From contig JAFDYQ010000022.1 in the NCBI GenBank assembly GCA_018267365.1, forward strand, positions 1-64,000: 64,000 bases of DNA, given 5' to 3'. This DNA comes from Bacteroidota bacterium. GTDB lineage: Bacteria; Bacteroidota; Bacteroidia; Chitinophagales; LD1. Positions 1 to 64,000 of the stretch are shown here, in pieces. The position numbers were made by a program, and so were the translations under genes. Every line of letters begins with the position of its first letter. The stretch's first letter is position 1. Under the pieces are notes generated by a model, which was not told the DNA's origin, searched no databases, and saw only the letters and a program-made list of their open reading frames with translations.

Positions 1-130
1 CTCTGAAGCACTATGAACACTATTGGCACAAAATCAACACAATAAATAGATATAAAATCATAAATAATATTCCCTCTTCAGTCGAAAAACTTGCCGGCTC
101 AAACCGTCACTTAGCTCTAATAACACATAT

Positions 131-157
131 AAAAAAGGCCCGCTTTGCAGCGAGCCT
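131..157 (-). terminator. Rho-independent terminator after thrS
   Basis: Read on the minus strand, GGCTCGCT and AGCGGGCC pair around a GCAA loop and are followed by six T. It lies about 45 bases beyond the thrS stop codon. Confidence 0.75.
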
Positions 158-159
158 TT

Positions 160-190
160 GTATTCTTAGCGTCTTCGCGCCTTTGCGTGA
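160..190. repeat. Degenerate intergenic repeat (cttcgcgcctttgcgtgaa type)
   Basis: This short stretch has a tandem-like word structure (gcgtcttcgcg then cctttgcgtg). A related stretch lies at about 55262-55299 after the tryptophan dioxygenase gene. Both sit just outside gene ends. The remaining sequence from 1 to 130 shows no gene. Confidence 0.4.
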
Positions 191-199
191 AAACTGTAT

Positions 200-2128
200 T
201 TATTGGTAGTTATCCACCTCCGCCTTGGCCTGCGCCAGGAAGTCGGTCAGCGCCATCGTACCCAGGTCGCCCTTGCCTTGGCGGCGTACGGCTACGGCAC
301 GGTCGGCCGCTTCCTTCTCGCCCACCACCAGCATGTACGGTGTCCGCTTGATCTCCGTATCGCGGATCTTCTTGCCTATCTTCTCGGCCCTGTCATCCAG
401 CGTCACCTCAAAGCCAGCCTTGCGGAGCGTCTGCTTTACCTCCTGGGCATAGTCCATATACTTGTCGCTGATAGGCAGGATAGCTATCTGCTCCGGTGCC
501 AGCCACAGCGGGAACTTGCCCCCGTAGTGCTCCAGCAGGAAGCCGATGAAGCGCTCATGCGTACCCAGCGGCGCACGGTGTATGATGATCGGGCGCTCCT
601 TCTCATTATGCTCATTCATAAAGGTCAGGTCAAAGCGCTCTGCCTGCGCAAAGTCCACCTGATTGGTCGCGATGGTAAACTCCTTGCCTATAGCGCTCCA
701 TAGCTGTATATCGATCTTAGGTCCGTAGAAAGCCGCCTCATCAGCCACCTCTACAAACGGCACACCTGACTTCACCAGTACCTCACGCACCATCGCCTCG
801 GTCTCCTGCCACAGTGGCGCATTGTCTATATACTTCTGCCCCAGCTTAGATGGCTCATGCTTGGAGAAGCGCATCTGGTACTTGTCTATGCCAAAGATCT
901 TAAAGTACTTCACATACAGCTCATTCACCTTCATAAACTCATCGGCAAACTGCGCCTTGGTGCAGTAGATGTGCGCATCGTTCATCTGCATAGAGCGCAC
1001 ACGCATCAGGCCAAACAGCTCACCACTCTGCTCATAGCGGTAGCAGGTACCGTACTCCGCGAGGCGCATAGGCAGGTCGCGGTAGCTCTTAGGCAGCGCA
1101 CCAAATATCTTGTGGTGGTGCGGGCAGTTCATAGCCTTCAGGTAGTACTTCTGTCCGTCCAGCTCCATAGGCGGGAACATGCTATCCGCATAGTACGGCA
1201 GGTGGCCAGAGCGCAGGTACATCGCCTCCTTGGCCAGGTGTGGGCTCTTAACACGCACATAGCCTTGCTCATGCTCAGACTCCTTGGCCAGTTTCTCCAG
1301 CTTCTCTATGATGGCAGCGCCCTTCGGCAGCCACAGCGGCAGGCCCGGACCCACCTCTTCATCAAAGGTGAATATCTCCAGCTCACGGCCCAGTGTGCGG
1401 TGGTCATTCTTGCGCGCCTCCTCCAGCATAGCCAGGTGTGCGTCGAGCTGCGCCTGCTTAGGGAAGGTGATGCCGTATACGCGCGTCAGCTGCTTGTTCT
1501 TCTCATCGCCCTTCCAGTAGGCACCCGCTACACTCAGCAGCTTGGCAGCCTTGATATAGTCCGTGCTGGGGATGTGTGGCCCACGGCAAAGGTCTGTGAA
1601 GTTGCCCTGCTGGTAGAAGGTGATCTCACCATCATTCAGGTTCTGCAGCAGGTCGAGCTTATACTCATCACCCTTCTCGGTAAAGTAAGCTACGGCCTCT
1701 GCCTTAGGCATAGCCGTGCGTATGTACTTATTGCCCTGCTTGGCCAGCTCCAGCATACGCTTTTCCAGCCGGCCCAGGTCTTCTTCGGTCAGCTTCCTGT
1801 CGCCCAGGTCTATATCGTAGTAGAACTTATCCTCCACTGCCGGCCCTACCCAGAACTTAACGCCCGGATACGCCTCCTCTATAGCCTCTGCCATCAGGTG
1901 GGCAGACGAGTGCCAGAAGGTCTTCTTGCCACCTTCATCTTCAAACTTCAAAAGCTTCAGCGTCGAGTCATGCGTGATAGGACGCGTGAGGTCCCATACC
2001 TCGCCATTCACCTCTGCTGCGAGCACAGCCTTGGCCAGCCCCTGCGAAATACTCGCCGCGACATCATACGCGGTCACTCCTTCATTGTACTCCCTGACGG
2101 TCCCGTCGGGTAGTGTGATCTTGATCAT
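200..2128 (-). CDS. thrS: Threonyl-tRNA synthetase
   Basis: Cytoplasmic class II synthetase that charges tRNA-Thr and edits Ser-tRNA-Thr. About 642 aa, the normal family length. The order is an N-terminal TGS domain (starting MIKITLPDG), the editing domain with the HSSAHLMAEA motif, the class II catalytic core with zinc-site residues (NCPHHHK near residue 334), and a C-terminal anticodon-binding domain. The open frame runs 22 codons further upstream, but TGS domains begin at MIKITLPDG, so the ATG at 2128 is chosen. In many bacteria thrS lies directly before infC. Here infC is 1.3 kb away on the opposite strand, with an unrelated secreted-protein gene between them. A hairpin terminator follows. 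Identification is firm. Confidence 0.97.
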   Translation of the reverse strand: MIKITLPDGTVREYNEGVTAYDVAASISQGLAKAVLAAEVNGEVWDLTRPITHDSTLKLLKFEDEGGKKTFWHSSAHLMAEAIEEAYPGVKFWVGPAVEDKFYYDIDLGDRKLTEEDLGRLEKRMLELAKQGNKYIRTAMPKAEAVAYFTEKGDEYKLDLLQNLNDGEITFYQQGNFTDLCRGPHIPSTDYIKAAKLLSVAGAYWKGDEKNKQLTRVYGITFPKQAQLDAHLAMLEEARKNDHRTLGRELEIFTFDEEVGPGLPLWLPKGAAIIEKLEKLAKESEHEQGYVRVKSPHLAKEAMYLRSGHLPYYADSMFPPMELDGQKYYLKAMNCPHHHKIFGALPKSYRDLPMRLAEYGTCYRYEQSGELFGLMRVRSMQMNDAHIYCTKAQFADEFMKVNELYVKYFKIFGIDKYQMRFSKHEPSKLGQKYIDNAPLWQETEAMVREVLVKSGVPFVEVADEAAFYGPKIDIQLWSAIGKEFTIATNQVDFAQAERFDLTFMNEHNEKERPIIIHRAPLGTHERFIGFLLEHYGGKFPLWLAPEQIAILPISDKYMDYAQEVKQTLRKAGFEVTLDDRAEKIGKKIRDTEIKRTPYMLVVGEKEAADRAVAVRRQGKGDLGTMALTDFLAQAKAEVDNYQ

Positions 2129-2388
2129 TGTGTTGTTAGTTGATAGTGATAGAGTATCAGGCAATAAGCAGAAGGAGTGAGAGAATAAGTACACGCCTCA
2201 TTCGTCTTAATACTTAATACTAACTACTAAATACTCTCAGGGGCGTGAAAATATACAATTGACGCTCAATCCGCAACCGTGGCCCGGCGGCTAATCAGAC
2301 CACCACAGGCTACAATACACAATCCACCTTTAATATTGAACCCTTTTTCCGCTACCACGTATAGAGAGGGAGAGCTATTTTTGTTAAA

Positions 2389-3315
2389 ATGAAAGGAATC
2401 CTTACCCTCGTGGCCTTTCTGGCCGTATTTGCCGCCTCGGCGCAAGATGATACTGTAGCTACCGTCAGTGCAGTAGTGAGTGATACTACCATTCTCAAAA
2501 CCAAATCTGAAAAGGAGGTAAAGCAGCTGCGCAGCAATGCCAAAGCCAAAGCATCCCAGCCTGTACGCGAGCGCGACACCACACACTATGCCATACAGAC
2601 CGACAGCATACATCCGCATGCCATCATCTATACCAGCAAAACCATCATGGCCAATGCCGCTTATGTCTATGACAAAAAAAATGATTCTCTGATAGTGGCC
2701 TTTCAGGATCACAAGATATACTCTACCATGTCCTTGCGTCCCGAGCTGAGCCACCTCACTGATGCATCTAAACGGGTGCGCTACTCTCAGCTGAAAGACC
2801 AGAAGATGTTTAAAGCCGAAAAGGTGAACCCCGATACTACAAACTATAAATACAGTTACGTCAAACTGGTAGATACGCTCATCTGGCATGGTTACATTGG
2901 CTACAAGCATAAATTTACGATGAAGGATAAATTCACTGGTACTACCTATACTGTGATCCTCTACGAGTCTCCGCTGATCAAGATAGACCCGGAGTTTAGC
3001 AAGTATTACTTCAGCGAACTGTTCTTTATGAAAGTGCCTATCAAGCTGACCGGCGGGGTGATAAAGGCGCTGGCTGAGCAGCGCATAGACAATAAACCGG
3101 TGGTCCGTGAGGAACTGGAGTTGAGGCGCTTTGACGATGAGGCCGGGTGGCAGGGAGGAGTAGACTTTAGCACGCCGATGGATAAGAACTATACCTATAT
3201 GCTGCCAGATGGCACCAAAAAGGAAAAACAATACGCCAAAGAGTTGATAGAGCGCCTCTCAGGCAAAAAGGACTATCCTACAATACCCTACCGCCAGGAG
3301 TTTGATCATGAGTAG
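2389..3315 (+). CDS. Secreted protein of unknown function
   Basis: Predicted 308-aa protein with a signal peptide (MKGILTLVAFLAVFAASAQ; cleavage likely after SAQ), so probably periplasmic or outer-membrane associated. The mature part starts with a Lys/Gln/Ala-rich segment, followed by mixed beta-rich sequence without a motif I recognise. There is no lipobox and no T9SS sorting domain. It is divergent from thrS and lies 110 bp upstream of infC, which has its own promoter. Similar small secreted proteins are common in Bacteroidota. The frame is clearly coding, but no function can be assigned. Confidence 0.8.
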   Translation: MKGILTLVAFLAVFAASAQDDTVATVSAVVSDTTILKTKSEKEVKQLRSNAKAKASQPVRERDTTHYAIQTDSIHPHAIIYTSKTIMANAAYVYDKKNDSLIVAFQDHKIYSTMSLRPELSHLTDASKRVRYSQLKDQKMFKAEKVNPDTTNYKYSYVKLVDTLIWHGYIGYKHKFTMKDKFTGTTYTVILYESPLIKIDPEFSKYYFSELFFMKVPIKLTGGVIKALAEQRIDNKPVVREELELRRFDDEAGWQGGVDFSTPMDKNYTYMLPDGTKKEKQYAKELIERLSGKKDYPTIPYRQEFDHE

Positions 3316-3361
3316 ACCCGGCAGGCGTTAGCATTATTTACCACTATGAGGATAATCAGGG

Positions 3362-3393
3362 TTGCTTATATAGAGGAATATTGATTATTTTTG
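3362..3393 (+). promoter_or_regulatory. Bacteroidota-type promoter of infC
   Basis: TATTTTTG at 3386-3393 matches the -7 consensus TAnnTTTG. A TTG at 3362-3364 lies 21 bases upstream, close to the -33 spacing. It is 35 bases before the infC start. Confidence 0.55.
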
Positions 3394-3427
3394 CAGGATT
3401 CATTTTCAAAACCAAAAGAAATAGCAT

Positions 3428-3991
3428 TTGGCACTAAATCAACGCCCCCCGTTTCCAAGGGGCAGAGCACCGAGAAAAGAACTCGAACACAGGATCAACG
3501 ACCTGATACGTGTACCCGAGGTTCGCGTGGTAGGTGAAAATATAGAACCCGGAGTATATGGTACCCGCGAGGCGCTGGACCGGGCCCGGGAGATGGGTCT
3601 CGACCTCGTAGAGATCTCTCCTAATGCGGTGCCTCCTGTCTGCCGTATAGTAGACTACAATAAGTTTCTCTACGAGAAGAAGAAGAAAGAAAAAGAGATC
3701 AAGGCAAACTCAAAGAAGCAGGAAGTAAAAGAAATACGCTTCACTGCCAATACTGACGACCACGATATCGACTTTAAGGCCAAGCATGCCGAAAAGTTTT
3801 TGCAGGAAGGCAATAAGGTAAAAACTACACTTATGTTTCGCGGGCGTATGATTGTATTCAAAGAGCGTGGCGAGCTGCTGCTCCTACAGTTTGCCAAGAA
3901 GCTGGAAGACATCGCCTCCGTAGAACAGCTGCCCACCCTGGAGGGCAAGCGTATGATGATGACGCTCGCACCCAAGGCCAAGAAAAAATAA
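3428..3991 (+). CDS. infC: Translation initiation factor IF-3
   Basis: IF-3 binds the 30S subunit, prevents premature 50S joining and checks the start codon and initiator tRNA. The 187-aa protein has the N-terminal domain (about residues 18-90, with [14 protein letters not shown] and the [13 protein letters not shown] segment), a lysine-rich linker and the C-terminal domain (about 95-180, including [12 protein letters not shown]). No ATG is available upstream of the N-domain: an in-frame TAG lies at 3422 and the first ATG is internal. The start is therefore the TTG at 3428. Non-AUG starts on infC are a known basis of IF-3 autoregulation. Usually infC heads an infC-rpmI-rplT operon; here rpmI-rplT is 26 kb away and a tRNA-Lys gene follows. 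Confidence 0.96.
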
Positions 3992-3993
3992 TT

Positions 3994-4023
3994 TTGAATT
4001 TCGGACAGTCCGTATTATATTTG
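3994..4023 (+). promoter_or_regulatory. Bacteroidota-type promoter of tRNA-Lys
   Basis: TTG at 3994-3996 and TATATTTG at 4016-4023 are separated by exactly 19 bases, a perfect match to TTG-N19-TAnnTTTG. The tRNA starts 15 bases later. Confidence 0.7.
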
Positions 4024-4038
4024 CCGTCCCATTCAGAT

Positions 4039-4111
4039 GTTTCTGTAGCTCAGCTGGTAGAGCAAGTGACTCTTAATCACTGGGTCCCGAGTTCGATCCT
4101 CGGCGGGAACA
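4039..4111 (+). tRNA. tRNA-Lys (CTT)
   Basis: 73-nt cloverleaf. The acceptor GTTTCTG pairs with CGGGAAC (G-T pairs allowed). The D-arm is canonical (TAGCTCAG...TAGAGC), the anticodon loop CTCTTAA gives CTT, and the T-loop is TTCGATC. CCA is not encoded. It is a free-standing, canonical tRNA, unlike the array at 15-17 kb. Confidence 0.95.
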
Positions 4112-4122
4112 CACACTAAATC

Positions 4123-4158
4123 AAGCGGTTAGCCTCACGGTCTGACCGCTTTTTTTTA
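4123..4158 (+). terminator. Terminator after tRNA-Lys
   Basis: AAGCGGTTAG pairs with CTGACCGCTT (one G-T pair) and is followed by an unbroken T run. It starts 12 bases beyond the tRNA. Confidence 0.85.
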
Positions 4159-4255
4159 TTTTCTATCTGTTAATTCCTTATATTTATTTCTACACTAATG
4201 TGTTGGGTATATATTTCCACGTACAGGCATGGTTATTGCCCTAAGCTATATCTAA

Positions 4256-7200
4256 ATGAATTGGGGAAAAGTAGTCCGTATCACACTCAAAGTACTGGGG
4301 GGCGTAGTAGGCGCGCTGCTCATACTTGTGCTTGTGTTCATACTGCTCATCCGCTTGCCCTCTGTACAAAACTTTATCACTCATAAAGCTACAGCATATA
4401 TTTCATCAAAGACGCATACCAGGATCTCGCTACGGCGTCTATATATCGGCTTTCCCAAAAGCGTAGTCATAGAGCAGCTCTATGCAGAAGATGCGAAGCA
4501 TGATACACTGCTTTACCTCGGCGAGCTGGAGGTCGGTGTGAATATGCTCGGACTACTCCACCACAAGCTGGAAATAGGAAGCATACGGCTCTCTGATGTG
4601 ACCGCAAACATAGGTCGCAGCCGTGTAGATAGCGCTTACAATTTTGGCTTTTTCATCAGGGCCTTTGCCGGAGATAGCAAGAAGGCGCCCGAGGTAAAGC
4701 CTGCATCGGATACCACGCATAGCACTCCGTGGAAAGTACAGGTAAATAATGTGGACCTCGTCCATATCCGCGCCAGATTTGCGGATAGTGTCAGTGGTAC
4801 TATAATACGGGGTGAGGTGGGTACACTCAGGCTCCGCCTCAAGGGGATGGACCTGAAGCCTCTTAGCTTTGCCGGGCATGAGCTCTACCTGGCCGATACG
4901 CGTGTAGACATCGTCCAGACACGAGACAATGATGCAGTCAAAGACTCCACCACTGCTCTACTGCCTCAGCTCGGTCTGGACAAACTGGACCTGAAGAACA
5001 TCCACTTCAGCTATCGCAATCAGCCCGGAGGGCAATCATATTCCTTTGATGTAGGTGCACTCTACATACAGCCGGAGCAGATAGACCTGAATCAGCACAT
5101 TATCAAAGTCAAAACCCTGCATCTGGTCCAAAGTGATGGCTCTATAGCTATGCGCCGGACAGATACCACTGCCAGTAGGCATGCAGCTCCTCTACCCCAT
5201 GATACCGCAGCGGGCCGCGGCTGGTATGTGAACGCGGATACCATTCATCTGGAGCATATTGACTTCGCCTTTGATGAGACCGATGCGCCGCGCGTGACAG
5301 CCGGCATGGACTATCGCCATCTGAAACTGACAGATGTGAATACGCATATTGAGCATGGTTATTATAGTCCTGATACTATCCTGGCCGATATACATCATCT
5401 CTCTGCCAGGGAGCGATGCGGTATCGTGCTGAAAAATCTGACTGCAGATGGCCAGTATACCAGTACAGGTGGCATACTACATGGGCTGACGCTGACTACG
5501 GCTATATCTCATATCGAGCCGAGTGATATCGCGGTGCACTATGGGTCACTCCGGTCACTCTCTACAGATATAGGTGATCTGACTATCCATGCCGACCTGC
5601 ACCCCGCCAGCGTGGACGTACAGGATATCCTCTGGTTTGCACCGCAGCTCAGGGCCACTTTTGATAAAATGCACCTGACGCACGCTACAGTGAGCGGCAA
5701 GATAACCGGCCAGCTCAAAGACCTCACAGCACAGCACCTGAGCGCCACAGTAGGCCGGCATACGGCGGCAAATATAGACGCGCACATCGTAGGGCTACCC
5801 AAAGCTGTGACAGCCTACTATGATGTAGATCTCCATGATGTGCATAGTACAGAAGGTGAGATCAGTGCCATCCTGAATGGAGTACTGCCGCCATCTATAC
5901 AACTGCCGCAGACTGTCGCTATCACCGGTCATGTGAAAGGTTCGCTGAAAGATGCGGCCGCCGACCTCGATCTCAATACCAGCAATGGGACCGCCACCAT
6001 CAATGCGACCATGCGAATGGCAGCCGGAGATACGCAGTACGCTGTAAAGCTGACTGCCAATGCGCTCGACCTGGGCTACATACTCAGAAAGCCTGACCTG
6101 CTCGGACCTGTCACTATGACTGCATCAGGCAAAGGACAAAACCTGACACCGGCTACCATCATTGCCGATCTGGATGCCAGGATCGCTGCTGTTTATTTTA
6201 AAAAATACACCTACAAGAATATCGACCTGAGCGCCTGCGCCAGCGAGGGTGCCTATGATGCGACCATTCTGATCCATGATACAAATGTGCAGATGGGCCT
6301 GGAGGCATCGCTACTGTGGCAAGGTGAGGACAAGCATCTGATAGCGGATGGAAATATCAGTGGGATAGACCTGCTGAAAACACACCTCATGGCCGCTGAC
6401 CTGAGGGCCGGTGCAAGGCTCAATATAGATATGCGTGATAGCAGCGATGTCATAAACGGAGATGCAGTGATCAGCAATATCACAGTGCTCAAGGGAGAAG
6501 ACACTTACCGCATAGACTCGATAGCGCTGTCTGCCAGGACAGATACAGGCCGGCTGCGGCTGGCGCTCAGCAGTGATATTGCCGATCTGACGTATGACGG
6601 CACACCCAAAGTACAATTGATCCCGTCGGCGCTCATTTCCTTTGTCAATACTTATTTTGCATTTACACCGGATAGGGTGGATACTAGCGGCGCAGATACC
6701 ACCCGCATTGATTTTGATCTCACAGCTAGTGTCAATCCGCATCCTATCCTGACCGAAGTACTGATGCCACAGGTCAAGGCTTTTAACGGTGCTTCTCTTT
6801 CTGCTACATTTGATAAGGCGAGGCGCAAGCTCGATCTTGACCTCAATGCCTCTGCTATGGCATACGGAGGTATCAAAATAGATAATGCAGGCGCTGCTAT
6901 CCATGCTGTGAATGACTCTCTGAAGTATGATATCTCAGTAGCCAGGCTGGCTACCGGCCCCATACGGCTGATCAGCACGGAGCTATCAGGATCGCTACGC
7001 GAAAACCGACTGGCCTACCTTCTCGACGTCAAAGACTCTGTAGCTGCAGATAAGCTGAAGATGTCGGGCGAGCTGCGGCAGCCTGAGCCAAAAAGCTACA
7101 CCCTGCGTATAGATAGCAATGGCCTGGTGCTGAATGACCGCAAGTGGGCGCTGGCAGATGATAATAAGATCCATTTTGGCAAGGGCGGCCTCTATGTACA

Positions 7201-9289
7201 TGATTTTGACCTCATGCGCAATGCACAGGAGGTGGCCATCTCCTCACAGAGTGATGATGGGGCAGCACCGATCAAAGTCACCTTCCGTGACTTTGACATC
7301 GGTACCATATCGCAGATCATAGAGTCAGATACAGCGCTGCTGCGCGGCCGTATGAATGGTAATGCTGAACTACGTAATGTCAATACTTCACCGGCCTTTG
7401 TATCTGATCTGCGCATAGATAGTATATCGTATCAGCAGCATCCTATAGGCGACCTGACGGTGAAGGCAGATAACCTGACCGCCGACCGCTATCAGGCAGA
7501 TGTGAGGCTCAGCGGCGCTGATAATGATGTACAGATCAGGGGAGCCTATATCAGCACAGCAGCTGGTGGCAGTCAGCTGGACCTTCATACCAGTATCAAT
7601 AAACTTAACCTGTCATCTATCGAGCCATTTACAGCCGGCCAGATCAGGCACAGCAAAGGCTACATGACCGGCAATGCCTCTATCACCGGCAGTATCAAGC
7701 ATCCGCTGATCAATGCTGATATTGCCTTCCGCGATGCAGCTACCAACGTAGCCTACATTAATAACTATATCACCATTAAAGAAGATCACATCAAGGTGGA
7801 TCCTAATGGCATTTACTTTCACTCTTTTGATATACTGGACTCGCTGGGTCAGAAGGCTACTATAGATGGTTCGGTACACACCACCGACTTTAAGAAAATG
7901 AAATTTGATCTGACCATTCGCACAGATCATTTCACCGTACTGAATACTACTATCCGTGATAATCCGCTCTTCTTCGGCCACCTGCTGATCAGCAGCCGCA
8001 TATCGGTGAAAGGCAATGAATCACTGCCTGTAGTGAATGCAGATGTGAAGCTGCTGGATCATACTAATATCGCCGTGATCATCCCCACCTCTAAGATCTC
8101 TACTGATCGTGGCGATGGCATAGTGGTAATGGTCGATCACTCTGATACTACCGGCATACTGGGCAAAAAACGGGACCGTGAAATAGACACGGTGAGTACC
8201 CAGCTCCAGTTCAAAGGTATCAACCTGATAGCGAATGTAGATATAGCAAAGCAGGCTAAGTTTAAAGTGATAGTCAATAAGACTTCGGGCGACTCACTGG
8301 TGGTGAATGGGGAAGGCCGCTTGAGTTTTGCTCTAGACCCTGCCGGCAATCAGAATCTCACTGGCACCTATACACTCTCCGGTGGTAGCTATGATTTCAG
8401 CTTTGAAAAGGTAATACATAAGAAGTTTAATATCCGCGATGGCAGCACCATCACATGGAATGGCCGACCGCAGGATGCCACAGTAGATGTGAGCGCTATC
8501 TATGAGGTGCGGACATCTGCGGCTGACCTCCTGGCATCAGAGCTGGCAGGCGTGTCTGAATCAGAAAAGTCTGCCTATAAAAAGCTACTTCATTTTAAGG
8601 TCTACCTCAATATGAAAGGTGAACTACTGAAGCCTGAGATCAGTTTCAGACTGGATATGGATGATGCGGATAAGGCGGCTTTCTCCGGCATAGTATACTC
8701 TAAGGTGACCTCGGTGAACGGCAACCCCGATGAACTGAATAAGCAGGTCTTTGCACTACTGATCCTGAATAGATTTATCCCCACTAATACAGTGCCTGGT
8801 GATGACTATGGCACAGTGGCTACCGATTTTGCCCGCAATAGCGTAAATGAAGTATTGACAGATCAGCTCAATAGACTCTCCGGCAAATACATCAAGGGCG
8901 TGGATCTGAACTTTGGCCTCCAGTCCAATGATGAATACACGCAGGCTGGTGTGCAGCAGAATACACAGGTAAGTATTGGTGTAAAGAAGAGCTTTTTTAA
9001 GGATCGCCTGGATGTATCTCTGGGCACCTCTATCAATGTACCAAACAGTAACTCCAGTGCCTCACAGTACAATGCCAATAGCATCACCGGAGATATCATG
9101 CTGGACTATAAGCTGACACCCGACGGAAGGTATCACTTCAAGGCTTTTCGCCTTAATCAATACGAGGGAATCATAGACGGCCTGCTGTATAAGACCGGTA
9201 TCGGTGTATCATATAATCGGGACTACGATCACCTGAAAGATATATTTCAACGACACCCCAAACCAAAAACAGAAGCTCCGGTACAATGA
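4256..9289 (+). CDS. tamB: TamB-like translocation and assembly module protein (DUF490/AsmA-like)
   Basis: Very large 1677-aa protein anchored by one N-terminal transmembrane helix (about residues 8-33). A long repetitive beta-strand region follows, as expected for the hydrophobic-groove AsmA/TamB fold that spans the periplasm. The C-terminal 350 residues hold the conserved TamB/DUF490 domain, including the LSGGSYDFSFEK stretch and a terminal region with the LLILNRF segment. The family acts in outer-membrane protein insertion and lipid transfer. Its stop overlaps the start of the next gene by four bases (ATGA), so it is translationally coupled to the TamA-like lipoprotein TamL. The length is large but normal for Bacteroidota. 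The start is the ATG directly before the membrane segment. Confidence 0.9.
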   Translation: MNWGKVVRITLKVLGGVVGALLILVLVFILLIRLPSVQNFITHKATAYISSKTHTRISLRRLYIGFPKSVVIEQLYAEDAKHDTLLYLGELEVGVNMLGLLHHKLEIGSIRLSDVTANIGRSRVDSAYNFGFFIRAFAGDSKKAPEVKPASDTTHSTPWKVQVNNVDLVHIRARFADSVSGTIIRGEVGTLRLRLKGMDLKPLSFAGHELYLADTRVDIVQTRDNDAVKDSTTALLPQLGLDKLDLKNIHFSYRNQPGGQSYSFDVGALYIQPEQIDLNQHIIKVKTLHLVQSDGSIAMRRTDTTASRHAAPLPHDTAAGRGWYVNADTIHLEHIDFAFDETDAPRVTAGMDYRHLKLTDVNTHIEHGYYSPDTILADIHHLSARERCGIVLKNLTADGQYTSTGGILHGLTLTTAISHIEPSDIAVHYGSLRSLSTDIGDLTIHADLHPASVDVQDILWFAPQLRATFDKMHLTHATVSGKITGQLKDLTAQHLSATVGRHTAANIDAHIVGLPKAVTAYYDVDLHDVHSTEGEISAILNGVLPPSIQLPQTVAITGHVKGSLKDAAADLDLNTSNGTATINATMRMAAGDTQYAVKLTANALDLGYILRKPDLLGPVTMTASGKGQNLTPATIIADLDARIAAVYFKKYTYKNIDLSACASEGAYDATILIHDTNVQMGLEASLLWQGEDKHLIADGNISGIDLLKTHLMAADLRAGARLNIDMRDSSDVINGDAVISNITVLKGEDTYRIDSIALSARTDTGRLRLALSSDIADLTYDGTPKVQLIPSALISFVNTYFAFTPDRVDTSGADTTRIDFDLTASVNPHPILTEVLMPQVKAFNGASLSATFDKARRKLDLDLNASAMAYGGIKIDNAGAAIHAVNDSLKYDISVARLATGPIRLISTELSGSLRENRLAYLLDVKDSVAADKLKMSGELRQPEPKSYTLRIDSNGLVLNDRKWALADDNKIHFGKGGLYVHDFDLMRNAQEVAISSQSDDGAAPIKVTFRDFDIGTISQIIESDTALLRGRMNGNAELRNVNTSPAFVSDLRIDSISYQQHPIGDLTVKADNLTADRYQADVRLSGADNDVQIRGAYISTAAGGSQLDLHTSINKLNLSSIEPFTAGQIRHSKGYMTGNASITGSIKHPLINADIAFRDAATNVAYINNYITIKEDHIKVDPNGIYFHSFDILDSLGQKATIDGSVHTTDFKKMKFDLTIRTDHFTVLNTTIRDNPLFFGHLLISSRISVKGNESLPVVNADVKLLDHTNIAVIIPTSKISTDRGDGIVVMVDHSDTTGILGKKRDREIDTVSTQLQFKGINLIANVDIAKQAKFKVIVNKTSGDSLVVNGEGRLSFALDPAGNQNLTGTYTLSGGSYDFSFEKVIHKKFNIRDGSTITWNGRPQDATVDVSAIYEVRTSAADLLASELAGVSESEKSAYKKLLHFKVYLNMKGELLKPEISFRLDMDDADKAAFSGIVYSKVTSVNGNPDELNKQVFALLILNRFIPTNTVPGDDYGTVATDFARNSVNEVLTDQLNRLSGKYIKGVDLNFGLQSNDEYTQAGVQQNTQVSIGVKKSFFKDRLDVSLGTSINVPNSNSSASQYNANSITGDIMLDYKLTPDGRYHFKAFRLNQYEGIIDGLLYKTGIGVSYNRDYDHLKDIFQRHPKPKTEAPVQ

Positions 9290-11565
9290 AGAAAAGCGCC
9301 CCAATTATTTTTCTCATGATGGTACTCCTGCTCTCTGGCTGCACGGGGCTACGGCTGATGCCCAAGGATCGGGTACTGTATACCGGAGCCAGTATCTCCA
9401 TTGATACTAAGGAGAAAATCAAAAAGAAAGGTGCAATAAAAACAGAAGTACAGGACATCGTAAGACCCAAACCCAATACTACCTTTCTCGGAATGCGGCC
9501 CGGCTTATGGTTATATTACGAAGCAGATAAGCCTAAGAAACATCACAATAATAAACGCAAAGCTCGGGATTGGATCAAAAATAAAATGGGTGAGGCACCC
9601 GTATATCTCAGTGACGTGGATACCGTGCTGCTGCAAAAGGCCATAGATACGAAGCTCTGGAATATAGGCTATCTGGACTCTCATAGTGAGTATACCGTAG
9701 TGAGAAAGAAGAACGGCAAAACCGCGCATATCGAGTATAAGCTGAGACTGAAACAACCGTATATACTTAAAAATATCACTTTCCCGCCGGATACGGATGG
9801 CATAGGCAGATGGGTGGCACGCTCACAAAAGCGGTCACTGCTAAAACCGGGAAATGTATATAAGCTGGACGATCTGGTAGCGGAGCGAAACAGGATAGAC
9901 GACCTCGTAAAAAGACACGGCTATTACTTCTTCAACCAGGGCTATCTGGAGTTTCTGATGGACACTATGGACAGACAGGTGACGCTGGTGGTCAGAGTCA
10001 AAAGTAATACTCCTGACAAGTCAAAGCATCTCTATCACGTAGATGAAATAAATATCTACCCTGAATACGACCGTGCCGACTCATTACCTATACAGGAGCA
10101 GATCATTGATTCGGTGAATTATTATTCCAGGACCAATTATATCCATCCGCGTGCCGTTTTGCACTCAGTATATTTCCGTCCTCACCGTATATATGATAGC
10201 CGTATACAGCGCCGTACGCTGGCACGGCTTAATAATCTGGGAGTATTCAAGTACATTAATCTGGAGATGAAGGAGATGGATTCCATTATCGGTTCGCTCT
10301 CTGCCAATATTATGCTCTCTCCACTACCCAGGTACTCGGTGAGTACCGAGCTGCAGGTAGCTACGAAGTCAAACAATTTTATCGGTCCCGGTCTTACTTT
10401 TAGCCTTAGAAACAGGAATGCATTTAAAGGTGCCGAGCTGCTGATCTACAACCTGACCGGATCATTTGAGGCGCAGTATAGTGGTGTGTACAAGGGGCAG
10501 TTTACCTATCAGGTCAATCCGCGCGTAGAGCTGGATATACCTCGCATCTTTCCTTTCAAAAATCAGCCTAAGACAGATTTTGTACCACATACCAAATTTG
10601 GATTAGACTATGCTTTCCTCAGTCGCGTAGGTTATTTCAATATGAACTCCTTCAAACTGGATATCGGATACAGATGGAAGCAGTCTATGACCATAGAGCA
10701 CTCCCTGACATTGCTAAACGTCCAGTACTTTAATATATATCACCGTTCAGATGCATTCAATGCGCTCATAGATAGCAATCAACTTTTGAAGTCGCGTTTT
10801 GATGAACAGTTTCTGTTTGGTATTGGTTATTCTTTTTTCTACACAGAGCAGCAGAAGACCGCCAAACGAAATCGGTTCTACTTTAACGGTAATGTAGAAC
10901 TATCCGGCAATGCACTGGCGCTGGGTAGCCAGCTGGCAACAAAGAAACCTGTGGATGCAAACCAGCCCGCAAAGGTTTTTGGAGTAGAGTTTGCGCAGTT
11001 TGCACGCTTTGATATAGATGTGAGAGATTATGTGAGGATTTCGACTAACAATATGCTGGCTTTCCGGTTCATAGCCGGCTGGGGCCTGCCTTATGGCAAT
11101 AGCAGTACACTGCCTTATGCCAAGCAGTTTTTCTCCGGTGGTGCATACAGTCTGCGCGGTTTCCCGGTCAACTCCGTGGGCCCGGGTGCATTCCGGTCAG
11201 ATAGTACAAACAGTGTATTCGCTTTGCAGCAGGGTGGAGAGATCAAGTTGGAATTTAATGCAGAATATCGTTTCCCCATCTTCAAATTCTTGAAGGGTGC
11301 AATTTTCTACGATGCCGGTAACACCTGGCTTAACAAGGCTAATCCTGCCGCGCCTAATGGTGAATTCCGTTCTAATTTATTCCTAAAGCAGATAGCTATG
11401 TCCACAGGAGCTGGTCTGAGAGTAGATGTCAACTTCTTCGTGTTGCGGTTTGATGTGGGCCTGCCGCTTCGCTCACCTGCCATGCCGGAGTCGGAGAGAT
11501 GGGTGATCAATCATACCACATTCAAGAGCCTGACATTCAATCTGGCATTCGGCTATCCATTCTGA
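9286..11565 (+). CDS. tamL: TamL: BamA/TamA-family outer-membrane lipoprotein
   Basis: 759-aa outer-membrane protein of the Omp85 family. The signal peptide ends in a lipobox (LLLSGC; Cys19), which distinguishes the Bacteroidota TamL form from TamA. POTRA-like modules lie at about residues 40-330. The C-terminal half is a 16-strand-barrel (bacterial surface antigen) domain with the conserved GGAYSLRGFPV motif (VRGF-type lid-lock motif) near residue 625, and it ends in aromatic F. It is coupled to tamB by an ATGA overlap, so the two probably form the inner-to-outer membrane TAM complex. No other gene follows on this strand. Confidence 0.92.
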   Translation: MKKSAPIIFLMMVLLLSGCTGLRLMPKDRVLYTGASISIDTKEKIKKKGAIKTEVQDIVRPKPNTTFLGMRPGLWLYYEADKPKKHHNNKRKARDWIKNKMGEAPVYLSDVDTVLLQKAIDTKLWNIGYLDSHSEYTVVRKKNGKTAHIEYKLRLKQPYILKNITFPPDTDGIGRWVARSQKRSLLKPGNVYKLDDLVAERNRIDDLVKRHGYYFFNQGYLEFLMDTMDRQVTLVVRVKSNTPDKSKHLYHVDEINIYPEYDRADSLPIQEQIIDSVNYYSRTNYIHPRAVLHSVYFRPHRIYDSRIQRRTLARLNNLGVFKYINLEMKEMDSIIGSLSANIMLSPLPRYSVSTELQVATKSNNFIGPGLTFSLRNRNAFKGAELLIYNLTGSFEAQYSGVYKGQFTYQVNPRVELDIPRIFPFKNQPKTDFVPHTKFGLDYAFLSRVGYFNMNSFKLDIGYRWKQSMTIEHSLTLLNVQYFNIYHRSDAFNALIDSNQLLKSRFDEQFLFGIGYSFFYTEQQKTAKRNRFYFNGNVELSGNALALGSQLATKKPVDANQPAKVFGVEFAQFARFDIDVRDYVRISTNNMLAFRFIAGWGLPYGNSSTLPYAKQFFSGGAYSLRGFPVNSVGPGAFRSDSTNSVFALQQGGEIKLEFNAEYRFPIFKFLKGAIFYDAGNTWLNKANPAAPNGEFRSNLFLKQIAMSTGAGLRVDVNFFVLRFDVGLPLRSPAMPESERWVINHTTFKSLTFNLAFGYPF

Positions 11566-11608
11566 AAAGGTGCAGGCAAAATACCCGCACCCCCTATGAT
11601 ACACTATA

Positions 11609-12154
11609 TCATTTCTCCAGGCACATCACATCAGAACGGAGTACGTACTTGACTCCCGACTCTACGCTGCGCCCCTCATGCATCAGCTCATGCATGAAGA
11701 CAAGCACCATACCCGTCTGCGGTGTGATGACCAGATCATCAAAGACCGTTTCGCCACCAGTATAGTCGTCATTCAGATAGAGCAAGAAGGTAAAATAGCT
11801 GGCCTCCTTGTCATTCCGCGCATAGAAGTTATCGCGATGCGGTTTGAAATACTCTCCCGTCTCATAGCGATAGAAGCGGAAGAGCTCATTCAGTCCGAAT
11901 GGTGTCACGTCTCCATAGCTGATAGGGAAGTGGTCTTTCAACCGCTCCCACAGCCGCTCAGCCAGCTCAAAGCTGGTGTGAAAGACGCGCGTGTTATTGC
12001 GATAGCGCGGCTCCAGGCGTACACCCATGGTGGTATTGATCGTGGCAGGTGCGTAGCCGGTGTCGGTACTCATCTGTATCAGTTCCCTGCACTCCTCAGG
12101 TGTGTAGAAGTCCTCTATAGTAAATATGTCTTTGCTATACTGATGCACTTTCAT
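11609..12154 (-). CDS. 2OG-Fe(II) oxygenase, prolyl 4-hydroxylase-like
   Basis: 181-aa single-domain protein of the 2-oxoglutarate and iron-dependent oxygenase fold. The metal triad and cosubstrate arginine are visible: H and D in FKPHRDNF (near residue 100), the distal H in the FMHELMHEG stretch, and R in KYVLRSDVM. Relatives hydroxylate prolines or other side chains in proteins; the substrate here is unknown. It is the last gene of the minus-strand set that contains the RNA ligase and the YkuK-like protein, 72 bp after the latter. Such oxygenases can act on ribosomal proteins or translation factors, so a translation link is possible but only inferred. Confidence 0.82.
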   Translation of the reverse strand: MKVHQYSKDIFTIEDFYTPEECRELIQMSTDTGYAPATINTTMGVRLEPRYRNNTRVFHTSFELAERLWERLKDHFPISYGDVTPFGLNELFRFYRYETGEYFKPHRDNFYARNDKEASYFTFLLYLNDDYTGGETVFDDLVITPQTGMVLVFMHELMHEGRSVESGVKYVLRSDVMCLEK

Positions 12155-12226
12155 GGTCTTTGCTTTAAAAGGAGAGGAGCAAAAAAGTTCTTCTCCTTAT
12201 TACTAAATATGTGGCGTACTCTTCCT

Positions 12227-12718
12227 CTAGTGCACTACCTTATTGGCGCAGCAGCTCGCTGCGACTGCATCCGGCTTGGCGCGAAAGGTGAACCCCATAG
12301 AGAGGATGTAGCCCATCGCCTCGCTCAGCGCAGTATTGGATCCAAAGCGTGGATTAGTATTGATATCCGCGTGTACCTCCAGCTCAGTACCATACTGGTC
12401 AAAGAGGTCGCACAGGTGATACGCGATCTCGATAGATTTCGCTACCTCATGCAGCATACGCTCCTTGATAGTCATGCGCTGCGCGGTGCGGTCAGAGCAA
12501 ATATACATATAGCCGCCCTTGCCCTTGCGCAGGATCAGGATCACGGTGGCAAACTCTACCTCAGATCCATAGACCTGAGAGTCGGTGCCGATGCAGATCT
12601 TGATCTTATTGCCGAGTGCCTGCTCGTGTATCAGCGCCTGCTCCATCGCTTCTTTGATCGGGCCTTTTATCCTGGTGCCATCCAGCTTTCGCCATTTCCC
12701 ATTTACTACTTGTTCCAT
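12227..12718 (-). CDS. YkuK-type RNase H-like protein (DUF458)
   Basis: 163-aa protein starting MEQVVNGKWRKLDG. The frame is open nine codons further, but alignment memory of the family favours this ATG. It has the family signature CIGTDSQVYG (near residue 42) and the VHADINTNPRFGSN block (near residue 120), whose acidic residues suggest an RNase H-fold metal site. The biochemical role is not established. It lies downstream of rtcB on the same strand, separated by an inverted-repeat-rich gap. Association with an RNA ligase and an Rsr/Y-RNA array makes an RNA-processing role plausible, by inference only. Confidence 0.8.
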   Translation of the reverse strand: MEQVVNGKWRKLDGTRIKGPIKEAMEQALIHEQALGNKIKICIGTDSQVYGSEVEFATVILILRKGKGGYMYICSDRTAQRMTIKERMLHEVAKSIEIAYHLCDLFDQYGTELEVHADINTNPRFGSNTALSEAMGYILSMGFTFRAKPDAVAASCCANKVVH

Positions 12719-12738
12719 TGGTTTTCGTATTTCGGCCC

Positions 12739-12837
12739 CACCCAACCCTCCCCAAAGGGGAGGGCTTAGTGAGTCATCGTTATTAAATTTTTTCCCGGCT
12801 GTTACAGCTCCCCATTGGGGAGGCCGGGAGGGGCTTC
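12739..12837. repeat. Pair of GC-rich palindromes between rtcB and the YkuK gene
   Basis: CCCTCCCC-AAA-GGGGAGGG lies at 12746-12764 and CTCCCC-ATT-GGGGAG at 12808-12822, flanked by CCCGG/CCGGG. A related CCTCTCC-AAA-GGAGAGG element lies at 15305-15321 in the tRNA array. They look like dispersed intergenic palindromes rather than terminators, because no T run follows. Confidence 0.55.
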
Positions 12838-14236
12838 ACCCATCCATCTTCACGATCTTTGGGTAGAAGATACCTTCTACATTCACGAGGTTCGTTTGCG
12901 CACCCATGACTGCATGGATATCCTTGTAGGCATGTGGTGCCTCGTCCAGTCCGCCGCCGAGCAGCTTCACACCGTTTGCCTTCAGCACTTCTTTGAGCGC
13001 TGCGTGGGTCACGCTGTTCATCGCCTTGGTACGGCTCATCTTACGCCCTGCACCATGCGAGGCAGAGTTTAGCGCTGCCGCCTCACCCTTGCCACTCACT
13101 ATGAAGCCCGGTGCGGTCATCGAGCCCGGTATGATACCCATCACACCTTTGGCTGCAGGTGTCGCACCCTTGCGGTGTACGATCATCTCGCGGCCATCCA
13201 CCATCTCCTTCCACGCAAAGTTGTGGTGGTTCTCCACCATGGCTATCGGTGCTACGTTCAGCACCTTGGCCAGCTTGCGGTGTATCTCGTGGTGGCAGGC
13301 GCTCGCATAGTCGCCGGCCAGGTTCATCGCGATCCAGTACTCCATACCTTCCTGTGTGTCGAGGTTCAGCCACGCCAGGTGGCCAGCTTCACGCGGCAGC
13401 CTTGTTTTTTCCTTGGCTACCTTAGTGTAGTGGCCCGCTATGGTCGCACCCAGGCCACGGGAGCCGGAGTGGGAGAGGAGCGCTACATACTGGCCCGGTG
13501 GCACCTTCAGTGCATTGTCAGGGTCTGATATCTCTACCACGCCCCACTCTACGAAGTGGTTTCCTGAGCCGGATGAGCCGAGCTGCTTTGCTGCTTTTAT
13601 ATGCAGGTTCTTTAGCAGCGCTATTTCGCCAAACTCCTTACGGTCCAGTATCTCATGATCCGGTGTCTCCTTAAACTCACGTCCCGCCCCAAAGAGTGTT
13701 CCCTCTATCAGCTCACGCTGGTAGAATCTTTCACGCTGCAGCAGATCACCAGCCGGTATGTCAAACACCGACAGGCACATACGACAGCCGATATCTACAC
13801 CCACACCGTACGGGATCACCGCATTCTCAGTAGCCAGGACACCGCCTATCGGGAGGCCATAGCCAGAGTGCGCATCGGGCATCAGCGCCGCAGCACGTGC
13901 TATCGGCAGCCTCGCCGCGATCTTCATCTGGTCAAAGGCGCCCTGCTCGATATGCTCCTGCCCGAAGGCACTGAAGTCTATACCTCTCTCCAGCAGCGGG
14001 ATCTCTTCGCCCCCTGCTTTAGGTTTCTCTATCAGCAGGTCTGCTATCTGATTGAGCGGAGCATCCTCCATAAACTCGGCAGGGTTTGCCAGTATCTTCT
14101 TCAAGATGTCCAGCGCTTCATCCAGTGTAGAGTGCTTGTAGTTTTTCTCCATCACACGCATCGCCACTGATATGACAGGTCCCTCAGGGTAGCCTATGTC
14201 TCTCAGGTCTTTTCCTCTTATGGATAATTTTGCCAT
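12836..14236 (-). CDS. rtcB: RNA-splicing ligase RtcB
   Basis: 466-aa GTP- and Mn-dependent ligase that joins 2',3'-cyclic phosphate or 3'-phosphate ends to 5'-OH ends, repairing cleaved tRNA or rRNA. Hallmarks are PDAHSGYGLPIGG, GVDIGCRM (metal-binding Asp and Cys), HSGSRGLG, the FVEWG region and the late AASHGAGR motif with the histidine that takes GMP. The start is the ATG at 14236 (MAKLSIRGK), preceded by a CTAAAAAGAC leader; an upstream in-frame ATG at 14263 is less likely. It is downstream of the tRNA/Y-RNA array and of rsr on the same strand, echoing the rsr-yrl-rtcB arrangement known in Salmonella. No RtcA cyclase or RtcR regulator is present in the window. Confidence 0.97.
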   Translation of the reverse strand: MAKLSIRGKDLRDIGYPEGPVISVAMRVMEKNYKHSTLDEALDILKKILANPAEFMEDAPLNQIADLLIEKPKAGGEEIPLLERGIDFSAFGQEHIEQGAFDQMKIAARLPIARAAALMPDAHSGYGLPIGGVLATENAVIPYGVGVDIGCRMCLSVFDIPAGDLLQRERFYQRELIEGTLFGAGREFKETPDHEILDRKEFGEIALLKNLHIKAAKQLGSSGSGNHFVEWGVVEISDPDNALKVPPGQYVALLSHSGSRGLGATIAGHYTKVAKEKTRLPREAGHLAWLNLDTQEGMEYWIAMNLAGDYASACHHEIHRKLAKVLNVAPIAMVENHHNFAWKEMVDGREMIVHRKGATPAAKGVMGIIPGSMTAPGFIVSGKGEAAALNSASHGAGRKMSRTKAMNSVTHAALKEVLKANGVKLLGGGLDEAPHAYKDIHAVMGAQTNLVNVEGIFYPKIVKMDG

Positions 14237-14291
14237 TGTCTTTTTAGTTGTTCTTGTTTTCAAATTTTTGTATCCCTTAGTCGTTTTGTCA

Positions 14292-14978
14292 TTATTGCTT
14301 AAACGCCTTCAGGATCGCGATATCTTCTGCTTCTCCATGTATAAATTTTTGAATAGCTAGCCTTAGCAGCATCCTTTCCTGTCCAGCTTGATATTGACAA
14401 TAACGGTATCGCGAGTATGCTATCCTTTCCAGCCTTCTGGTGATACAGTTGCTTTCCGAATATAGCTCTCCATCTATCACCTGCATATGTGTCACTATAT
14501 GTGGCCTTACCTTCATCACCAGCCAATATTCAGGAAGTATTATCCTGTATCTCTGACTATAGTGCGCATATTCACGGCGATTTTCCGGATGATACCACAC
14601 CTTGAGATGATCTTCCAACTGATCATATTGCTTCTGATCTATATGTATAGGATCAGGGCCATAGCTTACATATCGTCTTCTCCCATCCCAGTCAGTCGCA
14701 TAGTAACCTTTCTCACCCTTGCGGACGTTCTTGATATGCTGTACAGATCTCACTACACGGCACTCTTGAAAAGCGAGCTGAAGCAGGTCTTGTATTTTTT
14801 CTGCATCTCGTCTTCGTGATATGTCGTCTCTCAGTTTGTAGTAAACTTCCCACCCTCGTTGGAATGGTTCTTTTAGCTCTACATATGGCTGATCTCGTAT
14901 GGCATCCCATAGCTCTCTATCCCTTTTTCTAAGTCTCCTTATTTCTTTTTGTTCTAAGTCATGTTTATCCGGTTTCAT
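14292..14978 (-). CDS. Uncharacterised basic protein upstream of rtcB
   Basis: 228-aa soluble protein that is very rich in Arg, Lys, Tyr and Gln, with no signal peptide or membrane segment. The N-terminal 40 residues are a charged, probably helical stretch (DLEQKEIRRLRKRDRELW). The middle has a WDGRRRYVSYGPDPIHI segment. The C-terminus is rich in YRYCQYQ-type aromatic/basic residues. The composition suggests nucleic-acid binding, but I recognise no family. It sits exactly between the tRNA-like array and rtcB, 55 bp upstream of rtcB and on the same strand, so it is a good candidate partner of the RNA repair system. Coding status is supported by its length and position; function is unknown. Confidence 0.75.
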   Translation of the reverse strand: MKPDKHDLEQKEIRRLRKRDRELWDAIRDQPYVELKEPFQRGWEVYYKLRDDISRRRDAEKIQDLLQLAFQECRVVRSVQHIKNVRKGEKGYYATDWDGRRRYVSYGPDPIHIDQKQYDQLEDHLKVWYHPENRREYAHYSQRYRIILPEYWLVMKVRPHIVTHMQVIDGELYSESNCITRRLERIAYSRYRYCQYQAGQERMLLRLAIQKFIHGEAEDIAILKAFKQ

Positions 14979-15066
14979 TGTAAACTGTTGATCTGATAAA
15001 TACCAAAGGCACAGGCCTTCGGCTATTGTGTCTCATTTTGATTGTTGTTACCAGATACCGTTTCAT
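14965..15066 (-). CDS. Possible 33-aa leader ORF
   Basis: Short ORF (MKRYLVTTIKMRHNS...) directly after a TAACTAAAAGC leader of the type seen before rsr, rtcB and the small genes of this island. It overlaps the start of the 228-aa gene by 14 bases. No homology is recognised. It could be a translation-coupling leader or chance. Confidence 0.25.
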   Translation of the reverse strand: MKRYLVTTIKMRHNSRRPVPLVFIRSTVYNETG

Positions 15067-15101
15067 TGTTTTTGCTTTTAGTTATTTAAATACTTGTTCT
15101 G

Positions 15102-15185
15102 TGAGAGTGGCAAGATTCGAACTTGCTATGCCCGAAGGCAGCGGTTTTACAGACCGCCCTGGCACTCCAGCTCCGGCGCACTCCC
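15102..15185 (-). tRNA. tRNA-Tyr (GTA), D-arm atypical
   Basis: Acceptor GGGAGTG pairs with CACTCTC, the anticodon loop CTGTAAA gives GTA, a long variable arm is present (type II, as expected for bacterial Tyr), and the T-loop is TTCGAAT. The D-region lacks the usual TAGCTCAG-like box; the best local stem is CTGG/CCAG with a four-base loop. This suggests decay or an altered role. It is the last RNA gene of the array before the rtcB section. Confidence 0.75.
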
Positions 15186-15199
15186 ATTTATTTACTATC

Positions 15200-15271
15200 G
15201 GGTGAAGAAGGGAATCGAACCCTCTGCTGCGGTCTCACAAACCGCCGTGTTGCCTATACACCAGCTTCACC
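15200..15271 (-). tRNA. tRNA-His (GTG)-like
   Basis: Acceptor GGTGAAG/CTTCACC is perfect, the anticodon stem GCGGT/ACCGC encloses TTGTGAG (GTG), the discriminator is C, and the T-loop is TTCGATT. The D-arm is short (GTG/CAC with an ATAGGCAA-like loop). Confidence 0.75.
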
Positions 15272-15302
15272 ATTTCACCTCTCCCATCTGCCTTTGGCAT
15301 CT

Positions 15303-15323
15303 TCCCTCTCCAAAGGAGAGGAA
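15303..15323. repeat. Palindrome CCTCTCC-AAA-GGAGAGG
   Basis: Perfect seven-base arms with an AAA loop in the spacer between tRNA-His and tRNA-Arg. It resembles the element at 12746-12764. Confidence 0.5.
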
Positions 15324-15361
15324 AGAACTATGGAGCAGAGGCGTTGCTTTTACTTTCTTCG

Positions 15362-15432
15362 TACACCGGACAGGATTCGAACCTGTATGACCCGCTTAGA
15401 AGGCGGGGATGTTTCCATTACATCACCAGTGC
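15362..15432 (-). tRNA. tRNA-Arg (TCT)
   Basis: Acceptor GCACTGG/CCGGTGT (with G-T pairs), anticodon stem CCCGC/GCGGG around CTTCTAA (TCT), D-arm GATG/CATC, T-loop TTCGAAT. CCA is not encoded. Confidence 0.8.
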
Positions 15433-15435
15433 ATA

Positions 15436-15508
15436 CACACGCCCCAGGCTTCGAACCCGGACCACAGGTTTTGGAGACCTGTATGCTAGCCTGTTACACC
15501 AGGCGTAT
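15436..15508 (-). tRNA. tRNA-Trp (CCA)
   Basis: Acceptor ATACGCC/GGCGTGT, discriminator G as usual for Trp, anticodon stem CAGGT/ACCTG around CTCCAAA (CCA), T-loop TTCGAAG. Only three bases separate it from tRNA-Arg. Confidence 0.8.
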
Positions 15509-15511
15509 ATG

Positions 15512-15584
15512 CGGACAGAGCAGGACTCGAACCTGCAACGCGAGGTCCTTCAAACCCCCGCTCTACCATTGGAGCTACCTGTCC
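15512..15584 (-). tRNA. tRNA-Phe (GAA)
   Basis: Acceptor GGACAGG/TCTGTCC, canonical D-arm (TAGCTCC...TAGAGC), anticodon loop TTGAAGG (GAA), T-loop TTCGAGT. Three bases separate it from tRNA-Trp. Confidence 0.85.
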
Positions 15585-15587
15585 ATG

Positions 15588-15659
15588 AGCCTCCTTCAGT
15601 GTTTGAACCTGATTCCCCAGATTACAAGTCTGGTGCATCACCACAGATGCTTAAGAGGC
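15588..15659 (-). tRNA. tRNA-Thr (TGT)-like, non-canonical D and T arms
   Basis: Acceptor GCCTCTT/AGGAGGC and anticodon stem CCAGA/TCTGG around CTTGTAA (TGT) are intact. The D-arm is a five-pair stem GCATC/GATGC with only six loop bases and no GG. The T-loop reads TTCAAAC with a G-A mismatch at the end of the T-stem. It may be a decayed or specialised tRNA. Confidence 0.65.
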
Positions 15660-15675
15660 GCTCACGTTTTCTCTG

Positions 15676-15747
15676 CGGGAACAGGATGGATCGAACATCC
15701 GGCGCGCGGCTTAACAGGCCGCTACTCTGCCACTGAGTTATGTTCCC
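15676..15747 (-). tRNA. tRNA-Asn (GTT)
   Basis: Perfect acceptor GGGAACA/TGTTCCC, D-arm TAACTCAGTGGCAGAGTA, anticodon stem GCGGC/GCCGC around CTGTTAA (GTT), T-loop TTCGATC, discriminator G. Confidence 0.9.
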
Positions 15748-15843
15748 TTTGTCACAGCTGTCTGTTGTTGGTTGGCAGTTGGCTGGAAACAGCTATGATA
15801 CCCGCCACCTGCCAACAGCCAACTAACACAAACAACACATTCG
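15748..15843. other. Foldable spacer in the tRNA array
   Basis: The spacer has a GTTGGCAGTTGGCTG word and a later GCCAACAGCCAAC word that are partly complementary, plus TGGAAACAGC. A spacer at 16094-16175 carries related words in the opposite sense (GGCTGTTTCCA). No gene was seen. Confidence 0.4.
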
Positions 15844-15916
15844 CTGATGCAGCAGGCTTCGAACCTGCAACCCCCGCTTTCGTAGAGCGGCGTTCTTCCC
15901 GTTGAACTATGCATCA
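15844..15916 (-). tRNA. tRNA-Arg (ACG)
   Basis: Perfect acceptor TGATGCA/TGCATCA, D-arm TAGTTCAACGGGAAGAAC, anticodon stem CCGCT/AGCGG around CTACGAA (ACG, normally modified to ICG by TadA), T-loop TTCGAAG. Confidence 0.88.
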
Positions 15917-15922
15917 ATATCA

Positions 15923-15999
15923 GTTGACCCGGTGGGGCTCGAACCCACGACCCCCGCTTTAAAAGAGCGGTGCTGCCTCCATGCTGAGCTACAGATCAA
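15923..15999 (-). tRNA. tRNA-Lys (TTT)
   Basis: Acceptor TTGATCT/GGGTCAA (G-T pairs), anticodon stem CCGCT/AGCGG around CTTTTAA (TTT), T-loop TTCGAGC. The D-region is enlarged (GCT/AGC stem with a 12-base loop). It is 6 bases from tRNA-Arg(ACG). Confidence 0.8.
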
Positions 16000-16003
16000 T
16001 ATG

Positions 16004-16093
16004 TAGACCCGGAGATTCGAACCTGCCTGCGGCATGCAGGCACTCACTATTCAGGTTCTAAACCTGCTGCCTCTCCCGTTGGGCTACGAGTCC
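16004..16093 (-). tRNA. tRNA-Leu (TAG), palindrome inserted in variable/T arm
   Basis: Type II tRNA with acceptor GGACTCG/CGGGTCT, D-region TAGCCCAACGGGAGAGGC and anticodon loop TTTAGAA (TAG). The variable region contains a palindrome TGCCTGC/GCAGGCA that replaces the 5' strand of the T-stem, so CTCCG has no proper partner. The gene is therefore likely damaged by a small repeat insertion. Confidence 0.65.
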
Positions 16094-16175
16094 ATTTTTT
16101 AGGTGACGGTTGTCAGGTGGCTGTTGGCAGGCTGTTTCCAGTCACCAGTCACCGTACACCAGCCACCCTTATTAG
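16094..16175. other. Foldable spacer in the tRNA array
   Basis: Repeated GGTGAC/GTCACC and GGTGGCTG/CAGCCACC words can form a long hairpin. No coding sequence was seen. Confidence 0.4.
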
Positions 16176-16248
16176 TTGCCGGAGCAGGATTCGAACCTGC
16201 ACATACCAGAGTCAAAATCTGGTGCCCTACCAGTTAGGCGATCCGGCA
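16176..16248 (-). tRNA. tRNA-Gln (TTG)
   Basis: Perfect acceptor TGCCGGA/TCCGGCA, D-arm TCGCCTAACTGGTAGGGC, anticodon stem CCAGA/TCTGG around TTTTGAC (TTG), T-loop TTCGAAT. Confidence 0.9.
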
Positions 16249-16338
16249 GTATGGTCTATGCCTATGCTGCGCTGTCGCCACTGAGGAACTTTGGTTTTGT
16301 TTGTCTTCATTGTCGTTTTCTTTTTTGTTTTCAAAATG

Positions 16339-16417
16339 ACATCGGGCTATAGATGCAGAGTGTGTGATGTTGGTTTCATTTTTCAGATGAAGTAACACTC
16401 AGCGACGGCACCGATGT
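16339..16417 (-). ncRNA. Y-RNA-like element 7 (short, no tRNA module)
   Basis: The outer helix ACATCGG(T)/CCGATGT has a bulged C in the 3' strand (AG-C-CCGATGT). The 5' internal loop is CCGTC and the 3' loop ATCTAT. The inner helix GCTGAGTGT/ACACTCTGC has one T-T mismatch. The apex begins with the conserved TTACTTC and then only a small TTCA/TGAA hairpin. It is the last of the seven elements and lacks T-arm and acceptor. Some bacterial species encode Y RNAs without a tRNA-like domain besides one that has it, which this would match. Confidence 0.65.
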
Positions 16418-16425
16418 TTATCTTT

Positions 16426-16441
16426 TGTATAGAAACTAAAG
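16426..16441 (+). repeat. Left copy of a perfect 16-bp inverted repeat
   Basis: TGTATAGAAACTAAAG on the plus strand. The same 16 bases occur on the minus strand at 17918-17933. The two copies bracket Y-RNA-like elements 1 to 6. Confidence 0.7.
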
Positions 16442-16446
16442 CATGT

Positions 16447-16584
16447 AAAAAAGTACCGGACAAAGTGCGATCAGCGTAAGCTGCTCTAACCATCTGAGCT
16501 ACCCTGGTATAGTACCAGGGGCGGGACTCGAACCCGCGACCTGCCGAGTATGAGTCGGAGTAACACTGATCTACGGCACCGATA
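16447..16584 (-). ncRNA. Y-RNA-like element 6 with permuted tRNA module (CAT loop)
   Basis: The outer helix is TATCGGTG/TG-T-CCGGTA with a single bulged U, followed by a six-T tail. The 5' internal loop is CCGTA and the 3' loop GCACTT. The inner helix is GATCAGTGT/ACGCTGATC. The apex holds a hairpin CCGA-CTCATAC-TCGG (16544-16558), a perfect T-arm GCGGG/CCCGC with TTCGAGT (16521-16537), then an acceptor stem CCCTGGT/ACCAGGG closed by a five-base loop (16502-16520), then a D-arm GCTC/GAGC. The tRNA is therefore circularly permuted: its ends meet inside the loop and the Y stem enters between the D and anticodon arms. This is what a Y RNA with a tRNA-like module should look like, next to rsr. 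Confidence 0.82.
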
Positions 16585-16585
16585 T

Positions 16586-16660
16586 GTACGAAAGGCAGGG
16601 CTCGAACCTGCGACCTCATGCTCCCAAAGCATGGATTCTACCATCTGAAATACTTTCGTA
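16586..16660 (-). tRNA. tRNA-Pro (TGG)
   Basis: Perfect acceptor TACGAAA/TTTCGTA, D-arm with ATTTCAGATGGTAGAAT, anticodon stem CATGC/GCATG around TTTGGGA (TGG), T-loop TTCGAGC. It ends one base before Y-RNA-like element 6, so cleavage of the tRNA 3' end could create the Y-RNA 5' end. Confidence 0.87.
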
Positions 16661-16680
16661 TGTGGCTGTGACAGCCCGAG

Positions 16681-16755
16681 TGGACACGCCGGGATTTGAA
16701 CCCAGATCTTCCTCTTTGCAAAAGAGGTGCATTAGCCAGATTATGCTAGCGGCCC
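16681..16755 (-). tRNA. tRNA-Ala (TGC)-like with broken acceptor stem
   Basis: Anticodon stem CCTCT/AGAGG around TTTGCAA (TGC), D-arm GCAT/ATGC and T-loop TTCAAAT are good. Of the acceptor, only the first four pairs form (GGGC with GTCC, including a G-T at the 3:70 position that marks alanine tRNAs); pairs 5 to 7 are mismatched. It is either decayed or a 3:70-bearing mimic. Confidence 0.65.
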
Positions 16756-16764
16756 ATTAAAAAA

Positions 16765-16899
16765 ACGCAGGGCGAAAAGTGATAAGGTACTATTATGTAA
16801 ATTGCTCTTCCAGCTGAGCTATCCCGACCACTGCCGGGAGTGGGATTTGAACCCACGACCCATTTATCCCGAAGAAACCCTTACCTACGGCACCTGCAT
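16765..16899 (-). ncRNA. Y-RNA-like element 5 with permuted tRNA module
   Basis: The outer helix ATGCAGGTG/CG-C-CCTGCGT has a bulged C and ends next to seven T. The 5' internal loop is CCGTA and the 3' loop ACTTTT. The inner helix is GGTAAGG/CCTTATC. The apex has the conserved TTTCTTCGG, a perfect T-arm GTGGG/CCCAC with TTCAAAT (16840-16856), an acceptor stem TCCCGGC/GTCGGGA closed by a four-base loop (16822-16839), then a D-arm GCTC/GAGC. The anticodon arm is reduced. The next gene downstream, tRNA-Ala, starts 9 bases away. Confidence 0.8.
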
Positions 16900-16902
16900 A
16901 TC

Positions 16903-16937
16903 TTAGAAAGGACCAGCAGCATCAGATCTGCTGGTCC
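16903..16937 (-). terminator. Hairpin after the 107-aa gene
   Basis: GGACCAGCAG/CTGCTGGTCC is a perfect ten-pair stem followed by CTTTCT on the minus strand. It lies between the 107-aa gene and Y-RNA-like element 5. The T run is weak, so it may be a processing or attenuating structure. Confidence 0.6.
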
Positions 16938-16946
16938 GGTTTTGCA

Positions 16947-17270
16947 TCAGGTCTTGGTGTTCATCTTTGCAAAGAGGGCATCGTCCAGCTGCTCTATGTA
17001 GGAGAGCGGACTGACACCGGGCTCCAGGTGATGGATATCATGATAGCCATTCTCTGCGGTGATGATGGAGTCCTCGGGGCGGATGGCGCCAGTGTATTTG
17101 TGGCCATAGCTACCTGTCACGGTGCGTGTGGCCGGGTCTACATCTCCCCACTGTGTCTGTGCGTCTCTCTGACGCGGTTCGATAGGCTCTACGCAGTATA
17201 CGCGGCCTGTGCGGGCTGAGTGGACGTAAAACCTGCCCGTCTCAGCGCTGCTGTTGTAGCTGTGTCTCAT
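16947..17270 (-). CDS. Unknown 107-aa protein embedded in the tRNA/Y-RNA array
   Basis: Small soluble protein (MRHSYNSSAETGRFYVHSARTG...) with a beta-rich start, an acidic C-terminus (LEPGVSPLSYIEQLDDALF) and conserved-looking GRFYV, GRVYCVEP and GHKYTGAI words. The frame is open upstream into tRNA-Glu, so the ATG at 17270 is taken: it is the first one after the tRNA, 32 bases from its 3' end. I recognise no family. It lies on the same strand as the RNA elements, with tRNA-Glu before it and a hairpin plus Y-RNA-like element 5 after it, so it must be co-transcribed or very locally controlled. A role in binding or processing these RNAs is inference. Confidence 0.65.
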   Translation of the reverse strand: MRHSYNSSAETGRFYVHSARTGRVYCVEPIEPRQRDAQTQWGDVDPATRTVTGSYGHKYTGAIRPEDSIITAENGYHDIHHLEPGVSPLSYIEQLDDALFAKMNTKT

Positions 17271-17302
17271 AGCATTTGTTTTTTGAGTGAATAATAAAAT
17301 AG

Positions 17303-17375
17303 CATCACGTGAGAGGATCGAACTCTCATTCCCGACGTGAAAAGCCGGTGCCCTGGCCATTTAGACGAACGTGAC
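17303..17375 (-). tRNA. tRNA-Glu (TTC)
   Basis: Acceptor GTCACGT/ACGTGAT (first pair G-T), D-arm GTCT/GGGC, anticodon stem CCGGC/GTCGG around TTTTCAC (TTC), T-loop TTCGATC. Its 5' end is three bases after the outer helix of Y-RNA-like element 4, so RNase P cleavage here would generate the 3' end of that RNA. Confidence 0.87.
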
Positions 17376-17378
17376 ATG

Positions 17379-17496
17379 ATACAGGGCAATGGACGAAAAG
17401 AGATTATATCCCCCATGTTTTTTGCTTTGATAATGGTGGAGGATATTGGAGTCGAACCAATTGAACCGAAGTAACACTCTTCTACGGCACCTGTAT
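17379..17496 (-). ncRNA. Y-RNA-like element 4 (T-arm plus acceptor only)
   Basis: The outer helix ATACAGGTG/TG-C-CCTGTAT has a bulged C. The 5' internal loop is CCGTA and the 3' loop GTCCAT. The inner helix is GAAGAG/CTCTTT. The apex has the conserved GTTACTTCGG, a perfect T-arm ATTGG/CCAAT with TTCGACT (17445-17461), and an acceptor stem ATCCTCC/GGGGGAT closed by a 23-base loop (17408-17444). No D-arm or anticodon arm can be found. It is a tRNA minihelix on a Y stem. Confidence 0.78.
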
Positions 17497-17513
17497 ATTT
17501 TTGAATGAAAAGA

Positions 17514-17652
17514 CAGTAAGGGTGAATGGCGATCAGAGACGAAAACTGAACTAACCTCTCCTCTCGGAAAGTGCCGGACTTGAACCGACGACCTTTGCAT
17601 CACTAATGCAACGTTCTAACCCGAAGTAACCCTGATCTACGACACCTCACCG
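17514..17652 (-). ncRNA. Y-RNA-like element 3 with permuted tRNA module (AGT loop)
   Basis: The outer helix CGGTGAGGTG/CA-C-CCTTACTG has a bulged C. The 5' internal loop is TCGTA and the 3' loop GCCATT. The inner helix is GATCAGGG/TCTCTGATC. The apex has GTTACTTCGG, then an anticodon-like hairpin TTGCA-TTAGTGA-TGCAA (17595-17611), a T-arm GTCGG/CCGGC with TTCAAGT (17573-17589), and an acceptor stem ACTTTCC/GGAGAGG (one G-A mismatch) closed by a four-base loop (17555-17572). GTTC after the acceptor can pair with GAAC before the anticodon hairpin, so here the Y stem enters through the D-loop. Confidence 0.78.
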
Positions 17653-17662
17653 TGTGTTTTGA

Positions 17663-17760
17663 AAAGGAGTGACAGTGAACAGGAGCTCTATTTACAATAG
17701 TTGTAAATGCGAATTCGAACCGCGATAGCCACGAAGTACCTCCTGTCTACGACATCCTTT
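17663..17760 (-). ncRNA. Y-RNA-like element 2 (minihelix)
   Basis: The outer helix AAAGGATG/CA-C-TCCTTT is perfect apart from the bulged C. The 5' internal loop is TCGTA and the 3' loop CACTGT. The inner helix is GACAGGAG/CTCCTGTT. The apex has GGTACTTCG, a T-arm with TTCGAAT (17709-17723) and an eight-pair acceptor-like stem ATTTACAA/TTGTAAAT with a CTA triloop (17690-17708). It is the most compact element with a T-arm, 98 nt. Confidence 0.8.
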
Positions 17761-17766
17761 GACCAA

Positions 17767-17908
17767 AGTAAGGAGCAAAAGCGGGATGAGCACCGGGGCA
17801 CGCGCTGGCCGGGAGTCGAACCCGGAGTGCCTCATGCTATATCTCAAGCATCACGCAATTCCTCCCCATCTGTCGAGCGAAGTATCTCATCTCTACGGCA
17901 TCCTTACC
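17767..17908 (-). ncRNA. Y-RNA-like element 1 (tRNA-Leu-derived apex)
   Basis: The outer helix GTAAGGATG/TG-C-TCCTTAC has a bulged C. The 5' internal loop is CCGTA. The inner helix is GATGAG/CTCATC. The apex has GATACTTCG, a GGAGGAATTG stretch like the D-region of bacterial tRNA-Leu, a hairpin ATGCT/AGCAT with a GAG-containing loop, and a perfect T-arm CCGGG/CCCGG with TTCGACT (17809-17825). A matching closed acceptor is not obvious, so this one is degenerate. It is the first RNA element after rsr and sits six bases before element 2. Confidence 0.7.
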
Positions 17909-17917
17909 ATAGGTTGT

Positions 17918-17933
17918 CTTTAGTTTCTATACA
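17918..17933 (-). repeat. Right copy of a perfect 16-bp inverted repeat
   Basis: TGTATAGAAACTAAAG on the minus strand, just upstream of Y-RNA-like element 1. Its partner is at 16426-16441 on the plus strand. Confidence 0.7.
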
Positions 17934-17965
17934 TCATGTCAAAGAACTTTTTTCTTTCCTTTCGG

Positions 17966-17996
17966 AAAAGCCCTCCCGCCGCTAAAGCGGGAGGGC
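17966..17996 (-). terminator. Hairpin after rsr
   Basis: GCCCTCCCGC/GCGGGAGGGC is a ten-pair stem followed by TTTT on the minus strand, seven bases beyond the rsr stop. It may separate rsr mRNA from the RNA array or protect the mRNA end. Confidence 0.7.
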
Positions 17997-18002
17997 GCGT
18001 TT

Positions 18003-19526
18003 TCATAGGTCTATTTTCTCGATCTCGGTTACTGCGTTGCTACCGTTTTCAATAGCAGCGAGTACGTCAAAGACCTTGTCGCTCAAGCCTGCGATCAGAT
18101 ATACATCTTTGCGGCGGATATCGAGCGGTGTAGTGCCATAGCCTGCCAGGTCAAACATGTAGAGCCTTGCCTCTGGGGCTATACGCTTGTACTCGTCCCA
18201 TACGGTAGATACGCTACGCTGCATGTGTGCACCGCGACCGCTATCCCACATCTGGCAGTCGGTAAACATCATGACCTTATCCACCTTCACTCTGCGGGAG
18301 ATCAGGTCTTCGATCACTTTGTAGCCATTCGTAGCGTAACCTACTTCGCCTTCGCGCTTGTAGTATTCATCTACGTTTGCCAGTACGGATACCTGTGGCA
18401 TGTTGATCACCTTCCAGCTATCGCCAAACATTCCGGTGACCACATTCTTGCTCCTGTTTTGCAGCAGCATAGCCAGCATCAGGCCGATGTCATAGTTCAT
18501 GACTTTGCTCTTTGCAGAGATGGCCTTTTGCATAGACCCGGACACATCGCAGGCGATCACGACTTTTGTGGAGTCATCAAAGCCCTTGATATTAGCCGCA
18601 GTGTGCAGTACGGCGCTTTCCAGCGTGGTCATCACTCGTGCAGTGCGGCCATCTTTGAGCTGCTTCAGCTCACGCCATGCCGCCAGGTAGCGGAATGGCA
18701 GTTGCTTCGCGTTGGCCACGGCACGGGCATCTGCCAGGTGGCTGCAGACTTTTGCCAGCGCCTCATCGGAGACGTTTGCCTCCAGGATGTTGCGCAGGTT
18801 TCGCAGCATGGCCATGTAGCCCATCTTGCCACTCAGGATCAGCTCCTCCCACTTTTCTTTTTTCGCACCAGCTTTCGCATCGGCGTTTTCGTAGGCCTCC
18901 TGACCCAGCGCACTCAGCTCAGTCTCCCAGGTGTAGGCAGTAGCGAGCTCATCCTTTGCGATCTTGTTGAAGATCGCTTGCTGCGCTTCGTCTTTTGCCT
19001 TTGGGTGCACGAGGAAGAGTGCGTCTTTCAGCTTCACCTCAGCATCACGGTTGTACTTGCTGAACTGGTACTCGTCAAACTTGTTGAAAGCCTCTGCGAG
19101 ACCTTTCTGTACTTGCTTGCTGAGCTTGTTCAGCTTCTTTACGCCCTTGCGTTCGTTTGCCAGTTGGTAGTAGGCCAGCAGTTCAGTGATCTCGTCTGCA
19201 CGCTGTACCACGCGGGCTACTGTCTTGCCGGTAGCGGCGCTGCCCTTCAGCTTTGCCATCTCTACGGCCAGTACCAGTGGCACGGAGCGCAGGTACATTT
19301 TCTCACGGGCATATACTGCCAGCCGGCCCGCAAAGTCTGCATCAACTGCAGTCATCAGCTCGCGGATCCTGGCCACGCGGTCGTCTCCTTTCTCATAGAA
19401 TTTATCTCCGAGTGAGGTAGTGACCACAGCGGCGTATAGTGCAGTGCGTGCTTCCATAGCGTATGCCTCTGCACGTTCATAGTTTTTGGTCTTGTTTCGG
19501 TTAAAGACCTTTAGGTTGAATTTCAT
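18003..19526 (-). CDS. rsr: Ro60 ortholog Rsr (TROVE and vWA domains)
   Basis: 507-aa ring-shaped RNA-binding protein of the Ro60 family, which holds Y RNAs and misfolded RNA and in Deinococcus links to PNPase. The N-terminal two thirds is the HEAT-repeat TROVE domain (for example YAREKMYLRSVPLVLAVEMA and MGYMAMLRNLRNILE). From about residue 310 a von Willebrand A domain follows, with a complete MIDAS start DVSGSM and the MMFTDCQMWD strand. The start has an AAGGAG Shine-Dalgarno inside an AAAAACTAAAAGGAG leader, and the TAA of the preceding small gene lies in that leader. Directly downstream are seven Y-RNA-like elements, its expected partners, and further on rtcB. Identification is firm. Confidence 0.96.
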   Translation of the reverse strand: MKFNLKVFNRNKTKNYERAEAYAMEARTALYAAVVTTSLGDKFYEKGDDRVARIRELMTAVDADFAGRLAVYAREKMYLRSVPLVLAVEMAKLKGSAATGKTVARVVQRADEITELLAYYQLANERKGVKKLNKLSKQVQKGLAEAFNKFDEYQFSKYNRDAEVKLKDALFLVHPKAKDEAQQAIFNKIAKDELATAYTWETELSALGQEAYENADAKAGAKKEKWEELILSGKMGYMAMLRNLRNILEANVSDEALAKVCSHLADARAVANAKQLPFRYLAAWRELKQLKDGRTARVMTTLESAVLHTAANIKGFDDSTKVVIACDVSGSMQKAISAKSKVMNYDIGLMLAMLLQNRSKNVVTGMFGDSWKVINMPQVSVLANVDEYYKREGEVGYATNGYKVIEDLISRRVKVDKVMMFTDCQMWDSGRGAHMQRSVSTVWDEYKRIAPEARLYMFDLAGYGTTPLDIRRKDVYLIAGLSDKVFDVLAAIENGSNAVTEIEKIDL

Positions 19527-19539
19527 TGTTTATCTCCTT

Positions 19540-19755
19540 TTAGTTTTTGCCTCTACATCCTGCCTCGCGCGGAGGTGGGAGATAGGCAGGCGTCATTCTT
19601 TTATTTTCACCACCGGGATCAGCCTGTGGCATGGCAGTAGCCATCGTGTCTGTCTCATCAGAGTCAGACGCTGCATGCTGAGCGAGTGCATGTATCACTC
19701 GTATCAGTAGCCACACTGCTGGTACCCAGGGCAAAACAGCAGTGCGTGTGTGCAT
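19540..19755 (-). CDS. Small membrane protein, paralog of the 87-aa protein
   Basis: 71-aa protein beginning MHTRTAVLPWVPAVWLLIRVIHALA, which is one likely transmembrane segment, followed by an acidic/polar tail and MTPAYLPPPREAG. The same layout (N-terminal helix, then MIPDYMPEPRE) occurs in the 87-aa protein encoded at 19972-20235, so the two are probably diverged paralogs. The start at 19755 is preceded by CACTAAAACAACG, in which TAA is the stop of the previous ORF, suggesting translational coupling. It lies 13 bases upstream of rsr. No family is recognised. Confidence 0.6.
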   Translation of the reverse strand: MHTRTAVLPWVPAVWLLIRVIHALAQHAASDSDETDTMATAMPQADPGGENKRMTPAYLPPPREAGCRGKN

Positions 19756-19762
19756 CGTTGTT

Positions 19763-19945
19763 TTAGTGTATGGGTAAGCGGCCGAAGCCAAAGTCGCGGA
19801 GCATCTGCTCCTTACTGCGCCTCACAGACTTCACATCGCTGAAGTCCAGCGCTCCTGCGATAAATCTCCCTATGGCATCCAGCCACCGGGTAGAGAACCT
19901 GACGTGCAGATCAAACTGCCGTGCCTTGTGTTGAATTGTTATCAT
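19763..19945 (-). CDS. Small basic protein upstream of rsr
   Basis: 60-aa protein (MITIQHKARQFDLHVRFSTRW...) that is Arg/Phe-rich with an amphipathic central part and ends FGFGRLPIH. It has a GAAAAACTAAAAACC leader before its ATG, as seen for its neighbours, and its stop codon lies in the leader of the next small gene. It shows no homology that I recognise. Position and the shared leader support a real gene in the rsr transcript. Confidence 0.5.
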   Translation of the reverse strand: MITIQHKARQFDLHVRFSTRWLDAIGRFIAGALDFSDVKSVRRSKEQMLRDFGFGRLPIH

Positions 19946-19971
19946 AGTATTGGTTTTTAGTTTTTCTGTTT

Positions 19972-20235
19972 TTATTCTTCCTTTTCTGTTTTTGTCACGA
20001 TCACCATCTCTATACCTAGCCTCATCAGGAGCAGTGGAAAAGGCTCCCTTGGTTCTGGCATGTAGTCGGGGATCATTTCCCTTTCTTCTTCTGTCAAAGG
20101 TCTTGCCTCTGGTATGATAGCAGGGCCCTGAGCGTCTATAAGTATTTCCCTGGTTGCTTCATACCTGGCTATCGCTTTTATCACTGTGATGACCAGCGGC
20201 AGGAAGCATATGAATGCTGCAAAATTTGTCTCCAT
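19972..20235 (-). CDS. Small membrane protein of the rsr operon
   Basis: 87-aa protein with an N-terminal transmembrane helix (FAAFICFLPLVITVIKAIA), an acidic middle (PLTEEEREMIPDYMPEPRE) and a second hydrophobic segment (FPLLLMRLGIEMVIV) before a charged end. The MxPxYxPxPRE motif is shared with the 71-aa protein nearer to rsr. It lies 26 bases after a terminator-like hairpin, so expression may depend on read-through or a separate start. Function is unknown; a membrane tether or holin-like role can only be guessed. Confidence 0.6.
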   Translation of the reverse strand: METNFAAFICFLPLVITVIKAIARYEATREILIDAQGPAIIPEARPLTEEEREMIPDYMPEPREPFPLLLMRLGIEMVIVTKTEKEE

Positions 20236-20255
20236 CGTTTTCGTTTTTCAGTCAA

Positions 20256-20294
20256 ATAAAAAAGCCCCGTGTGCTATTTGCAGACGGGGCTTTT
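20256..20294. terminator. Bidirectional hairpin between small genes
   Basis: AAAGCCCCGT/ACGGGGCTTTT with T runs on both strands. On the minus strand it follows the 52-aa ORF and precedes the 87-aa gene. Confidence 0.75.
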
Positions 20295-20313
20295 CTCTTC
20301 TGAAGGTATATCG

Positions 20314-20472
20314 CTATACCCACTGATGCTTTCGCCTCGTCTGTCTGTGATCAAATAGATCTTCATTGCGCTTGCCACCCGTATTTATCACCAGGGCATA
20401 GCTATAGCTGCCTGCGCACTGCGCCGGTGACCACTGCTGGTGCCTGAGTGATATGTTGTTTCTGAGTGCCAT
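20314..20472 (-). CDS. Putative 52-aa basic protein
   Basis: Short ORF (MALRNNISLRHQQWS...RRKHQWV) with a good Shine-Dalgarno AAGGAG nine bases before the ATG and a terminator hairpin 20 bases after the stop. It is rich in Arg, His and Gln. No homology is recognised. The ribosome site and terminator make it likely to be translated. Confidence 0.5.
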   Translation of the reverse strand: MALRNNISLRHQQWSPAQCAGSYSYALVINTGGKRNEDLFDHRQTRRKHQWV

Positions 20473-20542
20473 TGTGCTTTCTCCTTAAACCTCCCATGCC
20501 TTGCCACCATTAGGTTTGGGGCATGAGCATGGTCGGTTTTTA

Positions 20543-20600
20543 TTTTTAGTTTCCTGTTATTGTTTTAAAAAAAATAAACCCGGCTTTTTGGGCCGGGCTT
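20543..20600 (-). terminator. Terminator in the rsr leader region
   Basis: CCCGGC/GCCGGG hairpin followed by TTTATTTTTTTT on the minus strand, 33 bases after the stop of a 31-codon ORF. It sits between the promoter at 20757-20789 and the rest of the small genes, so it could act as an attenuator. Confidence 0.65.
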
Positions 20601-20632
20601 ACTGTTTGTTATTAGTTGCTTTAGTTTTTGTA

Positions 20633-20728
20633 CTAAGACCAATATCTGCAATAAGCCCGAAACACACTATCCATGCGGTTTTCGCCGCCGAAGAGCACTA
20701 GTGCCTGATATGTGTGTTTGCGTGTCAT
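20633..20728 (-). CDS. Possible 31-aa leader peptide
   Basis: Minus-strand ORF MTRKHTYQALVLFGG...CRYWS, 29 bases downstream of a consensus promoter and followed by a terminator. It has no clear Shine-Dalgarno. The position is that of an attenuation leader peptide, but this is not proven. Confidence 0.3.
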   Translation of the reverse strand: MTRKHTYQALVLFGGENRMDSVFRAYCRYWS

Positions 20729-20756
20729 TTGAAAATGATTTTTCGTTTTGTTGCCA

Positions 20757-20789
20757 CAAAGATACATACGTTTAATTCTAAAAACCAAA
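20757..20789 (-). promoter_or_regulatory. Bacteroidota-type promoter for the rsr island
   Basis: On the minus strand TTTG (20786-20789) is followed after 21 bases by TATCTTTG (20757-20764), matching the TTTG / TAnnTTTG consensus. It points into the small genes and rsr. Confidence 0.65.
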
Positions 20790-20833
20790 TATTTTATGCA
20801 AAATAATTTTTATCGTTTCCTGAAACATAGTGA

Positions 20834-20873
20834 TAGTGAGGGTTTCACTATAAAATTTAGAATGAATCTAAAT
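20834..20873. repeat. Two tandem palindromes upstream of the rsr-island promoter
   Basis: TAGTGA-GGGTT-TCACTA (20834-20850) and ATTTAGA-ATGAA-TCTAAAT (20855-20873). They lie 45-85 bases upstream of the -33 box, in the position of activator sites, but could be incidental. Confidence 0.4.
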
Positions 20874-20889
20874 TCAGTTCCTGTAAAAG

Positions 20890-20923
20890 GAAAGGCGCAG
20901 AAGTGAACACTCCTGCGCTTTTA
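20890..20923. terminator. Terminator after the giant metalloprotease
   Basis: Imperfect hairpin between AAAGGCGCAGAAGTG and CACTCCTGCGCTTTT with A/T tracts on both sides, directly beyond the stop of the gene at 20943. Confidence 0.7.
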
Positions 20924-20942
20924 AGTTGCGATCTATAAGATA

Positions 20943-23900
20943 TCAATGCTGTATAGTGATTTGCTTTGTCACTGCTCCCGTGGCAGTCTTGATCTGCACG
21001 CTGTATACTGCTGATGCCCATGGAGAGGCATCGAGCGTGAGGTGTATTTCTTTCTCTCCGGCGAATGAATGCGTACTGACCACCCTGCCTATCATATCCC
21101 TGACCTCTATGCTGCCATCAGATGCAGTGGCAAGCGTAGCAGTGATATGTATACTTGTACTGGCCGGATTAGGATAGATACTCAGCGATCTGATCTCGGT
21201 CACATCAGAGATAGCTGTATTGATACCTACCACAGCCAGGGCAGTGGTCATACAGCCGTTGGCGTCTGTCACCGTCACGGTATAGGTACCGCCAGCGAGT
21301 CCGGTGGCTGTAGTCGTGGTCTGAGTAGGATTAGTACTCCACTGATAGGTCAGCGCTCCCGTACCGCCAAATGCCGCTACGGTAGCAGTGCCATCTGCCA
21401 GGCCGGTGTGGGCTTGTGTCACAGATGTAGTGGCTTGTACCGCAGCTGACGGCTCAGTGATATGTATGGAGTCAGTCAGTGTACAGCCATTGGCATCAGA
21501 GATCGTAGCGATGTAGATACCCGCAGGCACATTACTGATGCTGCTGCCAGCCGTGTTATTGCTCCACTGGTAGGAGAGTGTGCCTGTACCACCTGTTGCG
21601 GTCACGGTAGCAGCGCCTGTACTACCGGCACCGCGGCAGAGTATGTTTGTTACTTGATTTTGCGCTGTGATGGCTGCCGGTGCAGTAAGGGTCACTGCAT
21701 CTGTCTTGGCGCAGTTATTGGCATCAGTGATAGTCAGATCATAAGTGCCTGCAGCGAGGCCTGTGAGGCTGGATATATTAGGGCTCCACTGATAGTTTAG
21801 CGCGCCCGTGCCTCCTTGGGCCTGCAGGGAGATCGATCCATTAGCACTGCCATAGCATAGAGGGGCGGTGCCGCTGAGTACATCTGTGATGGCAGCTGGC
21901 TCTGTGATCGTGATCGAATCTACGCGAGAGCAGCCGTTGCCGTCAGTCACATTCACCACATACAGGCCGGCAGTGAGTGTGGTCTGAGATGCGCCCGTCA
22001 GGCCACCTGGCCAGGCATAAGTATAGCCGCCAGGAGTGATGCTAGGTGAGATGGTGGCGGTGCCATTATTGCCGCCATTGCAGCTGACACTACCTACAGT
22101 ATGTGATAGGGAGAAAGCAGCCGGACTACTTACATTCACGCCCTGAGTGGTGGTACACAGGTTGGCGTCGGTGACTGTCACTGTATAGTTTCCGGAAGAA
22201 AGATTGGATACTGTTGCAGTGTTGGCGCCGCTGGCCCAGTGGTAGGAGAGGGTGCCTGTACCGCCAGAGGCATTGGCCGTAGCAGTACCATTGCTTTGTC
22301 CGCATGATGCCTGAGTACTGGATGTTTGCACTGAGATAGCTGCCGGCTGTGTGACGGTAGCGCTACGGGTAGTGGTGCAGCTATGCGCATCGGTCACAGT
22401 CACTGTATAGGTGCCAGCCGTGAGATTGCTTCTGTTTTGAGTAGTGATGCCGCCACCCCAGTTATAGCTATAGCCCGAGGTGCCGCCGGATGGTGTCAGT
22501 GCGATAGCGCCGTTGCTGCCACCATTGCAGGAGACACTGGTAGTCGTAGCAGAAGTAGCGAGTGCAGCAGCAGGCTGCGAGACGGTAGCACTCACAGTAG
22601 TAGTGCAGCTATGCGCGTCAGTGATAGTCACTGTATAGGTGCCTGCGGCGACGTTAATTCTGTTTTGCGTAGTGATGCCGTTACCCCAGTTATAACTATA
22701 AGCACTGGTACCGCCCGATGGCGTCAATGCGATGGCTCCAGTGCTCGCGCCGTAGCATTGCACCGCTGTAGCAGTTGCCGTGGCTGTGAGCGCTGAGGTA
22801 GGTTGCGTCACGTTTGCCGTGCGGCTCGCCGTACAACTGTGAGCATCTGTCACTGTCACAGTATAGGTGCCAGCCGGTAGATTGGTGCGGTTTTGCGTAG
22901 TGATACCGCTGCCCCAATTGTAGGCATAGGATGTTGTGCCACCAGTCGCGGTGATAGCGATAGCACCTGTAGTGCCACCATAGCAGAGTACGCTCGTGGT
23001 AGTAGAGCTGACCGAGAGCGCAGCTGACGGCTGGGTCACTATGATGGTATCAGTTTTCGCGCAGCCATTGTTATCTGATATAGAAACGGTGTAAGTGCCG
23101 GCAGGGATATTTGAGATAGACGAAGTAGTCTGACCGCTGCCCCAATGATAGCTGTATGGCGAGGTGCCTGATGTGGGTGTAACTGACGCTGCACCTGTAG
23201 ACTGACCGTAGCATGCGACAGCCGTTGAGGTGCGTGTATCAGTGAGTCCCGCGCCGATGCTGGCTGTGACAGGTGCTCGCAAAGACACACAAGCCGGTGC
23301 CTGCACCTCCCAGTTGTAGAAGTAATAATAGTAACCCGGCTGCACAGGATTGCTGATGTTATTGCCTATAATGGTGACCATGCCCTGCGAGTCGTTGTAA
23401 GGAAACGCTCCGCCTGCGCTATTGCGAAATAGATTCATGGAGTCAGCTACGCCTAGCTCGTAAACGGTAGTAGTGCTCGGCACCAGGTCTATATTCAGGT
23501 TGATACGGCCGCGGCCTGCCTGGATATAGATACTGCGGCTGGCTATGACCACACCAAATGTATCGCGGTACTGTATAGTACGATAGCCCGTGGTCAGAGC
23601 GTACACAAAAACGGAGATCAGCTTCGATGGTTTATTGACCTTGAAGCGGAGGGCACGCTGACTATTGCCGTTAAAATACGCACCTGCCCCTATGGTAGAA
23701 TCTACCGGGCCGACATATACACTAGCCTGCGGCACCACTTCCTCTGCATGGTAGGTGCGGGTAGCGCTGAGAGATGGAGTGTTGAATGGATTGGCTGTAG
23801 ATACTACAGGTGTACTGGTCGCGCTGTCATACCAGTTTACATTATTGGTAGTGGTGGCAGAGAGCGTCACTGATCCTGCGCTGCACCGGCTACCTCCTGT

Positions 23901-26456
23901 CACAGCTGGGGCTGCTGGCTTGCTGACTGTGATCATGTTGGTCACTGTTTTTGTGTTTGAGCCGATGCTATTAGTGGCAGTCAGAGAGACTGTGAAGGTG
24001 CCATTGGTCAGATAAGTGTGCAGCGGATTACGCTGTGTAGAAAAAGTGCCGTCACCAAAATTCCAAAGCCATGAGGTCACACCTCCGATAGTTTTATCCG
24101 TAAACTGTACCTGTCCCGAGCAGGTAGAGGTCACGTCTGATATAAAGTTGGCCGCAGGTGCTGATGTCGCAGCATTGCAGCTCCAGTTGATAGCAAAACC
24201 CGTGTCCACCACGCCAGGATCGGAGATGAAGCGTACCGTAATAGCCGGCTGCGTAGAGGTGATCGCTGCCGGCAGAGTATAGCCCGTGTATGTGCCGATC
24301 AAAGTTCCTGCCGTAGATGCCCCGTCATATACGTACAGATAGTCATAGTTTGCCTCCAGACGGAATCTCGTAAAAGTGAGCCGCACAGTAGCCGCACCCG
24401 CAGGTGCGATAGTCACAGTGCTGTTCACATTATTGGTATATGGGCCATAGGCGCCGCCGTTGTCATAGATCGTACCGGTGCATGAAGTCTGCAGGTCGGC
24501 CGGACCACTAGCTGGAAGTACCACTACACATGGATTTGCGCTGCTGATATTGACCAGGTTCGGCCGGGTCACACTGTCTGTACCGCAGCCGCCAGATGAA
24601 ATGAGCCGTACCGTATAAACACCTGTGGCATTATATGTATGTGACGGGTTTACAGCATTGCTCGTTTGCCCATCGCCAAAGTACCAGGTATAGTTGCTCG
24701 TATTGGCACTTTGATTGGTAAAGTTTACTGTGTAAGGAGCACTGCAAGCGACTGTATTGGTGTATGTGAAGTTTGAGACCACTGCTGCACTGTATTGCGC
24801 GCCCACGCCCACAGCATACCAGGCATTGGCTGTGCTGATCACCTCCTGCGAGCAGGCCCCATAGAGATCAGTAGCCGCCTGTATAGCATAAAATCGGGCA
24901 TCACTGTATACGGAGGTAGAAACGAGGTATACAGTCTGCATGCGAAATGCGATAGCCGTTGCTTTGGTGCGTCCGATACCAGTGACGGTATACGTGTTGC
25001 TATTGTCATTAGTACCCGCACCGCCCATAGACAGCAGGTAGTACCAGTAGTTCTCTACACCGCTATTAGTATGCACGCCGCCATTATCCTGTGTGCCGGT
25101 ATACCAGTATTGCCCACCGTAGGTATTCGGTTGCTGGTGAGTTTTGGGCGCGCTCATCGAGCGGAATGCCGCGCCGATATCTTCACCTATGTTCCAGTTG
25201 CCGCGAGTAGAGTCGGCATACCACTCTACAGCGGTACCCATGATATCGCTGAAAGCCTCATTCATTGCACCGGACTCATCCTGGTAGTTGAGATTTGCGG
25301 TAAACTCGGTGAGGCCGTGACTAATCTCATGACCAGTGATGTCCAGAGAGGTGAGCGGAGAGTAGGTTGTATTGCCATCGCCAAAGTTCATCTCGGAGCC
25401 ATCCCAAAATGCATTCACATAGTTATTGTCGTAGTGCACATAGAGCTTCAGGGCAAATCCATTGCCATCTATGCCATTACGGCCACAGCGATTTTGATAA
25501 AAGTCCATCGTCATCTCTGCGCCCCAGTGAGCATCACCGGCGTATTGGTCCTTATTAGTGTTGACATTATTCCATGTAGTAGTAGTGTTAGTGAAATCTG
25601 TAGCCGCTGTATAGCTGGTGCCTTTGTGCATGTTGTAGGTACTGATTCCATTGCCACGGGTAGTCTCGCGCAGTCGATAGGAACCGCTGTAGCTATCAGC
25701 TACGATAGCTCTATTACCGCGGTATACAGTGACCGCAGTCGAGTTGGCGTTGGCATTTTGTATACGATTGTCGCGCCTAATGATTGCGCCGGTCTGTGCA
25801 TCTACATATATAAGCTCACGTGACAGCGGCTTGACTGCAAATACCTCAAGTTTCCATGCGAGGTGAGCAGCGTTTGTGCCGATCTCATTATGGCCCTGTA
25901 CGATACATAGCTCACCTTTTGGGTAAAAAGAAAAATCGATGCTGCCATCTTGTGTATCCTGCCATCTGTATTTATTCGCATTGACAGAGTTAAGCGCTGT
26001 TTGTATCGCTCCCGTTTCAGAGACGGCTGGCGTAGTAAAAACAGCAAGGTTCTTTGGCAGGTAGCCATTGTACTTTACCACTTTTCCATTGTGCGTATGC
26101 AGTATAAAGACCGCATCATTTACGGCAACTCCATTCATTGTGAGCTGATAGCGGCTATGCTCCTCCCCGCCTTGATCTTTCTCTGTCCGGAGCAGCTTTG
26201 CACTATATGATTCGGGCAGCGCAAAGCACTTCTTCATCGTCGGGAAGAAATTTAGCTCATCCAGTTGGGCATCATCTCTCAGCGCTATGAAGGATGGTAC
26301 GAGGTTTCCGTTTGGCATCCAGAGTTCTGATGCATATTGGAACACCTTTGCAGCTTCGATTCCTTTGAGAGATAGGGTACCTCCGGGTTGTTCTTTGGCG
26401 GCAAAGAGGGAAAGGCTAAAAATGATGGCAAAGGATACTACGGAGAGTTTCTTCAT
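20943..26456 (-). CDS. Secreted thermolysin-like (M4) metalloprotease with PKD, SprB repeats and T9SS sorting domain
   Basis: 1837-aa exported protease. Order: signal peptide (MKKLSVVSFAIIFSLSLFAA), FTP/PepSY-like propeptide (to about residue 240), M4 catalytic domain with zinc motif HEISH near residue 377 and the third ligand Glu in NEAFSD near 399, a PKD domain (WYFGDGQT), a CUB-like domain, a second PKD domain (WLWNFGDGTFS), an Ig-like segment, nine SprB-type repeats of about 75 aa (roughly 1070-1755), and a C-terminal type A T9SS sorting domain (LSIYPNPAS...). It probably acts at the cell surface or is released, degrading extracellular protein; the SprB repeats suggest a long adhesive stalk. 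The stop is followed by a terminator. The start is unambiguous. Confidence 0.93.
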   Translation of the reverse strand: MKKLSVVSFAIIFSLSLFAAKEQPGGTLSLKGIEAAKVFQYASELWMPNGNLVPSFIALRDDAQLDELNFFPTMKKCFALPESYSAKLLRTEKDQGGEEHSRYQLTMNGVAVNDAVFILHTHNGKVVKYNGYLPKNLAVFTTPAVSETGAIQTALNSVNANKYRWQDTQDGSIDFSFYPKGELCIVQGHNEIGTNAAHLAWKLEVFAVKPLSRELIYVDAQTGAIIRRDNRIQNANANSTAVTVYRGNRAIVADSYSGSYRLRETTRGNGISTYNMHKGTSYTAATDFTNTTTTWNNVNTNKDQYAGDAHWGAEMTMDFYQNRCGRNGIDGNGFALKLYVHYDNNYVNAFWDGSEMNFGDGNTTYSPLTSLDITGHEISHGLTEFTANLNYQDESGAMNEAFSDIMGTAVEWYADSTRGNWNIGEDIGAAFRSMSAPKTHQQPNTYGGQYWYTGTQDNGGVHTNSGVENYWYYLLSMGGAGTNDNSNTYTVTGIGRTKATAIAFRMQTVYLVSTSVYSDARFYAIQAATDLYGACSQEVISTANAWYAVGVGAQYSAAVVSNFTYTNTVACSAPYTVNFTNQSANTSNYTWYFGDGQTSNAVNPSHTYNATGVYTVRLISSGGCGTDSVTRPNLVNISSANPCVVVLPASGPADLQTSCTGTIYDNGGAYGPYTNNVNSTVTIAPAGAATVRLTFTRFRLEANYDYLYVYDGASTAGTLIGTYTGYTLPAAITSTQPAITVRFISDPGVVDTGFAINWSCNAATSAPAANFISDVTSTCSGQVQFTDKTIGGVTSWLWNFGDGTFSTQRNPLHTYLTNGTFTVSLTATNSIGSNTKTVTNMITVSKPAAPAVTGGSRCSAGSVTLSATTTNNVNWYDSATSTPVVSTANPFNTPSLSATRTYHAEEVVPQASVYVGPVDSTIGAGAYFNGNSQRALRFKVNKPSKLISVFVYALTTGYRTIQYRDTFGVVIASRSIYIQAGRGRINLNIDLVPSTTTVYELGVADSMNLFRNSAGGAFPYNDSQGMVTIIGNNISNPVQPGYYYYFYNWEVQAPACVSLRAPVTASIGAGLTDTRTSTAVACYGQSTGAASVTPTSGTSPYSYHWGSGQTTSSISNIPAGTYTVSISDNNGCAKTDTIIVTQPSAALSVSSTTTSVLCYGGTTGAIAITATGGTTSYAYNWGSGITTQNRTNLPAGTYTVTVTDAHSCTASRTANVTQPTSALTATATATAVQCYGASTGAIALTPSGGTSAYSYNWGNGITTQNRINVAAGTYTVTITDAHSCTTTVSATVSQPAAALATSATTTSVSCNGGSNGAIALTPSGGTSGYSYNWGGGITTQNRSNLTAGTYTVTVTDAHSCTTTRSATVTQPAAISVQTSSTQASCGQSNGTATANASGGTGTLSYHWASGANTATVSNLSSGNYTVTVTDANLCTTTQGVNVSSPAAFSLSHTVGSVSCNGGNNGTATISPSITPGGYTYAWPGGLTGASQTTLTAGLYVVNVTDGNGCSRVDSITITEPAAITDVLSGTAPLCYGSANGSISLQAQGGTGALNYQWSPNISSLTGLAAGTYDLTITDANNCAKTDAVTLTAPAAITAQNQVTNILCRGAGSTGAATVTATGGTGTLSYQWSNNTAGSSISNVPAGIYIATISDANGCTLTDSIHITEPSAAVQATTSVTQAHTGLADGTATVAAFGGTGALTYQWSTNPTQTTTTATGLAGGTYTVTVTDANGCMTTALAVVGINTAISDVTEIRSLSIYPNPASTSIHITATLATASDGSIEVRDMIGRVVSTHSFAGEKEIHLTLDASPWASAVYSVQIKTATGAVTKQITIQH
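21190..23240 (-). repeat. Tandem SprB-repeat coding region
   Basis: Nine consecutive units of about 225 bp encode the pattern CxG...GGT..Y.Y.W.......L.AGTYTVTVTD..GC. Units 2, 3 and 4 are the most alike (shared GITTQNR and DAHSC words), consistent with recent duplication. Confidence 0.85.
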
Positions 26457-26626
26457 GGCCGGGTTGATTTATTTGTTTCGGGTTCCAGCCTATCACACGG
26501 CAGCACAGTATACCTGTGGTACATCAAGCCTTGCCATGAAATAGGAGTTACTCAAACTTAACAAGATGTTATCACATATGAAAGTTCCGGTTTACAAGCC
26601 AGTCCTCCATTAAGTGAACGGCATTT

Positions 26627-29479
26627 TTAGTCAAACAGGAAGGTGATATCGTCCTGTGACAGTTGCTTCACAAAGCCATCTTCCTCGGTCACGAGATCCT
26701 CTGATAGCTGGCGCTTGCGCTGCTGTAGCTCTATGATGCGCTCCTCTATCGTACCGCGGCAGATCAGCTTGTAGGCAAAGATGTTTTTGGTCTGGCCTAT
26801 GCGATGCGTGCGGTCTATGGCCTGCTGCTCCACAGCATTGTTCCACCATGGATCGAGCAGGAATACATACTCTGCCGCCGTCAGGTTGAGACCGGCATTG
26901 CCGGCTTTGAGGCTGATCAGGAAGACTTTGTTTTCAGATGCTTCATCCTGGAAAGATGCGACCATTTCTGCCCGTTTATCCAGCGTAGTACTGCCGTCAA
27001 AATATAGATACGGGATACCTTCCTTCTCGCACTGTTTTGCCACGAGCTGTAGCATACCGAGGTATTGAGAGAAAACGAGCGACTTGCTGCCACCTACATT
27101 TTCTTTCAGCTCCTGCATGAGCATATCCAGTTTGATAGATGCCTGCGCGGTAATCTCTTCATCTTTCAACAGGGTAGGGGCGGCGCATATCTGGCGCAGC
27201 TTCATGATACCCTGCAGGATGCTGAATTTCGCTTTGGCAAAACCCTCTCGCTCGATATTGAGGAAGACGCTGGATTTGATCTGGTTCTTGATCGTCTCAT
27301 ATGCCTCGCGCTGTTCGTCTTCCATCTGGCACCAAAGCACCGTTTCTGTCTTGTCGGGCAGATCGGAGGCCACCTGCTTTTTAGTGCGACGCAGTATGAA
27401 GGGCGCTGTCATTTTTTGTAGCGCATTGGTCTTCTCCACACTTTGGTCGCGGTCTATGGGTAGTGCATATTCCCGCTTGAAAAACTCCGGCCCACCGAGT
27501 AGCCCGGGCAGCAGAAAGTTTAGCTGGGAGTAGATGTCAAAGGTATTATTCATCACAGGTGTACCACTCAGAGCGATGCGGTTCAGTGCGCTGAGCTTAT
27601 AGACAGCCTTTGTGATCTGAGCAGTAGGGTTTTTGATATTGTGGCTCTCGTCTATCACCATCGTATGCCACTGTACCAGGCTCAGGTCGTCTACTGCAGA
27701 TCGCGCCGTGCCGTAGCTGCAGATCATAACGCGCGCATCAGACTGCATGAATTCTTTGATGCTCCTATTGGCCTGATGATAGACATACACACCGAGCGAT
27801 GGCGCAAACTTCGCCAGTTCCTCTTTCCAATTAAATACCAGCGAGAGCGGTGCGAGGATCAGAAAGCGGGCATTCTTATTTTCTGCGTGTGTATGCAGCA
27901 GAAAGGTGATCGTCTGGAGCGTTTTGCCCAGACCCATATCATCTGCCAGGCAGGCGCCCGCGCCTATGCGCGATAGCAGCACCATCCACTCAAATCCTTT
28001 CTGCTGATAGGGACGCAGAGAGGCTTTCAGATCTGCCGGGGCAGGGATCATAATATCAGCGGCGGTCTGCCAGCGCTGCCAGTCGGCCCACCACTCGTGC
28101 GCTATCACCGGTTTGAGTTCTTTGGCGTGGTAGCGCTCATCTATGCTGAGTAGTATCCACTGCGGCACGATCAGCTCGCCCTGCTGTATGCGGCCGTGCT
28201 TAAAGATATTGCCATACTGGTCATACCACTCGTCTGTGATCACGCCTATGCTGTTGTCCTTGAGAAGTATGAACTTCTGTCCATTATAGAGCGTGCGCTG
28301 TATGTGCGAGAGTTCGATCTTCTCCTCGCCAAAGCTGACCTTAATATTGAGGTGCAGGTCGCTGTCTATGGTGCGGCCTATGGCCATCTCTGTATAGATG
28401 CTGTGCGGCGAGTAGCGGAAGTGACGCAGCATATCCATGCCCACTACCTGTACATTCTCTGACAATAGCGACTGGTAAACCTTCAGAAACCAATGCTTTT
28501 TCTTTGCATCGTCAAAGCTCAGGTAAAACTGCCCGTTGCGCTGTTTCTCAAAGTTAGGGTGTAGGGCACGCAGCTTTTCTACAAAGGCAGTCTCTGTCTC
28601 CCGGTGCCTGATGATGCGGTAGAGTTCGCCACTGCGCATCTCTTCCAGCTCGGCCTCATCCGTACTTTCCACCACAAAACCCTCATAGTCCCAGCGCGGC
28701 GTGAGCATGAGGTAGGTATCACTGATCTCGCTGAGGTAGACGGCATGTTGCGGCTCTATGTCTATAAGGTTTACTTTAAATACCTGGTCCTTCACCACCT
28801 CGTAGTCGCGCTCCAGTACAGAGATGATCTTATCTGCAAAAGCTACCGGGTCAGCCGCATACTGATTCGGATTGGCCTTGACCAGCCAGTCTATGGTCTG
28901 AGAGTCCTTTGGAGAGAGGGTATGGTAAACGTCATTTTTTTCCAGCAGGAAGGCAAATACATCAAAGCTCGATAGCTCTGACTGCTCTCCATTGATCTCC
29001 ACCATCGGCACCAGGTGCAGCTTGCCGCCGGCCTTATGTATATGAAAGGAGAGCTTCGTCTTATTAATAGAGAGGGCGCATGGGGCCACTTTATAGTTGC
29101 CTGTCTCGCGGTTTTTGATCCGGTGGTAGAGTTTCAGCTCAGAGGAGGCAGTAGTCAGGTGAGCAAAAAGCTCATAAAACATCCGCGGCGCCGCCCGCTC
29201 TATATAGGTCTCAAAGGAAATACCGCCCTTCTGCTTCGCGTGTACCTTGGCCAGCTTGTCTATCTCGTTTTTGATGCGGCTGGCATCGAGATTTCGAAGT
29301 AACTCGGCCACGGCCGGATTGGTACCACTATATATAGCACGCAGATTTGGGATGATCCGGGAGTCAAAATTGAAGCCCGGCTTGTCCTTGATCCGGGTCT
29401 GGTGTACCACCCGGAATATGTCGTAGTGCGTCTGGTAGGCCAGCGCCTCGGGATTGATCAGAAGGAAACTATTGGTCAT
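26627..29479 (-). CDS. SNF2-family DNA-dependent ATPase/helicase
   Basis: 950-aa cytoplasmic ATPase. The N-terminal half is a poorly conserved accessory region. The ATPase core starts near residue 495 with Walker A DDMGLGKT near 516, DESHN (the DEAH-like motif II) near 609 and LSGTPVMN (motif III). The second RecA lobe has the GLNLTAA and WWNNAVEQQAIDRTHRIGQ motifs typical of Snf2 proteins. The frame's first codon is TTG; the ATG two codons later (MTNSFLLIN) is taken. It is a single gene, convergent with none, and 148 bp upstream of the giant protease on the same strand. A role in chromatin-like remodelling, transcription recycling or repair cannot be distinguished here. Confidence 0.9.
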   Translation of the reverse strand: MTNSFLLINPEALAYQTHYDIFRVVHQTRIKDKPGFNFDSRIIPNLRAIYSGTNPAVAELLRNLDASRIKNEIDKLAKVHAKQKGGISFETYIERAAPRMFYELFAHLTTASSELKLYHRIKNRETGNYKVAPCALSINKTKLSFHIHKAGGKLHLVPMVEINGEQSELSSFDVFAFLLEKNDVYHTLSPKDSQTIDWLVKANPNQYAADPVAFADKIISVLERDYEVVKDQVFKVNLIDIEPQHAVYLSEISDTYLMLTPRWDYEGFVVESTDEAELEEMRSGELYRIIRHRETETAFVEKLRALHPNFEKQRNGQFYLSFDDAKKKHWFLKVYQSLLSENVQVVGMDMLRHFRYSPHSIYTEMAIGRTIDSDLHLNIKVSFGEEKIELSHIQRTLYNGQKFILLKDNSIGVITDEWYDQYGNIFKHGRIQQGELIVPQWILLSIDERYHAKELKPVIAHEWWADWQRWQTAADIMIPAPADLKASLRPYQQKGFEWMVLLSRIGAGACLADDMGLGKTLQTITFLLHTHAENKNARFLILAPLSLVFNWKEELAKFAPSLGVYVYHQANRSIKEFMQSDARVMICSYGTARSAVDDLSLVQWHTMVIDESHNIKNPTAQITKAVYKLSALNRIALSGTPVMNNTFDIYSQLNFLLPGLLGGPEFFKREYALPIDRDQSVEKTNALQKMTAPFILRRTKKQVASDLPDKTETVLWCQMEDEQREAYETIKNQIKSSVFLNIEREGFAKAKFSILQGIMKLRQICAAPTLLKDEEITAQASIKLDMLMQELKENVGGSKSLVFSQYLGMLQLVAKQCEKEGIPYLYFDGSTTLDKRAEMVASFQDEASENKVFLISLKAGNAGLNLTAAEYVFLLDPWWNNAVEQQAIDRTHRIGQTKNIFAYKLICRGTIEERIIELQQRKRQLSEDLVTEEDGFVKQLSQDDITFLFD

Positions 29480-29712
29480 GGTCAAAAAGCAAAGGGCTGC
29501 AAATATAGAAAGTGGCCCCGCCTGCCCGGAGGGAAATGAGGTGCGGGTGTTAGTATCTTTGCCGGAAGAGCCTCTAAGGCGACGAGGAAAATTGTTATTT
29601 CATTGAAAATCAGTATATTTAAGATCAGGTGTCTGATATGGACCCATTTTGCCGGTTCAAGCTGTTTTGCACTACTCTATATGATATTGAGGCAAAAAAT
29701 AGTACGGTATCT

Positions 29713-29742
29713 TTTGAAATACGGAGCAATCTTATATATTTG
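29713..29742 (+). promoter_or_regulatory. Bacteroidota-type promoter of rpmI-rplT
   Basis: TTTG at 29713-29716 and TATATTTG at 29735-29742, 18 bases apart. The ATG of rpmI follows 20 bases later. The 277-bp gap upstream shows no gene. Confidence 0.65.
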
Positions 29743-29762
29743 CAGTCCCAAAAAAAGTAACA

Positions 29763-29954
29763 ATGCCTAAGATGAAGTCAAACTCCGGAGCCAAGAAAAG
29801 GTTCAAGGTAACCGGATCAGGTAAGATCAAGCGCGGTAAGGCTTTCCACCGCCACCTGCTGGGCCGCAAGGCTAAGAGCCGCAAAAAGGACCTGTCTAAG
29901 GCCACTACTGTACACGTAGCGGATGAGGCACGTATCAAACTGCTCCTCGCGTAA
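29763..29954 (+). CDS. rpmI: Ribosomal protein bL35
   Basis: 63-aa highly basic protein of the 50S subunit beginning MPKMKSNSGAKKRFKVTGSGKIKRGK, a typical bL35 sequence. It is followed after 35 bp by rplT, forming the conserved rpmI-rplT pair. The usual upstream partner infC is located 26 kb away, and this pair has its own promoter. Confidence 0.97.
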   Translation: MPKMKSNSGAKKRFKVTGSGKIKRGKAFHRHLLGRKAKSRKKDLSKATTVHVADEARIKLLLA

Positions 29955-29989
29955 TCATATCATAAAGAACAAGATAAAATCAGCATAAC

Positions 29990-30334
29990 ATGCCACGTTC
30001 CACAAACTCGGTAGCAAGCCGTAAGAGAAGGAAAAAAGTATTAGAGAAGGCGAAGGGCTACTTCCTCAGCAGGAGCAAAGTCTATACCGTAGCCAAGAAC
30101 GCCGTAGAAAAAGCTGGTGTTTACGCTTATATCGGCCGCAAGCAGAAGAAGAGGGAATACCGCAGCCTGTGGATAGCCCGTATCAACGCTGCTGCCCGTG
30201 AGGAAGGTATCACTTATTCTCGCCTCATCGAAAAATTAACAAAAACCGGAATCGAGCTGAACCGCAAGGTTCTGGCCGATCTGGCTCTAAATAATCCGTC
30301 CGCTTTCAAACAAGTGGTTGCAAAAGTGAAATAA
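29990..30334 (+). CDS. rplT: Ribosomal protein bL20
   Basis: 114-aa basic protein of the 50S subunit with the conserved start [24 protein letters not shown] and the globular C-terminal part ([23 protein letters not shown]). In other bacteria bL20 represses its own operon by binding the leader; whether that still operates with infC elsewhere is unknown. Confidence 0.97.
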
Positions 30335-30450
30335 GTTTTCTACTTTTGTATTACGTTTTCATAGGTTCAAAAGTGGTCATCTCGAAAGAGGTGGCCATTT
30401 TGTTTTTTAGGCCATTCTGAAACGTTCCCCATTTCCTTACCTTGCACGCC

Positions 30451-31491
30451 GTGACCACCCACGAAAAATATATGTCCCGCTGCCTAGAGCTGGCAGTGAT
30501 GGGTATGGGCAGAGTATCTCCCAATCCGATGGTAGGGGCTGTGCTCGTACACGAGGGACGCATCATAGGTGAAGGCTTTCACCAGCAATATGGCCAGGCA
30601 CATGCCGAGGTCAACTGCCTGAAAAGCGTAAAGCCCGAGGATCATCACCTGATCAGTGACTCCACGATCTATGTCACTCTCGAGCCCTGCTCACATCACG
30701 GCAAGACACCGCCCTGTGCCGACCTTATCATAGACAAGCAGATAAAGAAAGTCGTAACGGGTAGTCACGATCCTCACCCCCTGGTATCCGGTCGCGGTAT
30801 AGCGCGTATGAGAGCGGCAGGCATCGATGTAATAGAGAATGTATTGCGCAATGAGTGCGACTTTCTCAACCGGCGGTTCATTACATTTCACACCAGGCAT
30901 CGGCCCTATATCATCTTGAAATGGGCACAGTCCGCCGAAGGCAATATGGCGAGCACAAAGGATGAGCAGGTATGGCTCTCTGATGAGTACTCACAAAAGC
31001 TCTCGCACAAGTGGCGCACAGAAGAGGACGCGATACTAGTAGGTTCACGCACGGCTATTATAGATGATCCGCAGCTCACTACGCGACTCTGGGAGGGGCA
31101 CAATCCTGTGCGCATCCTCATAGACCGGCGGCTACGCGTGCCGGAGACCAGCCGCATGTTTGACGAGCAGGCTATGACCATCATCTACAATGATATCAAG
31201 GAGGGACTCGATGGCGGAAACGTATATATTCGCCTGCGCTCAGATGAAAATGTAGTGTCTCAGATACTCTCAGACCTGCACAAGCGCTCACTGCTGAGCG
31301 TGATCATAGAGGGAGGCACGTATACGCTCAATGAATTTGTAAGAGCAGGACTGTGGGATGAAGCGAGGATCATCATGACGCCTGTAGCTCTACCTGCAGG
31401 TATCCCTGCGCCCCTAATAGACGGAACAATAATGACAGAAGAAAAACTGGAAGCCGATACACTCATCATCAAAAGAAATGAGAGCCTATGA
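30451..31491 (+). CDS. ribD: Bifunctional riboflavin biosynthesis deaminase/reductase RibD
   Basis: About 346 aa. Cytoplasmic enzyme that deaminates and then reduces the pyrimidine intermediate of riboflavin synthesis. The deaminase domain has HAEVN (zinc His and catalytic Glu) near residue 50 and EPCSHHGKTPPCADLI with the two zinc cysteines. The reductase domain starts near residue 145 (PYIILKWAQSAEGN) and contains the IIEGGTYTLNEFV segment. Family proteins have about seven residues before the MSRCLELA-like block, which favours the GTG at 30451; TTG at 30442 and ATG at 30472 are alternatives. It overlaps the next gene by four bases. Other rib genes are not in the window. Confidence 0.93.
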   Translation: MTTHEKYMSRCLELAVMGMGRVSPNPMVGAVLVHEGRIIGEGFHQQYGQAHAEVNCLKSVKPEDHHLISDSTIYVTLEPCSHHGKTPPCADLIIDKQIKKVVTGSHDPHPLVSGRGIARMRAAGIDVIENVLRNECDFLNRRFITFHTRHRPYIILKWAQSAEGNMASTKDEQVWLSDEYSQKLSHKWRTEEDAILVGSRTAIIDDPQLTTRLWEGHNPVRILIDRRLRVPETSRMFDEQAMTIIYNDIKEGLDGGNVYIRLRSDENVVSQILSDLHKRSLLSVIIEGGTYTLNEFVRAGLWDEARIIMTPVALPAGIPAPLIDGTIMTEEKLEADTLIIKRNESL

Positions 31492-32399
31492 TCTATCTCT
31501 TACTCTGTATCATCTGCTCCAGCCTGCTGGTGTTTATGTTTAAGGTTTTCGATCATTTCAAGATCGAGGCATATCCGGCCATTGTTTTCAATTATATCAC
31601 CTGCGTGGTCTGCGGTTTCCTCAATAGTCCGGTAGCACCGCATCGCGTGCTGGCTGATTCAGCGCATGCTGACTGGCTATGGTTGGGTGTAGTGCTTGGT
31701 ATTTCCTTCATACATGTATTCTCCCTGACGGGCAAAACGGCTGTGAAGTTTGGTGTATCTACTGCAGCAGTAGCCATGAAGCTCGGCCTCGTGATACCTG
31801 TAGCACTGGCCTTTGTGGTTTATCATGAGGAGGTGACCTGGTATAAGATAGCAGGCATCATTTGTGCACTGATTGCCGTTGTACTGAGTTCGTATAAGGA
31901 ATCAAGCGAAGAAGCACCACACGCTAAAGTGACCGGCATAGCATTGCTTATGCCCTTACTTGTATTTTTCACCAGTGGCCTCTGTGATAGCGGGGCGCAG
32001 CTCAGTGATAAAGTATATTTTCCTAACGGCGGCGCAGACTACTTTGTACTGATCGTCTTTCTTTGCGCAGCGCTCACCGGCATCAGCTATCTGACTTATT
32101 ATGTCTTGACAGGTACAGTCAAGCTCCGCTGGCGGCAGCTGGCGGGTGGTGTCGCATTGGGCATACCAAACTACGGCTCGCTGCTCTTTCTCATGAAATC
32201 TCTCGATCAGGTAGAGGGCGGCAGTTCGGTTGTTTTCCCCGTTACAAATATTGCGACAGTAGCGGGCTCTACGCTGCTATCAGTGATCTTCTTTCGTGAG
32301 CATCTTAATAAATGGAACCGGCTCGGCCTAGTCTTCGCCTTCCTCTGCATCATTTTTATCTACCTGTTAAAATTGCATAGCCTGCTACACCTCGGCTGA
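31488..32399 (+). CDS. EamA/DMT-family transporter
   Basis: 303-aa inner-membrane protein with ten predicted hydrophobic helices in two related halves, the drug/metabolite transporter pattern. The GxxxP-rich helices (VIPVALAFVVYHEEVTWYKIAG) and LLSVIFFREHLNKWNRLGL are typical EamA signatures at the end of each half. The ATGA overlap with ribD indicates co-translation, so transport of a riboflavin-related or other metabolite is conceivable, but the substrate is unknown. Confidence 0.85.
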   Translation: MIYLLLCIICSSLLVFMFKVFDHFKIEAYPAIVFNYITCVVCGFLNSPVAPHRVLADSAHADWLWLGVVLGISFIHVFSLTGKTAVKFGVSTAAVAMKLGLVIPVALAFVVYHEEVTWYKIAGIICALIAVVLSSYKESSEEAPHAKVTGIALLMPLLVFFTSGLCDSGAQLSDKVYFPNGGADYFVLIVFLCAALTGISYLTYYVLTGTVKLRWRQLAGGVALGIPNYGSLLFLMKSLDQVEGGSSVVFPVTNIATVAGSTLLSVIFFREHLNKWNRLGLVFAFLCIIFIYLLKLHSLLHLG

Positions 32400-32430
32400 T
32401 TCTTGCTATCTTTAGGTAAATTAATTTCTT

Positions 32431-34278
32431 GTGAGGCGTTGTTTTTTGATCGCAGGAGCATTCCTGATATTACATGCAAATCTGACTGCGGGAGTACCTT
32501 CGTATGAAATGAAGGATTTTAAATCTACTACCAGCAGAACTGACTTCAGTCATTTCAAACTGGAGGATAATAATGCCAACGCTGTTGCAGAATTTATCAA
32601 ATCCAGGCTGGACAACCTCAGAGACAATAAGGCTGGGGTACAATTGAAACTTGCCAAGAGCAGTCCCGGTGGGTCCCATTATACCTTCACTCAAACCTTT
32701 CAGGGCATTCCTGTCTTTTCATCTGATATCCTGGTCAATGTGGACAGGAGTAATACGATCTATTCTCTCTATGATGACTCCTATGACCTGACCGGATGGA
32801 CGGTAGATATGACAGCTTTTGATTATCAAGCTGTCCCTGCTTTTCGCAGCTACCTTGCGCAATATGAAATGACGGATGCCGGCAGAAACGCACGCCTGGT
32901 AGTAGCCTATGATGTAAGTGATAATACTGCTAAACTTTGTTATGATGTGGAACTGCGCGATGCTGGTCATCTGCGGTATGTGCTGATCAGCCGAGATCGG
33001 ATCATATATGAGCGGGACGGAGCTATGTACAAGCGCGCAGCTGCACCCGATACTACGGTCACGGGCATGGTATTTCGCCCCGATCCACTCACTACGGCTC
33101 ATACAGTGTACTATGGCTCCTATATGGGGCACGACTCTGCCTATCAGAATTATAATGACGCCGATACGCCGCAGCTCAATCTACAACGAGTTTCTGTTCC
33201 TTTTGTAGCAAACTACCAAGGAGGTATTTTCTCTTTGCAAAATAGGTATGTCCAGTTGCAACAGATCACTAGTGGCATACCACCTGTTACTAGTACCAAT
33301 CCTACCTTTAATTATACCAGAAGCCAGAGCGGCTTTTTGGATGTTATGGCTTTTTATCACGTCAATACAATGAGACAGTACGTACATGATTTAGGCTTTG
33401 ATATGGCTGATACTTTGGCTGTGATCGACCCTCATGCCTTTGCAGCAGATCAATCCTATTTTATTCAGCCACAAAATATATCCTATGGTACCGGAGGAGT
33501 GCCTGATGCACAGGATGCTGATGTGATCCTTCATGAATACACACATTTTCTTTCTTTTAATGCTAATCATTCTAACCAGGGAGGCACCTCCGAGCGTCAA
33601 AGCATAGACGAGGGCCTTGCAGATTACAATGCTACATCCTATTCCTGCAGCATAGATACTTTTGGTTGGTACCGCATGTTTAGTTGGGACGGACACAACG
33701 AGTATTGGAATGGCCGTTGGGTAAACGATCCGACAGTTTACCCTGCCATACCTACAGCACCTGGGCTTAATAACTATTACAAATACTCAGTGATATGGTC
33801 ATCTGCATTGATGCAGATATGGTTTGACCTGGGACGAGGCACTACTGACAGCCTGGTGTATGAAACCATGTATGGTCTCGCTGCAAACATTACATTACCT
33901 GATGCTGCGCACCAACTGATATTGGCAGATAGCGTGCTATACGGAGGCAGGTATCATTGTATCATAGTACGAGACCTCAGAGATCACGGTCTGGCCAGTG
34001 ATAGCGTATACTGCGGTATCTATCCCGCGGGTGTATCTGTAGTCACTTCCGGAGAGTCATTAGCTTTCTTCGGGTACTCCGACAGGTTTCGTATCGCGTC
34101 ATCTGCTCCTCTGGAGGATATAGACGTCACCCTATACGATATAGCCGGCCAGCGTGTCGCTACCTACCATCATGTCACGACAGATGTCCGCCCGGAGGGC
34201 ATGCCTGCGGGCATTTATATTGTAGCAGCCACTGCCGGCGGCGAGACCAAAGCCTTCAAATGGGCGCTCCTGAAGTGA
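32431..34278 (+). CDS. Secreted zinc metalloprotease with T9SS sorting domain
   Basis: 615-aa exported protein, starting with GTG. Signal peptide (MRRCFLIAGAFLILHANLTAG), an FTP-like propeptide (TFQGIPVFSSDILVNVDR, about residues 70-130), then a catalytic domain with HEYTH near residue 370 and the downstream Glu in DEGLADY near 393, as in gluzincins of the M4/M36 group. The C-terminus is a T9SS-type sorting domain (LYDIAGQRVATY...). It is smaller than the M4 protease at 21-26 kb and lacks PKD and SprB repeats. Base composition is slightly more AT-rich in the middle. Exact peptidase family is not certain. Confidence 0.82.
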   Translation: MRRCFLIAGAFLILHANLTAGVPSYEMKDFKSTTSRTDFSHFKLEDNNANAVAEFIKSRLDNLRDNKAGVQLKLAKSSPGGSHYTFTQTFQGIPVFSSDILVNVDRSNTIYSLYDDSYDLTGWTVDMTAFDYQAVPAFRSYLAQYEMTDAGRNARLVVAYDVSDNTAKLCYDVELRDAGHLRYVLISRDRIIYERDGAMYKRAAAPDTTVTGMVFRPDPLTTAHTVYYGSYMGHDSAYQNYNDADTPQLNLQRVSVPFVANYQGGIFSLQNRYVQLQQITSGIPPVTSTNPTFNYTRSQSGFLDVMAFYHVNTMRQYVHDLGFDMADTLAVIDPHAFAADQSYFIQPQNISYGTGGVPDAQDADVILHEYTHFLSFNANHSNQGGTSERQSIDEGLADYNATSYSCSIDTFGWYRMFSWDGHNEYWNGRWVNDPTVYPAIPTAPGLNNYYKYSVIWSSALMQIWFDLGRGTTDSLVYETMYGLAANITLPDAAHQLILADSVLYGGRYHCIIVRDLRDHGLASDSVYCGIYPAGVSVVTSGESLAFFGYSDRFRIASSAPLEDIDVTLYDIAGQRVATYHHVTTDVRPEGMPAGIYIVAATAGGETKAFKWALLK

Positions 34279-34371
34279 TTTAACACTGACTGTTTCCTGA
34301 AAACTGACAACTCTCAGCAATAGCCTGCTGTGGAAGATTTTTTACTAATTTCCAATTCTGAAGTATGTTAT

Positions 34372-35250
34372 ATGAGTAATGTGATACCAGAGAGTGAGCT
34401 TATTATAAATCCGGATGGCAGCGTCTATCACCTGCATCTGCGGCCCGATCAGGTAGGTGATACGATCATCACTGTAGGCGATCCGGGCCGTGTGAAGGAA
34501 GTGACCAAACACTTTGACAGCATCGAGCATACTATACAATACCGTGAGTTTCTGACCCAGACTGGCATGATGGGCCTTAAGCGGCTCACTGTGATCTCTA
34601 CGGGCATCGGCACAGATAATATCGACATCGTATTCAACGAACTCGATGCCCTGGTGAATATCGACCTGCAAACGCGAACAGTAAAGAAGGAGATCAAAAG
34701 CCTGGAGATAATACGACTGGGCACTTCAGGTGCAGTGAGTGAATCCGTAGAGCTGGATAGCCTGCTGCTTTCAGAGTGTGCTATAGGTATAGAAGGGCTG
34801 ATGACCTACTACGACCAGCGCGCATCTATACAGGAAACGCTGCTGGCAGAGGCCTTTCGCAATCATGTGCATGTGGCCATGCCAGCTATAGTGCCATACG
34901 CTGCATTTGCTGATGAAAGTTTGCTGGAGCGCTTTGATAGTATGGGCAGTAGAGGTATGACACTTACTGCGCCCGGCTTCTATGCGCCGCAGGGACGTCA
35001 TCTCCGCGTAGGCAGCAAAGCTGACGAACTCCTCGCGCTCATCCGCAGCTTTAGGCATCTCAACTATCGTGTGACCAATCTCGAAATGGAAACGTCAGGC
35101 ATCTATGGCCTGGGCAAGCACCTCGGGCACCGTTGTCTCTCTATCAATGCTATAGTGGCACAGCGCGCCAATAATAAGTTTAGTAAAGATGCAGGAAAGG
35201 TGGTAGACCGCATGATAAGTGAAGCGCTGGAGATCATAGTCAGCTCTTAA
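34372..35250 (+). CDS. Nucleoside phosphorylase (uridine phosphorylase-like)
   Basis: 292-aa cytoplasmic enzyme of the PNP/UDP phosphorylase family, which cleaves nucleosides with phosphate. Key segments are VGDPGRVKEV (phosphate loop), STGIGTDNIDIV, RLGTSGAV and NLEMETSGIYGL (the purine/uridine ribose-binding MET motif). The frame is open to a GTG at 34330, but the family-like start is the ATG at 34372 (MSNVIPESELIINPDG). It is followed after 10 bp by the MgtC-like gene. The substrate (uridine or other) cannot be fixed from sequence alone. Confidence 0.88.
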   Translation: MSNVIPESELIINPDGSVYHLHLRPDQVGDTIITVGDPGRVKEVTKHFDSIEHTIQYREFLTQTGMMGLKRLTVISTGIGTDNIDIVFNELDALVNIDLQTRTVKKEIKSLEIIRLGTSGAVSESVELDSLLLSECAIGIEGLMTYYDQRASIQETLLAEAFRNHVHVAMPAIVPYAAFADESLLERFDSMGSRGMTLTAPGFYAPQGRHLRVGSKADELLALIRSFRHLNYRVTNLEMETSGIYGLGKHLGHRCLSINAIVAQRANNKFSKDAGKVVDRMISEALEIIVSS

Positions 35251-35260
35251 ATCATACTTT

Positions 35261-35896
35261 ATGGAGAACATTCCCGTGGAAATACAGCAGATACTACTGG
35301 CTGCGCTGCTCGGGGCACTCATAGGAGCAGAGCGCGAGTACCGCAATAAGTCGGCAGGATTTCGTACGGTGACGCTCATCACTGTGGGCTCGGCCATTCT
35401 CACGATCCTCTCTCAGCGCCTGGGTGGTAGCGCCAATGGTGACCGCATCGCTTCCAATATTGTGCAAGGCATCGGTTTTCTCGGTGCGGGTAGTATTTTC
35501 AAAGATGAAAACAGAGTCAATGGTCTCACTACGGCTGCTACTATCTGGGTGGCAGCCGCTATAGGCATAGCAGTGGGCGATCAGGCATACTGGCTGGCAG
35601 TAGGGGGCACTATACTCGTGCTGGTGGTGCTGTATGCCATGGTGCGGCTCGAGCGCCGGCTGGATAGCTACAATAGAGTTCGCGATTATAAACTCGTGAC
35701 TACTTATCGCAATGAGACCTTGCTGCGTTATGAAAAGCTCTTTGAGTCCTTTGGCCTCACGCATACACGTGGCCAGCAGAGCAAGGTGGGAGATGAGATG
35801 ATCGGTCACTGGGTGCTGGCAGGTCCGGATAGCCGGCATAAGGAGCTTATAGAGGCATTGCTTTCTGACAAGGAATTAAAAGAATTTGATTTCTGA
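35261..35896 (+). CDS. MgtC/SapB-family membrane protein
   Basis: 211-aa protein. The N-terminal 130 residues contain four to five transmembrane helices with the family signature GALIGAEREYRNKSAGFRT and GIGFLGAGSIFKD. The C-terminal 75 residues form a soluble ACT-like domain. MgtC-type proteins help growth in low magnesium and regulate ATP synthase in some species; the role here is inferred from family only. It sits between the nucleoside phosphorylase and the DUF2252 gene with almost no spacing, suggesting an operon. Confidence 0.88.
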   Translation: MENIPVEIQQILLAALLGALIGAEREYRNKSAGFRTVTLITVGSAILTILSQRLGGSANGDRIASNIVQGIGFLGAGSIFKDENRVNGLTTAATIWVAAAIGIAVGDQAYWLAVGGTILVLVVLYAMVRLERRLDSYNRVRDYKLVTTYRNETLLRYEKLFESFGLTHTRGQQSKVGDEMIGHWVLAGPDSRHKELIEALLSDKELKEFDF

Positions 35897-35899
35897 GAA

Positions 35900-37099
35900 A
35901 TGAAAGATGCAGTCAAGCTCATAGTAGCCTACAATAAGAATTTATCACCTGAGCGGCGTAGGCAAAAATACAGAGCTTTACAGGAGAGTATTCTTAGGTT
36001 TTACAGGGGCACCTGTCATTTGTTTTATGACAGGTTGCATACAATCGGTACACCGCAGGATGATACCCGTATATGGATTTGCGGAGATCTTCACCTTGAG
36101 AATTTTGGTAGTTTCAGAGGTGACGACAGCCTGGTATATTTTGATGTGAACGATTTTGACGAAGCGGTCAAGGCACCTCTGAGCTGGGAGGTAGCGCGTT
36201 TTGTCACTGCTATCATTATCTCACGCCAGGCACTGGGCTATGATCGGAAGGAATCTCTCAAAATGGCCCGGCTCGCGCTCGGGCACTATGCAGAAAGTAT
36301 AGCCGGGATGAAGGCGCTCATCGTGCAGCGTGATTCTGCACGGGGATTGATGGCAGACTTCTTTGAGCAGGCTACAGACCGCAGCCGGGCCGATTTCATA
36401 GACAGTGTGACCAAAACTGACGGCAGGAGGCGCAAGTTCAATCTGGACGGCGTGCATCTGGAGCCCCTGGATCGCAAGCAGCATGAGCGGCTCATGAAAA
36501 AACTACCTGATATGCTCGCGGCCACGCCGCATATGGCGCAGTGGCCATTTAGAGTAGAGGATTGCTGTCTGCGCCTGGCAGGTACAGGTAGTATAGGTGT
36601 CGAGCGATATGCTATTCTGATCAGGCGTAGGGATACGGGCAAACATTACATACTGGATATGAAGCAGGCGCGTGCATCGTCTCTGCTATCAAATCTCAAG
36701 ATCCGTCAGCCGAAATGGAGAAACGAAGCGGAGCGCATTATTTGCATACAGCGTCTCATGCAGTTCTTTCCGCCGGCACTGCTGGACTATGTGCACATGG
36801 GCGGAAAGGATTTTGTGCTCAAAGAGCTGCAACCGGTCAGGAATAAAATGGATTTTGCCCTCTTTGCCGGCAGGCCGGAGCATATGGAGGATGTGATCGG
36901 TACCATGGCACAGATCGCTGCATGGACTCATCTGCGCAGCACTGGCAGGCTCGGTACATCTACGGCAGACGATCTGGCTGCACTGACCGGTACCACACGG
37001 TGGCAAAAAGATATCTATAGCCTGTCTGTCAGGCTGGCCGCGCAGGTAGAGGAAGATTTTGCTTTGTTTAAAGAATACAGGAGCGCAAAAGAGGATTAA
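35900..37099 (+). CDS. DUF2252 family protein
   Basis: 399-aa cytoplasmic protein starting MKDAVKLIVAYNKNL. Recognisable DUF2252 blocks are WICGDLHLENFGSF (near residue 55) and YFDVNDFDEAVKAPLSWEVARF (near 80), which resemble the catalytic and metal loops of kinase-like folds, and FVLKELQPVRNK near 310. The biochemical function of the family is unknown. It starts 3 bp after mgtC and precedes a Ser/Thr kinase that has its own promoter. Confidence 0.85.
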   Translation: MKDAVKLIVAYNKNLSPERRRQKYRALQESILRFYRGTCHLFYDRLHTIGTPQDDTRIWICGDLHLENFGSFRGDDSLVYFDVNDFDEAVKAPLSWEVARFVTAIIISRQALGYDRKESLKMARLALGHYAESIAGMKALIVQRDSARGLMADFFEQATDRSRADFIDSVTKTDGRRRKFNLDGVHLEPLDRKQHERLMKKLPDMLAATPHMAQWPFRVEDCCLRLAGTGSIGVERYAILIRRRDTGKHYILDMKQARASSLLSNLKIRQPKWRNEAERIICIQRLMQFFPPALLDYVHMGGKDFVLKELQPVRNKMDFALFAGRPEHMEDVIGTMAQIAAWTHLRSTGRLGTSTADDLAALTGTTRWQKDIYSLSVRLAAQVEEDFALFKEYRSAKED

Positions 37100-37167
37100 A
37101 TGCCGGCTGCGCTGGTCATTTCTCGCTACATTTTTTATATATCCACTATTATCTGGTGAAACTTCCG

Positions 37168-37198
37168 TTGATAGCTGCTAACGGGTGAAATATCTTTG
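37168..37198 (+). promoter_or_regulatory. Bacteroidota-type promoter of the kinase gene
   Basis: TTG at 37168-37170, 20 bases, then TATCTTTG at 37191-37198. The kinase ATG follows 18 bases later, which argues against the upstream in-frame TTG at 37196 as its start. Confidence 0.65.
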
Positions 37199-37216
37199 AG
37201 TATAATACCAAAGGCC

Positions 37217-39103
37217 ATGAACTCCCGCGAATTCAAAGAGAGATATGTATTTGATCCGCAGCAGGACCTGATAGCAGAGGGCACCTATTCGCGCGTATTC
37301 CGGGCAGTGGATTCGCTGCTGCAGCGGGATATTTGTATCAAGTATTTTCGCAAGGAGATGATCTCCGGGTCATCACTGATCAAAGAGATCAACAGAGCCG
37401 GCAGCCTTTTTCATCCCAATATTGTGGCCTTTTACGATCTGATAGAGATCGAAGAGACCAATGTGATAGGCGAAACTGAGACGCAGCCTATAGGTGTAGT
37501 GGAGTATGTGAATGGCGGTATGCTGACAGACTATGTACAGCAGCACCATACTGATGGGGACATGCTGCGCAAACTGATCAAGGATGTGATCAAGGGACTC
37601 TCGTATCTGCACTCTATAGGACGACCACACCTGGATATCAAACCCGGCAATGTGCTGGTAAAACTCACTGAAAAAGATCCTGTAGCCAAAATATCAGATT
37701 GTCTCAATAACGAAAATATCAATACCCTCTCCGTACCATCTACTGTGAAGCCTCAGCAACTGTGCTATAAAGCGCCGGAATACTTTGAGGGGGCGTATGG
37801 CGAGCTGACCGTCAAGGCTGATATCTGGGCGCTGGGCCTGATGGTATATGAGCTGGTCACGGGTGATAAGTTATTCTACAAAGATGGCGACACAGTAGAG
37901 AAGGTGATCCGAAATATATGCCATAGCGACCACTGGGTCAGAGTACATGATCTGCCTGAGCCATATATTACCTTTTTGAAAAAATGCCTCGTGCGGAATG
38001 TGCATGACCGCAATGTCTCTCTGGAAGAGCTGACCCTGATTTTGGACAAATACCAGCCTGAAGAGGTCAAGGCAGAAGTATTGAAAGAAGTGGTGATGGC
38101 TGCACCGATATATGTAGATCCTTTTATACAACCCACCTCAGAGCCGGTATCTGGCTCAGCCCCTGTCATACCACAAGATATAGCTGCTCCTGCCCCGCCC
38201 GCCAAAGGTAAGTCGGATGTACCGGCAGCCCCTGCACGCAAAGTGCATCTCAGCATACCTGTCATCATAGGTGCGCTGATCATACTGGTGGGCATATCGG
38301 CCTTTATCTGGCGCATAGTGGACGAAAAGAAGGATAATACTGCTCCGCAGAAGGTGATAGCCGTCGCTACGCCATCTCCTTCGCCCCCCCCGGTCAAAGA
38401 AGCAGTATCTGAACCCGTGGCTCCTCAGGTCATACATGATACTATCAGAGTAGTAGAGGTCCAGCAGAAATTTATTCCCGCGCCCTATATACCATCCAAA
38501 AAGCCTGCACCAACGGCTGCATCTGCCGCCACAGGCGCAGCTGCCTCAGCTACGCCTACGCTACCTGCTTTTGACTATCTGTATGCAGATAAGCCATATT
38601 ACTTTGACCTGAAGACACCACTGATGAGCGATGTAGAGTATGATCTCTATAGCGACAATGCTGCTATAACGGCCTTGGGCAAAAACACTTTCTATGTGAA
38701 ACCGTCCAAGACCGGCACACTCGCGCTGACGGTGCTGGAGAAGGGTACGCACGTACGCCTGGCAGAGAAAGAGTACAATGTAAAAGCAAAACCCCGCCCT
38801 GTGGCTACTATAGGCGATGACATTGTGGGAGGGTTCGTATCGCCTAAGATGCTCCTGGCCAAGCTGACCATGCAGGCTAAATCTGAATATGGTACTTATA
38901 AGGTCAAGAGTTTTCGTATGACCTGCCGCTCCGGCTCCTGCGATATCAATGACGTGTCAAACGATGGCACTTTCAATGAGTCTATGATTCGTTTTCTGCA
39001 CAATGTGAAGGCAGGGGAGAGGCTCTACTTTGATAACATAATAGCAGAAGGTGAAAATGGACAACCTGTCCGCCTCGACGACTTCCAGGTCACTACATAC
39101 TGA
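37217..39103 (+). CDS. Receptor-type Ser/Thr protein kinase
   Basis: 628-aa protein. The kinase domain is residues 10-275: a weak glycine loop (EGTYSRVFRA), the ATP lysine in DICIKYFRKE, catalytic loop HLDIKPGN near residue 140, and KISDC where DFG is expected, so the metal Asp is kept while F and G are replaced. WALGLMVYELVTG follows. A proline/alanine-rich linker leads to one transmembrane helix (about 342-367, IPVIIGALIILVGISAFIW), then another PA-rich spacer and a periplasmic beta-rich domain of about 170 residues. It therefore resembles PknB-type transmembrane sensors with an unusual activation segment. It follows the DUF2252 gene but has its own promoter. The signal sensed is unknown. 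Confidence 0.88.
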   Translation: MNSREFKERYVFDPQQDLIAEGTYSRVFRAVDSLLQRDICIKYFRKEMISGSSLIKEINRAGSLFHPNIVAFYDLIEIEETNVIGETETQPIGVVEYVNGGMLTDYVQQHHTDGDMLRKLIKDVIKGLSYLHSIGRPHLDIKPGNVLVKLTEKDPVAKISDCLNNENINTLSVPSTVKPQQLCYKAPEYFEGAYGELTVKADIWALGLMVYELVTGDKLFYKDGDTVEKVIRNICHSDHWVRVHDLPEPYITFLKKCLVRNVHDRNVSLEELTLILDKYQPEEVKAEVLKEVVMAAPIYVDPFIQPTSEPVSGSAPVIPQDIAAPAPPAKGKSDVPAAPARKVHLSIPVIIGALIILVGISAFIWRIVDEKKDNTAPQKVIAVATPSPSPPPVKEAVSEPVAPQVIHDTIRVVEVQQKFIPAPYIPSKKPAPTAASAATGAAASATPTLPAFDYLYADKPYYFDLKTPLMSDVEYDLYSDNAAITALGKNTFYVKPSKTGTLALTVLEKGTHVRLAEKEYNVKAKPRPVATIGDDIVGGFVSPKMLLAKLTMQAKSEYGTYKVKSFRMTCRSGSCDINDVSNDGTFNESMIRFLHNVKAGERLYFDNIIAEGENGQPVRLDDFQVTTY

Positions 39104-39126
39104 TATCAAGTTTTTTCATTAGCCAG

Positions 39127-39158
39127 GAAAGGGGATCGTGAATTGCGGTTCCCTTTTT
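39127..39158. terminator. Terminator between convergent kinase and MbnH genes
   Basis: Imperfect hairpin AAAGGGGATCG / GCGGTTCCCTTT followed by a T run on the plus strand and A-rich on the other side. Confidence 0.6.
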
Positions 39159-39170
39159 TGATTTGTCAGA

Positions 39171-40220
39171 TCAATGGTAGGTCGGATCAGCAAAGCGCCT
39201 GTCATAGAGAAATGTTTTGTCGGTAAGCGTTTTGAGAAAGGCAATCACTTCTTTTTTCTCCAGATCATTCATATCACGCGTGGCCAGTAGTTCCGGTGTC
39301 ACATTCAGCATGTAGTAGTCACCTTTGCTGTAATGATCCAATACCTGCTCCAGCGTACGGAAGCGGCCATCATGCATATAGGGATAAGTCATTGCTACAT
39401 TACGCAGGCTGGGTACTTTAAAGGTGTTCTCATCTTTGATCCGACCTGTGATCAACTCTCTGCCGGGATCATTGAGCGTAGAATCCGGGTACAGGCCGCT
39501 GCTTTTATAAGATTCATCTGTAAACAGCGGCTCCCTATGGCATTTGGCGCACTTCTCCCGAAAAATGACCAGACCATTCAACTCAAACTGAGTCAGTGTA
39601 TCCTCATGGCGCATAAACTTGTCGTAGCGCGAATTGGCAGATACCATCAGCCCGGTGAACTGCGCCATAGCTTTCAGCATCCGCTCTGATGATATGAGTG
39701 TATCGCCAAAAGCTTCTTTGAATGCTTCGCGGTAGTATGGATTACGTTTCAGCTTTCTGATCACATCTCCTATATCCGAGGCCATTTCGATAGGATTGGC
39801 CATAGGTGTGAGCGGCTGTATCTCCAGGTGATTCACGCCACCATCCCACATAAATGATTGACCCCAGGCCAGATTTTGCAGCGGCGGTACGTTTCGTTTA
39901 CCTATCAGGCCACTGATACCATGGCTGAGAGTATGATCTATATGCGCGAAAGCTGCTATGCGCTGATGGCAGGAGGCGCAGCTGGTGCTACTATCTTTTG
40001 ATAAAATGGGATCATAAAAAAGCCTCCGCCCCAGTGTGAAGCCGGCGGGTGTAGGTTTGTTATTTGCAAATGTATAAGTAGGAGCCGGGAAGCCTTTGGG
40101 TACCTCAAACGCAACGTCTTTCTCCGTAATAGTAAAATAGGGATTGGTCTCCGTGAAATTGCTAAGTAAAATGATGGCAAAGACAAGGACACTTATTACA
40201 ATAGGCTTTTTAATAGCCAT
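39171..40220 (-). CDS. Diheme cytochrome c peroxidase/MauG-family protein (MbnH-like)
   Basis: 349-aa protein with an N-terminal membrane or signal segment (VISVLVFAIILLSN) and two c-type haem motifs, CASCH near residue 80 and CAKCH near residue 225. The intervening MWDGGVNHLEIQPL and the late MHDGRFRTLEQVLDHY are typical of bacterial diheme peroxidases. It overlaps by 11 bases the gene for an MbnP-like protein. In methanobactin-linked systems MbnH oxidises a tryptophan of its MbnP partner, creating a copper site, so the same pairing is probable here. A periplasmic location is inferred. The third gene upstream encodes a YHYH protein. Confidence 0.9.
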   Translation of the reverse strand: MAIKKPIVISVLVFAIILLSNFTETNPYFTITEKDVAFEVPKGFPAPTYTFANNKPTPAGFTLGRRLFYDPILSKDSSTSCASCHQRIAAFAHIDHTLSHGISGLIGKRNVPPLQNLAWGQSFMWDGGVNHLEIQPLTPMANPIEMASDIGDVIRKLKRNPYYREAFKEAFGDTLISSERMLKAMAQFTGLMVSANSRYDKFMRHEDTLTQFELNGLVIFREKCAKCHREPLFTDESYKSSGLYPDSTLNDPGRELITGRIKDENTFKVPSLRNVAMTYPYMHDGRFRTLEQVLDHYSKGDYYMLNVTPELLATRDMNDLEKKEVIAFLKTLTDKTFLYDRRFADPTYH

Positions 40221-41001
40221 AATCTTTTTTAATAAGGGAAAACATCTGTTGATAATGGTCCGCTATTTTCGCTGCATTGTGGAAGTCAGTGACAGAGGAT
40301 ATTTTAGTAAGATCAATGGGCGTTGCAGCATTCATAAATTTGCTGATATCGGCAGAAATATCGATACCTGTTATTTTTAGTTTTTTGTGAAAGGTGTCCG
40401 GAGGTAGCACTATTACAGGCATCAAAGATATGCCGGTAAGGTCAATGGAAACCGACCGAATACAATTAGCAGGTGCCTTGTATCCACCTATATGGTATTC
40501 ATATATGCTGCCGGGATTTTTTGAGGCGCTCGATTTTCCTTCCAGCTTAAAAAATATATAACCGGTATTCCAGGTCCAGAACATTCCATTCACAGGATCG
40601 AGTGCATCGCTTTGCGCACCGCTACAATTATGTAGACTGTCCACGCCTATGCTAAATGTCAATCTGGTATAGTGACCTATAGGAATGTGCGGCAGTGTAA
40701 TATTCATACTGGCGCTATCATCTTCACGTATCAGGTAATAATCGGAGTCTGTCAGTTCTTTTCCGGATTCAGGGGTCAGTTGTATATTGCTGATGTAGTA
40801 TTTCAGGTTAGAAACTGTATAGCTTTGCCCCAATCCATTTTTATAATTGTCTTTTTCCAGTGCGATAGGTTTACCGTCGACTACATTCCGGAAATGCAAT
40901 TGTAATGGCTGGGCAATAGCACTAAAAGACATCACCACAGCAAGTACTGTGGTGATGCACATCATATATATGGTTTTAGGTATGATAGCTGTCCGGCGCA
41001 T
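40210..41001 (-). CDS. MbnP-family copper-binding protein
   Basis: 263-aa exported protein with a signal segment (TTVLAVVMSFSAIAQ). Family features are LHFRNVVDGKPI at the mature N-terminus, YYISNIQL, FSIGVD near residue 125 and MFWTWNTGYIFFKLEG near 150, whose tryptophans are candidates for modification by the diheme enzyme. The stop overlaps the start of the MbnH-like gene, so the pair is translationally coupled. In known systems the protein binds copper outside the cytoplasm. Confidence 0.87.
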   Translation of the reverse strand: MRRTAIIPKTIYMMCITTVLAVVMSFSAIAQPLQLHFRNVVDGKPIALEKDNYKNGLGQSYTVSNLKYYISNIQLTPESGKELTDSDYYLIREDDSASMNITLPHIPIGHYTRLTFSIGVDSLHNCSGAQSDALDPVNGMFWTWNTGYIFFKLEGKSSASKNPGSIYEYHIGGYKAPANCIRSVSIDLTGISLMPVIVLPPDTFHKKLKITGIDISADISKFMNAATPIDLTKISSVTDFHNAAKIADHYQQMFSLIKKDYGY

Positions 41002-41013
41002 AGCCCGAAGATA

Positions 41014-42294
41014 TTAATTTGCTTTGACGATCTTTTTGATCACATCCTGACTGCCGTCATTCAGGTGTAGCAGGTAGATACCTGCCGGGTATTGAGTCAG
41101 GTCGAGAGTGTATGCTATACTGGGCTGCATATAGTCTATGGTTTGGATCAGCTGGCCTGTTTCGTTATAGAGTTTACCTGTCACATTGTTGCTGCTCTTA
41201 TTATCCATATATATGTAGAAGTAGCCTGTGGATGGATTAGGCATGATCTCGCAGGCAGGGGTACGCTGCACATCATTTGCACCGGTAGTACCAGTATATA
41301 TCGTGGTAGATCCGCTGATGGTGTTGTGACCGCCGGGATTCTGAGGGCCGTTGGCTACATTGCCGGATTGCACTACGCCGTAATAAGTACCCGTAGATGT
41401 ATATGGATAAGCCGGTGCGAGAGACGAATCCAGTGTCATGAAATAAGCGTAGGTACCGTTAGGGTATTCCGGAGTCACGCACCAGCGGCCATTGCGCGAG
41501 TCCAGATCTCCGAGTCCTGCTATGTATTCATAGTCCCACAGCAGGCAGCCCATAGGATACGTGATATTCTGAGTGCCCATAGGTGTGGTCACGGTATATG
41601 TACGGGTAGGGCTAGGACCGGCGGGTGAGGCTGTAGAGCCGTCAGGCTTGGTAGTACGGGTAGTGTCGGTGCGCAGCCTGTAGGATGACCTCATACGCTT
41701 GATACCACCTGTACCATTGGTATCAGCATACCCATAGGCACCATATACCGGATAACCGTCAAACATATAGCCGATGATAGGAGAATGGTGCATGCTATCC
41801 GTCTGGTCATACAGGCACTTAGGGCTCACATGGTGATGATACTCTCCGTCTTGCTGCGGGTGGCCTATACAGTTGTCAAAACTGGGATACTCAAAGTAAT
41901 AGCCATTGCGAGACCAGATGGTATTTACGTACTGCGCATCATCAGCATTGAAAATACTTACGCCATTCGTCAGTACACCGATGTGACCCAGGCCTATGGA
42001 GGTCAGTGTGCCGGTGTTAGGTTGTGGATTGCGGGTTATTTTATAGACGAAGTTTTGGTTTTCGGCCACGTTGGGGTTATTCCATGGGCCTATACTATAT
42101 CCCGGTATGCAGGTACAGCTCACGTAAACATCTGTACTGGAGTATTGCACCAGTTCCACGTTAGACGGGATATTGTTATAGCCCCGGTTTGTATTTGTAT
42201 CCGGATTGATGATCCAGGATGTGATCAACGGCGAGAGCTGAGCATAGCTGCAGCCAGTAGCAATAATACCTAGTGCGAGGAGGAGTCTTTTCAT
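41014..42294 (-). CDS. YHYH-domain protein with T9SS sorting domain
   Basis: 426-aa secreted protein with signal peptide (MKRLLLALGIIATGCSYA). The YHYH domain is around residues 125-290: DNCIGHPQQDGEYHHHVSPKC, the GYMFDGYPVYGAYGY segment and the late NGRWCVTPEYPNGTYAYF. The C-terminal 75 residues form a T9SS type A sorting domain (MPNPSTGYFYIYMDNK). YHYH proteins often accompany MbnP/MbnH-like pairs. It lies 12 bp upstream of the MbnP gene, so the three form an operon, probably for extracytoplasmic copper handling. Histidine-rich motifs fit metal binding; the chemistry is not known. Confidence 0.88.
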   Translation of the reverse strand: MKRLLLALGIIATGCSYAQLSPLITSWIINPDTNTNRGYNNIPSNVELVQYSSTDVYVSCTCIPGYSIGPWNNPNVAENQNFVYKITRNPQPNTGTLTSIGLGHIGVLTNGVSIFNADDAQYVNTIWSRNGYYFEYPSFDNCIGHPQQDGEYHHHVSPKCLYDQTDSMHHSPIIGYMFDGYPVYGAYGYADTNGTGGIKRMRSSYRLRTDTTRTTKPDGSTASPAGPSPTRTYTVTTPMGTQNITYPMGCLLWDYEYIAGLGDLDSRNGRWCVTPEYPNGTYAYFMTLDSSLAPAYPYTSTGTYYGVVQSGNVANGPQNPGGHNTISGSTTIYTGTTGANDVQRTPACEIMPNPSTGYFYIYMDNKSSNNVTGKLYNETGQLIQTIDYMQPSIAYTLDLTQYPAGIYLLHLNDGSQDVIKKIVKAN

Positions 42295-42341
42295 GATCTG
42301 AAATTTAATCGGGTTTAGTATAATATAATGGTTCTTGATAT

Positions 42342-42830
42342 TTACGGTCGTCTGTCAGGTGGTCCCTGGCCACGGGCATTTTGAGCCATGGCATCTGCTA
42401 TCATTTTATCAAATTTTTGCCGCTGTGCAGGACTGCAGATCCTGCGGACCTCAGCCAAATGCTTGTAGGTGATCTGTTCATTTTCTATTCTAAGCATCGC
42501 TATGCGGTGAATGAGGGAGTCTGCATAGGCAGATGTATCTGCGCCTGTGGTCAGACTGCGGAAAAGTTCGTCATGCAGTTTCCTGTCCTGGTCTCCTATA
42601 GCCTGCATAGCGGCGTGATGCTCGCCTCGCAGAGTCTCAAACTGCGCCTGCTGCCTGGCGTCGAACTGTAGCTCTTGTGGTACCAGGCCGGCAGGACCTC
42701 TACCACCTCTGTGACCATGCTGTGACCATGCCGGCGCTCCACACCATATATATCCCAGTGATATTACATTCACTATGATCAGTATGACTACCAGCCCGGT
42801 GAGCACTTTTATCTTAGACGCTTCACTCAT
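42342..42830 (-). CDS. Spy/CpxP-CnrX-like periplasmic metal or stress sensor
   Basis: 162-aa protein with one N-terminal transmembrane helix (VLTGLVVILIIVNVISLGYIW) and a helical periplasmic domain with repeated HHAAM, HDELFRSL and MLRIENEQITYKHLAEVRRICSPAQRQKF, the LTxxQ-like Spy/CnrX pattern. The longer frame (to 42977) is open only because it overlaps the previous gene; MSEASKIK at 42830 overlaps the stop of that gene by eight bases, a usual coupling. It is the third gene of a sigma/anti-sigma-like set and precedes the MbnP operon, so it may sense envelope metal or stress. Confidence 0.78.
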   Translation of the reverse strand: MSEASKIKVLTGLVVILIIVNVISLGYIWCGAPAWSQHGHRGGRGPAGLVPQELQFDARQQAQFETLRGEHHAAMQAIGDQDRKLHDELFRSLTTGADTSAYADSLIHRIAMLRIENEQITYKHLAEVRRICSPAQRQKFDKMIADAMAQNARGQGPPDRRP

Positions 42831-43158
42831 GGTTTGCCCTTTCATTGCCGAAAAAAAGATCGCCAATATCTGTCTGCTGCGATGTGGTTGCGGACAGGCC
42901 AAACAATGCCCAAGGTCCGGAAGGGGCACTCCAGCGCTGATCCTGTGCAGTATGGTGGCGGCTGAGCGCTGCGACATTCAGTGCCACCAGCATGACTACA
43001 GATGCAGCTATGCGGTATAGGGCACCGGTAGAGATGGTCATACCGATATGGCGGCTACCTATACGCGCTTCTACGCGCGCCAGCACATCCGGAGCTTGTG
43101 CCCGGTTCATGCCGTCTGCGCTGTGCAGGGTTGTCTCTATCCATTTTTCCTTATCCAT
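42823..43158 (-). CDS. Putative anti-sigma-like single-pass membrane protein
   Basis: 111-aa protein with a cytoplasmic N-terminus (MDKEKWIETTLHSADG, PDVLARVEARI), one transmembrane helix (TGALYRIAASVVMLVALNVAAL) and a short periplasmic tail. The size, topology and position directly after an ECF sigma gene match small anti-sigma factors. It has no zinc HxxxCxxC motif, so the family is not certain. Confidence 0.6.
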   Translation of the reverse strand: MDKEKWIETTLHSADGMNRAQAPDVLARVEARIGSRHIGMTISTGALYRIAASVVMLVALNVAALSRHHTAQDQRWSAPSGPWALFGLSATTSQQTDIGDLFFGNERANHE

Positions 43159-43230
43159 GGCGGTATTGTTTCTATAGACGCTGTTTAGCCGGCTTTCCTT
43201 CGGGTGTAGCGTGTTAAACGTTTTGTATAC

Positions 43231-43806
43231 TTAGTCATAAAGTTCCTTATAAATATCCTCCAGTGAGCGACGCAGATTTTGTTTGGCGCGCTGCAGCAGT
43301 GATTCTACCGCTCCCTCCTTCAGTTTCATTACATCAGCTATCTCCCGTTGACTCATTTGTTCTACTTTGCTCAGTGTGAATGCAATACGCTGATTTTCAG
43401 GCAGGGTGTCGATAGCCCGGAAGAGATAGCCCGCCTTTTCCCTGTTTTCTTCTATGATACCCGGATGTACCCAGTTTACAGTTTTGGAGGCTACTTCGGC
43501 ATTTTCTCCTGATATAGAAAAGATAAACCCAAACCTCTTTTTGCGTGAGCGGGATTTGATCAGGTCCAGAGATTTGGTCACTGTGATGCGGTACACCCAG
43601 GTGGCCAGTGCGGCATCGCCGCGAAAAGTATCTATAGAATTCCACACCGTGAGAAAGACATCCTGCGCCAGTTCCTCTGCATCACTACTATCTTTCACAA
43701 AAGAGATGGCAGTATTATAGACGCGCTGCTGATACTGCGCGACAAACTCACGCAGCACCATAGTATTCTGCTCACGCAGTCCTTTCAGCAGCATCTCCTC
43801 GGTCAT
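43231..43806 (-). CDS. ECF RNA polymerase sigma factor
   Basis: 191-aa sigma-70 family protein without region 1 or 3. Region 2 (about residues 25-95) has FVAQYQQRVYNTAISFVKDSSDAEELAQDVFLTVW and the -10 recognition part FRGDAALATWVYRI. Region 4 (about 135-185) has LPENQRIAFTLSKVEQMSQREIADVM and a helix-turn-helix. The frame is open 31 codons further upstream, but the ATG at 43806 (MTEEMLLKGLR) fits the family. It is the first gene of a set with a putative anti-sigma and a Spy/CnrX-like sensor, reading towards the YHYH-MbnP-MbnH genes, which it might control. Confidence 0.9.
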   Translation of the reverse strand: MTEEMLLKGLREQNTMVLREFVAQYQQRVYNTAISFVKDSSDAEELAQDVFLTVWNSIDTFRGDAALATWVYRITVTKSLDLIKSRSRKKRFGFIFSISGENAEVASKTVNWVHPGIIEENREKAGYLFRAIDTLPENQRIAFTLSKVEQMSQREIADVMKLKEGAVESLLQRAKQNLRRSLEDIYKELYD

Positions 43807-43932
43807 CTGGTATGTTGCGGCAGTGTTTCTATCTGATTCGGTGATTTTGTCTGTAAGACGACAGAAAATAAGGGATTCCTTCGTCAAAAGAAAAAGCAAA
43901 ATTCAGCGACTTGTGATGACATGCCGGTACAT

Positions 43933-43966
43933 AAAAAATGCCCTGCTATCGTGCCGGGCATTTTAA
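43933..43966 (-). terminator. Terminator after the lipase-like gene
   Basis: AAAATGCCC/GGGCATTTT hairpin with TTTTTTAT following on the minus strand, about 20 bases beyond the stop at 43983. Confidence 0.8.
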
Positions 43967-43982
43967 TCTTGGCTATATACTC

Positions 43983-45632
43983 CTAGAGTACTACGATTTT
44001 GCTATGTAGCTCGGTGCCTCCGGTAGTTCGTATCCGTATCATGTAGATACCACGGGCGCGCTGCGTCAGATCCAGAGTGGTAGTGCCGGACGCAGTGGCA
44101 CTTGTACGGAGCAGGCTGTGCCCAGCGAGATCTAGTAGCTCGATTGCCTCTGGCTGGGCAGATGCGTTGGTGTAGTCTATTACTATTCTGTCATGAGCAG
44201 GATTTGGATAGATGGAGATGGCTACAGTTGAAATATCATCGATGCCCGTCAGAAAGGAAACGCGTACACTGTCAGTGCGGCTACAGTGTGACTGGTCAGT
44301 AGTGGTCACATAGTACACGCCGGTCGTGAGCCCAGTGATGGTCGGGGTGCTGTCACCATTGCTCCACTGCCAGTGGTAGGGCGGATTGCCAAATGTATCT
44401 CTGACGCTCGCAGTCCCATCTGCTGCGGTGGCAGAGGAGGCCTGAGTAGCAGAGGTATGAGCTATCATAGGCTGGAAGATCAAGCCGCGGATAGCAGATA
44501 TAGCCGCGAGAGTAGAAAACTGTCCGCACAAATTATGATCATAAGTATCACCCACATTCAGTGTATCTACGGTCGCTGAGCCATTGGTCACAAAGTGTGA
44601 ATAGGCCACCGCACTGTGGTGCCATGGTATGATCTCGTCTGCTGTGCAGAAGAACAACTTTATAGGATTATTGGGCGTCCAGTTATACGCATCATTCTTT
44701 TTCAGCAGTTGAGTAAAGTAGTTGTTAGGATCATTTCGCAGCGTATCGATCACAGCCGGCTGGAGCACCTGATTGGGTACAGAGGGCATGACCCCATTGA
44801 TCTGAAATGACTCTCTGGTTCCATTGTATTGAGCAGGCAGTATAGAGTCATAGGGAGCCACAAAAATATCAGAGTCGCTGGCGGCATAGTGATAGATACG
44901 GTTATAGCTCAGGAAGAGGGCTGCAAGATAGGATGGGTCATTATAATTATTGTTAGGCAATATCATTTCATCTTTCATCGTGCCGCTCAGGTCGTAGTAG
45001 CCCGCTATAGCTCCTGCTCCGGTCACCTGTATCTGCGGGAGGTATGTCTGTATGTACTGATTGGCAGCTACAGTGGCATAGGCGCCCTCAGCTATACCGG
45101 CCAGGAAGAGTTGTTGATTGTATGACGCGCCGGTGGTATCTACCGTCTCACGCACAGCACGCAGCATATCTACCACTGGTGTGGCCTCTGACTGTAGGTG
45201 TAGAAAAGGGTGATCTCCGGGACCATCGCCCAGGCCCAGGCCATCAGGCAGCATGGTGATGAGACCCAGCGAGCCTCCTGCCAGACCGATGAACCACTCA
45301 TATTTATAGTTTGACGGAGCATCATTTTTTCGGAAAACGTTATTGTGCTGATAGCTGAGCATCGGCACGTCGCATGGAGTGCCCTGAGGCACTACGAGCA
45401 GGCCTGACGCCGTAGTAGGTGTGCTGTCTGCAGCTACAGTATTGTAGATGACTTTGTACGTCTTGACGGGGTATATCGTACTCAATATCCCTCCCGGTAC
45501 ACCTTGGGCGGCGAGGATAGAGTCTACCTGGGGCTTGGTGTAGTAATGCTGAAAAATAACTTGATTGGCAAATTGTGCGTGACTGAGCACAGCGCAAAGA
45601 AGCAGGAGAAATAACGTCAAAGATTTTTTCAT
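43983..45632 (-). CDS. Secreted alpha/beta-hydrolase (lipase-like) with T9SS sorting domain
   Basis: 549-aa exported protein starting MKKSLTLFLLLLCAVLSHAQ; the longer open frame (to 45689) is not needed. The hydrolase region (about residues 25-390) resembles secretory lipases: GLLVVPQGTPCDVPMLSYQHNN, an LFLAGIAEGAYATVAA segment where the nucleophile of a GxSxG elbow would be replaced by Ala-Glu, and a late CTADEIIPWHHS with an Asp candidate. An SprB-like repeat (about 405-465) and a T9SS domain (ISIYPNPAHD...) end the protein. The elbow reads G-I-A-E-G, so catalytic activity is uncertain. Confidence 0.8.
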   Translation of the reverse strand: MKKSLTLFLLLLCAVLSHAQFANQVIFQHYYTKPQVDSILAAQGVPGGILSTIYPVKTYKVIYNTVAADSTPTTASGLLVVPQGTPCDVPMLSYQHNNVFRKNDAPSNYKYEWFIGLAGGSLGLITMLPDGLGLGDGPGDHPFLHLQSEATPVVDMLRAVRETVDTTGASYNQQLFLAGIAEGAYATVAANQYIQTYLPQIQVTGAGAIAGYYDLSGTMKDEMILPNNNYNDPSYLAALFLSYNRIYHYAASDSDIFVAPYDSILPAQYNGTRESFQINGVMPSVPNQVLQPAVIDTLRNDPNNYFTQLLKKNDAYNWTPNNPIKLFFCTADEIIPWHHSAVAYSHFVTNGSATVDTLNVGDTYDHNLCGQFSTLAAISAIRGLIFQPMIAHTSATQASSATAADGTASVRDTFGNPPYHWQWSNGDSTPTITGLTTGVYYVTTTDQSHCSRTDSVRVSFLTGIDDISTVAISIYPNPAHDRIVIDYTNASAQPEAIELLDLAGHSLLRTSATASGTTTLDLTQRARGIYMIRIRTTGGTELHSKIVVL

Positions 45633-45707
45633 AAATGGCTGGATGTGTAAAAATTTCGCCCAAAGCAGGCATCGTGTAAATGTAGTCAAACGAGCGCAAA
45701 GGCAGTG

Positions 45708-47021
45708 TTAATCGGCTACTGCAAAGCGCACTTTTTTACCCTTGATTTTGTGTTCGCTTATTGTTCGTAGCGTCTTGCTGATTTTATCTGAGCGCACAGC
45801 TACATAGGCAGCCTTGTCCAGCACTTCTATCCGACCCACCTCTTCTCTTTGCAGGCCACCTTTTTGCAATAGCAGGCCCACGACATCAGTTTTGTTTATC
45901 TTATCTTTTTTGCCGGCGGCAATGTACAATGTGCTCCACTGCGGCTCAGGCAGTGCAGTAAAATGATCCGGTAGATTTTCTTCTGTCACTTCCTGAGAGA
46001 TAAAGGTAGGGATGTGATCTTTAGCCTCCAATAAAAGATAGGCAGTGCCATCTGCGTGCATACGCGCTGTGCGACCATTGCGATGTATAAATGCCTGGGC
46101 GGAAACCGGCAGCTGGTAGTGTATAATATGACGTATCTCCGGAATATCCAGCCCCCGAGAGGCCAGGTCCGTGGTCACAAGTATGTTTGTGCTGCCGTTG
46201 CGCAGCATGATCAGTGCTTTCTCGCGGTCAGCTTGCTCCATCTCTCCGTGGTATATACCGTGAGCTATATTCATACTGCGCAGCTGCACACCTACTCGCT
46301 TCACCGCGTCCCTGTGATTGCAAAATATGATGGCAGATTCACCTCTTAGTTTGCTCAGTAGCAGCGCTAACCCCTCAGGCCGGGTCAGGTCCTCTGGTAT
46401 GTGTACCGATCTCAGCGCCAGCACCGAGGACGACGTATTCATATGAGTGAAGTCGAGTACTTTGGGTTCACGCAGGTGGAGAAAGGATGGTATCCGGTCC
46501 AGCGCGGTGGCTGAGGTCAGGATACGCCTGCGCAGTGCAGGGAGCACGGATACTATGAATGATATATCCTCCTGAAATCCCAACTCCAGTGATTTATCAA
46601 ACTCATCCATCACCAGTGTGTGCGTATTGCTCAGGTCTATATTCTGAGCGCGGATGTGATGGGCGATCCGCCCCGGAGTCCCTATCAATACTGCCGGTGG
46701 CTGGCTAAAATTATTCTCCTCGGTGCGTACAGAGTGCCCGCCATAGCAGCTATTGACCTTATATCCTGTGCCCATCTGTCTATACACACCTTCTATCTGT
46801 ATGGCCAGCTCCCGAGAGGGTACCACGATCAGTGCCTGCACTCCGGCCACAGCAGGCACCAGCAGTGTGGCTACCGGCAGTAGAAAGCCCAGCGTCTTGC
46901 CCGATCCGGTAGGAGAGAGGAGGATCGTACCCTCTGCATGAGGTGCTGTATCCAGCATAGCTTGCTGCATCTCATTTAGCGCAGTGATATTCAGGCGTGA
47001 TAATGTGGCAGTGAGGTCCAT
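45708..47021 (-). CDS. DEAD-box RNA helicase, DbpA-like
   Basis: 437-aa helicase. Motifs in order: Q motif NEMQQAMLD, Walker A SPTGSGKTLG near residue 45, PSRELA, GTPGR, DEFD (DEAD variant), TSAT, then the helicase C lobe with HRNGRTARM near 315. The last 75 residues (DVVGLLLQKGGLQREEVGRIEV) match the DbpA RNA-binding domain, which in E. coli targets 23S rRNA hairpin 92, so 50S assembly is the likely role. A GGAGGA Shine-Dalgarno lies ahead of a GTG-ATG pair, and the ATG at 47021 is taken. It is 3-4 bases after the acidic 109-aa gene. Confidence 0.9.
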   Translation of the reverse strand: MDLTATLSRLNITALNEMQQAMLDTAPHAEGTILLSPTGSGKTLGFLLPVATLLVPAVAGVQALIVVPSRELAIQIEGVYRQMGTGYKVNSCYGGHSVRTEENNFSQPPAVLIGTPGRIAHHIRAQNIDLSNTHTLVMDEFDKSLELGFQEDISFIVSVLPALRRRILTSATALDRIPSFLHLREPKVLDFTHMNTSSSVLALRSVHIPEDLTRPEGLALLLSKLRGESAIIFCNHRDAVKRVGVQLRSMNIAHGIYHGEMEQADREKALIMLRNGSTNILVTTDLASRGLDIPEIRHIIHYQLPVSAQAFIHRNGRTARMHADGTAYLLLEAKDHIPTFISQEVTEENLPDHFTALPEPQWSTLYIAAGKKDKINKTDVVGLLLQKGGLQREEVGRIEVLDKAAYVAVRSDKISKTLRTISEHKIKGKKVRFAVAD

Positions 47022-47024
47022 CAC

Positions 47025-47354
47025 TTATTCTTCCTCCAGAGGTATTTGCTCCTCGCCGGTCAGGTCCAGTTTATGATGGCCTATCACGATCTCCTCATCC
47101 AGGTCTACCACCACCACTATGTAGACTTCTTCTTTATCAGTAGGCAGCAGTACGTGTTCAAATGTTTCGTCTTCATTCCAGTAGACTATCTCTACCTCTT
47201 GATTTGCCAATACCTCCTGTGCCACCAGACCATGCTTTACCAGGTGTGCTACATAGGGCCATATATCTACCGTAGCATCAGTAGTTTCTGTCACGTCTGT
47301 CATTTCTTCAGACATGGTATCCAGGTATTCTTCGTATGTGAGTTCTGTGATCAT
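47025..47354 (-). CDS. Small acidic protein of unknown function
   Basis: 109-aa very acidic protein (MITELTYEEYLDTMSEEMTD...) ending in IPLEEE. It has a hydrophobic/beta-rich centre (EVYIVVVVDLDEEIVIGHHKLDL), no signal peptide and no recognised domain. The start at 47354 is chosen over an upstream in-frame ATG at 47375 inside a terminator. It is followed with minimal spacing by the DbpA-like helicase, so it may be a co-expressed partner. Confidence 0.65.
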   Translation of the reverse strand: MITELTYEEYLDTMSEEMTDVTETTDATVDIWPYVAHLVKHGLVAQEVLANQEVEIVYWNEDETFEHVLLPTDKEEVYIVVVVDLDEEIVIGHHKLDLTGEEQIPLEEE

Positions 47355-47374
47355 ATTTTTTCTACTTGCTATCA

Positions 47375-47402
47375 ATAAAAAAGCGGGACCGAGATCCCGC
47401 TT
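47375..47402 (-). terminator. Terminator after the zinc-ribbon protein gene
   Basis: AGCGGGA/TCCCGCT hairpin with TTTTTTATTG following on the minus strand. Confidence 0.8.
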
Positions 47403-47424
47403 ACGTTTAGTTATTCTTTCTTAC

Positions 47425-48174
47425 TTATTTCTCAGCGTCGCCTATGTGCACGAGTATACGGCCACAGTGCTCACAGGTGATGATGCGGCGCTTGGAGCGG
47501 ATCTCAGCCTGGCGCTGTGGTGGTATCTTGGCATAGCAGCCACCGCAGCTATCACGCAGTACGGCTACCACAGCCAGACCATTGCGGTAGGCACCACGTA
47601 TACGGTGGTAGGCCTTCAGCAGGCGTTCTTCTACTTTCTTGGCAGCCTTGTCAGACTCCTTCTTTAGCTCATCTTCTTCTTTTTCGGTCTCAGCTATGAT
47701 CTTGTCCAGCTCTTTCTTTTTAGCCTTGAGTTCCTTTTCACGGGTAGCTATATTGCCCTCGGTCTCTTCTATCAGTCCTTTCTTGATATCAGTCTTGGCA
47801 GTAGCATCGGTGATCTTTTTCTCCGAGAGTTGGATCTCCAGCTTCTGCAGCTCGATTTCTTTGCTCAGCGCTTCAAACTCACGGTTGTTCTTTACCGTAT
47901 TTTGCTGCTTCTCATAGCGGGTGATCAGTTCCTTGGCCATAGCCTTGGCATTCTTGCGGTTGGCTACCTCTTCGTCCAGTTCAGCCAGTTCCTCATTCAG
48001 GTGGCCCAGACGTACATTGAGGCCTGCTATTACGTCTTCCAGTACTTGCACTTCCTCTGGGAGTTCACCCTTGAGGATCTTTATTTTGTCTACTTTGGTA
48101 TCTATCTGCTGGAGGTTCCAGAGTTGGTTCAGTCTCTCTTCTACAGAGAGTTCTTTTTCTTTTGTTGCTGCCAT
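47425..48174 (-). CDS. Coiled-coil zinc-ribbon protein
   Basis: 249-aa cytoplasmic protein. Residues 20-190 are a long charged coiled coil with repeated Glu/Lys heptads. The C-terminus holds a C4 zinc ribbon with CGGC and CEHC motifs near 205-235 (DSCGGCYAKIPPQRQAEIRSKR). This layout is the CT398/zf-RING_7 type found widely in bacteria; the role is not settled, with links to secretion and RNA polymerase in other species. It starts 3 bp after the Nif3-like gene stop, so the two form an operon. Confidence 0.85.
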   Translation of the reverse strand: MAATKEKELSVEERLNQLWNLQQIDTKVDKIKILKGELPEEVQVLEDVIAGLNVRLGHLNEELAELDEEVANRKNAKAMAKELITRYEKQQNTVKNNREFEALSKEIELQKLEIQLSEKKITDATAKTDIKKGLIEETEGNIATREKELKAKKKELDKIIAETEKEEDELKKESDKAAKKVEERLLKAYHRIRGAYRNGLAVVAVLRDSCGGCYAKIPPQRQAEIRSKRRIITCEHCGRILVHIGDAEK

Positions 48175-48177
48175 TCT

Positions 48178-49272
48178 TTAGATATATTTTACCGGATTAG
48201 TTTCCGCCTTGGATAAAAGGAACGCAAATGTACTAAATTTTTCCGATAAGTGCCTATATAATAAAGCAGGGGTAAACTGCTCACTCTCATAGTGTCCCAC
48301 ATCTGCCAGCAGGATCTGTCCATCCGCATCAAAAAATTCATGATACTTGATGTCTGAGGTAATATAAACATCTGCTTGTGAGGATATTGCATTTGGCAGG
48401 AGAAATCGCCCCGCCCCCCCGCAGACTGCCACTGTCTGCACCTGCCGGCCCAGTAGGGCTGTGTGCTTTACCACCCCGGCGCCGAGCTGTTTTTTCACTT
48501 TTTTGAGAAATGCCAGCTCGTCCATCGGTCGGGCCAGACGGCCTATCATGCCACTACCCACGGTCTGTAGCTCGTTTTCCAGTGCTACGATGTCGTAAGC
48601 TACCTCCTCGTAGGGATGGGCCGCCATGAGGGCCTGCACCACCTGCGCCTGTATATGGCCAGGGAATATGACTTCGAGTTTCGCTTCCTCCACGTGCTCG
48701 CGCACGCCCTTTTGGCCTATGGCTGGATGGGTGGTCTCGTCGCCTTTAAAAGTCCCGATACCTCCCACACTAAAACTCGTCTCAGAATAATGCCCTATAT
48801 GTCCTGCCCCGGCGGCAAAAAGCGCTCTGCTCACAGGCTCATGGTGCTCATGTGGTACGAAGGTATATAGCTTCTTTAGCAGCCCCTTTTTGGGGGCTAG
48901 TATCCTGCAGTCGGTCAGGCCTAGCTTTTCGCATATCATAGCATTCACACCTGTCTCGATATTATCATAGTTGGTGTGGATGGCGTAGATGGCTATATCA
49001 TTCTTGATCGCCTTGATCACCGTGCGCTCCACATAGTTCTTGCCATTTAGTTTTTTCAGACCGGAGAAAACGATCGGGTGGTGCGCTATGATCAGCTGGC
49101 ACTTTTCGCGGATCGCCTCTTCTACCACTGCCTCCGTACAGTCCAGCGAGAGTAGTACTTTCTTTACGGTAGCATTTTTATCGCCTACTATTAGTCCGCT
49201 ATTATCGTAGCTTTCCTGATAGGAGAGTGGTGCGAGGGATTCCAGGTAGGATGTGATGTCTTTGATCTGCAT
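48178..49272 (-). CDS. Nif3-like dinuclear metal centre protein (DUF34)
   Basis: 364-aa protein starting MQIKDITSYLESLAPLSYQESYDNSGL. Metal-binding family motifs are AHHPIVF near residue 65, YAIHTNYDN near 95, an inserted PII-like domain (about 125-245) and the late GHYESEQF near 330. It forms a hexameric toroid in homologues and is often described as a GTP cyclohydrolase-like or metal-insertion protein, with no agreed function. The length fits the insertion-containing subfamily. It is upstream of, and nearly abutting, the zinc-ribbon gene. Confidence 0.9.
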   Translation of the reverse strand: MQIKDITSYLESLAPLSYQESYDNSGLIVGDKNATVKKVLLSLDCTEAVVEEAIREKCQLIIAHHPIVFSGLKKLNGKNYVERTVIKAIKNDIAIYAIHTNYDNIETGVNAMICEKLGLTDCRILAPKKGLLKKLYTFVPHEHHEPVSRALFAAGAGHIGHYSETSFSVGGIGTFKGDETTHPAIGQKGVREHVEEAKLEVIFPGHIQAQVVQALMAAHPYEEVAYDIVALENELQTVGSGMIGRLARPMDELAFLKKVKKQLGAGVVKHTALLGRQVQTVAVCGGAGRFLLPNAISSQADVYITSDIKYHEFFDADGQILLADVGHYESEQFTPALLYRHLSEKFSTFAFLLSKAETNPVKYI

Positions 49273-49291
49273 GCGATGTCGGTTGAAGTAT

Positions 49292-49693
49292 TTACCAGTG
49301 AAAGGTGACCACCTGCCGCAGGTCAGGATGGAGAGATAAGGCTACCGGGCAGGTGTGCGCTATGCGCTCCATGATCTGCTTGTCCTTGTCCGTATAGTTT
49401 TTGGCTGGCATGTAGATAGATACCTGTATCTCTGCTATCCGGCGTGGGTCGGCGGCCATCACCTTGGTAGCCTCGGCACGTACGCCGTCTATATCCAGCG
49501 GCATCTGAGCAGCCTTGATCCCCATAGTAGTGATGATGCACGCCGCCAGCGAGGTAGCGGTCAGGTCGGTAGGAGAGAAGGCTTCCCCCTTGCCGTGATT
49601 GTCCGTAGGGGCATCCGTCAGGATCTCGGTGCCGGACTGGATATGGCGGCAGCGCGTGCGCAGGTGCCCTTCGTAGATGATCTCTGCTGTCAT
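49292..49693 (-). CDS. OsmC/Ohr-family peroxiredoxin-like protein
   Basis: 133-aa cytoplasmic protein beginning MTAEIIYEGHLRTRC. It has the two cysteines of the family, one in LAACIITTMGI near residue 50 and the other in HTCPVALSLHPDL near 115, which reduce organic hydroperoxides using thiols. The open frame extends nine codons further, but MTAEIIYEG fits the family start. Its neighbours are the Nif3-like gene 20 bp downstream and a divergent outer-membrane protein upstream. Confidence 0.87.
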   Translation of the reverse strand: MTAEIIYEGHLRTRCRHIQSGTEILTDAPTDNHGKGEAFSPTDLTATSLAACIITTMGIKAAQMPLDIDGVRAEATKVMAADPRRIAEIQVSIYMPAKNYTDKDKQIMERIAHTCPVALSLHPDLRQVVTFHW

Positions 49694-49805
49694 GATAGTG
49701 TCATTTTTTAGCTGAGTCAAAAGTAGTAAAAGACACTATACTCCATGGGCAGGTAGATTATAATCCGGGACGCGCCCAATATGAAGGGAAAAATGTAGAT
49801 TTGTA

Positions 49806-50606
49806 ATGATGAGAAAATGCGCCCTGTTTATTCTGGCTCTTATCCTGCTAGGCTCGACGGAGACCCTATCTGCACAAAAAGCAGATAGCCCTAAAATGCA
49901 GGCGCAGAAGGACTATATGTTTCGCCGCCAGATGGTGGGGGGGCTGCGCCTCCAGTCTACGGGCCTTGGCTTTTACCTTCAGTATGGCCTTATCAAGAAT
50001 ATCTATAAGACGCACCTTTTCATGCTGGAATATGAGTGGCATATAGACTATCGCGACAAAAAAAGTAAGGCATATCCGGTCTATACGGAAACGGGAAGGG
50101 ACTACTACTTTGGTGTGCAAAATAAGTTTCACGAGATACGGCTATCATACGGTTTTGAACGTGCCATAGCAGATAAGGCCATACGCAATGGAGTGCGCCT
50201 CAGTTGGGAGGGTTTTGTAGGCGGCGTGCTGGGCCTTGCCAAGCCATATTATCTTAATATAGATTATCCTAATGATGATCCTGCCACCCGCGGGCAGTTT
50301 CCTGTGATCGTTGTATCTCAAAAGTACTCTGAGGCCACCAAAAACGTTTTTCTGGATCGCAATGTAATTGATGAGGCGGCACCGATATCCAAGGGTCTCA
50401 GTGAAATGAAGCCTATTTTGGGTGGGCACGTACGCACGGGTCTCAATTTTGACTGGGGCTCGAGAGATGCATTTGTCAAGGCTATAGAGGCCGGCGTTTC
50501 ACTAGACATTTTCTACAAAAAGATCCCTATCTATGTCAATGAGCAATCCAATCATTTCCTGTTTCTCGGATTGTATGTTTCCTTCCACATGGGCAAGCGC
50601 TGGTAG
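49806..50606 (+). CDS. Secreted beta-rich, probably outer-membrane protein
   Basis: 266-aa protein with signal peptide (MMRKCALFILALILLGSTETLSAQ). The mature part has alternating hydrophobic strands and Tyr/Phe-rich segments (GGLRLQSTGLGFYLQYGLIKN), and ends in YVSFHMGKRW, an aromatic C-terminus like many outer-membrane barrels. The family is not recognised. TAGATTTG, a -7 box-like sequence, ends three bases before the ATG, so the message may be nearly leaderless. Confidence 0.75.
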   Translation: MMRKCALFILALILLGSTETLSAQKADSPKMQAQKDYMFRRQMVGGLRLQSTGLGFYLQYGLIKNIYKTHLFMLEYEWHIDYRDKKSKAYPVYTETGRDYYFGVQNKFHEIRLSYGFERAIADKAIRNGVRLSWEGFVGGVLGLAKPYYLNIDYPNDDPATRGQFPVIVVSQKYSEATKNVFLDRNVIDEAAPISKGLSEMKPILGGHVRTGLNFDWGSRDAFVKAIEAGVSLDIFYKKIPIYVNEQSNHFLFLGLYVSFHMGKRW

Positions 50607-50612
50607 GCTTTC

Positions 50613-51635
50613 TCAGATAGTCCAGGTCGTGACCCCTATATTGGTAAAGGTATAACGCATCACTTTCCCACCCAGTTGATTGAGTGCTGATATCACGTTA
50701 TACTTGGCTGTATATGGTGCATAAAACATCATAAACCCACCACCTCCGGCACCGCTCACTTTGCCGCCTGTAGCCCCGGCATTCATAGCTGTCTCGTAGA
50801 TAAAGTCCAACTGAGAATTACTGATGCCTTCAGCCATTTGTTTCTTATGCTGCCAGCTCTCGTGCAGTATCTCACCTATACGGTCTACCTCACCGCGCAG
50901 TAGTACCTCCTTCATACGAATGGACTGCTCTTTGAGCTGATGCATCGCCTCGATAGATTTTTCATTTTTGCTGGATACATTTTCGCGTTGCTTCTCTATG
51001 ATAGAGGAGGAGAGGCGCGAAGTCTCTGTAAAGAACAACACCAGATTATTCTCCAGCTCATGCAGCCACTTTTCTTTCACACGAAGTGGATTTACTATCA
51101 CCTTGTCATTGGCCATAAACTCCATATAGTTCACCCCGCCAAAGGTCGCAGCATATTGGTCTTGCTTGCCCCCGGCCATACCGAGGTCCTCTCGCTCTAT
51201 GCTATAGGCCAGGTGTGCTATGTCATACTCGCCTAGCGGCAGCTTCAGCCACTCTACAAATGCGCCTATGATAGCTACCACCAGTGTAGAAGAAGATCCC
51301 AGCCCGGAGCCCGGAGGAGCATCTACAAAAGTAGTAAGCTCAAAAGATAAAGGCTTTTGAGTAAAGTCCTTTACGATACGGTTATAGATGCCTTTAGCGA
51401 GATCCAGATGGCCGTCTATCGGCAGCGCCGCAGCCATATCGTGTACATAGCGCTCATCACGGTCGGTGGCTATGAGGGTTATCTTACCATCGTCTGTGGG
51501 ACGTATGGTGGCATAGGCATACATTCCGATGGTGGCATTGAGTATAGCTCCGCCAAACTCATCCGAATAAGGGCTCACATCTGTGCCGCCCCCGGCCAGT
51601 CCGAGTCGCAGCGGCGCTTTGCTTCTTATGATCAT
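50613..51635 (-). CDS. GHMP-family sugar kinase (HddA-like)
   Basis: 340-aa cytoplasmic kinase with the three GHMP motifs: RLGLAGGGTDVSPY at the N-terminus, PPGSGLGSSSTLVVA near residue 105 (ATP loop) and GATGGKVSGAGGGGFMMF near 290. The closest type is D-glycero-alpha-D-manno-heptose 7-phosphate kinase, which makes GDP-heptose precursors for surface glycans; fucose or other sugar kinases are alternatives. It is convergent with the gene before it and followed by a strong terminator on its upstream side. Confidence 0.85.
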   Translation of the reverse strand: MIIRSKAPLRLGLAGGGTDVSPYSDEFGGAILNATIGMYAYATIRPTDDGKITLIATDRDERYVHDMAAALPIDGHLDLAKGIYNRIVKDFTQKPLSFELTTFVDAPPGSGLGSSSTLVVAIIGAFVEWLKLPLGEYDIAHLAYSIEREDLGMAGGKQDQYAATFGGVNYMEFMANDKVIVNPLRVKEKWLHELENNLVLFFTETSRLSSSIIEKQRENVSSKNEKSIEAMHQLKEQSIRMKEVLLRGEVDRIGEILHESWQHKKQMAEGISNSQLDFIYETAMNAGATGGKVSGAGGGGFMMFYAPYTAKYNVISALNQLGGKVMRYTFTNIGVTTWTI

Positions 51636-51683
51636 GGTGCCGAAGATAAATAATTATCCAAACGGATACTTTTTACACTACAA

Positions 51684-51721
51684 ACAAACAGCCCTCTCAG
51701 ATTCCTGAGAGGGCTGTTTGT
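51684..51721. terminator. Strong bidirectional terminator
   Basis: A 17-pair perfect stem (ACAAACAGCCCTCTCAG and its complement) with an ATTC loop. It lies directly after the T9SS protein gene at 51740-52738 on the minus strand. Confidence 0.85.
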
Positions 51722-51739
51722 AAAAAGTACTATCGATGA

Positions 51740-52738
51740 TTACTGGATAGATACGCGGCGGTTGATAGTGCCGGTCGCTGTCTTGATATTTACGATATAG
51801 ATGCCTGGCGCTACACCGCTCAGGTCGAGTGGCTTATTGTATACTGATACTGCTTTTTCAGATGTCTCGTATACCTTGCTGCCAGTGATAGATGTCACAG
51901 AGATAGCTACGTCAGATGCGGACTCCATGTTGAATGCTACATTCACTTTACCGAAAGATGGGTTAGGGTAAACGCTCAGTTCAGAGACACCAGAGAGGTC
52001 ATGCATACCCGATGGCTGTACGCATGTAGCTACAGTTATCCAGTTACCCGGGTTGCCTTGAGATATACTATCCAATTGCAGAAAGGCACCAGAAGCACCC
52101 AGCCACGCACGGCCATTACCAGTAGAACCATCTGTCGTCAATACGACAAGAGTGTCACCAGTTACTCTAGGTAGCTTGATCATTACAAAAAAGTTTTTGC
52201 CGGGAAGTACAGCTTGATGAGTAAAGGTGAAAAGACCAGCGCCTTGATTTGTGATGATGCTGCCGGTAGTCACTGTAGATGAGTCAATTGCATTACCTGG
52301 GCCGTAGGTGCCAAAGTAGCTTGTACCTGTGGAGTCGTAAACATACGCTGTTACCGGCAGGGTGGAGTCCGATGCGTTAGCATTGAGCCTTACCATACCA
52401 AAGAAGGCGATCGCTGCTGTAGCATATGAGTTAGCAGAAGTTACAAAGCCTTCACCCACGTGTGTGATCTGAAGTGAGCCAGCAGGGCCAGCATAGAGAC
52501 CGCCATTGCCATCAGCGTAGCCTACATTAGGAGAGTCCAGTGGATAGACATAGGCATTGGAATCTGCTGTGGCGAAATCTACATTGAAAATAGTGTCACA
52601 TGACAAAGCCCTGGAGCCATTATTCCCTGATGGAGCGTGAACTGTGACAGCTACTTTCACCGGATGCGATATTGCAGTACCTGCAATGGCTCCTACAGTC
52701 AAAAAGCTACCTACTAATACAGTAAAAAGTTTTTTCAT
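51740..52738 (-). CDS. Secreted protein with T9SS sorting domain
   Basis: 332-aa exported protein with signal peptide (MKKLFTVLVGSFLTVGAIAGTA). The mature domain (about residues 45-245) is beta-rich with VYPLDSPNVGYADGNGG and no catalytic motif that I recognise. The last 75 residues (LSVYPNPSFGKVNVAFNMES...) form a type A T9SS sorting domain. It probably is attached to or released from the cell surface. The A/T-rich upstream gap (52739-52879) shows no further gene. Confidence 0.82.
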   Translation of the reverse strand: MKKLFTVLVGSFLTVGAIAGTAISHPVKVAVTVHAPSGNNGSRALSCDTIFNVDFATADSNAYVYPLDSPNVGYADGNGGLYAGPAGSLQITHVGEGFVTSANSYATAAIAFFGMVRLNANASDSTLPVTAYVYDSTGTSYFGTYGPGNAIDSSTVTTGSIITNQGAGLFTFTHQAVLPGKNFFVMIKLPRVTGDTLVVLTTDGSTGNGRAWLGASGAFLQLDSISQGNPGNWITVATCVQPSGMHDLSGVSELSVYPNPSFGKVNVAFNMESASDVAISVTSITGSKVYETSEKAVSVYNKPLDLSGVAPGIYIVNIKTATGTINRRVSIQ

Positions 52739-52879
52739 TAGTGTTTATTGTTTGTTTAGTAAATGTGACCCTAATATTATGAATAAAAACCCTAAGCATC
52801 AGCCTCTTTGGCCTAAATTGTTTTTTTTGTAGGTAAACTATGGTTTAAGGACACTTGTTTGTCATAGTATTGTCACAAA

Positions 52880-54010
52880 TCATAAAATGCCTGCTACTTT
52901 TTTGATGTTATCTACCATGGCCTGCCATGTATATTTTAATTTTTCACTTTTGATATTTTCTGAAAATAAGTACTCTTTGTGCTCCGTGTAGAAGCGACTG
53001 AGGTCAGCAGCTATCGCATCTGGCTCCGGTTCGCATACATAGCCTACCCGGTCATGGGGTACGATCTCCGGCAGTCCACCTACATTGGTCACCAGCATTG
53101 GCCGGTTAAAATGATAACATATTTGCGTCACACCACTCTGGGTTGCATGCTTATACGGCTGTACCACCATATCTGCGGCGCAGAAATAATACCGCACCAT
53201 ATCATCGGGTATAAAATCAGTGCGGAGTATCACTCTGTCCCGTATGCCGAGCTCATCTATCAGGTCCAGGTAGGGTTGCGAGTTATTATAAAACTCCCCC
53301 GCCACTATGAGTTCTACTCCTGTTTCTTTCACACGCGGGTCCGCCATAGCGCGTAGCAGTAGGTCCAGTCCTTTATAGTCGCGTATGAAGCCGAAGAAGA
53401 GAATATATAGCCCGTTCATCTGCAGCCCCAGTTTCTCTATCGCCTCCGCCTTATTTACTATCGGCCCAAAGTTATCATACAGCGGATGGGGTGAAAATAT
53501 TTTCGGCTTGCTGCTGTCAAATTTATTCAGGTCCTCCAGCACTGACCGCGACTGCGCTATGAATCCATCTACTGCGCCCACAAAGTACTTAGACAGCGCA
53601 AAGTCGCCAATGCGTTTTTCGTGCGGGATGATGTTATCTATGATCGAGACCACTTTCGTTTTCTTATTACCTCTCGCGATTCGCCCTATCGTACCCAGGC
53701 ACGGTGCCATGAATGGCAGCCAGTATTTGATGATTAGCAGATCAGTATTGAGCTTTTTGATCTCGCGGCCTACGCTCCACCAGTTGAGTGGATTGACACT
53801 ATTGATGCGCACATGGATGTAAAGATCATCAGGAGCCGGCTGATCAGAGTACTGCGTAGTACCGGGAAACAGGAAGTCCGGATACTGCAGGCTAAAGGTA
53901 TAGATGACCACCGAGTGCCCCTGGCGTATAAATTCGCGGGCCAGCCTCTCATTGTAGGCGGCGAGCCCCCCGCGCAGCGGGTGGGCGGATCCGAGTATGA
54001 CTACTTTCAT
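52880..54010 (-). CDS. Glycosyltransferase, GT4-like (GT-B fold)
   Basis: 376-aa cytoplasmic enzyme starting MKVVILGSAHPLRGG. The frame is open six codons further. The glycine-rich N-terminal loop GSAHPLRGGLAAYNERLAREF fits the acceptor domain. The donor domain has FFGFIRDYKGLDLLLRAM near residue 215, VVQPYKHATQSGVTQICYHF near 295 (E/DxxxxE-like region with Q) and VGGLPEIVPHDRVGY. The sugar and acceptor are unknown. It stands alone, with a T9SS protein gene downstream and tryptophan dioxygenase divergent upstream. Confidence 0.87.
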   Translation of the reverse strand: MKVVILGSAHPLRGGLAAYNERLAREFIRQGHSVVIYTFSLQYPDFLFPGTTQYSDQPAPDDLYIHVRINSVNPLNWWSVGREIKKLNTDLLIIKYWLPFMAPCLGTIGRIARGNKKTKVVSIIDNIIPHEKRIGDFALSKYFVGAVDGFIAQSRSVLEDLNKFDSSKPKIFSPHPLYDNFGPIVNKAEAIEKLGLQMNGLYILFFGFIRDYKGLDLLLRAMADPRVKETGVELIVAGEFYNNSQPYLDLIDELGIRDRVILRTDFIPDDMVRYYFCAADMVVQPYKHATQSGVTQICYHFNRPMLVTNVGGLPEIVPHDRVGYVCEPEPDAIAADLSRFYTEHKEYLFSENIKSEKLKYTWQAMVDNIKKVAGIL

Positions 54011-54189
54011 TGCAGTAAATGTATACAAACAAGGCTAATGTGTTTGGAGTCAGCCTGTGAAAATGTGCTAATATACGATGCCACACCTCCAGATGACCAA
54101 GATCATTGCCGGCATTGACTATTGCTTTTGACCACAGATTACCACATCATCTGATTATTGCCTAATCTTACCCCGCAAATACAATAGCA

Positions 54190-55212
54190 ATGAAAGACGG
54201 CGTCTACTACAGCGACTACCTCCAGCTCGATAAAATACTCAACGCACAGCAGCTCGAAAGCTCCAGGGGCGATAGCCAGGGTGCGCATGATGAGATGCTC
54301 TTCATAGTCATCCATCAGGCCTATGAGCTTTGGTTCAAGCAGATCCTCTTTGAGGTAGAGTCAGTAGCCAATATCATGGCCAAGTCTCACATAGCTGACA
54401 ATTCTCCTGATCTCTACACCGTGCATCATCGCTTGAAGAGGGTCGTCACCATCCTGCAATTGCTCGTAGGCCAGATCGACATCATAGAGACTATGACCCC
54501 ATTGGATTTCCTCGACTTTCGTGATCAGCTCCGACCGGCTTCAGGTTTCCAGAGCATACAGTTTAAGATACTGGAGGCGCTCCTCGGCCTCAAGATGGAG
54601 AACCGGCACGGTCAGGAATACTATATCTCCCAGCTCCGCCCCGAGGATGTGGTGAAGATCCGCGAGGCAGAAAAAAAGACATCCATGATTGTCCTGATCA
54701 ACCAGTGGCTGGAGCGTATGCCTTTCTTTGATGATCCTAAATACTGGGAGGGCAAAGACCAAAAGCAATTCTGGGACAAATACCGCGAGATATACGAGCA
54801 GAGCCTCAACCCCGCTGAGAGGAATAATATGCAGGTATTTGATCAGCTCCTAATGGGAGATGAACGCAAACCGGAATGGTCGCTTAGTCCGAGGGCTCGC
54901 CGCGCCGCGCTATTTATCATGCTCTACCGTGACTACCCGCTGCTGCAGCTACCTTTTGGCCTGCTCAATGTACTGCTGGAGATAGACGAGTGCCTCTCTA
55001 TCTGGCGCTACCGCCACATGAGCATGGTGCACCGCATCATAGGTATGCGCACCGGCACCGGCGGCAGCACCGGCAAGGACTACCTGAGCGGCGCGCTCAT
55101 GAAGCACCATATCTTCGCAGAGTTTGCAGGCCTGACTTCCTTCCTCATAGAGCGCGGCAAGTTGCCTAAACTGTCATCCGAGCTGCAGGCCAAGCTGGGA
55201 TACAGTCATTAA
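54190..55212 (+). CDS. kynA: Tryptophan 2,3-dioxygenase
   Basis: 340-aa haem enzyme that opens the indole ring of L-tryptophan to N-formylkynurenine, the first step of kynurenine breakdown. Characteristic sequences are YYSDYLQLDKIL, DEMLFIVIHQAYELWFKQ near residue 35, RLKRVVTILQLLVGQ, DFRDQLRPASGFQS near 115, WRYRHMSMVHRIIG with the proximal haem His near residue 280, and GTGGSTG near 292. The substrate residues fit bacterial TDO. No other kyn gene is in the window. Confidence 0.95.
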   Translation: MKDGVYYSDYLQLDKILNAQQLESSRGDSQGAHDEMLFIVIHQAYELWFKQILFEVESVANIMAKSHIADNSPDLYTVHHRLKRVVTILQLLVGQIDIIETMTPLDFLDFRDQLRPASGFQSIQFKILEALLGLKMENRHGQEYYISQLRPEDVVKIREAEKKTSMIVLINQWLERMPFFDDPKYWEGKDQKQFWDKYREIYEQSLNPAERNNMQVFDQLLMGDERKPEWSLSPRARRAALFIMLYRDYPLLQLPFGLLNVLLEIDECLSIWRYRHMSMVHRIIGMRTGTGGSTGKDYLSGALMKHHIFAEFAGLTSFLIERGKLPKLSSELQAKLGYSH

Positions 55213-55261
55213 GCTTACCACAATCAATACGGCATAAGCCAAGGAGACGAAGGAGGACAAA

Positions 55262-55299
55262 AATCTCTTTGCGTCCTCCGCGTTCTTTGCGGTGAAGAC
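55262..55299. repeat. Degenerate intergenic repeat (ctttgcgtcctccgcg type)
   Basis: ctttgcgtcctccgcgttc followed by tttgcggtg, related to the element at 160-190. Confidence 0.4.
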
Positions 55300-55796
55300 T
55301 AGAATTTTCTGGTAAATGGCAGCTCTTTTCTCATACGTATCATGAGCAGGATAGGTAGGAGTACGTATGGCGTATTGAGAGGAAGAAATTTGGCCGGATT
55401 CTGACACCTCCACTCCGGCTCGCCAAAAAACTCCACACCAAACACGATCACGCCAGTGATCACAGAGATGGCAGTACCATAGATGATGGCAGGCACCTGT
55501 ATCCTGTTGTAGCCTCGGATAAAGGCCCAGACCAGCACGAGGTAAAATGGTCCATATACAAAAGCCGATAGCCCGGTCACAAAACGCATCCAGATAGGCG
55601 GCGTAAGGAATAGCGGATCGCAATCTTTGGCATAGCCATAGTTCATCTGCACAAAGACATTTGTACTGTTAGGGTCCAGGTTGCCCAGTATGGTAGGCCA
55701 GAGGTCTGAGATCATAGAGGTGATGAAAAAGAGCGAGAACATCACGATAAAGAAGTAGTCAAACTTGCGCTCGCGGAGCGGGAGGTTATTAGTCAT
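55299..55796 (-). CDS. EXPERA-domain (TMEM97-like) membrane protein
   Basis: 165-aa protein with four predicted transmembrane helices. RKFDYFFIVMFSLFFITSMISDLWP and the later PIWMRFVTGLSAFVYGPFYLVLVWAFI are typical of the EXPERA/TMEM97 group (DUF2781), which includes sterol isomerase-like proteins in eukaryotes. The bacterial role is unknown. It is convergent with kynA and divergent from the SGNH gene. Confidence 0.75.
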   Translation of the reverse strand: MTNNLPLRERKFDYFFIVMFSLFFITSMISDLWPTILGNLDPNSTNVFVQMNYGYAKDCDPLFLTPPIWMRFVTGLSAFVYGPFYLVLVWAFIRGYNRIQVPAIIYGTAISVITGVIVFGVEFFGEPEWRCQNPAKFLPLNTPYVLLPILLMIRMRKELPFTRKF

Positions 55797-55855
55797 AACA
55801 GTGCGTTTAGCCGACCCAAATCAAATAGATATATTTGAATGGAAGAATAAAATGT

Positions 55856-56587
55856 ATGAAAAGCAAAGCAGTCTTCTTTGTGCAGATCTTTTGCATTGTG
55901 ATTTTCAGCGTGATATTTGCGCATGCTATCTATGCTCACCATCCATATCCAGTCAAAATGAGTACAACAAGCAAGACCATGCTCTGCCTCGGAGATTCAT
56001 ACACTATCGGAGAGTCAGTAGATGAAAAGGATAGATTCCCAAATCAGACAGCAAAGCTGCTGGAGAAGCAAGGCATTTATTTCTCAGCGCCTCATATCAT
56101 AGCCAAAACAGGATGGACCACTGATGAGCTGAAGCATGCGATAGCCGAGGCCAAAGTGACTGGTACTTTCGATGCCGTCACGCTCCTGATCGGTGTCAAT
56201 AATCAATACCGCAGTTATGATCATGCACAATATCGCCGCGAGTTTAAAGAGCTATTGGATATCGCGATAAAGTATGCCGGTGGCAATGCTGACCATGTAT
56301 TCGTCGTGTCTATACCGGACTATGGGGTCACACCTTTCGGTCACAATGATGCCAAGGGGCGTAGCGCAGACGCTATTGGCAAAGAAATAGATGAGTACAA
56401 CGCGATAGCAAGGGAAATCACTACAAAAGACAAGGCGCATTACACGGATATCACTCCTTTCTCAAAGAAAGCTGCTACTGATCCGTCTCTCATAGCCAAT
56501 GACAACCTGCATCCATCTGGTCGTATGTATGCCGGCTGGGCCCACCTACTGGAGAAAGAAATGCTAAAAGTCTACGCAACTCACTAA
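55856..56587 (+). CDS. SGNH/GDSL hydrolase
   Basis: 243-aa secreted esterase or lipase of the SGNH fold. N-terminal signal (VFFVQIFCIVIFSVIFAHA). Block I GDSYTIGES supplies the Ser nucleophile near residue 45, LIGVNNQYR is block III with Asn near 105, and NDNLHPSGRMY gives the Asp-x-x-His pair near 225. A TATATTTG -7 box at 55830-55837 rules out the earlier TTG at 55835, so the ATG at 55856 is used. The substrate is unknown. Confidence 0.88.
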   Translation: MKSKAVFFVQIFCIVIFSVIFAHAIYAHHPYPVKMSTTSKTMLCLGDSYTIGESVDEKDRFPNQTAKLLEKQGIYFSAPHIIAKTGWTTDELKHAIAEAKVTGTFDAVTLLIGVNNQYRSYDHAQYRREFKELLDIAIKYAGGNADHVFVVSIPDYGVTPFGHNDAKGRSADAIGKEIDEYNAIAREITTKDKAHYTDITPFSKKAATDPSLIANDNLHPSGRMYAGWAHLLEKEMLKVYATH

Positions 56588-58014
56588 GCCGCCGGTGGTG
56601 CCGGTGGAGTAGGAGTGTTGTTTGAGCCACCTTCACCTTGCGGGCGTGGAGGGCGTGGGCCGTTATGACGAGGCTTATTGTGGTGATGCTTTTGACCATC
56701 GCGCTTTTCGCCGCTACCGCCTTGCTGCCGGTTTTGATTTTGACCACCTCCATTGCCGCCGCCATGCTTGTGCTGACCGCTTCCGCTGTGAGAGTGCTTA
56801 TTGCCACCGTGGCGTTTCTGCTGCGGCTTGCCGGCACCGCGTCCACCGCCACCACTACGACGGATGCCCGGTGTGTAGGCTGGCCCCTCACCCAGAGCCG
56901 CAGGGATAATGGTCTTAGGTATCTCACGACCTATCAGCCGCTCTATGCTGGCAAAGCGCTGCTGGTCCATGTCATTGATCAGCGTGATAGCTGTACCTGT
57001 GGTAGCCGCACGCGCCGTACGGCCTATGCGGTGGATGTAGTCCTCACCATCTGGTGGTACATCATAGTTGATCACAAGGTCTATGCCCTCCACATCTATG
57101 CCACGGCTGAGGATGTCAGTACCCACCAGTACCTGTAGCTGTTTGTTTTTAAAGTTTCGCATGATTTCCTCCCGCTGCTCCTGCTCCAGGTCAGAGTGAA
57201 ATGCCTGCAGCGATGGGATGATACGCTTCAGTTCGTTGGCGAGCCTTTTTACGGTCTCCTTGCGCGAGCAGAAGATGATCACGCTCTTGTATTCCTTCTC
57301 CTGAAAGATATGCTTCAGCAGGCCAAACTTCTGATTGTCGTACGTCATGTAGGCCATCTGCAGGATACCATCAGCCGGCTTTGAGATAGCGATATTGATC
57401 TCTGCCGGGTCTTTCAGGATCTGATTGGCCAGTGTCCTGATCTTGGGCGGCATGGTGGCCGAGAAAAGGATCGTCTGCCTGTCTTCCGGCAGGTAGCTGA
57501 TGATGCGCACGATATCATCATAGAATCCCATATCCAGCATACGGTCTGCCTCATCCAGCACGAGGTGCTCCAGGTGCTTGAAATTGATGTCGCCTACGTT
57601 GAGCATAGACAGCAGGCGGCCCGGCGTGGCTATCACGATATCTGTACCGAGCTGCATAGCGCGCTTCTGCTGCTCCCATACTATACCGCTGCCACCGCCA
57701 TAGACTGTGATCGAGCTCACATTGATAAAGTAGCCCAGCGCCTCTATCTGCTGGTCTATCTGCAGCGCCAGCTCGCGCGTGGGCGCTATCACCAGCGTAT
57801 TGAGGTGGCGGTGGTCACTATTAACTATCTTATGCAGTATCGGCAGGAGGTATGCGGCTGTCTTGCCGGTGCCCGTCTGGGCGCAGGCTATCAGGTCGCG
57901 GTCATGCAGGATCACCGGTATAGATTGCTCCTGTATCGGGGTCGGCTTGGTATAGCCCATCGCAGAAAGGCCCTCTACGAGGTCCGGATTGAAGTTGAAA
58001 TCGTTGAATGTCAT
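56584..58014 (-). CDS. DEAD-box RNA helicase, RhlE-like
   Basis: 476-aa helicase. Motifs: F-x-F-N Q-motif region with GYTKPTPIQEQSIP, Walker A AQTGTGKTA near residue 48, PTRELA, TPGRL, DEAD near 155, SAT, and the C lobe with HRIGRTAR near 335. The tail from about residue 385 is rich in Gly, Gln, His and Pro and is probably disordered and RNA-binding, like RhlE-family proteins of cold-adapted Bacteroidota. It may unwind RNA in ribosome assembly or cold shock. Its stop overlaps by four bases the stop of the convergent SGNH gene. Confidence 0.9.
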   Translation of the reverse strand: MTFNDFNFNPDLVEGLSAMGYTKPTPIQEQSIPVILHDRDLIACAQTGTGKTAAYLLPILHKIVNSDHRHLNTLVIAPTRELALQIDQQIEALGYFINVSSITVYGGGSGIVWEQQKRAMQLGTDIVIATPGRLLSMLNVGDINFKHLEHLVLDEADRMLDMGFYDDIVRIISYLPEDRQTILFSATMPPKIRTLANQILKDPAEINIAISKPADGILQMAYMTYDNQKFGLLKHIFQEKEYKSVIIFCSRKETVKRLANELKRIIPSLQAFHSDLEQEQREEIMRNFKNKQLQVLVGTDILSRGIDVEGIDLVINYDVPPDGEDYIHRIGRTARAATTGTAITLINDMDQQRFASIERLIGREIPKTIIPAALGEGPAYTPGIRRSGGGGRGAGKPQQKRHGGNKHSHSGSGQHKHGGGNGGGQNQNRQQGGSGEKRDGQKHHHNKPRHNGPRPPRPQGEGGSNNTPTPPAPPAA

Positions 58015-58026
58015 GATGAATATGTT

Positions 58027-58413
58027 TTACCAAAGTATCTGAGCAGTGTAGTTTTGAAACTCCGGATCTTTGGTAATAATAGTAAGATTATGATTGATTG
58101 CCTGTGTTATGATTATTCTATCAAACGGATCACGATGATGCATGGGTAAAACTATGGTAGCAGTAGTATCATCAAAACTGATCGGAAGAATAGTAATATC
58201 ATTTTGGGCCAGTAGATATTTCAGATCCTGAAAGCTGATATTTAACGATAGCTTACCAATACTAATTTTGATCGCTATCTCCCACAAACTAACTATGCTT
58301 ACAAACCGGGAAGCATTTGGATCTTCTATTTCTTTTTGAGCTTTTGAAGATAAAGAGGGGCTGCCCTCCAGAAACCAGATCAAAGTATGTGTATCCAGCA
58401 GATAAGAAGCCAT
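58027..58413 (-). CDS. VapC-family toxin (PIN-domain RNase)
   Basis: 128-aa PIN-domain protein beginning MASYLLDTHTLIWFLEG. Acidic catalytic residues are Asp7, Glu in SLWEIAIK near 46 and Asp in DPFDRIII near 95, as in VapC endoribonucleases that cut tRNA or rRNA. Its start overlaps the stop of the antitoxin gene by one base. It sits next to a RhlE helicase. The target is unknown; initiator tRNA or 23S rRNA are the known VapC targets. Confidence 0.85.
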   Translation of the reverse strand: MASYLLDTHTLIWFLEGSPSLSSKAQKEIEDPNASRFVSIVSLWEIAIKISIGKLSLNISFQDLKYLLAQNDITILPISFDDTTATIVLPMHHRDPFDRIIITQAINHNLTIITKDPEFQNYTAQILW

Positions 58414-58634
58414 TACATATAGTCCTTTAGCTCTTCAGTCAATGGCTCATCCCAACCCGGTTTCAGGTCAAAAGTGCCTTTACCACTACCAAACTTTGGT
58501 TGTGGCTTTTTTGAGTTTACGGTAATGACTGGCTCTTGTATTTTTGACAACAAGAAGTCTATAAAATCAACAACCTCTGCCTTGAGATTTTCAGGCAGGG
58601 CCGAAATTTTAGAATAGATCAAATCGTTGTTCAT
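58413..58634 (-). CDS. DUF2281/VapB-like antitoxin
   Basis: 73-aa protein starting MNNDLIYSKISALP, followed by LKAEVVDFIDFLL, a DUF2281 helix, and an acidic C-terminus (WDEPLTEELKDYM) that would bind the toxin. The order antitoxin then toxin with overlapping ends is typical of VapBC operons. The open frame reaches a further ATG at 58661, but MNNDLIY is favoured. Confidence 0.82.
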   Translation of the reverse strand: MNNDLIYSKISALPENLKAEVVDFIDFLLSKIQEPVITVNSKKPQPKFGSGKGTFDLKPGWDEPLTEELKDYM

Positions 58635-58653
58635 TCTGCTAAGGTAGCACTTT

Positions 58654-59535
58654 TTACTCACTCTTCGCCTTGCGCGTCATAGACTCGATAAAGTCCCACT
58701 CCTCCGGCTTCACACCCTCAAACATGCTGAACTCGCCCGCGCCTTGCAGCCACTCACCACCATCTATGGTCACTACTTCGCCATTGATATAGGCAGAATA
58801 GTCTGACACGAGGTAGGCGGCCAGATTGGCCAGCTCCTGATGCTCACCAGCACGGCGCAGCGGCACACGTTTGATCAGGTCAAAGCGCTCTTTGAAGTCA
58901 CCGGGAGCCAGTCTGTCCCATGCCCCCTTGGTAGGAAATGGACCCGGTGCAATAGCGTTCATTCGGATACCATACCTGGCCCACTCTACGGCCAGTGAGC
59001 GCGTCATGGCCAGTACTCCGGCCTTAGCGGTAGCAGACGGCACTACAAATCCAGAACCAGTCCACGAGTAGGTAGTCGACATATTGAGCACTACCTTATT
59101 GGTCTGCTTCTGGGCGATCCAGATCTTGCCCAGCGCTAGCGTACAGTTGATCGAGCCATTCAGCACGATGTCTATGATCGATTTGAAGGCATTGGCCGAA
59201 AGGCGCTCAGTAGGAGAGATGAAGTTGCCTGCAGCATTGTTGACCAATATGTCTACGCTGCCCAGCGCTTCGATAGCTTTATTCACCATAGCCTCTACCT
59301 CATCGTAGCTCTTTACATCACAATGCAGGGCTACGCATTTGCCACCTGTCTCTGCCTCCAGTTCTTTGGCCGTAGCCTCCAGCACATCCAGTTTGCGGCT
59401 GGTGATCACCACCCGCGCACCTAGCTGGAGGAAGTAGCGCGTCATCGCCTTGCCGAGGCCGGTGCCACCGCCTGTCACAATTATATTTCTGTCTTTGAGC
59501 GCTCCGGGCTGGAGCATGCCTTCTGTATTCTTCAT
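58654..59535 (-). CDS. SDR-family oxidoreductase (2,4-dienoyl-CoA reductase-like)
   Basis: 293-aa NAD(P)-dependent enzyme. TGGGTGLGKAM near residue 22 is the Rossmann loop, NNAAGNF near 98 is the typical NNAG motif, and the catalytic Ser/Tyr/Lys region is atypical: NMSTTYSWTGSGFVVPSATAKAG, with Ser-Ala-Thr-Ala-Lys where classical SDR enzymes have Tyr-x-x-x-Lys. The IAPGPF motif follows. The end has DGGEWLQGAGEF, as in bacterial 2,4-dienoyl-CoA reductases (FadH2/DECR type), where Tyr is also not conserved. A role in unsaturated fatty acid degradation is likely. Confidence 0.87.
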   Translation of the reverse strand: MKNTEGMLQPGALKDRNIIVTGGGTGLGKAMTRYFLQLGARVVITSRKLDVLEATAKELEAETGGKCVALHCDVKSYDEVEAMVNKAIEALGSVDILVNNAAGNFISPTERLSANAFKSIIDIVLNGSINCTLALGKIWIAQKQTNKVVLNMSTTYSWTGSGFVVPSATAKAGVLAMTRSLAVEWARYGIRMNAIAPGPFPTKGAWDRLAPGDFKERFDLIKRVPLRRAGEHQELANLAAYLVSDYSAYINGEVVTIDGGEWLQGAGEFSMFEGVKPEEWDFIESMTRKAKSE

Positions 59536-59556
59536 GATATGTGGGTTGTTGTTGAT

Positions 59557-59922
59557 TTAGTATTGATTGGTAGATAGTAGCACGAGTGTACAGGCCTCCA
59601 CGGGTTCTATGCCGTTCTTTTGCAGCAGCGCTTCAAACTCTGCATTCTCTGTTCCCGGATTAAAGATCACACGCTTTGGCTTCAGCGCTACTATCTGATC
59701 GTAATAGTTTTTCTGTATATGCGGATTGACATAAAGCGTCACGGTATCAGGATGCAGGTCGGCGGGTGTCTCTGCCTGTATCGCTACATCGGCTACAGTG
59801 CCCAGATCGCGGCCCACGCCTACTACAGGGTGCCCATGTGAGCGCAGCATACGGATGGCTTTATTGGCATAGCGCTCAGGGTCGGTCGAGGCGCCTATTA
59901 CGAGTGTGAGTTTGTCTGACAT
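59557..59922 (-). CDS. CoA-binding protein (YccU-like)
   Basis: 121-aa Rossmann-type protein of the CoA-binding family. Signature: LVIGASTDPERYANKAIRMLRSHGH near the N-terminus, VTLYVNPHIQ in the middle and VIFNPGTEN near the C-terminus. It is 22 bp upstream of the SDR gene and on the same strand, perhaps an operon linked to acyl-CoA metabolism. The exact role is unknown. Confidence 0.88.
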   Translation of the reverse strand: MSDKLTLVIGASTDPERYANKAIRMLRSHGHPVVGVGRDLGTVADVAIQAETPADLHPDTVTLYVNPHIQKNYYDQIVALKPKRVIFNPGTENAEFEALLQKNGIEPVEACTLVLLSTNQY

Positions 59923-60045
59923 AAGATGAAATTAAGAATGAATATTGAATAATGAATAACGGATATGGAGATGGGAATAATGTGCCAAAGCACGTCTCTA
60001 TCTATTCGCCTGTATCTGATAAAGACGCACCCGCCAAAAAAATAT

Positions 60046-60075
60046 TTGCAACTACCACATTTGTATTAGCTTTGG
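60046..60075 (+). promoter_or_regulatory. Bacteroidota-type promoter of the AlkB-type gene
   Basis: TTG at 60046-60048, 19 bases, TAGCTTTG at 60068-60075. The ATG follows 16 bases later. Confidence 0.7.
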
Positions 60076-60090
60076 ATAAAAGCGATCTAT

Positions 60091-61158
60091 ATGAGTCTCA
60101 AGTTCTTGAAATACATGTCAGCTTTTATCAGCGTGGTGGTGATCCTCATCTCCATCACTGCCGGCGGTGCCTGGGTATTTTTTGCGCCGATCTACGCTTT
60201 TGTCCTCGTGCCCGGGCTCGAGCTATTCATGCAGGGCTCCGAGGAGAACTACACCAAAGCCGAGGAAGAAGTTGCCAAAAAGGACCTCAAGTTTGACCTG
60301 CTCGTCTGGCTCATCCTGCCGGTGCAGTACATCATGATGTGGATCTTCCTCACCCGCCTGGGCAATGATGCCCTGCCTATGTGGGAGCGCGGCGGAATGA
60401 TCCTGGCCTTTGGTATCTCCTGCGGCGTATTTGGTATCAACGTAGCCCACGAGCTGGGCCATCGCAGCACCTGGTATGAGCAGCTGATGTCAAAGTTGCT
60501 CCTCCTTTCCACACTCTATATGCACTTCTTTATAGAGCACAATCGAGGCCATCACAAAAATGTCTCTACAGATGAAGATCCTGCTTCATCCCGGAGGGGG
60601 GAAATGATTTACGCCTTCTGGTTTCGCTCAGTCACAGATGGCTGGGTCAGTGCCTGGCACCTGGAGCGGGACCGCCTGGCCAAGACGAATACGCCTTGGT
60701 ATTCCTTCAAAAATGAAATGCTGGTCTTCCAGCTTGTCCAGTTGGCGCTCTTGGCAGCTATCACAGTAGCATTTGGCTGGAAAGTCACATTGGCGTTTAT
60801 CGTGTCCTCTACTATCGGCTTCCTCCTGCTGGAGACGGTCAACTATATCGAGCACTACGGCCTGCGCCGCAAAAAGATTGACGGCGAATACTATGAGAAG
60901 GTGATGCCAGTGCACTCATGGAACTCAAACCACCCCATCGGTCGCCTCATGCTCTTTGAACTGACGCGGCACTCCGATCATCACTACATGGCCTCGCGCA
61001 AATACCAGGTCCTCCGCCACTTTGACCAGAGCCCGCAGATGCCTACCGGCTATCCGGGCATGATGGTGCTGGCGCTATTCCCGCCGTTGTGGTTTCGCGT
61101 CATGCATCCGCATATAGATAAGTATCGCGCCAGTATGGGAGGAGATGCACTGGCCTGA
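60091..61158 (+). CDS. AlkB-type alkane 1-monooxygenase
   Basis: 355-aa integral-membrane di-iron hydroxylase. Four or more transmembrane helices and the diagnostic histidine boxes: HELGHRS near residue 122, HNRGHHKN near 150 and HSDHHY near 297, plus NYIEHYGL near 250. It adds oxygen to the terminal carbon of alkanes or fatty acids with rubredoxin as electron donor; no rubredoxin gene lies next to it here. It has its own promoter and is divergent from the CoA-binding and SDR genes. Confidence 0.93.
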   Translation: MSLKFLKYMSAFISVVVILISITAGGAWVFFAPIYAFVLVPGLELFMQGSEENYTKAEEEVAKKDLKFDLLVWLILPVQYIMMWIFLTRLGNDALPMWERGGMILAFGISCGVFGINVAHELGHRSTWYEQLMSKLLLLSTLYMHFFIEHNRGHHKNVSTDEDPASSRRGEMIYAFWFRSVTDGWVSAWHLERDRLAKTNTPWYSFKNEMLVFQLVQLALLAAITVAFGWKVTLAFIVSSTIGFLLLETVNYIEHYGLRRKKIDGEYYEKVMPVHSWNSNHPIGRLMLFELTRHSDHHYMASRKYQVLRHFDQSPQMPTGYPGMMVLALFPPLWFRVMHPHIDKYRASMGGDALA

Positions 61159-61208
61159 TCCTTTAAGCATCGTATTTATCTAACGTCTAACATCTAACGT
61201 CTTTAGCA

Positions 61209-61877
61209 ATGTCCCACTTCAGTCCTGCCTTCTTCAAGTTCTTCGATCAGCTCAAAAAGAACAACAACAAAGAATGGTTTGATGCCAATAGAGAAACCTA
61301 CGAGAAGGAGGTCAAAGCACCTTTCAAAGCATTTGTAGCGCGCCTCATGGCAGAGCTGTCCAAAGACCACCCCGACTTTCAGCAAAACCCCTCAAAGGCT
61401 ATCTTCCGCATCAATCGGGACATAAGGTTCTCTAAAGATAAATCTCCCTACAAGACCAATGTCGGCGCACTCTTCAATCGCTCGGGTACCAAGGACACGA
61501 GGCCCGGCTATTACTTGCATATCGGTTCCGGAGAGGTATTTCTCGGAGGGGGTATGTATGAGATAGACAAGACTAATCTGGAGAAGATCCGCCAGGAGAT
61601 ATATTATAACGGCGATACCTTCAAAAAGCTACTAAGCGATAAAAGCTTCAAAGCATTATATGGTGGTGTAGTACAAGGCGAACAGAATAAAATACTACCC
61701 GCGGAGTACAAAGAATTTGCCAAGGAGCAGCCGTACATTGCTAATCAACAATTCTACTTTATGGCGCAGCTCAAAAAAGAAGATGTGCTCAGCAAAGACT
61801 TTGACAAGCTGGTGCTGAAGCACTATAAGGCAGCCGCCAAATTCAACGATTTCCTGCTGCACGCCATAGCAGACTAG
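61209..61877 (+). CDS. DUF2461 family protein
   Basis: 222-aa cytoplasmic protein starting MSHFSPAFFKFFDQLKKNNNKEWFDANRETYEKEV, the conserved start of the DUF2461 (TIGR02453) family. Internal blocks RINRDIRFSKDKSPYKTNVG near residue 72 and YLHIGSGEVFLGGGMY near 105 also match. The function is unknown. It follows the AlkB gene by about 50 bp on the same strand. Confidence 0.87.
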   Translation: MSHFSPAFFKFFDQLKKNNNKEWFDANRETYEKEVKAPFKAFVARLMAELSKDHPDFQQNPSKAIFRINRDIRFSKDKSPYKTNVGALFNRSGTKDTRPGYYLHIGSGEVFLGGGMYEIDKTNLEKIRQEIYYNGDTFKKLLSDKSFKALYGGVVQGEQNKILPAEYKEFAKEQPYIANQQFYFMAQLKKEDVLSKDFDKLVLKHYKAAAKFNDFLLHAIAD

Positions 61878-61965
61878 GCCGCACAGATCATACTACTTTA
61901 CAGACTGTTCCGCTTTCTCACATTTGTCCCCTACATTCGCGGCGCATTGAGCATCCGCACAGATC

Positions 61966-62757
61966 ATGAGTGATATACAGATAGAGCGCCTGCGCGCAGA
62001 GATAGAGCCTGTCAGGCAGCAGATCATACAGCATCCGCTATACGACCATATACGCACTATAGAGGACCTGCACATCTTCATGGAGCATCACATCTATGCC
62101 GTGTGGGACTTTATGAGCCTGCTCAAATCCCTCCAGCGCTCGCTCACCTGCGTCAGCCTGCCGTGGGTACCCGTGGGCAGCGCTCAGACCCGCTATCTGA
62201 TCAATGAGATAGTGACCGGAGAGGAAAGCGACGTAGACCAGCAGGGCCGTAGTGTCAGTCACTTTGAGTTGTACCTCGATGCCATGCAGCAGTCAGGCGC
62301 AGACCTGCTCAGCATCCACTCCTTTATAGCTCAGGTACAGGATGGCTGTGCGGTGGATACTGCTGCTCAGCGTTCCGGGCTGAATGATGGTGTGCGCGCC
62401 TTTATGCGTAGCACTTTTGATGTGATAGGCTCACAGCAGACCCACCTGCAGGCGGCCGTTTTCACGTTTGGCCGTGAGGATTTGATACCGGATATGTTTC
62501 TCGCCCTCATCCGCGACCTGAATAGATCTCTCAGCGGCCAGCTCGGCACCCTGGAGTACTACATAGAGCGCCATATAGAGGTAGACGGCGGTCACCACTC
62601 TCACCTGGCCTATGAGATGACCGCTGAGCTCTGCGGCAAAGACGACCAGAAGTGGAAAGAAGCAACTGACGCTGTGAAAAAATCCCTGGCAGCCCGTGTG
62701 GGTCTATGGGATGCAGCGCTGGCAGGAATAAAAGAGCGGAACTCAATAATCCTTTAG
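61966..62757 (+). CDS. DUF3050 family protein
   Basis: 263-aa protein resembling haem-oxygenase-like folds. MSDIQIERLRAEIEPVRQQIIQHPLYDHI at the start, EHHIYAVWDFMSLLKSLQ near residue 40 and EVDGGHHSHLAYEMTAELCG near 205 are the family blocks; the His residues in these may bind metal. The function is not known. The stop overlaps the end of the convergent monooxygenase gene by 15 bases. Confidence 0.83.
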   Translation: MSDIQIERLRAEIEPVRQQIIQHPLYDHIRTIEDLHIFMEHHIYAVWDFMSLLKSLQRSLTCVSLPWVPVGSAQTRYLINEIVTGEESDVDQQGRSVSHFELYLDAMQQSGADLLSIHSFIAQVQDGCAVDTAAQRSGLNDGVRAFMRSTFDVIGSQQTHLQAAVFTFGREDLIPDMFLALIRDLNRSLSGQLGTLEYYIERHIEVDGGHHSHLAYEMTAELCGKDDQKWKEATDAVKKSLAARVGLWDAALAGIKERNSIIL

Positions 62758-63927
62758 CTTTAGCCTGTCGGTCATGTACTTGCGTATAAACCAACCGGAA
62801 AGCGGACCCGCCAGCACATCGTTCATAAAGGTATTGCGCACCCACAGGCCCAGCCTGCTCTGAGGCAGGAAGGAGCTGGCAAAGCTCTGCGCCAGCTGTT
62901 GCTTTTCCGCTATGAAGGGTTTGAATACTGCCTCATATTGACTGAACGCCTTGACGTGGTCTCCTCCGGCAGCTTTCAGTTCGCCGGCCAGCATGTAGGC
63001 GCCTGCCATAGCCAGTGTAGAGCCCTGGCCGGAGAGCAGAGAGGGGCAGTCGCACGCATCACCTACCAGCGTCACACGGCCCTGAGACCAGTGCTCCATG
63101 GCTATCTGGCTCACCGGGTCAAAATAAAAATCAGTGACCGAGTCCATCTGCGCGAGTATCTCGGGGCACCGCCAGCCCAGACCGCCAAAGACATCGCGCA
63201 CGATCTGTTTCTGAGCGGCTGTATCTCTGTGGTCATAGACCAGCTTCTCACGTGAAGTGAAAACAAAGAGCACGGCCATTTTGCCGGGTGCGGGTTCATA
63301 TACCATCGCCTGCCGGCCCGGCACTGTATAGCATGAGTACGGCTTTACATCTGAAAAGATATTTGGGAAGGTGTACGAGCAGGCATAGTAGCCATAGTAT
63401 TTTTCAAATTTCTCTTCAGGCCCAAACTGCAGCCTCCGCACATTGGAGTGGAGCCCGTCTGCTCCTACTACCAGGTCAAAGTCGCGCGCCTCGCCACTGC
63501 TGAATGTCACGTGGCAGCCGTCGCTGTTTTGCTCTATAGCTGTGATAGTGGTACCAAAGATAAATTCTGTATCGGTATCCAGGTGCCGGTAGATCACATC
63601 TGCCAGGTCACTGCGTAGTAGCTCAAAGGCGCGGCCCTTCAGGAGTTCGCGTACCTTGCCCGTATTGACGCCGCCCAGGCGGCGGTTGTCGCGATCTACA
63701 AAAGTCATCTCATCAAACTCGATCTGCCGCGCGGCCAGGTCTGGTATGATGCCTATCCGCTCTGCTACATCATAGCCCACCCCGGCGAAGTCTATCATGT
63801 AGCCACCCTCGCGCAGGCGCGGAGCCTGCTCTGCTACAGTCGGAGTGAAGCCGTGCCTGTGCAGCCAGTACGCCAGTGTGACGCCTGCTATGCCCGCGCC
63901 GGATATCAGTATATTTTTGTTGTGCAT
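62743..63927 (-). CDS. FAD-dependent monooxygenase
   Basis: 394-aa flavoprotein of the class A aromatic hydroxylase family. The N-terminal GAGIAGVTLAYWLHRHG is the GxGxxG dinucleotide loop, VVGADGLHSNVRR near residue 160 is the DG motif, and LVGDACDCPSLLSGQGSTLAMAGAYML near 280 is the GD motif for flavin ribose. The substrate is unknown; related enzymes act on aromatic compounds or antibiotics (TetX-like). The gene ends at the convergent DUF3050 gene. Nothing is seen from 63928 to the window end. Confidence 0.87.
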   Translation of the reverse strand: MHNKNILISGAGIAGVTLAYWLHRHGFTPTVAEQAPRLREGGYMIDFAGVGYDVAERIGIIPDLAARQIEFDEMTFVDRDNRRLGGVNTGKVRELLKGRAFELLRSDLADVIYRHLDTDTEFIFGTTITAIEQNSDGCHVTFSSGEARDFDLVVGADGLHSNVRRLQFGPEEKFEKYYGYYACSYTFPNIFSDVKPYSCYTVPGRQAMVYEPAPGKMAVLFVFTSREKLVYDHRDTAAQKQIVRDVFGGLGWRCPEILAQMDSVTDFYFDPVSQIAMEHWSQGRVTLVGDACDCPSLLSGQGSTLAMAGAYMLAGELKAAGGDHVKAFSQYEAVFKPFIAEKQQLAQSFASSFLPQSRLGLWVRNTFMNDVLAGPLSGWFIRKYMTDRLKLKDY

Positions 63928-64000
63928 GGTTTGGTAAAGTGTGTATGATTTTGATGGTTCAAGGTAAGTCTCATTCGTAATGCTATCATGGTGATTTTTA

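Follow-up and report, generated by a model that had tools for sequence, protein, structure and literature searches.

What would a bacterial Ro60 protein and its Y RNAs do next to an RNA ligase and an array of tRNA genes? The locus that raises this question lies in a 64,000-nucleotide stretch of a Bacteroidota genome (the window). A preliminary description of the window listed rsr, Y RNAs, linear tRNAs, rtcB, a YkuK-type gene and a 2OG-Fe oxygenase gene as neighbors on one strand. All of these parts are present on the minus strand, with seven Y motifs and 14 linear tRNAs, as follows.

20757..20789, minus strand: candidate promoter-like site of the Bacteroidota kind, TTTG-N21-TATCTTTG, ahead of rsr and the small ORFs
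19972..20235, minus strand: ORF of 87 aa upstream of rsr, kept in the closest relative (L036, 7257-7520)
19540..19945, minus strand: pair of short ORFs (60 and 83 aa) that overlap and may or may not be coding
18003..19526, minus strand: rsr, Ro60/TROVE protein, 507 aa, Pfam TROVE and vWA_Ro60
17970..17996, minus strand: terminator-like hairpin with TTTT after it, in the rsr-Y1 interval, read from the sequence
17766..17910, minus strand: Y1, Y stem around an unusually shaped tRNA module resembling Ser(tga), ends approximate
17664..17764, minus strand: Y2, Y RNA limited to a T arm and a capped acceptor, ends approximate
17512..17655, minus strand: Y3, Y RNA around a D-loop-opened tRNA with whole anticodon arm (agt), ends approximate
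17378..17497, minus strand: Y4, Y RNA lacking a D arm, with T arm and a long-capped acceptor in which CCA is encoded, ends approximate
17302..17375, minus strand: linear tRNA-Glu(ttc), ARAGORN and Rfam tRNA
16947..17270, minus strand: ORF108, 107 aa, inside the tRNA array, small-protein family without Pfam match
16764..16901, minus strand: Y5, YrlA-like, tRNA module with its opening in the anticodon arm, YrlA 36.3 bits (cut-off 69)
16680..16754, minus strand: linear tRNA-Ala(tgc), ARAGORN and Rfam tRNA
16586..16659, minus strand: linear tRNA-Pro(tgg), ARAGORN and Rfam tRNA
16453..16586, minus strand: Y6, YrlA-like, permuted tRNA with CAT hairpin, YrlA 46.0 bits (cut-off 69)
16270..16412, minus strand: Y7, Y stem found by the Y motif, no recognizable tRNA module
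15101..16248, minus strand: 11 linear tRNAs (Gln, Leu, Lys, Arg(acg), Asn, Thr, Phe, Trp, Arg(tct), His, Tyr)
14292..14978, minus strand: ORF228, 228 aa, without Pfam match
12836..14236, minus strand: rtcB, predicted RNA ligase, PF01139
12227..12718, minus strand: YkuK-type RNase H-like protein, PF04308, E 2.6e-34
11609..12154, minus strand: 2OG-Fe(II) oxygenase, PF13640, E 1.7e-13

Rsr belongs to the Ro60 family based on its TROVE domain (Pfam, 95.7 bits, E 4.7e-27) and a vWA_Ro60 match at residues 321-490, the 26.5 bits of which are 1.2 below the cut-off of 27.7. RtcB contains the domain that defines its family (PF01139, 266.8 bits, E 5.5e-79). Neither RtcA nor RtcR was matched anywhere in the genome, which is 97% complete, and the control search was positive in E. 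coli; judged by these two genes, the island is not an rtcBA operon of the Salmonella kind. The pattern TTTG-N21 plus downstream box, based on what we take to be the Bacteroidota promoter consensus, has its sole match on the minus strand of 11000-21500 at the candidate site, and no sigma-54-like pattern was found on the same strand of that interval. The 87-aa and 60-aa ORFs are without Pfam match. Comparing the predicted structures of ORF108 (pLDDT 80) and ORF228 (pLDDT 70, five sequences) with the PDB gave no hit up to an E value of 0.001. A large search retrieved one other relative of ORF228, and weak ones (23-28%) were found in three loci; its position in close relatives is occupied by different uncharacterized proteins. 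PADLOC matched none of the eight proteins given to it.

ARAGORN identified 15 tRNAs within 15101-17881, and we count 14 as linear because the fifteenth (Ser) sits inside Y1. At the gathering score of the Rfam tRNA model 13 stretches of the array match, one of them inside Y3. Relative to the closest relative, aligned columns are 90% identical in the array tRNAs, 86% in the Y RNAs and 60% in the spacers, where 46% of the columns are gaps. Over three relatives 579 base pairs are unchanged and 107 are changed, 53 on both sides and still pairing, 30 on one side and still pairing, and 24 broken. The loops around the anticodons are well formed, and a comparison of 102 anticodon positions among relatives shows a single difference. 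With structure kept, spacers drifting and compensatory changes present, the array tRNAs are, judging from these alignments, under purifying selection. The tRNA bodies look foreign: their best matches among the host tRNAs compared are 61-76% identical. Out of 14 comparable anticodon loops in the window, nine differ from those of the host (the loops of Lys, Asn, Trp, Tyr and Pro match). The anticodons duplicate the genome's own, except Ala(tgc), which is absent from the assembly; therefore, the array is not there to read new codons. Two of the tRNAs are unusual in form: tRNA-Ala has a poor acceptor stem, and tRNA-Leu carries a palindromic insert in the T arm. A repeat family was rejected as the source of this insert, since the exact pattern occurs as one copy in the genome.

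Marks read by synthetases are largely kept across the array loci. In 155 of 192 array tRNAs the discriminator base matches the host isotype, against 87 expected (shuffled labels, 20000 shuffles: mean 87, sd 5, highest 107); for isotypes with a base other than A it does so in 49/53. The 37 mismatches among the 192 include Glu (8/13), Arg (7/21), Gln (5/13) and Phe (5/18); in the window itself, Glu, Phe and Arg(acg) are among those without the host base. G-1 is encoded in 11/12 array tRNA-His, and an A following the D-loop GG (A20) is found in 15/17 readable tRNA-Arg vs 23/168 others. By these measures, the second tRNA set is structurally sound and equipped with isotype identity marks, as a spare tRNA operon of the trn kind would be.

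The anticodon loops of two isotypes were followed across genomes. The host-type tRNA-Arg loop CTACGGA occurs in 88 and CTACGAA in 3 of 119 Bacteroidia genomes, and 13 of 14 array tRNA-Arg(acg) have the loop NTACGAA. This position-37 pattern indicates that the array loops are foreign and gives no grounds for inferring nuclease resistance: the tRNA-Arg of E. coli also has A37, yet is cut by colicin D. The array-type tRNA-Phe loop is found in 4/247 genomes, namely in the window's own array and three others; two of these three loci are without tRNA and one has a lone tRNA-Phe, so that no new cluster was found.

The Y motif used in the survey was written from the window's own copies and searched near rsr in 81 Bacteroidota loci, where it occurs 211 times in sense and 10 times in antisense orientation. 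Of 155 Y elements, 144 are downstream of rsr, and 65/81 loci have at least one. The helix is represented by 138 distinct sequences among the 155 elements and covaries as a stem (GGTG-C in 73/75 and GATG-T in 33/33 readable cases). Located next to rsr and with a putative Rsr-binding stem with a conserved internal loop, whose motif we take to be GNCGAAG/CNUUNAC, the elements fit the description of bacterial Y RNAs. A circularly permuted tRNA is enclosed in 63/155 elements and in 0/775 shuffled ones; the other 92 modules are not readable as a whole tRNA. Together, the covarying stems and permuted modules indicate that the Y RNAs are real.

In most permuted modules the opening lies in the anticodon arm, the arrangement known from YrlA; in 7/63 it lies in the D loop, which appears to be an added Y RNA architecture. 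The D-loop-opened modules display an intact anticodon arm on an acceptor-capped RNA. In the window, Y3 folds as drawn (z -2.27) and the minimum-energy fold of Y5 departs partly from the drawn one. Y5 and Y6 resemble YrlA but score below the RF02553 cut-off. Y2 and Y4 are not readable as tRNA in the permuted reading, the lower helix of Y7 was not found, and Y1 matches a Deinococcus Y RNA weakly (22.5 bits, E 0.71).

Linear tRNA clusters are near rsr in 22 of the 81 loci and absent from 59; cultured bacteria that carry an array include Emticicia agri, Paraflavitalea sp. CAU 1676 and Xanthocytophaga flavus. RtcB is near rsr in 14/22 array loci vs 13/59 others, ORF108 and the YkuK-type protein each in 7/22 vs 0/59, and, because the surveyed loci share descent, p values for such counts overstate the association. 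The oxygenase (2/22 vs 0/59) is an uncertain member of the cassette. Some array loci elsewhere also encode RNA ligases, RlaP, Thg1, macro or Band_7 proteins. These co-occurrences bear out the earlier notion of an expanded RNA-repair island, and the preliminary interpretation is thereby supported in part; its further step, in which Rsr and Y RNAs would pass damaged tRNAs on to RtcB, is hypothetical. The preliminary description would have been contradicted by loci with rsr and rtcB lacking an array, together with silence of the array RNAs; the 13 loci of this kind supply half of that combination. Since 59 rsr loci are without a cluster and 13 of these have rtcB, we conclude that the array is an optional module. 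Among 29 rtcB genes found independently of rsr, six have at least two co-directional tRNAs just upstream, and all six clusters include tRNA-Phe.

We tentatively explain the island, with a little less than even confidence, as a survival cassette for tRNA damage that combines spare tRNAs with RtcB and a sorter made up of Rsr and Y RNAs. Synthetases of the cell would charge the second tRNA set, which would sustain translation once host tRNAs are cut, RtcB would reseal the cut tRNAs, and Rsr with the permuted-tRNA Y RNAs would sort damaged ones. What can be read from the DNA itself is the gene content, the compensatory changes, the identity marks, the covarying Y stems, the permutation of many of the modules, and the association of tRNA clusters with rtcB, both close to rsr and, in at least one locus, in its absence. 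We infer that the array is expressed under stress control, charged, used on the ribosome and able to withstand particular nucleases; what Rsr (judged solely from position and family), the Y RNAs, ORF108, ORF228 and the YkuK-type protein would do is predicted. The locus may thereby point to cut tRNAs as a likely client of bacterial Ro60, Y RNAs and RtcB, which here would travel with a nearly non-redundant, isotype-true tRNA set. A more elaborate version, which we hold to be doubtful if conceivable, has Bacteroidota chromosomes maintain the chargeable set wired to RtcB alongside a family of circularly permuted tRNAs bound by Ro60, the D-loop-opened kind acting as bait or sensor, through which Rsr would detect anticodon nucleases and call on spares and repair.

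Spare and decoy tRNAs had both been suggested before. As decoys, the array tRNAs would stay uncharged and serve as bait that occupies anticodon nucleases, with RtcB resealing them afterwards; the well-formed loops and nearly invariant anticodons would suit this, and competitive nuclease inhibition is among the possibilities named for YrlA by Hughes et al. in the part of their text available to us (PMC7790460). In a bait, the kept discriminator bases, the tRNA-His G-1 and the tRNA-Arg A20 would be superfluous, and we consider the reading unlikely. Because the identity marks are kept, the tRNAs are conserved with compensatory changes and the anticodons are repeated, chargeable spares are favored over mere decoys for the linear tRNAs; the permuted modules may be decoys. 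It is rather doubtful that the island is two side-by-side modules with no shared step, one formed by rtcB and the tRNA array, the other by rsr and the Y RNAs and devoted to the decay of structured RNA. One tRNA cluster does lie directly before rtcB in a 19.5 kb stretch without Rsr match, most rsr loci have no cluster, and, although Y RNAs and linear tRNAs alternate in the window and its genus, the linear tRNAs of L043, L044 and L053 are on the other side of rsr. Against this, the interleaving of Y RNAs and linear tRNAs on one strand is kept in four genomes of the genus, and RtcB is commoner in array loci.

The foreign-looking bodies would also be expected of a remnant or anti-defense set of a phage or other mobile element, and such arrays are known on phages and plasmids from the accessible portions of PMC10264068 and PMC12803027. 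This origin is improbable, given the purifying selection and an array that sits between the same neighbors in the window and two relatives. For phages in particular we rejected it: the best 20 of 248 phage records are short matches covering 6-8% of the query. Phage relatives of Rsr are all <60% identical (95 records). Two further readings are very improbable. Additional copies would raise the dosage of tRNAs for codons that the host reads poorly, yet the array anticodons duplicate the host's and the same isotypes recur beside rtcB in unrelated genomes. Alternatively, permuted modules could be precursors from which the Y stem is excised and whose ends RtcB joins into working tRNAs. Permuted tRNA genes do occur in archaea and algae, and CCA is encoded before the acceptor cap in Y4 and in the L057 element at 6021, but more than half of the modules are not readable as whole tRNAs, the Y stem covaries as a stem and several acceptor caps have just 3-6 bases.

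If the spare-tRNA cassette is correct, the idea that extra tRNAs counter cleavage would no longer be confined to phages and plasmids but would come to include a cassette on the chromosome, found across Bacteroidota. Phage tRNA clusters are thought, in the available text of PMC10264068, to evade anticodon nucleases; they share with the island extra tRNAs with altered anticodon loops, whereas the array here is chromosomal and accompanied by Rsr and Y RNAs. Jumbo phages have the same kinds of parts (tRNAs, RtcB and a TROVE protein), but in phage genomes, and the accessible text of PMC7824862 describes no between-gene array. The tRNA array unit of Mycobacterium avium is also an extra clustered set with no assigned role, but is found on giant linear plasmids, and the terms RtcB, RNA ligase and Rsr do not appear in the available text (PMC12803027). 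YrlA is a Y RNA that mimics tRNA via circular permutation (PDB 6CU1; Rfam RF02553; PMC11472068, in part); Y5 and Y6 match its module below cut-off with permutation in the anticodon arm, while the D-loop-opened modules keep that arm. The Salmonella RNA repair operon, rsr-yrlBA-rtcBA in the portion of PMC7790460 available, has in common with the island rsr, Y RNAs, rtcB and a tRNA-like domain in a Y RNA; the window genome is without RtcA or RtcR match but has seven Y RNAs and the linear array. A precedent for a spare-tRNA cassette is the Anabaena trn operon, described in the accessible text of PMC10272220 as a silent second tRNA set, alongside the housekeeping one, that is turned on by translational stress. 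Its 26 tRNAs are on a megaplasmid, and their induction by stress has been shown. According to the same text, Anabaena rtcB is a separate target of the trn regulator outside the operon.

To judge by its relatives, the window comes from a Bacteroidota genome. The island (11609-20789) runs along the minus strand, from a single feature:

20789, minus strand: promoter-like site

From this site the order is small ORFs, rsr (encoding the Ro60-type TROVE protein Rsr), a hairpin, the Y RNAs Y1-Y4, tRNA-Glu, ORF108 (a 107-aa protein), Y5, tRNA-Ala, tRNA-Pro, Y6, Y7, eleven tRNAs, ORF228 (a 228-aa protein), rtcB (encoding an RNA ligase), a YkuK-type gene and a 2OG-Fe oxygenase. The content initially claimed for it, with rsr, Y RNAs, tRNAs, rtcB and small proteins on one strand, is right and exceeds chance. 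ARAGORN reads 15 tRNAs in the array region, including a Ser call that falls within Y1. Elsewhere, the stretches fetched from the host genome hold 37 distinct tRNAs and the window itself a tRNA-Lys(ctt), and the array is therefore an extra tRNA set. The ORF between array and rtcB, whose product in the window has no Pfam match, is not the same in two close relatives.

A strong terminator-like hairpin (17970-17996) separates rsr from the array. Before Y1 (about 17915-17935) lies a 16-17 base motif, TTGTATAGAAACTAAAG, with an inverted copy before Y7 (16422-16441). The pair is present also in the related rsr locus L040, and variants occur in L041 and L042; in L041 both copies are altered and their mutual match is kept. 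The pair is possibly an operator, an RNA pairing or a recombination site.

Rsr was found in 5 of 30 genomes of one family, the window's included. A profile scan of genome contigs with a five-Rsr alignment, biased toward Bacteroidota Rsr, gave 165 relatives, of which the best 80 plus the window make up 81 loci; L040, L041, L042 and L057 are genomes G021, G025, G026 and G004 under their record names, and each was counted once. The arrangement given in the preliminary description recurs in part: linear tRNA clusters (at least 3 tRNAs, at most 6 kb from rsr, same strand) are present in 22 of the 81 loci, with 192 tRNAs in total, and are absent from 59, 13 of which have RtcB. RtcB accompanies 14 of the 22 clusters (p 0.001 against 13 of 59), and YkuK and ORF108 are each found in 7 of 22 versus 0 of 59 (p 5e-5 each), p values that overstate the linkage, as the loci include close relatives and a number of the contigs do not reach far. 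ORF228 (3 of 22 versus 1 of 59) and the oxygenase (2 of 22 versus 0 of 59) are rarer. On the opposite strand, 37 of the 81 loci carry a group of similar regulator-type proteins (32 of 59 loci without a cluster versus 5 of 22 with one); a protein resembling this group, at 8587-9606 of L044, has a WYL domain (Pfam).

The array tRNAs are divergent, with best identities of 0.61-0.76 between those of the window and the 37 canonical tRNAs compared. When every locus is judged by one host table, taken from the window's genome, the discriminator base matches the host isotype for 155 of 192 array tRNAs (shuffled labels: mean 87, sd 5). Matches include His C (12/12), Asp G (9/9), Thr T (6/6) and Asn G (13/14), and the 37 mismatches include Glu (8/13), Arg (7/21), Gln (5/13) and Phe (5/18). 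G-1 is encoded in 11 of 12 array tRNA-His, and an A follows GG in the D loop of 15 of 17 readable tRNA-Arg versus 23 of 168 other array tRNAs. All three features are synthetase identity marks. Identity to the closest relative is 90% for tRNAs, 86% for Y RNAs and 60% for spacers, and across three relatives pairing survives a change of both bases in 53 base pairs and of one base in 30, and is lost in 24, although a few of these comparisons match wrongly assigned genes (e.g., Ala of L040, Arg(tct) of L041). Among 15 anticodon loops in the window, 9 are unlike the host's, 5 are identical and 1 lacks a host counterpart. In single array tRNAs the T arm holds a palindromic insert, roughly 16-20 bases long (window 16023-16042; Lys, L046 9692 and L049 9279; Pro, L057 6166); the window's exact pattern is single-copy in its genome.

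These tRNAs had been proposed as spares or decoys. Since charging marks would be superfluous in a bait, their retention favours, at the level of sequence, reading the array as spare tRNAs; the decoy role is less favoured. The commonest isotypes are Phe (18 loci), Lys(ttt) and Arg(acg) (14 each), Asn, Gln, Glu and Pro(tgg) (13 each), His (12), and Asp and Met (9 each), the rarest Val(tac) (3), Gly (1) and Cys (1), and 16 of 22 clusters lack a repeated anticodon. Isotypes for which the assembled genome has one anticodon only average 9.1 loci per anticodon (11 anticodons) versus 3.0 for others (23 anticodons; p 0.0025), with Ile absent from the assembly and Ala counted by ggc. Thus, the reserve favours tRNAs without an understudy.

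The association with rtcB was also seen independently of rsr. An array-type loop, CTACGAA, with T arm was found in 3 of 119 Bacteroidia genomes: two lone tRNA-Arg genes, and a Pro, Gln, His, Leu, Arg, Phe cluster directly upstream of rtcB in genome G112, where 19.5 kb held no Rsr match. An array-type tRNA-Phe loop pattern gave no additional cluster in 247 genomes. RtcB matched in 42 of 197 genomes, and 30 loci were fetched, the window among them. At least 2 tRNAs lie within 1.5 kb of rtcB in 6 of the 29 others (one being the G112 cluster, one with a partial rsr in its flank and four viewed within 1.5 kb), all upstream and co-directional and all six with tRNA-Phe; the other 23 lack tRNAs within that distance. 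Thus, tRNA clusters partner rtcB, not rsr alone.

Other array loci hold further repair genes. In L058 (Xanthocytophaga flavus), 13418-17710 between tRNA cluster and rtcB encodes two RNA ligases, a macro-domain protein and a Thg1-type protein, a richer repair island. Neighbours elsewhere include RlaP (L043), Band_7 (L045, L053), endonuclease V (L045) and an AAA protein (L053). A CDI immunity-type protein (CdiI_3) lies soon after rtcB in L096 (16299-16715).

A Y motif derived from the window's own copies occurs 211 times in sense and 10 in antisense over the 81 loci. A closing helix is present in 155 sense motifs from 65 loci (138 distinct helix sequences); 56 were discarded. In the lower helix, the base at position two and its partner vary together (GGTG-C in 73 of 75 and GATG-T in 33 of 33 readable elements; 47 unreadable). 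This helix has at least 7 pairs in 79 of 155 elements versus 22 with partners exchanged between elements, and at least 6 in 114 versus 57. ARAGORN reads a linear tRNA in 0 of 155 modules; when modules are doubled head to tail it reads one across the joint in 63 (92 unread) versus 0 of 775 shuffled. The 63 joints fall in the anticodon loop (22), a stem (29; to judge by position usually the anticodon stem, though not for the Y1 elements of L040 and the window), the variable region (5) or the D loop (7: window 17646 (Y3), L040 12007, L043 7611 and 7999, L073 6105, L084 2009, L108 4153); modules opened in the D loop keep the anticodon arm intact. The predicted fold of Y3 has lower and upper helices, anticodon and T hairpins and a capped acceptor (z -2.27), and that of Y6 its four hairpins (z -2.10). 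Y4 and Y5 have stable predicted folds that only partly match the drawn structure, and Rfam YrlA matches Y5 and Y6 under the cut-off. A conserved TACTTCG 3' of the upper helix, whose conservation comes partly from selection as it belonged to the search motif, could pair partially with a conserved internal-loop CGTAGA.

A literature search by titles and abstract openings found nothing on tRNA clusters adjoining rsr or rtcB in Bacteroidota, and an earlier mention is possible. The nearest prior work is said to be Chen 2014, Wang 2018, Burroughs and Aravind 2016, Sim 2020 and Santamaria-Gomez 2021; Burroughs and Aravind reportedly mention a tRNA-like partner RNA. The island is best read as a spare-tRNA and repair cassette, in which the part played by Rsr and the Y RNAs is least certain. 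The Salmonella operon is described as uniting rsr, Y RNAs and rtcBA under regulation by damaged tRNAs, and its authors consider YrlA possible as a competitive inhibitor (PMC7790460). That operon includes RtcA, whereas the window's genome (97% complete) gave no match to RtcA or RtcR. Jumbo phages are reported to combine tRNAs, RtcB and TROVE proteins (PMC7824862), and the Anabaena trn operon is described as a second, stress-induced tRNA set (PMC10272220).
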